Virus record (IMG/VR): IMGVR_UViG_3300042541_001098
Span: 1-22,209 of that record
DNA length: 22,209 nucleotides
Origin: a virus
Reading direction: 5' to 3' (one strand)
Shown: piece by piece, positions 1-22,209 of the stretch
Numbering within the stretch: position 1 is the stretch's first letter
Layout of the letters: each line of letters starts with the position of its first letter
Notes under the pieces: generated by a model
The model's database searches: none
The model's input: only the letters and a program-made list of their open reading frames with translations
What the model was told of the DNA's origin: nothing
Translations under genes and position numbers: made by a program

Positions 1-374
1 ACTTCTGCGATTCTCATATCAACCGCAATATCAGAAGATAATAAATCTTGTCCTTTAATGCCACGTATAACCTGTGGCATGTAATTTAAAAATAACAAAT
101 AAGTTTTCAACACAGCATAATCATCTTTGGCAACTTTAAAGAATAACATTCTAGTTGCGACCTCTACTCCGAACACATTGTATATGACGATAAGGTGGTT
201 TAGAACCAACCTTTCACGCATCTCATCATACCTGCGATACCTCTGAAATAATCTTTTGAGATAGTTAAACCTCTTCATGTCCTCCTTGAACTCACTCATT
301 ATGCAGTTAGGCTTATCATAAGATTTGGCTGCATATAACATTATATTATCATTATTTAAATTATCAAAGGACAT
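1..374 (-). CDS. Conserved T4-like marine phage protein of unknown function, partial (C-terminus beyond window)
   Basis: The reading frame starts with ATG at 374 (MSFDNLNNDNIMLYAAKSYD) and stays open for 124 codons to base 1, so the C-terminus is missing. Its ATG shares one base with the TAA stop of the upstream gene (TAATG), implying translational coupling. The visible protein has a short polar N-terminus with an AAKSYDKPNC segment, a basic stretch (KRFNYLKRLFQRYRRYD, about residues 37-53) and a helical part, RERLVLNHLIVIYNVFG (about 56-72), followed by a hydrophobic FLNYMPQVI segment. From memory this matches a small protein conserved in T4-like cyanophages with the same ERL(I/V)LNHLIV(L/I)xNVFG core; I believe it is a named domain of unknown function, but I am not sure of the number. 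No catalytic motif is visible. It is probably a late or virion-assembly gene, judged only from its position. Confidence 0.8.
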   Translation of the reverse strand, partial: MSFDNLNNDNIMLYAAKSYDKPNCIMSEFKEDMKRFNYLKRLFQRYRRYDEMRERLVLNHLIVIYNVFGVEVATRMLFFKVAKDDYAVLKTYLLFLNYMPQVIRGIKGQDLLSSDIAVDMRIAE

Positions 375-793
375 TAATCTTCTTCTGGTTCTTCGGTGAC
401 TAGTGCGTTAATTGTTTCTTCGTCACCTACTTGTGCATAAAACTCGTAATTACCTGCGTCTGATAGGTAGTACAACAAATACAAATAAACCATATTATCT
501 GGATTGTCAAACTGATGAATGTCAAAGGTAATTTCGTCACCTTCAACATCCAATTCATATAACGCAGGTATATCTAGTCCAAAGGAATTTAATACCTTAC
601 GAACTTTCTGTATACCATCTTGTGCAACTCTAAACCCATCAACGTTCAATTCTCTATACAACTGAGCGTTGATTTCGGATACTACAATAGGATTTTGAAC
701 CGATGATGAAGATTCACCAGTCGGTTCATGTGCTTCCTTGGCCTGATTAGGTTCTATAGAATAGAACTCTTTAAGGAATGATTTAAATGTCAT
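374..793 (-). CDS. Small acidic conserved phage protein with capsid-targeting-like N-terminus
   Basis: 139 aa. The N-terminus MTFKSFLKEFYS resembles the short targeting peptide of T4 internal head proteins: an aromatic-hydrophobic FL pair followed by xE, with L7-K8-E9 fitting the (L/I)xE cleavage rule of the T4 prohead protease, although the next residue is Phe rather than Ala, Ser or Gly. A low-complexity linker (about 15-35, Ser/Glu-rich) leads into a folded-looking domain (about 38-125) with EINAQLYRELN, VRKVLNSFGLDIPALYELD and a YLYLLYYLSDAGNYEFYAQV core. The tail is very acidic (TEEPEED). I recall similar proteins in T4-like cyanophages, always without known function. No Shine-Dalgarno sequence sits just before the ATG; instead a hairpin ends a few bases upstream. 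The next gene overlaps its stop by one base. Confidence 0.8.
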   Translation of the reverse strand: MTFKSFLKEFYSIEPNQAKEAHEPTGESSSSVQNPIVVSEINAQLYRELNVDGFRVAQDGIQKVRKVLNSFGLDIPALYELDVEGDEITFDIHQFDNPDNMVYLYLLYYLSDAGNYEFYAQVGDEETINALVTEEPEED

Positions 794-795
794 AT

Positions 796-829
796 CTAAT
801 AGTGGAGTCGAAACTCCAGTTTATATTAG
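796..829 (-). terminator. UUCG-loop hairpin between the 112-aa and 139-aa genes; possible attenuator or processing site
   Basis: On the transcribed minus strand an inner stem TGGAGT/ACTCCA (818-813 with 808-803) closes a TTCG loop (812-809). An outer six-base stem CTAATA/TATTAG (829-824 with 801-796) surrounds it, with a small asymmetric internal loop. The stop codon of the upstream gene (826-828) is inside the outer stem, and the downstream ATG (793) begins three bases after it. UUCG loops are common in T4 intercistronic terminators, but no U-run follows at once, so termination is uncertain. The only GGAG near the downstream start is in the 5' arm of the inner stem and would be hidden when folded, so translational control is also possible. 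Confidence 0.5.
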
Positions 830-1164
830 GTATTGGCGAACATTATGTTGTCGTTGGCACCAGTGGCTGCATCAGCACTCATACCACCAGCAACTAGAAC
901 TTCAGTTTGTACACGGCCGGTGCGACTACCAGTACCTTGTTTAATTAGAACCCAACCTGTGTGAGCAGGTTTGTTTGCTTTGTTTGTAGATAGAGCAATC
1001 TCAGCATCGGACACACCAAATACTCCAACTGCGGCACCAGTAACAAATGCACTGGATGTTGAGTTAGCATATAAGTCGTGGCCGTTGTTGGCTACACCCA
1101 AACCACCGGCAACTGCCCACTTTGGAGCACCTGTGTTTGCGTCTGTCATTGAAAATAAAGGCAT
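826..1164 (-). CDS. Small Gly/Ala-rich phage protein, probable virion component
   Basis: 112 aa, rich in Gly, Ala, Thr and Val, with alternating beta-like segments: SMTDANTGAPKWAVAGGLGV near the N-terminus, AVGVFGVSDAEI in the middle, HTGWVLIKQGTGSRTGRVQ and EVLVAGGMS near the C-terminus. From memory, T4-like marine phages carry close relatives (TDA..GAPK..., THAGWVLRKxGTGGRAGRVQxExLVAMG), usually annotated as hypothetical. No signal peptide or enzyme motif is visible. The start at 1164 is supported by TAGGAG with six bases before ATG. A CATAAATA box just upstream (1189-1196) is a good candidate late promoter, which fits high late expression of a structural protein. The role as a capsid or tail component is inference. 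Confidence 0.8.
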   Translation of the reverse strand: MPLFSMTDANTGAPKWAVAGGLGVANNGHDLYANSTSSAFVTGAAVGVFGVSDAEIALSTNKANKPAHTGWVLIKQGTGSRTGRVQTEVLVAGGMSADAATGANDNIMFANT

Positions 1165-1188
1165 GTTTTTCTCCTAGAATTATTGTTA

Positions 1189-1196
1189 TATTTATG
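1189..1196 (-). promoter_or_regulatory. T4-type late promoter box (CATAAATA)
   Basis: The minus strand reads ACATAAATATAAC about 25 bases before the ATG of the 112-aa gene. It differs by one base from the T4 late promoter consensus TATAAATA and matches the CATAAATA box found upstream of the 797-aa gene in this window. It overlaps the stop codon of the preceding 578-aa gene. T4-type late promoters need only this -10-like element. Confidence 0.55.
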
Positions 1197-2928
1197 TGTT
1201 GTCAACTTTTTGAATCTGTGAATCCAAAACTGGTTCTGATTCGAATTTATCAGGTGCAGACTTCTTCTTCTTGGCAGAATTCACCGCATCTTTAATAATA
1301 TCTGTCTTACGTGATTCGACTAATGTAGACTCTTTCATTGACTTAGTACCTACACTTTTAACTTGTTTTGCACCGGCAGCTTTCATTGCTTTACGTGCCA
1401 AATCTCTGACCTTAGACTGTGCTGTGTGAACTGCACCAGATTTATCGGTAACTGTATCTGTTTTAGATTTAGACTTTTGCCAACCAGTGTCTCCCATCAT
1501 GCCTTCAATTAAAGATTCGTCTTGTTCAACGCTGTCACCCATGTAACGGCCTTGTTCGTAACCTCGACTGTTCGGGTCTTTCTTTGGTTCAGGTGTAGAT
1601 GGTTTGGCAGGATATCTTTTGGCAGCAGCCTTTTTGATTCCAGTTTCCAATTTGGACTTTTTGGCCATTGATGCTGAATCGGTGTTGTTTCTGATACTGT
1701 CATACTTCTTGTGACCAGCTTTCATGTAATTACCCAATGCATTAGGCGACAATTCATCCAACTGTTCGACTTGTTCTCTTTTAACACCACCAGCATCGAG
1801 CATGTCAAAGCGATCCCGAATGCCTGAAATACCCGGCTTAATACGTTTAGCCGCATCTTTAAGCGCAGGTGATGGATTTGGAATGTGCTTCATTGTTGTT
1901 TTAGACTGATGACTTTCTTCTTCAATCTCAACTTCTTCTTTAACAGGTTCAGGTTTCTTTGGTTGTAAAACTTCTCGGCCACGTTGTTCTGATGCTTCAC
2001 GCTTTGCTTTAATTCGGTCTAAAGCTTTTTGTATTCTTACTGCAACAGAAGATGCTTCTGTGATTGGTTTAGCAACAGTGGTTTTGCCACCTTTCTTTAC
2101 CAGAGTTTCTTGTGCAGAAGATCCAATTGGGTCATCACCAATTTCTTTTGCTTCGTCAATCTCACTCATCATATAATTAGCAACTGTTGAAATGTAATCT
2201 TCAGCTAATGTGATTTTAGATTGTACCCACTCAGGAAGATTATCATTATCTTTTAACATGTCATGCACTCTTTGAGCATTGTTGATTACACTTTGTAATT
2301 GGCCACGAGCCATATCACCTTCATAATCATACTCAGTTTTTTCTTTTGCTTCAGAGACAGATTTCCAACCACCACCCATCTCTTTATATTTCTTCGAAGC
2401 CCAGCCATTGGCATAAGCAGATGGATAAACATCGAATTTAGATTTAGCCTGTGCCTTGGCTTGCGCCCATTTCTCAGGACTTGTTGGCACATTTTTTTCG
2501 TTTAAATTTTCCATATCTTCACTTATCTTTCCTTTTCCAAAGTTGGACACGTTAATTGGTTCACCCTTCCTCTCAGGATTAGGGTCATGTTTTCTTTTAG
2601 ATGCAACGGCCGATGCTCTTTCTTTTTTAGTTAAAGATGCTCGCTTCTCGTTAGACATACATTTTGGTTTAGGTTCACCAGGTTCTCTTGCACAAGGACC
2701 AATTGCTTCACCCTTACTGTTAATTCTTTTCCAACCACCTTCTGGATCAGTCTTACTAAACCACTTACGCAAATCTTCATTCATCTCATCTTCTGGTGAA
2801 GATTCTTTTACGCAAGAACCTGGAGAATATGGTTTTTTACCGGGTACACGTTTATAATTATCCCAACAAGGACCACTGTCTTCTTGCCGAATTGCTTTAA
2901 AAACTTTAGATGCTGGTTTAGCCATCAT
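1192..2928 (-). CDS. Mosaic Lys/Glu-rich phage protein built from marine-phage modules (head-associated, inferred)
   Basis: 578 aa with no enzyme motif but several recognisable modules. Residues 10-42 (KAIRQEDSGPCWDNYKRVPG, two Cys) and 52-128 (KWFSKTDPEGGWKRI, GPCAREPGEPKPKC, RKHDPNPERKGEPI) look like Cys-containing repeats known from phages and some large DNA viruses. Residues 150-190 (KFDVYPSAYANGWASKKYKE) resemble the domain I recall as DUF5872. Residues 200-256 hold NLPEWVQSKITLAEDYIST, frequent in cyanophage structural proteins. Residues 342-381 (TTMKHIPNPSPALKDAAKRI) and 383-404 (EQVEQLDELSPNALGNYM) are further shared modules. Possible (L/I)xE protease sites occur at LDE (390-392), LIE (473-475) and LVE (535-537). 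The ATG overlaps the stop of the 361-aa gene as ATGA, so the two are coupled. It begins with two Met codons; either may be used. A prohead core or internal protein is the best guess. Confidence 0.8.
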   Translation of the reverse strand: MMAKPASKVFKAIRQEDSGPCWDNYKRVPGKKPYSPGSCVKESSPEDEMNEDLRKWFSKTDPEGGWKRINSKGEAIGPCAREPGEPKPKCMSNEKRASLTKKERASAVASKRKHDPNPERKGEPINVSNFGKGKISEDMENLNEKNVPTSPEKWAQAKAQAKSKFDVYPSAYANGWASKKYKEMGGGWKSVSEAKEKTEYDYEGDMARGQLQSVINNAQRVHDMLKDNDNLPEWVQSKITLAEDYISTVANYMMSEIDEAKEIGDDPIGSSAQETLVKKGGKTTVAKPITEASSVAVRIQKALDRIKAKREASEQRGREVLQPKKPEPVKEEVEIEEESHQSKTTMKHIPNPSPALKDAAKRIKPGISGIRDRFDMLDAGGVKREQVEQLDELSPNALGNYMKAGHKKYDSIRNNTDSASMAKKSKLETGIKKAAAKRYPAKPSTPEPKKDPNSRGYEQGRYMGDSVEQDESLIEGMMGDTGWQKSKSKTDTVTDKSGAVHTAQSKVRDLARKAMKAAGAKQVKSVGTKSMKESTLVESRKTDIIKDAVNSAKKKKSAPDKFESEPVLDSQIQKVDNT

Positions 2929-4010
2929 TCACTTTTCTTGGATGCTGAATATGCTGACATACTCATAACTTTTCTAGCTGCAACAGCTGAAGTTTGAGCA
3001 CGTTTCTTTGCTGCATCTTTATCGTGTGGTTTATCTGAAGGTTTTACATTCTTATCGTATGCATCTTCTTCAGTAATTTCAAATTGTTCTTTTGCTAATC
3101 TTTGAGCAGCACCAGCAATACCAGCAGTTCTGTTGTTTGCTTTAGTTTGATGTTTAGCAATTTCTGAAGATACACGTTTCTCACCTTTGGTGCCACCTTT
3201 AATTGGAGACTTTTCACCACGGCGGTAACCCATTTGATGTGCCATCAAAGCAGTATCTTTTGATCCAGCCATTTGTGCGTGTGAACGCATGTCTTTAGAT
3301 GCTTTTGTAACATAAGAACCTAAAGTGGATTTGCTTAGTTCGTCAAGTTGTTGGAATTCTTCCGACATAACAAACTCAACCAAATCTTCCAACAAATAAT
3401 CATCCAAAGTTAATTCAGAATCTTCTTCATTAACTGGTTTTTTCTTCTTTTCAGACTCAATAGATTTTAATTCTTTTTCTTTTGGTCCTTTTAGTACATC
3501 AAAGGCACTTGCTTCAGGCTTAGATGCACCATATGAACGGCCTTGTACTTTAGTTGATGGTAAATCTGCCATCTTAACTTCATCGATTGATTCAACTTCT
3601 TCTTTAATGCCTGCTTTTTTCATTAAAGCTCCAGCACGTGTCGATTGAGCTGCGTGATATTTTTTTGCAGAATCTAGAGCATTAATTTTTGCTGTTTTTT
3701 CTTTTGGTACAGGAAGTACGATATTAGAACTTCTTACTGTGTTCATTTTATTAGATGCGTCCGAAGCAGCATCCGCATGAGCTTTTTTAATAGCAGGTAA
3801 TTGACCTTTACCAGTCAACTCATCAATTTGTTCAACTTCTTCTTTCTTCATTCCTTTTTTAGCACGAAGCTTTTTGAAGTCATCAGCAGTCAATTTATCT
3901 TTTTCTGGCTCATGTACATCCAACTTTTGTTGGTTTGGATGCAAAGCTTCACCCATAATTTTTGCAACTGCTGCTGCAACTGATTGGTTAATTTTATCTT
4001 TAAATTCCAT
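2925..4010 (-). CDS. Lys/Glu-rich phage protein with repeated EVE(Q/S)(I/L)DE modules, probable prohead-associated protein
   Basis: 361 aa, highly charged, Ala-rich and predicted to be largely helical or disordered. Residues 1-50 (MEFKDKINQSVAAAVAKIMG, then LHPNQQKLDVHEPEKDKLTA) are a conserved-looking head module. The motif recurs as EEVEQIDEL (57-65), EEVESIDEV (137-145) and FQQLDEL (219-225), the last followed by SKSTLGSYVTKASKD, a module common in T4-like marine phages. Each motif contains I/L-D-E, which agrees with the (L/I)xE rule of the T4 gp21 prohead protease. An acidic patch sits at 195-218, and the C-terminus is basic and Ser/Ala-rich. The start at 4010 follows AGGA at a suitable distance. 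It lies between a small basic protein gene and the 578-aa gene, with which it overlaps. No reaction can be assigned; a scaffold, core or packaged protein is inferred. Confidence 0.8.
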   Translation of the reverse strand: MEFKDKINQSVAAAVAKIMGEALHPNQQKLDVHEPEKDKLTADDFKKLRAKKGMKKEEVEQIDELTGKGQLPAIKKAHADAASDASNKMNTVRSSNIVLPVPKEKTAKINALDSAKKYHAAQSTRAGALMKKAGIKEEVESIDEVKMADLPSTKVQGRSYGASKPEASAFDVLKGPKEKELKSIESEKKKKPVNEEDSELTLDDYLLEDLVEFVMSEEFQQLDELSKSTLGSYVTKASKDMRSHAQMAGSKDTALMAHQMGYRRGEKSPIKGGTKGEKRVSSEIAKHQTKANNRTAGIAGAAQRLAKEQFEITEEDAYDKNVKPSDKPHDKDAAKKRAQTSAVAARKVMSMSAYSASKKSE

Positions 4011-4034
4011 GATAGTTCCTATTTTGATTTATTA

Positions 4035-4325
4035 TTAACAATTCCATTTGCGTAGCGCTAATGCTTTGCGTGTTGGTTCGCCATTTGGCTTCTTCATCGG
4101 TCCATCCACACCACCCATCCTTGCACAGAATGATTTGCGTCTGTTTGCTGCCTTTGAACCGGCTTTTAATTTTGATGGTGGAGTTGTAACTGCCATCGAT
4201 AGTTTAGAACCTGGATTTTCTGCACGATAAGAAGCAATGCCTTTGCGGTTTAAACCACCTTCAGGATTCTTTCCTTCTTTTCTCTGCCAAGCTGCAGATT
4301 CTATAAATTGTTTAAGTGTTTTCAT
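4035..4325 (-). CDS. Small basic phage protein with internal-protein-like N-terminus
   Basis: 96 aa, strongly basic. The first residues, MKTLKQFIESAAW, resemble the capsid-targeting peptide of T4 internal proteins, which I recall as MKTYQEFIAEA; the register MKT-x3-FI is the same, although the (L/I)xE cleavage triplet is not exact (FIES). The rest contains AWQRKEGKNPEGGLNRKGIA (12-31), SKLKAGSKAANRRKSFCARM (51-70) and a final RKALALRKWNC. These belong to a small domain frequent in cyanophages and other phages; I believe it is DUF6321 but cannot verify the number. Two Cys and the many Arg/Lys suggest nucleic-acid contact. Its ATG overlaps the TGA of the 797-aa gene (ATGA), so the two are co-translated. 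A packaged DNA-binding protein is a reasonable inference. Confidence 0.8.
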   Translation of the reverse strand: MKTLKQFIESAAWQRKEGKNPEGGLNRKGIASYRAENPGSKLSMAVTTPPSKLKAGSKAANRRKSFCARMGGVDGPMKKPNGEPTRKALALRKWNC

Positions 4326-6715
4326 GCACCAATCGCCTTGTTAGATTTAAATGATAACAAAGAAATACCTTTTTTCTTCAACTCATCTTCTTTTTGAGCA
4401 CCAATAGAAGCACCGGTTTCATCACCTTGCATCTCTACAACCTGTGATGCTTTACCAGTCCTTTTTTTAATCTTTTCACCCATGTCACGCCCAATGCTTT
4501 CACCAGACGCAGCCATGGATAATCCAGGTTCTATGCCTTTGTCGATGGACTCTTTGATTTTCTCGGCTTGGCGTTCCCTGATTTTTGAGAGCGTGAGTTT
4601 TTTGGTGGAATTGGTTTCGCAGCCACAGTCTTCGTTGATTTTACCACAGGTGGCACAACGGCCACTGGAACTTCCACTGGAGGTGTTTCGACCACTGGCA
4701 CGACTGACTCCACCACTACCACCGAAGGCTTCAGTAAAGCTGGTTCTTGTACCGATTGTTTGCGACTCAATAGTCCTTTGAAAAATCTCATCATTTTTAT
4801 TCTCCTTTAATTTGACGACATAACCTTTACCCTGTTGCACCACTTCACCATCTTTGGTGTGTGCTTCTTTTGCTGCATTTCGGCGCAACATAAACATTCT
4901 AGGATTTCCATTCTTATCAGTAACATATTTATCATTTGATTCGAATTCTTTACCAACCAACTTAACACCAGACACATCTTGAATTAATTTCCATGCATCG
5001 CCGTGTTTGTTATTGGCCATGTGCGATTTAAACTCTTTCTTTTGTTCTGGTGTGGCTTTCTGATGGAACTTCATAACTTCCATCATACCGATATTACCAG
5101 TATATGCTGCCTCTTGGATTTTCTTCATTGACGAACCAGTTGTTGGTACACTGACCTCACCTGGTTTCTCTTTTGGCACTTCAACCAACTTACCATTGAC
5201 TGTATGGTGTGTAACTTTGCCTTGTTTACCATAACGACCAAAACCATAGTATGATAGACCAAGTTTGTGTGCTTGGTCAGCTGCGGCACCTTGGCCATCG
5301 GCATGTGCGGACAACTCTGCCTGTTTTGGTGGTACTGCAAACCTGTTCTTGCGTTCCATCTCAGAAGCAATCCACAACTCAGCAGGTTCACTCTTAGGTG
5401 GCGCCTGTGTGAATTCACGGACGTTCTTAAAGATATCCATCAACTCCATTTTCTTTTGCTTTACGACTTCGGGGTCTGCCGAACGTAAGTCTTCCGAATT
5501 GTCAAACTCAATGTAGTTTGTACCAAACAACTTGGCATATTCTGTGCGTGAGTTCTGTACCGAATCCCACTTCTCTTTACGTATTGTTTCGGGTACGGCA
5601 CGACCACCACGTTGGCCACGTTCAATGTTTCTCTGTGCAGAAATTTCATCACGTGTATTAACCAGAAGCATTTTGGTATCATAACCAAGTTCTTCTAGTC
5701 TTGCTTTAATCTTCTTAGTTTTCTCAACATCATCACCAGTGCCGTTGATAATCAAACCATTACGACCTAACAATGCCAAACGTTGGCGCAAATCTGTAAT
5801 GGTTTTTGCACGACCACGAACAAAGTTACGTTTATCTTCTTCAGCAGAAGGCATCTTCTTATCAAGGCCTTGTTTGTCCATCATAAACTCTAATGCTCTG
5901 TCCGAATTGATTTCTGTTAAACCATGACCTGCAAGTGTATTGTCAAGCACATAATCTTTACCAGAACCTGGACCACCTGCTAAGAATACTGCCTTGAAAA
6001 TGGATGCATCATGTACACCTTCACTCAGTAGTATCTCAAATGAATCATCAACAGATTCAACGAACAAAGATTCAAATAATTCGTCTGCTGATTCTTTCAT
6101 ATTGCCACCGATATATTTGTCTAGTAGTTGTTTTAATTTTGCAGGCTTTGTGGCTTTTGGATACAAATCTTTAATCATATTTTTACGACCAGCGTCATCG
6201 GCCTTTGTGTACATTGAACGTATTTGACTGCCTGAATAAACTTCTTGGCCATTTACTTTGAAGATGTGTTTTTTCGTTACATAAACATATCCATGTCCAC
6301 CTTTTGGATCAAATGATTTACACTCTTTGATTGATTTGAATGGTTGATAGTATGCTGGTGAACCATCTTTTTTGGTATAGTTCACAGGATCTCTTTCACT
6401 ACGAACAAGAATCAGAATGTCTTTCTTAGGATCGTAACGTGATAGAATTTCAGTTGGATTAACTGGTTGTGAGACCTGAACAAAGTTATCGTTAACGCCT
6501 GCTTGTTGCGCTAAGAATTGTTTGTCTTTGAATGGGATTGGTCGATTCTTGGTGTCGTTGCTGGCTGCAACATAGAAATCGGCAGATGAGAATGCACGTT
6601 TAGCCTGTTCATAACTACTCATATGACCAGCGTGAAATGGTTGGAAACCACCGCCATAAACGACAATAACCTTGGACTGGCCTTTGGCCTCTTGTATAAA
6701 CCGACTAAATTTCAT
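4322..6715 (-). CDS. Multidomain nucleotidyltransferase plus zeta-toxin-like P-loop kinase, candidate packaged polyprotein
   Basis: 797 aa. Residues 1-10 (MKFSRFIQEA) resemble a T4 capsid-targeting peptide with an IQE/A cleavage site. Residues 14-205 are a cytidylyltransferase/NMNAT-type domain: GGGFQPFHAGH (21-31, with the HxGH motif) and YSGSQIRS (160-167, equivalent to the ISSTxIR motif). Residues 240-435 are a P-loop kinase: Walker A GGPGSGKD (247-254), D272 in NSDRALE, LIINGTGDD (321-329), and RNIERGQRGGRAVPE (362-376), as in zeta-toxin-like kinases. Residues 470-512 hold a small module with LGLSYYGFGRYG. The C-terminus has a Gly/Ser linker, C687xxC690 with C697xC699 (possible zinc knuckle), and a final KEDELKKKGISLLSFK. 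Cyanophages carry relatives annotated as cytidylyltransferase; the substrates are unknown. Possible gp21-type cuts fall at 9/10, 215/216, 232/233 and 535/536, mostly between domains. The ATG follows GGCGGAG, and a late promoter box lies 31 bases upstream. Confidence 0.9.
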   Translation of the reverse strand: MKFSRFIQEAKGQSKVIVVYGGGFQPFHAGHMSSYEQAKRAFSSADFYVAASNDTKNRPIPFKDKQFLAQQAGVNDNFVQVSQPVNPTEILSRYDPKKDILILVRSERDPVNYTKKDGSPAYYQPFKSIKECKSFDPKGGHGYVYVTKKHIFKVNGQEVYSGSQIRSMYTKADDAGRKNMIKDLYPKATKPAKLKQLLDKYIGGNMKESADELFESLFVESVDDSFEILLSEGVHDASIFKAVFLAGGPGSGKDYVLDNTLAGHGLTEINSDRALEFMMDKQGLDKKMPSAEEDKRNFVRGRAKTITDLRQRLALLGRNGLIINGTGDDVEKTKKIKARLEELGYDTKMLLVNTRDEISAQRNIERGQRGGRAVPETIRKEKWDSVQNSRTEYAKLFGTNYIEFDNSEDLRSADPEVVKQKKMELMDIFKNVREFTQAPPKSEPAELWIASEMERKNRFAVPPKQAELSAHADGQGAAADQAHKLGLSYYGFGRYGKQGKVTHHTVNGKLVEVPKEKPGEVSVPTTGSSMKKIQEAAYTGNIGMMEVMKFHQKATPEQKKEFKSHMANNKHGDAWKLIQDVSGVKLVGKEFESNDKYVTDKNGNPRMFMLRRNAAKEAHTKDGEVVQQGKGYVVKLKENKNDEIFQRTIESQTIGTRTSFTEAFGGSGGVSRASGRNTSSGSSSGRCATCGKINEDCGCETNSTKKLTLSKIRERQAEKIKESIDKGIEPGLSMAASGESIGRDMGEKIKKRTGKASQVVEMQGDETGASIGAQKEDELKKKGISLLSFKSNKAIGA
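4531..4794 (-). CDS. Candidate nested gene in the +1 frame of the 797-aa gene
   Basis: 87 codons entirely inside the larger gene (opposite its residues about 641-728). The start is two consecutive ATG codons preceded by TTAAAGGAGA, with GGAG seven bases before the first ATG, among the best ribosome binding sites in the window. The predicted protein has a short amphipathic start (MMRFFKGLLSRKQ), a Pro/Val-rich middle (VVPVVETPPVEVPVAVVPPV) and a Lys/Ser/Pro-rich basic end (KPRKSKSPSTKA). It has no relative I recognise. Against it: the host frame here encodes a Gly/Ser-rich linker, and shifting such simple sequence gives a Pro/Val-rich reading by chance; the purine-rich SD is also part of codons for LKENK. 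It may be an overprinted gene or coincidence. Confidence 0.3.
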   Translation of the reverse strand: MMRFFKGLLSRKQSVQEPALLKPSVVVVESVVPVVETPPVEVPVAVVPPVVKSTKTVAAKPIPPKNSRSQKSGNAKPRKSKSPSTKA

Positions 6716-6738
6716 CTCCGCCTCTGCAGCAGTTAATA

Positions 6739-7203
6739 TTATATTCTATTTATGTAATCACGAATTTCACCAACCCAATCAGAACATGCACCAAAAGCAT
6801 TAAGAGATATCGTTTTCTTCGTTGGCCAGACATTCTCTGGCATCACCAATACTGTCAATTGGTTCACTGGTTCTTTACCAGGATATGCCCAAACATAACC
6901 CCAATTGGTCATCGTGTAGTCATCCACACTGTGCCAGAAGCAATGCAGTTTGTTTTTTAGACAATAACTGAATGCTTCTTTATTTTTGCAGTGAATCCAT
7001 AGTGTTTGTTTACGTACCATCAAATACTCAGGATCCACCAGATATTGTGGATTGTCGTGGCCAAAATATAAAACATCATCGACACACCATAAGTCCACTT
7101 CTACTGAAAATCCATCTTCAAGAGCTAAATCAATATAATCTGGACTATTTTCTAAATGTGGTTTCGGTCCATTAGTATTACCACGGTGTGCAATTAGTAT
7201 CAT
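6739..7203 (-). CDS. Short glycerophosphodiester phosphodiesterase-like protein
   Basis: 154 aa, shorter than the usual family length of about 240. The N-terminal half keeps the catalytic signature: AHRGN with H6 and R7, ENS (18-20), the metal-binding pair E35 and D37 in VEVDLW, GHD (48-50) with H49, and IHCKN (70-74) with the usual Lys. The second half (WHSVDDYTMTNWGYVWAYPG, 90-109; VMPENVW, 120-126) looks like a compact version seen, as far as I recall, in surface polysaccharide clusters. The family cleaves glycerophosphodiesters to an alcohol and glycerol-3-phosphate; here the substrate could be a phosphodiester on a glycan, or the fold may have been reused. It is cytoplasmic: no signal peptide. 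Its ATG overlaps the stop of the methyltransferase gene (ATGA), making it the last gene of the glycan cassette. The late promoter for the 797-aa gene is inside its last codons. Confidence 0.75.
   Translation of the reverse strand: MILIAHRGNTNGPKPHLENSPDYIDLALEDGFSVEVDLWCVDDVLYFGHDNPQYLVDPEYLMVRKQTLWIHCKNKEAFSYCLKNKLHCFWHSVDDYTMTNWGYVWAYPGKEPVNQLTVLVMPENVWPTKKTISLNAFGACSDWVGEIRDYINRI
6747..6754 (-). promoter_or_regulatory. T4-type late promoter box (CATAAATA)
   Basis: The minus strand reads ACATAAATAGAATATAATATT, 31 bases upstream of the 797-aa gene start. It is one base from the T4 late consensus TATAAATA and identical over eight bases to the box before the 112-aa gene. It lies in the last codons of the phosphodiesterase gene, so it would start a separate late transcript for the head-associated block. 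Confidence 0.6.
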
Positions 7204-7895
7204 ACGTTTATCACAACTCCCATATTTTCACCTGCAGGATAATAAAGTTTAATCTCAACCTTTTTACCAATCTTGTTGAATAAGTGGTCATGTACTGATT
7301 CTGCGAAACTGTGGTCATACACATCATGGAATGCCAACACATACTTTTCACCAAGCAATGGCAAAAATGCATCAATGTCTTTAATCATTTGTTCAGGGAA
7401 ATGTCCTGCGTCAATGAATACAAAGTCTAGTGGCTCAGAGAAATGTCTACGTACACAAGTCTCTGTATCATCAGGACTCCAACCAATCTCTGGAAAGAGT
7501 GTGTTCTCTAAACCAAACTGTTCAATCAAATACTTAACTGATTTGTAACCATCGGCCTTATCATACACTTCACGTTGCATATCTCTGTAGTGACCTGGAT
7601 TACCTTTAGATTCTTCAATGTAGGCATCCATTGTTACGACCTTACCACCAGTTTCCAAGAAACCCAAACCTAATGCTGTTGAACTGATACCAAATGCTGT
7701 TGCACATTCATAACCACGTTGAAGGTTATGTTCTACGATTAGATTTTTTAGAAAGTTAAATTCTTCTTCTTTGATGGAGTATGGATAAGGATGATTACTC
7801 ATCTTAAGATTACCTCTGCCGTTATCGGAATAGGTTACAGGTCCATCTTTTAATTCTATGATATCTTTAAACGTATTACTTGTCCATTTCAACAT
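7200..7895 (-). CDS. Class I SAM-dependent methyltransferase (Methyltransf_24 type)
   Basis: 231 aa. The Rossmann-type core is readable: motif I around GYECATAFGISSTALGLG (61-78), the acidic end of beta-2 in VVTMDAY (86-92), LDFVFIDAGH (156-165) with the DAGH signature typical of this family, and LAFHDVYDH (187-195). These are the features of cytoplasmic methyltransferases often found with glycosyltransferases and thought to methylate sugars or other small groups. No membrane segment or signal peptide is seen. The gene starts 20 bases inside the preceding glycosyltransferase-like gene and its stop overlaps the phosphodiesterase start, so it is co-translated in the cassette. O-methylation of a phage- or host-linked glycan is likely but unproven; the acceptor cannot be named. 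Confidence 0.85.
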   Translation of the reverse strand: MLKWTSNTFKDIIELKDGPVTYSDNGRGNLKMSNHPYPYSIKEEEFNFLKNLIVEHNLQRGYECATAFGISSTALGLGFLETGGKVVTMDAYIEESKGNPGHYRDMQREVYDKADGYKSVKYLIEQFGLENTLFPEIGWSPDDTETCVRRHFSEPLDFVFIDAGHFPEQMIKDIDAFLPLLGEKYVLAFHDVYDHSFAESVHDHLFNKIGKKVEIKLYYPAGENMGVVINV

Positions 7896-8592
7896 AAGGT
7901 CCTTTTGGTGTGTGCATGAGAGTTCTATTTAGATTTATCTCCTGCCAGTTGAATCCAAGGTTCTTAATGTGTTGCGTTGACATCACATGAGGACATAATA
8001 GATCAGTTTGTTTGTAGACAGAACCAATTACAGTAATCATTTTGGTGAAGAACATCATAGAAATAAAGTTACCAACTTGCATTACATCACCGGTGCCTTG
8101 ACCTAAATGGTTTCTGGCTGCAACAGTGTAGAATACATTTGGATCAAAATCAGGCAGGTCATCGTGTATCAACATATCAGGACGCATACGAATTACCAAA
8201 TCATATGATGATTGTAGTCGTGCAACGTGTGTTTCAAGTGCAGAGAAACCTTGGTGCATCTTGTAGAACATCGATAGAATATTCTTTGGTCTGTGTGCAT
8301 AGTTCGTAAAGTATTCACCACAAGATTCAAAGTGTTTATTGAAATCTTCCCAATACTCTTTCACATAGTGTACTGGTTTGTATGTGTCTAATATTTCATC
8401 ATCAACAATTTGTGGTGCGCCTTCATAGATACCTGTTTTATTTTGTTTATCACCAGGAATCCAATACGCCTCATCATCCCATGTGTGTATGTAGATATCG
8501 GGATTGTATCGGTCAATAATCTTTTCTTTGAAATTAGGAAACACCTCTCTCCAACATCGGAGGTGTCCTGTTAATACAACTGCAACTTTCAT
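7876..8592 (-). CDS. Putative glycosyltransferase (GT-A-like, LTGHLR family)
   Basis: 238 aa. It opens with MKVAVVLTGHLRCW, then PDIYIHTWDD (31-40), YDLVIRMRPDM (130-140) and a later segment with DLLCPHVMS. The pairing of a Gly-His-Arg N-terminus, an HTWDD turn and a VIRMRPD strand is typical of a family of small bacterial and viral glycosyltransferase-like proteins in polysaccharide loci; the D in RPD probably corresponds to the nucleotide-sugar/metal site. The fold assignment is from pattern recognition. The gene overlaps the fusion gene upstream by ATGA and the methyltransferase gene downstream by 20 bases. The donor and acceptor sugars cannot be inferred. Confidence 0.7.
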   Translation of the reverse strand: MKVAVVLTGHLRCWREVFPNFKEKIIDRYNPDIYIHTWDDEAYWIPGDKQNKTGIYEGAPQIVDDEILDTYKPVHYVKEYWEDFNKHFESCGEYFTNYAHRPKNILSMFYKMHQGFSALETHVARLQSSYDLVIRMRPDMLIHDDLPDFDPNVFYTVAARNHLGQGTGDVMQVGNFISMMFFTKMITVIGSVYKQTDLLCPHVMSTQHIKNLGFNWQEINLNRTLMHTPKGPYVEMDK

Positions 8593-9959
8593 TTATGATT
8601 CTCCAAGAAGTAATTTAAATCTTCTGGAGTACCAATGCCCCACATCTTAGGAATATCTTTGACACGAATCTTCTTACCATCACCAATGGCTTCATTGAAT
8701 ACTGGACACACATAGAATTCTCCGTTGGTACGGATATTCTTTTCAATCATTTGTTCAGCATACTTAACATAATCAGAACCTTTTTTCCAATAGTAGATAC
8801 CGACTGTTGCGATATTTGAAATTGGATTCTTCTCTGCTACTTCTGTGACGAAACCGTCATCTCCGAGTTTTGCAAATGACCACTTTGGATGGGTTGCCCT
8901 AAAGGTAACGATACCACCATCAACGCCGTCAGCAGTAAAAGCATAGAGACATTCATTTGAGTTCCACTCCACATATTGGTCTGAGTTCGCCATCAGTAAT
9001 GGCTCATCGTTGTTAATAAGTTCTTTGGCCAACAGAGTTGTACATGCTGCGCCTTCTGTCAAACTATTAACCTGTACGATATCACAACCAGGTGAGATTA
9101 AGTTTAATAATTGTTTGAGGTTGTATTTATCATAGTGTTCCTTTTGTACAATGTAGATGAAGTGTGCATCAACGTTTAGGTTTTCTGCAACAACTTGAAT
9201 CATTGGTTTACCATTAACCTCAATCAATGGTTTAGGGAATGTGTAACCAGCTGCTGCGAATCTACTACCAGCGCCAGCCATAGGAATTAGTACGTTCATT
9301 TTTTTATCTCTCCATGGTATCATTTTCTTAATTACACCGTTAAGTGTATCGATTGCTTCATCAATTTTATCCATCGTCAAGTCATATGAATCTTTAACTG
9401 GAACTAAGTGAGCACCAGAATCTAGTGCGCCTTGTCTGCCAATATGACTGTCTTCAATGATAACTGTATTCTTAGGTAGTACATCTAATGCTGTCATACA
9501 TTGCCAGTACATCTCAGGATATGGTTTGGTTCTCTTAACATCCTCATTAGAGACATAGTAATCAACATACTCCATGACACCAACAGACAATAGTGCCAAC
9601 TTAACTGTCTCACGTATAGAATTACTTGCAATAGCAATCTTAATTCCATTACTACTCAACTTGGCAAACATCTGCCTAAGTTTGTTATTCTTTGGAAATT
9701 GTCTGATGAGGTTGAATGTGGCAACTTGTTTATCTTGCCAAATCTGATTGAAGAATTTACGGTCAAGACCTTTCTTCTCAGACAACATCTCAAGTTTCTT
9801 TGTGGTGTTTAGACCATCATACAAACTCAAGTGTTCTTCACGTGTAATCACATACTCACTACCAACTTTACGTAGAGCATCATTCAATGCTTCATAATGT
9901 AGTTCACGTGATTCAATCAATACACCGTCAAGGTCAAAAATTACTAATTTATTTTGCAT
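8589..9959 (-). CDS. HAD phosphatase fused to a sugar-type nucleotidyltransferase
   Basis: 456 aa, two enzymes in one chain. Residues 1-212 form a HAD hydrolase of the beta-phosphoglucomutase/phosphatase type: DLDGV (9-13) with nucleophile D9 and acid D11, ASNS (111-114) for motif II, K145 in RTKPYPE, and IIEDS (167-171) for motif IV. Residues 221-456 form a nucleotidyltransferase of the glucose-1-phosphate thymidylyltransferase superfamily: IPMAGAGSRF (225-234), FPKPLIEVNGKPM (241-253), and MANSDQYVEW with the metal-binding Asp. Together they would dephosphorylate and activate a sugar phosphate or related compound. The cap region (15-90) is the small helical type. A second start at residue 221 has its own ribosome binding site. 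The gene overlaps both neighbours (11 bases and ATGA). The substrate is unknown; sugar phosphates are likeliest, and phospho-alcohols are possible given the phosphodiesterase in the cassette. Confidence 0.9.
   Translation of the reverse strand: MQNKLVIFDLDGVLIESRELHYEALNDALRKVGSEYVITREEHLSLYDGLNTTKKLEMLSEKKGLDRKFFNQIWQDKQVATFNLIRQFPKNNKLRQMFAKLSSNGIKIAIASNSIRETVKLALLSVGVMEYVDYYVSNEDVKRTKPYPEMYWQCMTALDVLPKNTVIIEDSHIGRQGALDSGAHLVPVKDSYDLTMDKIDEAIDTLNGVIKKMIPWRDKKMNVLIPMAGAGSRFAAAGYTFPKPLIEVNGKPMIQVVAENLNVDAHFIYIVQKEHYDKYNLKQLLNLISPGCDIVQVNSLTEGAACTTLLAKELINNDEPLLMANSDQYVEWNSNECLYAFTADGVDGGIVTFRATHPKWSFAKLGDDGFVTEVAEKNPISNIATVGIYYWKKGSDYVKYAEQMIEKNIRTNGEFYVCPVFNEAIGDGKKIRVKDIPKMWGIGTPEDLNYFLENHK
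9297..9313 (-). promoter_or_regulatory. Internal ribosome binding site and start for the nucleotidyltransferase half
   Basis: Within the fusion gene the minus strand reads GGAGAGATAAAAAATG, where the ATG (9299-9297) is Met221, exactly the first residue of the nucleotidyltransferase domain (MNVLIPMAG). The GGAGAG is a strong Shine-Dalgarno sequence at a usable distance. It may give a separate nucleotidyltransferase polypeptide in addition to the fusion, or be the remnant of two once-separate genes. Confidence 0.45.
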
Positions 9960-10572
9960 CTCTATGCCACTTATTATGTTTCACAATACTGTTACCATTA
10001 CATTTCATCACATATCTATGACGCACACGGAGAGACCACTCAACATCTTCGGCTTGGCCGTGTGTGAGTTCTTCGTTGAATGGATTATCTAGTGCAACTT
10101 GTTTCTTCACTAGAAAGTAACCACCAGATATGTACATATAGTTAGCACGTGACCAATCATCATGTCTCAGTGCAGTGTAACGTGGGAATACAGGATCATC
10201 CCATGTCACCCAATCTGTAAAGTGTCTCTTGTCATTAATGAGTAGTTGTTTGTTAGAACAGATGTGCCATTCTTCACCAAACTCCAAGAAGTTCTTGTAC
10301 CAATCTTTATCAAACACATAGTAGTCGTGCATCAATACGATGTTATCATACTTTGCTGCCTGAACAATGGTGTTCTTCTTGCGTGTTACCCAACTAGGTT
10401 GTTGAGTCTCATCAAAATAGATATGCGTTACGTCAACCATATCTTCTTTCTTCTCACCACCAACAATTAAAATCTCATACTCAGGTATTTGTAGTGATCT
10501 GATAGAGGAGATTACTTCGTTGATTTGTGGTTGATTAGAGTAGTCTGTTGTTATACCAAAAGTTATTTTCAT
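9949..10572 (-). CDS. Family 2-like glycosyltransferase
   Basis: 207 aa, shorter than typical family 2 enzymes (about 250-300). The N-terminal nucleotide-binding half has MKITFGITTDYSNQ, strand EYEILIVGGE (31-40), WVTRKKNTIVQAAKYDNIVL (61-80) and MHDYYVF (81-87), in which HDYY takes the place of the DxD metal motif. The acceptor half has YMYISGGYFLVKK (145-157) and HGQAEDVEWSLRVR (171-184), the ED signature that provides the catalytic base. It is predicted to be cytoplasmic and soluble. The start at 10572 overlaps the stop of the family 4 gene (ATGA), and the stop lies 11 bases inside the HAD fusion gene. It would transfer a nucleotide-activated sugar, possibly the one made by that fusion, though this link is inference. 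Confidence 0.85.
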   Translation of the reverse strand: MKITFGITTDYSNQPQINEVISSIRSLQIPEYEILIVGGEKKEDMVDVTHIYFDETQQPSWVTRKKNTIVQAAKYDNIVLMHDYYVFDKDWYKNFLEFGEEWHICSNKQLLINDKRHFTDWVTWDDPVFPRYTALRHDDWSRANYMYISGGYFLVKKQVALDNPFNEELTHGQAEDVEWSLRVRHRYVMKCNGNSIVKHNKWHRDAK

Positions 10573-11528
10573 ATTAATTTCAAAATATCATTTACTGTGT
10601 TTTTAATCAAATGTGCGTTCATCACGTATTCATGTGCATCATCAAGTTTGGACTCTGGCACACCTCTGAAATCAATCATGTACTCACGTAGAGCAGAATC
10701 ATTATCATATGTGAATCCAAAATCACTCAGCACCTTGGCACCTGCAATATTGCGTGATGCCCATGCTGTTCTATTTAACATTGATTCCAGTAGAACCAAT
10801 CCAAATCCTTCTGAGTGTGAGTGCATGATATAAAGGTCAGCATCTCTAATCGCAGACATAACATCATTGCGGTCATCAACCATCATCGCTTTCACATGTT
10901 TGGAATTTTGCGGCATGATGTTGTGACGATTATCATAACCAGTCAGAACAAGTGTAACATCATCACGACCAACACCATTGAATGTGGCAATCAATTCGTG
11001 AAATGCTTTGTTAGGCCAGAAACCACCACACGACAAGAACATATATGGTGTTGTGATTCCATACTTCTCACGGAATCCAGGTGTACCAGAAGAAATCTCT
11101 GCATCGATGCCATGTGATACCCGAACTGCCTTGTCACGATGACCAAGTTTGAATGCTGATTCCCAATCTTCTTTGGTTGAACAACCAATGTACTTAACGT
11201 GTTTCATTGCATGTTGATATGTGGCACTCTCAGATGGTTTAATCAACATGAACAACATTGGTGATGGAATTCTTTGTGAGTTCATCAATGCAACATCTTG
11301 TACACCAACGTCACCGCCATGCACAACAATCAAATCAAAGACTTCTGAACCCATAATTTGAAAGTCACTTGTTACTTTGACTCCGTTCAAATCACCTTTG
11401 TGTTCGCCTGCAAGTACAGTTACATCATGTCCTCTACGGAATGTTTCTTCTGCCATATCACGTACATAATTTTCAGAACCACCGGGATATGGAGCATATC
11501 GGTGGACAACATATAAAATTTTAGCCAT
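10569..11528 (-). CDS. Family 4-like (GT-B) glycosyltransferase
   Basis: 319 aa from the chosen start. MAKILYVVHRYAPYPGGSE is a classic GT-B N-terminus with the GGxE loop. The second Rossmann half has VSHGID, FLSCGGFWPNKAFHELI (a variant of the GR-x-x-x-K-N motif) and, near the C-terminus, HSEGFGLVLLESM, the EX7E signature of family 4 retaining transferases (about residues 240 and 248). An upstream ATG at 11582 would add 18 residues, but they read in a shifted frame of the upstream gene, do not resemble the family and lack a ribosome binding site; the start at 11528 overlaps the preceding stop by eight bases, as elsewhere in this cassette. The donor is a nucleotide sugar of unknown type. Confidence 0.9.
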   Translation of the reverse strand: MAKILYVVHRYAPYPGGSENYVRDMAEETFRRGHDVTVLAGEHKGDLNGVKVTSDFQIMGSEVFDLIVVHGGDVGVQDVALMNSQRIPSPMLFMLIKPSESATYQHAMKHVKYIGCSTKEDWESAFKLGHRDKAVRVSHGIDAEISSGTPGFREKYGITTPYMFLSCGGFWPNKAFHELIATFNGVGRDDVTLVLTGYDNRHNIMPQNSKHVKAMMVDDRNDVMSAIRDADLYIMHSHSEGFGLVLLESMLNRTAWASRNIAGAKVLSDFGFTYDNDSALREYMIDFRGVPESKLDDAHEYVMNAHLIKNTVNDILKLI

Positions 11529-12357
11529 ATTTTGCTTCAATAATCTTTCGCCATGCAGGCACTCTATCATACTGGTGAACAATCACATACTCTTTGTTCA
11601 TTGATGTTACTACTTTATCTATCTCCATGTGTGGAGATGGTTCCAACAAGAATGGTCTGAACTGGTCTATCTTACTTGGGTCTGCAGTTGTACCAAGTTG
11701 ACATGCCCACCCATCTTCCGATTTAGTATAACGACAAGTTGACTTGTATGGTTCTTGTGAAATCAGGAAGTTGAATGTAGATTGGTCACAAATTGGAATT
11801 GGTTTGTTTAGACATGATGAAAAGATATTCATGCACAAGTCACGCATTGCATCACCACGACCAGCCAATACACCAACGTTGTAGATTGGATTATCTTTGA
11901 ATCTATCATAGATGAATTGACCATAAGTCTCCAACAAGTTTTGGTTACCCCATGGTTCATCTTTGTATAACATACTTTCAGAGGAGAACATCAATAGTTG
12001 ACGTTGACCCATATGTTTCTCAATGTGTTTGAATGGATTGCTTTGGAAGATAACATCTTTAACGTCAGTCGTAATGACATAACGATACTCATTCTGTGAC
12101 AAGAAATTATAGATGTGTAGAAATCTCTCAACGTGTACCATAATATTGGACTGATATACAAGATTGCCTTGTTCATCCCGTTTGAATCCGATAACTTTGA
12201 ATCCTGTATCAGTGACTCTATCTACAGTCTCTTTATCAGCATTCATCATAATCAAAACTTTATCACCAGTAAAACCTGACTGATTGATAGAGTTGACCCA
12301 ATACTTAATTGTGTCCCATTTATATCCGGTGGAACATCCGATTATCAAATCTTTCAT
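11521..12357 (-). CDS. Putative GT-A glycosyltransferase, first gene of the glycan cassette
   Basis: 278 aa. It starts MKDLIIGCSTGYKWDTIKYW, has strand KVLIMMNADKETVD (33-46), and ITTDVKDVIFQSNPF (95-109), where DVKD is in the position of the metal-binding DxD of GT-A enzymes. A later PICDQSTFNFLI segment resembles the D-Q(S/T)xFN(F/Y) motif common to several glycosyltransferase families. HMEIDKVVTSMNKEYVIVHQYDR near the end (read as shorter pieces HMEIDKV and VIVHQYDR) gives the typical final H-x-Y. The assignment to a numbered family is uncertain. A good ribosome binding site (GAGGAGATATATTATG) and a sigma70-like promoter directly upstream mark it as the head of the cassette. The next gene overlaps its stop by eight bases. 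Confidence 0.75.
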   Translation of the reverse strand: MKDLIIGCSTGYKWDTIKYWVNSINQSGFTGDKVLIMMNADKETVDRVTDTGFKVIGFKRDEQGNLVYQSNIMVHVERFLHIYNFLSQNEYRYVITTDVKDVIFQSNPFKHIEKHMGQRQLLMFSSESMLYKDEPWGNQNLLETYGQFIYDRFKDNPIYNVGVLAGRGDAMRDLCMNIFSSCLNKPIPICDQSTFNFLISQEPYKSTCRYTKSEDGWACQLGTTADPSKIDQFRPFLLEPSPHMEIDKVVTSMNKEYVIVHQYDRVPAWRKIIEAKYG

Positions 12358-12375
12358 AATATATCTCCTCGTACA

Positions 12376-12404
12376 ATTATATAGTTAATCTCTGGTTAAA
12401 GCAA
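12376..12404 (-). promoter_or_regulatory. Sigma70-like promoter for the glycan cassette
   Basis: The minus strand has TTGCTT (12404-12399), a spacer of exactly 17 bases, and a perfect TATAAT (12381-12376). Transcription would begin near 12369, leaving a short leader of about 12 bases that contains the GAGGAGA ribosome binding site of the first glycosyltransferase. The -35 box lies in the last codons of the 93-aa gene. This is unlike the CATAAATA late boxes, so the cassette may be expressed earlier by unmodified host RNA polymerase. Confidence 0.55.
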
Positions 12405-12666
12405 GTATTTTTTGTATTTGTGCCTCTAATGTTTCTTTACGATTAGGCCACTTGATGATTGGTTGGTCGGCAGTCTTCAACAACTTGGTTAGAAACGGCA
12501 TAATTAGTTTCTCTACCTGTTGCAGACGTTCTTTGTATTCTTGTACCGTGTCATCTTTTTCGGCAATAACGGAGTTGTATTCTTCTTCATCTGTTGCCGT
12601 GAAACCGAAGTCATCATCAGCATACTCTTCCATGATTGCGGTTAGGTCGTATTTTTTAGTTGCCAT
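12385..12666 (-). CDS. Small acidic coiled-coil-like conserved phage protein
   Basis: 93 aa. An acidic N-terminus (ATKKYDLTAIMEEYADDDFG, then TATDEEEYNS) leads into a predicted coiled coil (about 32-65, KDDTVQEYKERLQQVEKLIM) and a conserved-looking end with IIKWPNRKETLEAQIQKIL (74-92). From memory T4-like cyanophages carry similar small proteins with YIxWPNRxEK near the C-terminus, of unknown function and sometimes found in virions. No enzymatic motif is present. AGAGAAC lies before the ATG as a weak ribosome binding site. It sits between the oxygenases and the glycan cassette, and its last codons carry the -35 box of the cassette promoter. Confidence 0.75.
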   Translation of the reverse strand: MATKKYDLTAIMEEYADDDFGFTATDEEEYNSVIAEKDDTVQEYKERLQQVEKLIMPFLTKLLKTADQPIIKWPNRKETLEAQIQKILALTRD

Positions 12667-12692
12667 ATTTTTAGTTCTCTATTGTACTACGT

Positions 12693-13229
12693 TTATCTTT
12701 GTTTGTCAAAGTAAGCCCATGCGAAAGGACCATCACTCTGTACATAATGCATGAATGCTTGGCAATATTCTTTGCCAGAAAATTCATTTCTCCAATGTGG
12801 TGCAACACATCCGAGATATAACATTGCATCACCTGGTTCTAAATTCATTTCAACTTCTTTGCCTTCTGGTGTTTCAATGTAAATAGGCCATTCTTCATCA
12901 CCACCCAAATTCAATGTGATACTCACCTCGCAGGCTGGTCTATCAACATGTCTCTCTAAAACACTTTTTTCATAGTAAACTCTGGCATAAGTGTAAGTTG
13001 GTAATAATTGACTCTCAACAATTTTAGACAATTCTGCAGTTTTATTACACAACAATTCCAAAAAACTTTTATAGTTATATGAAACACTTGAGTTTGGTGC
13101 TTGGCCATCTCCACGAAGATTGTTTACCTTAGCAAACTGAGTAAATTCAGCTTTCAATTCATCAGCACGTTCATTTGAAATAAACTTTGGTAATTTTATA
13201 TAACTGTTTTTTATCAATTCATCATTCAT
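12693..13229 (-). CDS. 2-oxoglutarate/Fe(II)-dependent oxygenase-like protein
   Basis: 178 aa. It has the double-stranded beta-helix pattern: ERHVDRPACEVSITLNLGG (92-110) with the iron ligands H94 and D96, WPIYIET (114-120), LEPGDAMLYLG (130-140) and the second His in APHWR (143-147, H145). This His-x-Asp...His set is the signature of the family, which uses 2-oxoglutarate and oxygen to hydroxylate a target. The usual Arg that binds 2-oxoglutarate about ten residues after the last His is not obvious; K153 is in the region, so cosubstrate binding may be altered. It is next to a second, clearly different oxygenase gene (four bases apart) and near the tail-fibre genes. The target, whether protein, glycan or nucleic acid, is unknown. 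Confidence 0.8.
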   Translation of the reverse strand: MNDELIKNSYIKLPKFISNERADELKAEFTQFAKVNNLRGDGQAPNSSVSYNYKSFLELLCNKTAELSKIVESQLLPTYTYARVYYEKSVLERHVDRPACEVSITLNLGGDEEWPIYIETPEGKEVEMNLEPGDAMLYLGCVAPHWRNEFSGKEYCQAFMHYVQSDGPFAWAYFDKQR

Positions 13230-13233
13230 ATTA

Positions 13234-13794
13234 TTAATTAAACCATGTTATAATTGAATATCTTGTGCCTGACAAAACAGGTTTAATAGCATGTGGGTAC
13301 ATAAAATTTGAAGGAAACATTATAACATCACCTCTACCTAAAGTATATGACAATTTATCATCAAAAAAGGTAAACTCACCACCTGTGTAATCATCGTTCA
13401 AATTTAAAGAACAAGATATGGATCTAGGATTACTGTCAAAATGGTCTGTGTGTTGAGTGTAAAAACATCCTTCAGAATATTCTAGTAATATATATCCACT
13501 ATCATTCACAATTGTTGTGTGTGGTGCAATCTCGGTATAATTTGCCAAAAGTTTTGCAACCACTTCATATAAATCGGAATCTAATTGCCTTCTAGTATCG
13601 TGGTTTTGTTGTATAATTTCTGAATGTGATATGTTGATGTTTCTAACATTACGTATGGATTTATCTACAATATGTCCACCTACTCTGGCTTCTTCCCAAC
13701 CATCACAATTTTTATATTCATTCAGTATTCTATCACACAATTCATTTGATATGCCACCTTTGTATACTTTAATATAATCATTTATTTTTTCCAT
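13234..13794 (-). CDS. 2-oxoglutarate/Fe(II) oxygenase, prolyl 4-hydroxylase-like
   Basis: 186 aa, a complete and compact P4H-type domain. YSEGCFYTQHTDHF (106-119) provides the iron ligands H115 and D117, SISCSLNLNDDYTGGEFTFF (125-144) is the core strand pair with the GGE turn, GRGDVIMFPS (153-162) precedes H168 in YPHAI, and R178 in GTRYSIITWF is the expected 2-oxoglutarate-binding residue. All key residues are present, so it is likely active. T4-like marine phages commonly carry such genes close to tail-fibre genes. GAGAG lies before the ATG. Hydroxylation of a fibre or host protein is possible, but none of the nearby fibres contains collagen-like Gly-x-y repeats that would name a target. 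Confidence 0.9.
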   Translation of the reverse strand: MEKINDYIKVYKGGISNELCDRILNEYKNCDGWEEARVGGHIVDKSIRNVRNINISHSEIIQQNHDTRRQLDSDLYEVVAKLLANYTEIAPHTTIVNDSGYILLEYSEGCFYTQHTDHFDSNPRSISCSLNLNDDYTGGEFTFFDDKLSYTLGRGDVIMFPSNFMYPHAIKPVLSGTRYSIITWFN

Positions 13795-13819
13795 AATTTA
13801 CTCTCATCAATTTACATCA

Positions 13820-16285
13820 TTAAAATGTTCCAACTCCAGTCCAAGAACCTTGGCCAGCCAAAGTCCAATTAACACCTTTATTCGTACTACTGAAAGCCAT
13901 GCTCTTATCAGGTGTAGCATATGTGGTGCCAGAGTAACCGACTGATGAACCACCATATACACCGGCGGTGCCAGAATAATTACTTCCAAAGGCTGGACTG
14001 TATATAATTTCAATATACTGTTTTGAATTATCTGCATTCCAGAAACAATTTATCTCCCAACTTCTATCAGTGTAGCTGGTACCGTACGCCCAGCCTTGCA
14101 TGTTTACTGAGAAGAAATAATACCCAGTAGATGTTGTTCCGAATTTATATGCCATACCTTGTTGGTTACTACTACCAATATTACTACCATTTCTACCCCA
14201 ATATTGGTCACCTGGACAAGGCGCAATAGATAATGCTGACAACGTACCGCTGGCTGTTCCTGCACCAAAAGTTAATAATCCATTCGAACTGACATAGTAT
14301 GAATTATATGCAGTGTTATTCATAAACCAAGATGTTCCAGCTGGCATAACACTTGTATATGGACCAGCGAAACCATCATCATAACTACTTGGTATTAGAG
14401 TTCCAAGAGTCCATCCAGTTCTAGATACAGGTGCATAACCCGACATTGTTCTAGAAGTTGCTGTGAATGATAAAGCAAAAGTATCAATGATTGTGATAGT
14501 TTCACTTGTGGCTACAATTGAATCACCTCTTTTTACTGAAACTGTAAATGTTTGATTACCTTCTGTTAAACCATCAGCTGTAGGTGTTACTGTGAATGTT
14601 GCTGTTCCAGAATTAATCGTAACATTATTACCTGTTGTACCTAAATCGGACGTTCCGTTGGCAGTAATGTCATCTATTACCCACGACAAGCTGCTTCCAT
14701 CCACAACATTTGTTGTAGAAACCGTGAATGTTATCGTATTACCTTCATCTACGGTGTTGGCAGAAGGAGTAATCGAATAAGTAGATAATGAACCCGATCC
14801 AGGTGTATATTGAATAAACGCCAACTCGACTGTTTCTGTAGTATAAGTATCAGTTATAGATGGCGTTGATGAGTAAGAGTGGCTATGTGATGATGAACCA
14901 GAGGTGTGCCAATAATCTTTGGTTGCATAACCACCACTCGAAACACTTCCTGTTCCATATCCATGGTGGTGTGGCCAAGAATATGGTGCAGCCGTAGCTT
15001 GCATCTCAGAACTTTTACTAATCGTTGCACCGTGAGATGTTCCAGATGATGATGAGTGTGACAAATAAAAACCAGTCATATTTGGTGTTCCGTCAAACCC
15101 ATCACAAAGTTTCCAATAAGAAGGCAAAGAATTTAGTGTGCCAGAATATAAACACATAGTGTTACTCAGAACACCGGTTTGTGCAGCTGCAACCCAAAGT
15201 TTCATTGCTTTAGATTGTAAAGATTTCAAATAATATGTTGCGGTAACACTGTGTGCGTGTGATTGGCCGTCCGGTGAAGGTGCAGGATTACTACCAACAA
15301 ACGATGGTGATGGAGGCAGATAACTTCCACCACCTAAACTGGTACCTGTTGCTGGATTGCGATATGCAGTATCAGCAATAAAATGAGAGTGTGATCCATC
15401 AGAAGACGTAATTATGGGTCCTGTTATTGGCGCAGTAACCAAAGCGGTTTCAGTAGGTGATGTGGAACCTGGAGTTCCACGAATATTACGAACGGTGCTG
15501 AATGTTGGTGAACCTGGATTTGTGGCAAGTTTTTGAGTCCAACCAGAAATTGCAGTATCCCTCATGTGTATTGTGTTTGCTGGAAAAACTGTTTGATCGG
15601 TTGAAGCAACTAAAAAAGTAAAGTCAGATGTCCAAGGTAGAGCATTATTAATAGGTGTATTTGAAATTGTGGATGTATGAACATGAGCGCCTGCTGTACC
15701 CGATGTTAATGCTTGACTTGAACCAAAAGTACCAGGGTAAGCTATCCAAGAAGTTTTAAATGTGCCAGAAATAGATCCATGGCCGCCAGCTGGAGCAAAC
15801 GCAATTGTGCCTGAAACATTACCTGTGTTAGCATAAGTCGTGTTTATGTTTCCTTGCGTTCCTGTGCCTCTGATGTATCGATTAGTTGTGTTTGAATATA
15901 ATGTCCATCCAGATATACTAGGATCAGCACCATCATACATAATAATTGTGCCGGCTGGAATAGTTGCATTTATGAAAATTGAATTTGAATCTGCACTAGT
16001 AGAACCTAAAGAGTTTGTTGCAGTAACTGTACAAACAAAAGAGAAACCAATATCAGTTGAAATTATTGTATAGGTGTTGTTAGTTTCACCAGCTATCAAT
16101 ACAGAATCTCTATACCATTGATATGCAAAAGTTATTGGTTGCACACCTAACCAAGTACCAGTACTACAAGTTAATGTGGATCCAGAAGTTGCAGTTCCTG
16201 TAATTGCAGGCGCAACAGTGTTTAATGGTGTAGTTGGTCCACTATAATGTAAACCAAAACTGGTCAACATCGTTCTTAACGGCAT
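13820..16285 (-). CDS. Tail-collar-like fibre protein with Ig-like and Calx-beta-like domains
   Basis: 821 aa. Residues 21-105 form an Ig-like domain of the LTCSTGTW...YQWYRD type. Then three related collar-like units follow: IPAGTIIMYDG with GWTLYSNTTNRYIRGT (109-141), FPANTIHMRD with SGWTQ and RNIRGT (234-271), and LSNTMCLYSG with YWKLCDG (373-396). These units are followed by His-x-His motifs at 201/203, 299/301, 343/345, 439-441 and 467/469, similar to the metal-binding HxH pairs of T4 fibre tips and gp12. Residues 500-600 read as a Calx-beta-like domain (VDEGNTITFTV, then LTEGNQTFTVSV), and 605-821 are a beta-rich C-terminal domain rich in Gly, Ser and Tyr. It probably forms a trimeric receptor-binding fibre or collar. 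It is preceded by AAGGAT and lies ten bases after the fibre-shaft gene. Which part touches the receptor is unknown. Confidence 0.85.
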   Translation of the reverse strand: MPLRTMLTSFGLHYSGPTTPLNTVAPAITGTATSGSTLTCSTGTWLGVQPITFAYQWYRDSVLIAGETNNTYTIISTDIGFSFVCTVTATNSLGSTSADSNSIFINATIPAGTIIMYDGADPSISGWTLYSNTTNRYIRGTGTQGNINTTYANTGNVSGTIAFAPAGGHGSISGTFKTSWIAYPGTFGSSQALTSGTAGAHVHTSTISNTPINNALPWTSDFTFLVASTDQTVFPANTIHMRDTAISGWTQKLATNPGSPTFSTVRNIRGTPGSTSPTETALVTAPITGPIITSSDGSHSHFIADTAYRNPATGTSLGGGSYLPPSPSFVGSNPAPSPDGQSHAHSVTATYYLKSLQSKAMKLWVAAAQTGVLSNTMCLYSGTLNSLPSYWKLCDGFDGTPNMTGFYLSHSSSSGTSHGATISKSSEMQATAAPYSWPHHHGYGTGSVSSGGYATKDYWHTSGSSSHSHSYSSTPSITDTYTTETVELAFIQYTPGSGSLSTYSITPSANTVDEGNTITFTVSTTNVVDGSSLSWVIDDITANGTSDLGTTGNNVTINSGTATFTVTPTADGLTEGNQTFTVSVKRGDSIVATSETITIIDTFALSFTATSRTMSGYAPVSRTGWTLGTLIPSSYDDGFAGPYTSVMPAGTSWFMNNTAYNSYYVSSNGLLTFGAGTASGTLSALSIAPCPGDQYWGRNGSNIGSSNQQGMAYKFGTTSTGYYFFSVNMQGWAYGTSYTDRSWEINCFWNADNSKQYIEIIYSPAFGSNYSGTAGVYGGSSVGYSGTTYATPDKSMAFSSTNKGVNWTLAGQGSWTGVGTF

Positions 16286-16295
16286 AATATAATCC

Positions 16296-18446
16296 TTAAG
16301 CTAACTTAGTTTGCGACATAATTGCTGTGTATGTAGCTGAAGCTGTTTTGAAAATTGTGAAGTTGTACATATCAATTGCACTTGCATTGCCAGCTGTAAT
16401 AGCAATTCCATTAGTATACTTAGGTGTTACGGTGATACCATCAATTTGAAATACATTTGGATAATAGGCAGTTGATCCATTTGTTACCATCAATACAAAA
16501 GTAACTGAAGAATTAGTTGCCAACCAATTATTCAAAGACACATCATTATATGCTGCAATGTTTAGTGTAAAATTATTTGTGGCATTACTTGTGTAATAAT
16601 GAATCGTAGTATCACCAATATATAAATTTAATGTTGATTCTGGAGCAGTACTGGTGATAAATTTTTCTTTTGGTGATGCAACTAAAGGACCATTAATATT
16701 TGGAGTTGTTAAAGTCTTTGACGTTAATGTTTCGGTACCAGATAGTGTGGCAATTGTTGCATTATAATTTGGTACAGTTAAAATTCTAGTTGCACCAGAA
16801 GACACAGAAGATAATTGAAATTGCATCCTCTTACTTGCATCTGCTTCATCAATAAATGAAGTTGTACTATCAGATAAAAGTTTATTTGTTAATGTTTGTG
16901 AACCAGTTGTTGTTACAGCACTATTAGCTGCCGTATAAGCAGAATTAGCATATGATGAAGCAGAAGCAGCATTTGTGACGGCAGTATTTGCTTGAGTGTA
17001 TGCTGAATTAGCATAATCACCAGATGTAACTGCTTTCTGGTCAGCAGTGGATGCACCAGTTGCCGCAGTATTGGCAGCGGCATATGCTGAGTTAGCATAA
17101 GAACCAGCAGATACGGCCTTTTGGTCAGCAGTGTTAGCGGCTGAAAAAGCACCATTGGCATACGAACCAGCAGACAGCGCATTTGTTGCGGCCGTGTTTG
17201 ATGTAGTGTATGCAGAGTTGGCATACGATGATGCTGAGTTAGCGGCATCACGAACCCATGTGTCAACCGAGTTATTAGCTGCAGTATATGCGGCATTAGC
17301 ATGTGCATATGAAGCATTAGCATGATTGATTGGATCGTAACCACGTATAGTTGCTACATCAGTAATAAGGTTTGCTGTTAGATTAGCAATTCTGAACGTT
17401 GCATGTGCTGTGTCGATATATGGTGATGCGTCTGGTTCTGGATCATAGTTGTAATAAAACTTCCATGTGCCGTCTGTTGCGTCACGGAATACACCGGTGT
17501 GATGATATGTTCCATCGTTATAACTAGCTGCAAGGCCAATATCAGGATTAGAAACATCATTGTTGGCATTCAGATAAATCATATTATCTTCAATGCTTAG
17601 GTTTGTTGCTGATATCGATGTTACATTTCCAGATATGGTTAGATTACCAGTAACAACAACATCACCCGAGATTGTACCGCCAGTGGAGTTAAACTTGGTG
17701 TTAGCAGTCGTAAATGCACCATTGGCATACGAACCAGCAGATAATGCATTAGTTGCACCAGTGTTAGCAACAGCAAATGCACCATTGGCATAACTTGATG
17801 CTGAGTTGGCAACATCATAGGAAGCGTTAGCATATACACCTGAAGTTACTGCTCGTTGGTCGGCAGTATTGGCTGCAATAAAAGCACCATTAGCATAAGA
17901 CGATACTGAATTGGCCGAAGTGTATGCTGAGTTAGCATAATCACCGGATGTGATTGCGTGTTGGTCAGCAGTGGCCGCATTTGTTGTGGCAGTATTCGCT
18001 TGAGAGAAAGCAGCATTAGCATATACACCACTTGTTACAGCACGTTGGTCTGCCGTATTGGCTGCAACAAATGCTGAGTTGGCATATGTACCAGAAGATG
18101 ATACACCTTGACTTGCAGTATTCGCCAGAGCATAAGCTGAATTGGCATAAGAACCTGCAGACACTGCCTTTTGGTCGGCAGTATTAGCTGCATTGTATGA
18201 ACTTGTGGCATGGTCAAATGTCGAGTTTGCTTTATCGAACGCAGCGTTAGCCTTGATATCTTGGTAGAACAGAGGCCATGTAAATGAACCAGCACTGAAA
18301 TCACCAGACGCAGGAGTACCAAGTGCTGGAGTTACCAATGTTGGAGAATTAAAAGTTTTATTATTGACAGTTTGTGTGTCATTAATTTTCACCAACGTAC
18401 CAAGGAACGTTGCATTTAAATTGGGTGTATTTACTTTAGTAGTCAT
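16296..18446 (-). CDS. Tail fibre with YANSAY-type shaft repeats
   Basis: 716 aa. Residues 1-60 are a leader with TLVTPALGTPASGDF, common in phage fibres. Residues 80-250 and 376-512 consist of repeats of about 21 residues (pattern ADQKAVSAGSYANSAYAAAN) rich in Ala, Asn, Ser and Tyr, expected to build a trimeric shaft. Between them, 251-375 form a beta domain (GGTISGDVVVTGNLTISGNV, IEDNMIYLN, DGTWKFYYN) that many marine phage fibres share. After the second repeat block come ETLTSKTLTTPNI (572-584) and a C-terminal domain (595-716; FQIDGITVTPKY, YNFTIFKTASATYTAIMSQT) also widespread in cyanophage fibres. Its ATG lies 13 bases after the stop of the LamG protein gene, with only a weak purine-rich ribosome binding site. 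It attaches phage to host; the receptor is unknown. Confidence 0.9.
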   Translation of the reverse strand: MTTKVNTPNLNATFLGTLVKINDTQTVNNKTFNSPTLVTPALGTPASGDFSAGSFTWPLFYQDIKANAAFDKANSTFDHATSSYNAANTADQKAVSAGSYANSAYALANTASQGVSSSGTYANSAFVAANTADQRAVTSGVYANAAFSQANTATTNAATADQHAITSGDYANSAYTSANSVSSYANGAFIAANTADQRAVTSGVYANASYDVANSASSYANGAFAVANTGATNALSAGSYANGAFTTANTKFNSTGGTISGDVVVTGNLTISGNVTSISATNLSIEDNMIYLNANNDVSNPDIGLAASYNDGTYHHTGVFRDATDGTWKFYYNYDPEPDASPYIDTAHATFRIANLTANLITDVATIRGYDPINHANASYAHANAAYTAANNSVDTWVRDAANSASSYANSAYTTSNTAATNALSAGSYANGAFSAANTADQKAVSAGSYANSAYAAANTAATGASTADQKAVTSGDYANSAYTQANTAVTNAASASSYANSAYTAANSAVTTTGSQTLTNKLLSDSTTSFIDEADASKRMQFQLSSVSSGATRILTVPNYNATIATLSGTETLTSKTLTTPNINGPLVASPKEKFITSTAPESTLNLYIGDTTIHYYTSNATNNFTLNIAAYNDVSLNNWLATNSSVTFVLMVTNGSTAYYPNVFQIDGITVTPKYTNGIAITAGNASAIDMYNFTIFKTASATYTAIMSQTKLA
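16911..17321 (-). repeat. Second YANSAY shaft repeat block of the tail fibre
   Basis: About six imperfect units with the core codons for YANSAYTAANS. DNA similarity between units is high enough that stretches of 20-40 bases nearly match units in the other block at 17697-18209. Confidence 0.8.
17697..18209 (-). repeat. First YANSAY shaft repeat block of the tail fibre
   Basis: About nine imperfect units with SYANSAY- and DQ(K/R/H)A-type cores. For example, the stretch near 17719 (caccattggcatacgaacc) is repeated near 17149 in the other block, followed in both by similar sequence. Confidence 0.8.
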
Positions 18447-18459
18447 TTTATTCTAATTC

Positions 18460-21400
18460 TTATTTAATCTGGAATGCACTTGTTGGTGGTGTGAAGTTAC
18501 TTGTATAACGTGCATAACCTTTTGTTATTCTTAGGTCATCCATATATCCTACCCATTCACGTACATTACTAGAGTCTCTACCAATCCACAGTTTAGTAGT
18601 AGTATCTCCGACAGTGTTAGTACCAATTGATAATGTTCCTCTACTAGTTCCATCAATATACATTGTCATAGTAGCACCATTTCTGACCAATGCAATATGA
18701 TGCCAAGAACCGTCGTTGATTAATGCACCAGAAGTACTTAATGTATAAGAGCCGGTTTGATTCCACCAACTAGGATATCCGCTACCACCGGAATCATTTA
18801 AATATAAGGCCCAACTACCTGTTGTCCAAGTATCACCTAAACGTAATGCTGTTGCATATGCCACAGTTGATGATGTATTGACCCAAAATTCAATTGTAAA
18901 GTTACCAGTACCTAGATTAAATGTTGGATTAAACGGTGCAGTTAAATAATCCCCTGTACCATCAAAACTCATACTACTACCCCCAAACTTACTTACTGCT
19001 GTACTTAATTTTGCATCACCCAATGTTTCCATATTGGTCATCATTGCGGCATCGTAGATACCAGCACTGGTCATATTAGTTAATAAACTTGTATTGGTGA
19101 TTGCCTGTAGTGGAGACGCCGGTGGAACAAAGTTACTGGTGTATACTGCCGTACCTAATACAAATCTCATATTTGATATATTTCCATTAGCATAGGGTGA
19201 TGCTAAATTAGAAGACACACCAATAAAAACATTACCACTACCTGATGTCATAGCTTGACCGTCTGTTCTAGACACGCCTCCGTTTATACCATTTACATAC
19301 ATACTACAAACATTACTACTATCTCGAGTCCATACATAATGATTCCATGCGCCTAGCTTTCCACTTACAGATGATGAATTCAACATATTATAGGTCGAGT
19401 AACCTGTGCCGGCAATACCCCAACCTGGTGTTGTTCCATTATTTAAATAAAATGCCCACGTTGGACCGGTGCCTCCATAGTTCCAATTTCTATTAGCCAC
19501 TGTGAAAATATTATTTATTGTAGTATAAACCCAACATTCAAATGTAAATGCAGTATTTGACGGTATACTAAAACTACTTGAATACGGCACAGTTAAATAA
19601 TCTCCAGTACCATCAAAGTAACCAGAACCACCTATTGTACTTGGTGTATATCCATTTGTTAATGCACTGGTAAATCCGAATGAGTTTTGTATTGTTGGCT
19701 GACTATTACCGACAGCAGTAATTGTAAGGTTATTTGTACTGTTATCAATAAATGTCGGTGATTGTAGTGTTAGTAGTTGTGTACCAGATACCGCAGTCAA
19801 TGGACTTGTTGGAGGGGTAAATGTAGTTGTATATAAAGAAGTACCTTGAATAAATCTAAAATTACTAATATAGCCGTTACTATTATTTCCAATTAGATAC
19901 GGATTACCAGCAAATGTACGACTTGTATTATCAGTGTATGTATTAGTTTGCACTACTCCATCAACAAACAATCTATTAACGCCACTTGTTCTAGTGTGTG
20001 CTAAGTGATACCATTGTCCTGCAACTAATGCTGTATTACCATTCAATACATCACCCGAGTTTGCAACATTTAACTTGAATACATAAGGTGCAGACCAAGT
20101 ATTTGATGCAGCATTTCCAGCCAGCAATCCATAACTACTTTGTCCAGCTTCACCTTGCCCTGCAATATTTTGATAACCCGTAGTAGGCATAGATTTCCAG
20201 TAGATCCACATCTCATATGTAAAGTCTCCGGTTTGATTTAAGTTTCCACTAGTTGTAGGGACGCTTAAATAATCCCCACTACCATCAAAATAACCACTAT
20301 AACTTGTTGGGGTTACTGATAACGGATTGAATGGTGAGAAACGCTGTACTGATAGTGTACTACCAGTTGTAAGTGCAAATGCATTTGGTGAATTATCTAT
20401 GAATCTAGATGATTGGCACATTAACAATCCAGTATTAGTAATTGGTGTTAATGGTGTTGTCGAAGGAGTAAATGTTGTAGAATAGAGTGCAGATTTAACT
20501 ATTCTTAAATTACTAAGATTACCGATGTATGCGTGTGTGCTAGTAAAATTATAAAATCCACCTGTTAACAAATATCCAAATGTACCAGATTGCGTTCCTG
20601 TAGTAGTTGCTCCTGTAATTGTTTGTAGAGTGCCATTAACAAACAATTTAATTGCACCTGAATTTATAGACATAGCAATATGTGTCCAAGTATTTAATGG
20701 AATAGTATCATTACCTGTTGCCAATACTTGTGAACCAGTATAGTGATAAAAAGCTAATTTACCTGAGCTATCTGGACCAAACGTCCAATATAAACTACCG
20801 TTAACACCTTGATCACCTATTAAAACAGGGGTAGTCAGTGCTGTCTGTCTTTGTATTTGATAAATCCAGCATTCAATTGTAAAAGTAGCTGTAGGTGTTA
20901 TACCACCACCAGCGGTACCTAATATAGCAGTAGTTGAACCTGCAGGTGTTTGTATATAAGAAGTAGACGCACCAGTAAAGTAGTTACTCCAATTATCACC
21001 ATAAGGACTAAATGTACCTTGAGTAGTATTACCGCTGCGAGTTATTAGAGAGTTGTTTGTGCTATTATCTAAGAATATATTATTGTTTACTGGCTGGTTG
21101 TTTTGTAATGTTAATAAACTTGTATTTGCTATTGCGGTTAATGGTGCTGATGGTGGAGTGAATGTTGTGGTGTAAACTGCGGTACCTTTAACTAAACGAG
21201 CATCAGTTATGTAGCCGGGAAAATAATAAGTATTATTAAAATTTTGTCCAATGTATGTTGTAAGCGCATTTGTGTTTACAGTGCTAGCAGATGAGGCAGT
21301 ACCTTGACTAATACCGTTCATCCATATAGTATATGTACTTCCTGAACGTGTAACTGCAACGTGCGTCCATGCATTAACAGGAACAGATGATGTTCCAATT

Positions 21401-22209
21401 AAATTAATTATTTGTGTACCTCCTGAAAACGCTTCAAATCGCAACTGCCCAGAAGCATTTCCGTTAACTGTGAAATCCCAATTAGAGGTGGCGTTGGTAG
21501 AACCGGTTTGGGTAAAAATAAAATAATAACTACCCAAAGCACCGGTTAAATAAATCCATGCTTCTATTGTAAAGTCACCGGTGGGTAATTGCAAGGCTGC
21601 ATTGCTTGGAATACTTAAATAATCCCCAGTACCATCAAAGTATCCACTACCATATGTACTATAACTAGTGTTTGGAACAAATGGGTCGAATGAACTTATT
21701 AATGTATTACCTGTAACTGTTATAGTAAAGTTGTTTGTACTGTTATCTATAAAACGATTAGATTGGCAGGTTAATAAACTTGTGTTTGATATTGCGGTTA
21801 ATGGTGTCGTACTTGGAGTAAATGCTGCCGTGTAGACTGCTGTTCCTTTAACAACTCTAAAATTACTAATATATCCGGTTAAATATGATGACCCGTTACC
21901 ATATGAGCATAATTTAAGTGTTGCAGCTGCAGGTGCAGATATTGATACTCCGGTTATATTCGCTGTTGTTCCTCCTGCAACTCCATTTACATAAGTTGTG
22001 AGTGTATTACCACTTCTTACACATGCGATATGATTCCAAGAATTTGTTTTGAATGCAGACGATGACGAGATATATTGTGTGGCTCCCTGAAATACACTAA
22101 ACTGCATTACTGTTGTAGAAACTTGATATAATTCCCATGCAAAATTTGAATTACTTGATTGACCGTTTGAATAATTGGCTACAGTACCAGCTGACCCTGT
22201 TATGTATGC
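18460..22209 (-). CDS. Giant LamG-repeat adhesin, N-terminus beyond the window
   Basis: The frame is open to the window edge (34 codons before the first internal Met at 22107 continue the same domain), so at least 1249 residues are present and the true start is outside. It consists of about six tandem LamG/concanavalin A-like domains of roughly 220 residues. Each begins with a YFDGTGDYLSVP-type strand (near 21641, 20290, 19620 and 18970, plus a variant FTGASTSYIQTP near 20985), continues with FTIEAWIY and WNHIACVRSG or WTHVAVTRSG, and ends with KGTAVYT..FTPP, then LTAISNTSLLT and FIDNSTNNFTIT. These domains bind carbohydrates or proteins, fitting a receptor-binding or virion surface protein. 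There is no catalytic glycosidase motif that I can see. It is followed 13 bases later by the tail-fibre gene. Confidence 0.9.
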   Translation of the reverse strand, partial: AYITGSAGTVANYSNGQSSNSNFAWELYQVSTTVMQFSVFQGATQYISSSSAFKTNSWNHIACVRSGNTLTTYVNGVAGGTTANITGVSISAPAAATLKLCSYGNGSSYLTGYISNFRVVKGTAVYTAAFTPSTTPLTAISNTSLLTCQSNRFIDNSTNNFTITVTGNTLISSFDPFVPNTSYSTYGSGYFDGTGDYLSIPSNAALQLPTGDFTIEAWIYLTGALGSYYFIFTQTGSTNATSNWDFTVNGNASGQLRFEAFSGGTQIINLIGTSSVPVNAWTHVAVTRSGSTYTIWMNGISQGTASSASTVNTNALTTYIGQNFNNTYYFPGYITDARLVKGTAVYTTTFTPPSAPLTAIANTSLLTLQNNQPVNNNIFLDNSTNNSLITRSGNTTQGTFSPYGDNWSNYFTGASTSYIQTPAGSTTAILGTAGGGITPTATFTIECWIYQIQRQTALTTPVLIGDQGVNGSLYWTFGPDSSGKLAFYHYTGSQVLATGNDTIPLNTWTHIAMSINSGAIKLFVNGTLQTITGATTTGTQSGTFGYLLTGGFYNFTSTHAYIGNLSNLRIVKSALYSTTFTPSTTPLTPITNTGLLMCQSSRFIDNSPNAFALTTGSTLSVQRFSPFNPLSVTPTSYSGYFDGSGDYLSVPTTSGNLNQTGDFTYEMWIYWKSMPTTGYQNIAGQGEAGQSSYGLLAGNAASNTWSAPYVFKLNVANSGDVLNGNTALVAGQWYHLAHTRTSGVNRLFVDGVVQTNTYTDNTSRTFAGNPYLIGNNSNGYISNFRFIQGTSLYTTTFTPPTSPLTAVSGTQLLTLQSPTFIDNSTNNLTITAVGNSQPTIQNSFGFTSALTNGYTPSTIGGSGYFDGTGDYLTVPYSSSFSIPSNTAFTFECWVYTTINNIFTVANRNWNYGGTGPTWAFYLNNGTTPGWGIAGTGYSTYNMLNSSSVSGKLGAWNHYVWTRDSSNVCSMYVNGINGGVSRTDGQAMTSGSGNVFIGVSSNLASPYANGNISNMRFVLGTAVYTSNFVPPASPLQAITNTSLLTNMTSAGIYDAAMMTNMETLGDAKLSTAVSKFGGSSMSFDGTGDYLTAPFNPTFNLGTGNFTIEFWVNTSSTVAYATALRLGDTWTTGSWALYLNDSGGSGYPSWWNQTGSYTLSTSGALINDGSWHHIALVRNGATMTMYIDGTSRGTLSIGTNTVGDTTTKLWIGRDSSNVREWVGYMDDLRITKGYARYTSNFTPPTSAFQIK
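18940..21816 (-). repeat. Long direct repeats encoding LamG domain boundaries
   Basis: Segments of about 25-38 bases recur with few differences. For instance, the sequence around 21775-21811 (LTAISNTSLLT) and that around 21111-21147 (LTAIANTSLLT) differ at only a few bases, and a block reading aaataatccc(c/t)(a/t)gtacc occurs near 21617, 20267 and 18943. The spacing is about 650-680 bases, one domain. Such repeats could recombine to change the number of domains. Confidence 0.7.

What the first reader, a model, noticed from the sequence alone, without database searches (positions are those of the whole stretch)
4322..6715. Candidate virion-packaged polyprotein: nucleotidyltransferase plus zeta-toxin-like kinase with protease sites at domain boundaries
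The sequence shows MKFSRFIQEA at the N-terminus, then an HxGH nucleotidyltransferase domain, a zeta-toxin-like kinase, a GFGRYG module and a Cys-rich end. Triplets fitting the T4 gp21 rule (L/I)xE followed by A, S or G lie at 9/10 (IQE/A), 215/216 (LFE/S), 232/233 (LSE/G) and 535/536 (IQE/A). The two middle ones fall in the linker between the nucleotidyltransferase and the kinase, and the last lies between the middle and C-terminal modules. From T4, head internal proteins are targeted by such N-termini, cleaved in the prohead and injected with DNA. I infer that this protein is packaged, cut into separate enzymes and delivered early in infection, perhaps to act on nucleotides, NAD-like compounds or UDP-sugars.
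Basis: partly seen in the sequence, partly recalled or inferred. Interest (0 to 1): 0.75.

Follow-up and report, generated by a model that had tools for sequence, protein, structure and literature searches.

The report
Phage-packaged multi-enzyme chain with cleavage sites
A T4-like aquatic phage appears to make one long protein in which several enzyme modules each sit behind a short head-targeting and cutting signal, so that they can be loaded into the virus head, cut apart and injected into the host; relatives of the first enzyme have already been found in purified virus particles.

Summary
The ORF is real (797 aa, minus strand, 6715..4322). All four cleavage triplets exist where stated; a fifth (722/723) was missed. 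Pfam confirms a cytidylyltransferase-like nucleotidyltransferase (NTase) and a zeta-toxin/AAA_33-type kinase. The reading is largely supported, with limits. Sites 9/10, 232/233 and 535/536 are conserved; 215/216 is not. 46 of 51 homologues with an intact 5' end start MKFxxF(I/L/F), although the NTase behind the tag belongs to two subfamilies. The kinase, the DLRxWF module and DUF6321 occur both directly behind an N-terminal tag and internally, with the cut motif at the same junction (within a residue for DUF6321). So the chain looks like several targeting-signal-plus-cargo units joined head to tail. Six of 15 unnamed relatives' records, and two named phages, encode a gp21-type protease. Published virion proteomics found NTase homologues in S-SM1, S-SCSM1 and S-SZBM1; I read their N-termini, and all three carry the tag. 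Not shown: cleavage, injection, substrates, or the kinase in virions. Predicted products: NTase, kinase plus GFGRYG module, small modules. A tagged protein of the same phages (DUF6267) has an RNA-ligase-like predicted fold, so a virion-carried NAD/RNA-repair kit is possible but speculative.

The parts
4322..6715 (-). ORF of the candidate packaged polyprotein (797 aa plus stop)
   Evidence: homologues
6689..6715 (-). residues 1-9 MKFSRFIQE: capsid-targeting-like N-terminal peptide; predicted cut 9/10
   Evidence: 46 of 51 5'-complete homologues start MKFxxF(I/L/F); CTS rule from PMC9026906
6104..6676 (-). residues 14-204: HxGH nucleotidyltransferase, type A (GGGFQPFHAGH ... SGSQIR)
   Evidence: Pfam PF01467; PPAT/NadD fold, Z about 11.8
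6020..6103 (-). linker 205-232 ending in FEILLSE, CTS-like, cut 232/233; also the non-conserved 215/216
   Evidence: 28 of 28 at 232; kinase junction motif in 24 of 24 internal and 3 of 3 N-terminal contexts; pLDDT below 50
5351..6019 (-). residues 233-455: P-loop kinase (zeta-toxin / AAA_33 / PNK-PSTK-like)
   Evidence: Pfam PF06414, PF13671; invariant and nearly invariant residues; folds
5180..5278 (-). residues 480-512: GFGRYG module, also found behind the tag of S-SM1_190 as GYGRYADP
5111..5119 (-). residues 533-535 IQE, predicted cut 535/536
   Evidence: 18 of 19; 10 of 10 contexts of the AAYxGNIG module
4946..5110 (-). residues 536-590: AAYxGNIGMMEVMKFH module, predicted small helical domain
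4802..4930 (-). residues 596-638: small LRxxAAKEAH...YVVKLKE module
4325..4801 (-). residues 639-797: tail predicted mostly disordered, CxxC...CxC stretch, fifth triplet IKE/S at 722/723 (4550-4558)
4035..4325 (-). downstream gene overlapping by 4 bases: tag MKTLKQFIES then DUF6321; its cut motif reads FIE, not (L/I)xE
1192..2928 (-). 578-aa protein that shares the DLRxWF...PEGGWKRINSKGEAIGPC module with homologues of the polyprotein
2925..4010 (-). 361-aa protein with a (L/I)DE-headed LSxxxLGSY module
374..793 (-). 139-aa protein starting MTFKSFLKE, tag-like

Best explanation
This is a head-packaged cargo polyprotein of a T4-like phage. Its first nine residues act as a capsid targeting sequence (CTS) that brings the chain into the prohead core. 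The gp21-type prohead protease then cuts after (L/I)xE at 9/10, 232/233 and 535/536, and perhaps 722/723, each cut lying in a CTS-like or low-confidence linker before a module. This releases an NMNAT/PPAT-like nucleotidyltransferase, a PNK/PSTK/zeta-class kinase still joined to the GFGRYG module, and small modules, which stay in the head and enter the host with the DNA. Shown here: the sequence features, their conservation and the junction equivalence. Shown by others: NTase homologues in virions. Inferred: targeting, cutting and injection of this protein, and enzyme function. Most likely activity: the NTase makes a dinucleotide cofactor of the NAD type (about 0.45) and the kinase phosphorylates an RNA end or a nucleotide-like small molecule (about 0.35 for RNA).
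For: Tag in 46 of 51 5'-complete homologues, in front of two NTase subfamilies. The cut motif [LIVMF]xE sits exactly before the kinase in 24 of 24 internal and 3 of 3 N-terminal distinct contexts, before DLRxWF in 19 of 19 and 4 of 4, before DUF6321 with a gap of 2-3 residues in 9 of 9 and 4 of 4, before AVTVxxTGD in 14 of 14 and AAYxGNIG in 10 of 10; that motif ends at 2.8% of positions in the 28 proteins. Breakpoints between differently built proteins: 91 of 458 lie near (L/I)xE[AGSDV] against 48.9, sd 6.6, for random places. gp21 family in 8 of 17 records; in six of these records the ORFs taken for gp22 hold several (L/I)xE sites and five of six taken for gp23 hold one near residues 52-71. 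Tagged starts in 36 of 1432 ORFs against 20 of 5571 internal Met. Virion detection of NTase homologues: S-SM1, S-SCSM1, S-SZBM1; tags MKKFSAFLNEA, MKSFLQFLKEA, MRFRQFIIEA.
Against: No cleavage product has been seen. No record near-identical to the window is shown to carry gp21: G011 (54 kb) has neither gp21 nor gp23 hits, and G004 (124 kb) lacks both too; of those searched, the closest with gp21 is G005, whose homologue is 57% identical. Site 215 is kept in 4 of 28; 268 is conserved inside the kinase. Most breakpoints lack the motif (367 of 458), and plain (L/I)xE is less enriched, 128 against 95.3, sd 8.5. With strict (L/I)xE at the same position, module starts YPSAYANGWA (0 of 9) and GDETTASIG (0 of 12; 5 of 12 one residue off) do not show it, and SIDKGIEPG only in 9 of 18. 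HTVC008M gp130 (NTase) begins MKTLKELLRKK: the tag spacing is not kept, its only triplet there being LKE/L at residue 6. Of the 46 tags, 19 are followed by A and 6 by S but 19 by Q and 2 by K. S-CREM2 and S-SCSM1 authors note possible carry-over from lysate. Many internal contexts are orthologous, so counts are not independent.
Confidence: 0.72

Rival explanations
1. The protein is packaged and loses its N-terminal peptide, but the internal triplets are ordinary acidic linkers; the NTase and kinase stay joined as one bifunctional enzyme, in the domain order of NadR (NMN adenylyltransferase then ribosylnicotinamide kinase; order recalled).
For: NTase-kinase order; a NadR structure is among the Foldseek hits, aligned over 470 columns with low TM; 268 shows that (L/I)xE can be conserved for other reasons, and the triplet count is only modestly above shuffles.
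Against: The 232/233 triplet is kept in 28 of 28 while the linker varies in length, and in Melnitz and HTVC008M the kinase is a separate gene whose own N-terminal peptide ends at that junction. The kinase's top-scoring folds are guanylate kinase, PSTK, PNK and adenylate kinase.
Confidence: 0.17
2. It is not packaged: a cytoplasmic auxiliary enzyme of infection (NAD or nucleotide metabolism), and virion detection of homologues is lysate carry-over.
For: Authors of the S-CREM2 and S-SCSM1 studies raise carry-over; cyanophage NTase genes lie near replication genes; peptide numbers are low in two studies, 3 and 2.
Against: The tag is conserved across different NTases and on unrelated modules; neighbouring genes of the same cluster are also virion proteins in S-SCSM1 and S-SZBM1; the DUF6267 gene next to the S-SZBM1 NTase has no tag, and its number as inferred from gene order has no occurrence in that paper's main text.
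Confidence: 0.08
3. The kinase is a true zeta-type toxin (UDP-sugar kinase) delivered to block host wall synthesis.
For: Pfam Zeta_toxin, 43.1 bits against a cut-off of 22.3; zeta-like kinases are described in phage MuF and conjugative polyvalent proteins (PMC5512222, passages).
Against: AAA_33 also passes its cut-off, and in the PDB sequence search adenylate kinases (E 3e-6) rank above PezT and zeta (E 0.07, 0.3); structural matches to PSTK, PNK and guanylate kinase score Z 11-12 against 10.3 for zeta, a small difference.
Confidence: 0.12

Closest known systems
T4 internal head proteins (IPI-III, Alt) with capsid targeting sequence and gp21 cleavage
   Same: About 10 N-terminal residues; key residues three apart followed by (I/L)xE; gp21 family in relatives; head cargo meant for the host (PMC9026906 passages).
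   Different: Tag is one residue shorter; several tag-like junctions inside one chain; cargo are enzymes of other classes. Homology to the IPs was not tested.
Virion-associated NMNAT/cytidylyltransferase of T4-like cyanophages (S-SM1 T4-GC190, S-SCSM1 ORF91, S-SZBM1_140, S-CREM2 ORF154)
   Same: The first three are type-B NTases, the kind that replaces the window's NTase in many homologues, and carry the same tag. The S-CREM2 sequence was not read.
   Different: No kinase, shorter; the window's own NTase is a different subfamily (type A).
Polyvalent proteins (Iyer et al. 2017, PMC5512222)
   Same: Multi-domain, delivered with the DNA, processing proposed; zeta-like kinases reported among their domains (passages).
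   Different: Release there is proposed through peptidase domains within the chain; here Pfam showed no peptidase domain in the chain and the gp21-type protease would act in trans.
SPN3US / phiKZ-type head protein processing
   Same: Prohead protease cuts after a short motif ending in Glu, several cuts per propeptide (PMC10052503 passages).
   Different: Motif AxE in SPN3US; the cuts reported there remove propeptides and do not release several enzymes.

Membership tests
T4-type capsid targeting sequence (CTS) | short N-terminal peptide with spaced key residues and (I/L)xE | tested here: met
   MKFSRFIQE; 46 of 51 homologues; rule
T4-type capsid targeting sequence (CTS) | directs the protein into the prohead | not testable with these tools
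   only indirect: tagged homologues in virions
T4-type capsid targeting sequence (CTS) | removed by gp21-type protease | not testable with these tools
   protease present in 8 of 17 records, not in G011; window is a fragment
gp21 substrates | (L/I)xE before the cut, conserved at 9, 232 and 535 | tested here: met
   25 of 28, 28 of 28, 18 of 19
gp21 substrates | (L/I)xE at 215/216 conserved | tested here: not met
   4 of 28
HxGH nucleotidyltransferase superfamily | Pfam PF01467 above cut-off, (H/T)xGH, PPAT/NadD fold | tested here: met
NMN/NaMN adenylyltransferase (NadD/NadR equivalogs) | NCBIfam equivalog cut-off | tested here: not met
   TIGR00482 18 bits against 112; TIGR01526 14 against 341
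Zeta toxin (Pfam PF06414) | family score and Walker A | tested here: met
   43.1 bits, GGPGSGKD nearly invariant
Zeta toxin-antitoxin system | UDP-GlcNAc kinase activity and paired epsilon antitoxin | not tested
   no antitoxin search was made
Polyvalent proteins | several conflict-type domains in one virion-delivered chain | tested here: inconclusive
   multi-domain and module-shuffled; delivery not shown
Polyvalent proteins | peptidase domain in the chain | tested here: inconclusive
   none at E 0.1 in Pfam; whether every member has one was not checked

The most novel reading that the evidence does not exclude
Aquatic T4-like phages carry a virion-borne, pre-made enzyme kit encoded as concatenated CTS-cargo units: a PNK/PSTK-like kinase and an RNA-ligase-like DUF6267 protein to heal and seal cleaved host RNA, and an NMNAT-like enzyme to restore NAD, ready at time zero against RNA-cutting or NAD-depleting defences. 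Cargo genes evolve by fusing and shuffling tag-plus-module units, with the head protease as the common processing enzyme.
Probability: 0.2. Interest if true: 0.85.

Novelty: new variant of a known kind. Interest (0 to 1): 0.63.

Why it matters
Virion NMNAT/cytidylyltransferases of marine phages have been reported several times, with authors of two studies unsure whether they are cargo or carry-over. The tag offers a sequence reason for cargo and a simple rule for predicting other injected proteins. If the internal sites are cut, the head protease of a tailed phage processes delivered polyproteins, with modules exchangeable between genes; this can be tested with existing isolates and in T4.

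Tried and rejected
Site 215/216 as a general cut site: rejected, 4 of 28. Counting triplets as proof: too weak on its own (P 0.016). Conservation of (L/I)xE alone as proof: weakened by 268 inside the kinase. Exact T4 late promoter TATAAATA (recalled motif) in the window: 0 matches, 1.9 expected by chance, so nothing on timing. PADLOC: no hits for the four proteins given. PDB sequence search with DUF6267 (A2): best E 0.18, protein kinases, taken as chance. The tag-less NTase homologues (L046, L047, L049-L051): no Terminase_6N and no S78 protease in 5 of 5 records, and no S77 in the two tested; all may be fragments, so this shows nothing firm; primase, helicase and weak head PHROG hits mark G013 as a phage.

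Literature: five searches aimed at this idea listed 25 of 90, 15 of 74, 14 of 14, 10 of 28 and 10 of 33 papers; from titles and abstract starts I saw none that ties a capsid targeting sequence to cyanophage NMNAT or to cutting of a delivered polyprotein. I opened passages of some, not all, of the listed papers, and not the unlisted ones. One search found 0 papers naming DUF6267, DUF6321, DUF7207 or DUF5824. This covers only the held open-access library; supplements could not be opened, so peptide maps that could show or exclude cleavage were not seen.

Full report
Observation. The window is a 22,209-base virus record. The ORF at 4322..6715 is on the minus strand and encodes 797 aa. The motifs described are present. 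Pfam gives CTP_transf_like at 19-107 and Zeta_toxin at 241-388, both above cut-off. The (L/I)xE[AGS] triplets are at 9, 215, 232 and 535 as stated, plus one at 722; shuffled versions have 1.5 on average, P(>=5) = 0.016.

Homologues. A scan of viral contigs gave 56 loci, several near-identical. Of 51 with an intact 5' end, 46 start MKFxxF(I/L/F); five (L046, L047, L049, L050, L051) start MATIVVYGGGFQPFH and have no tag. The NTase behind the tag comes in two subfamilies, type A (GGGFQPFHAGH, as in the window) and type B (AFGRMNPxTxGH), while the kinase is shared. In an alignment of 28 distinct full-length sequences the motif at 232 is kept in 28, at 9 in 25 (L006, L007 and L009 read FQE), at 535 in 18 of the 19 with a residue there, and at 215 in 4. 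For that alignment I dropped five full-length sequences: L045 (broken chain) and the tag-less L046, L049, L050 and L051. Columns 268 (inside the kinase, 26) and 638 (end of a small module, 27) are also kept. Between L002 (same protein as the window) and L006 the NTase and kinase show 50 and 41 synonymous against 21 and 12 amino-acid changes, whereas the linker 205-229 shows 4 against 6.

Junction equivalence. Modules were found by short patterns in the loci and the residues before them read. Using [LIVMF]xE, which ends at 2.8% of positions in the 28 proteins, the motif lies exactly before the kinase in 24 of 24 distinct internal and 3 of 3 N-terminal contexts (for example Melnitz MKTFAELQE|GVYD and HTVC008M MIPFILKE|GLYD), before DLRxWF in 19 of 19 and 4 of 4 (for example MKSFLNLHE|DLRKWF), before DUF6321 with 2-3 residues between in 9 of 9 and 4 of 4, before AVTVxxTGD in 14 of 14, AAYxGNIG in 10 of 10 and LSxxxLGSY in 7 of 7 (internal only); before CWxGYK, allowing up to 4 residues between, in 15 of 17 N-terminal contexts. 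With the stricter [LI]xE the first scan gave 25 of 26 (kinase), 10 of 11 (AVTV), 8 of 8 (AAY), 8 of 12 (DLR) and 7 of 7 (LS) at the junction; but SIDKGIEPG 9 of 18, GDETTASIG 0 of 12 (5 of 12 one residue off), DUF6321 6 of 13 at two residues before and CWxGYK 3 of 12 at two before, YPSAYANGWA 0 of 9. Many contexts are orthologous, so these are not independent trials; the strong point is that unrelated modules meet the same motif both as first module after a tag and inside a chain. Several internal linkers look like the tag itself (FENFLSE|AVTV, FEELLTE|GVHD, FDEFINE|AVTV). A less guided test took starts of local similarity among 54 proteins: 91 of 458 lie near (L/I)xE[AGSDV] against 48.9 (sd 6.6) for random places in the same proteins, 128 against 95.3 (sd 8.5) for plain (L/I)xE, and 17 against 5.5 (sd 2.3) for the full tag-like pattern; most breakpoints therefore lack it.

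Protease. The gp21 family (Peptidase_S77) is in 8 of 17 records searched: 6 of 15 unnamed records and both named phages. In six of the eight I read the genes around gp21. The ORFs taken by gene order for gp22 hold several (L/I)xE sites in all six; those taken for gp23 (confirmed by PF07068 in G001) hold one near residues 52-71 in five, for example LTE|A at 55 in G001, and HTVC008M gp23 has none followed by A, G, S, T or V. The window and the near-identical record G011 are fragments without gp21 (for G011) and G011 has no gp23 hit. T4 rule: gp21 cuts after (L/I)xE; in the IPIII tag, residues 4 and 7 serve targeting, 8 and 10 processing (PMC9026906, passages). Here F3, F6, I7 and E9 have the same spacing one residue earlier.

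Virion evidence from the literature. S-SM1 virions contained the putative cytidylyltransferase T4-GC190 (PMC3037559, passages and section 26); the record marks SSM1_190 as that cluster and it begins MKKFSAFLNEAERSF, followed by a GYGRYADP module and a type-B NTase. S-SCSM1 virions contained the NMNAT-like ORF91 (PMC9602691, passages and section 13); the record's NMNAT, marked virion protein, begins MKSFLQFLKEA, and gp089, gp282, gp280 and gp279 around it are annotated virion proteins. S-SZBM1 virions contained the cytidylyltransferase (2 peptides) and a 457-aa protein (4 peptides) that I match by length to the next gene (PMC9146016, passages); the former begins MRFRQFIIEA. The DUF6267 gene beside it has no tag, and its inferred number has no occurrence in that paper's main text. 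S-CREM2 virions contained ORF154 cytidylyltransferase, 3 peptides (PMC10665884, passages); its N-terminus was not read. S-CBWM1 is known to me only as cited in those papers. In S-CREM1, 14 proteins were detected and the passages I saw name no NTase (PMC9964418, passages). The S-CREM2 and S-SCSM1 authors allow for carry-over. The type-B query matched 523 phage records, 459 of them named Synechococcus, Cyanophage or Prochlorococcus, and the Syn30 protein 530.

Census. With one tag pattern, 36 of 1432 ORFs in eleven sequences start with a tag (up to six start codons tried per ORF) against 20 of 5571 internal Met; the window and G011 overlap, and the window's own DUF6321 gene is not caught by the pattern. 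The recurring tagged genes are the NTase-kinase chain, the following DUF6321/CWxGYK gene and DUF6267. Of 88 distinct DUF6267 N-termini, 74 match the tag pattern; of the other 14, by eye, 12 still hold a (L/I)xE in the start and 2 do not.

Enzymes. The model of the 797-aa chain has low mean confidence (58.3) but ordered NTase and kinase. The NTase matches PPAT and NadD (Z about 11.8, 3.0-3.3 A), the kinase matches guanylate kinase, PSTK, PNK, UMP/CMP and adenylate kinases and zeta (Z 10-12), so these names are not separated. NCBIfam equivalogs for NadD, NadR and CoaD are far below cut-off. DUF6267 (model pLDDT 79.4) has weak Foldseek E-values, the best being DNA ligase I at 0.11; in the second look 49 of the 50 rows listed are RNA or DNA ligases, but only 14 reach Z 8 and the best is 8.6. 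K61, D63, G64, E376, G377 and K390 are invariant in 24 sequences, as expected for a ligase-type adenylation site (motifs recalled); ligase activity is inference.

Conclusion. The packaging reading is supported, and the polyprotein reading is the best explanation of the junction data but unproven. It is closest to T4 CTS cargo and to polyvalent proteins (PMC5512222, passages), differing by repeated tag-like junctions and a protease acting in trans.

Noticed in passing
L217:4901-6130 (same contig as L004, whose polyprotein is identical to the window's): DUF6267 protein with N-terminal tag MKFSEFITE and an RNA-ligase-like predicted fold; common in viral contigs (537 relatives in one scan).
   Followed up: partly
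window 1192-2928 and 2925-4010, minus strand: Two mosaic proteins with (L/I)DE-headed modules; (L/I)xE count above shuffles (10 against 4.1 and 7 against 3.3).
   Followed up: partly
window 4035-4325, minus strand: DUF6321 gene overlapping the polyprotein stop by 4 bases; its tag reads FIE/S, one residue shorter than relatives' FMxE/S.
   Followed up: partly
L046, L047, L049, L050, L051: Type-A NTase genes without tag, in possibly fragmentary records with no Terminase_6N or S78 hit (5 of 5) and no gp21 hit in the two tested.
   Followed up: partly
L072:2254-4590: Agrobacterium phage Atu_ph07 protein with the same kinase behind a different N-terminal part, junction EVTE|GVNDKH; its paper reports a virion-protein-rich cluster CDS 31-76 (PMC6102473, passages), membership of this gene not checked.
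   Followed up: partly
L301:8627-8836: S-SCSM1 gp279, a 69-aa annotated virion protein, ends with a tag-like FKEFLEYIE at its C-terminus.
   Followed up: no
window 6739-12357, minus strand: A HAD plus sugar-type nucleotidyltransferase fusion (8589-9959) among genes that look by eye like glycosyl- or methyl-transferases (not searched).
   Followed up: no
window 18460-22209, minus strand: Long open frame with repeated WTHIAxxRxGxTxxxYVNG-like segments by eye, running off the record end.
   Followed up: no
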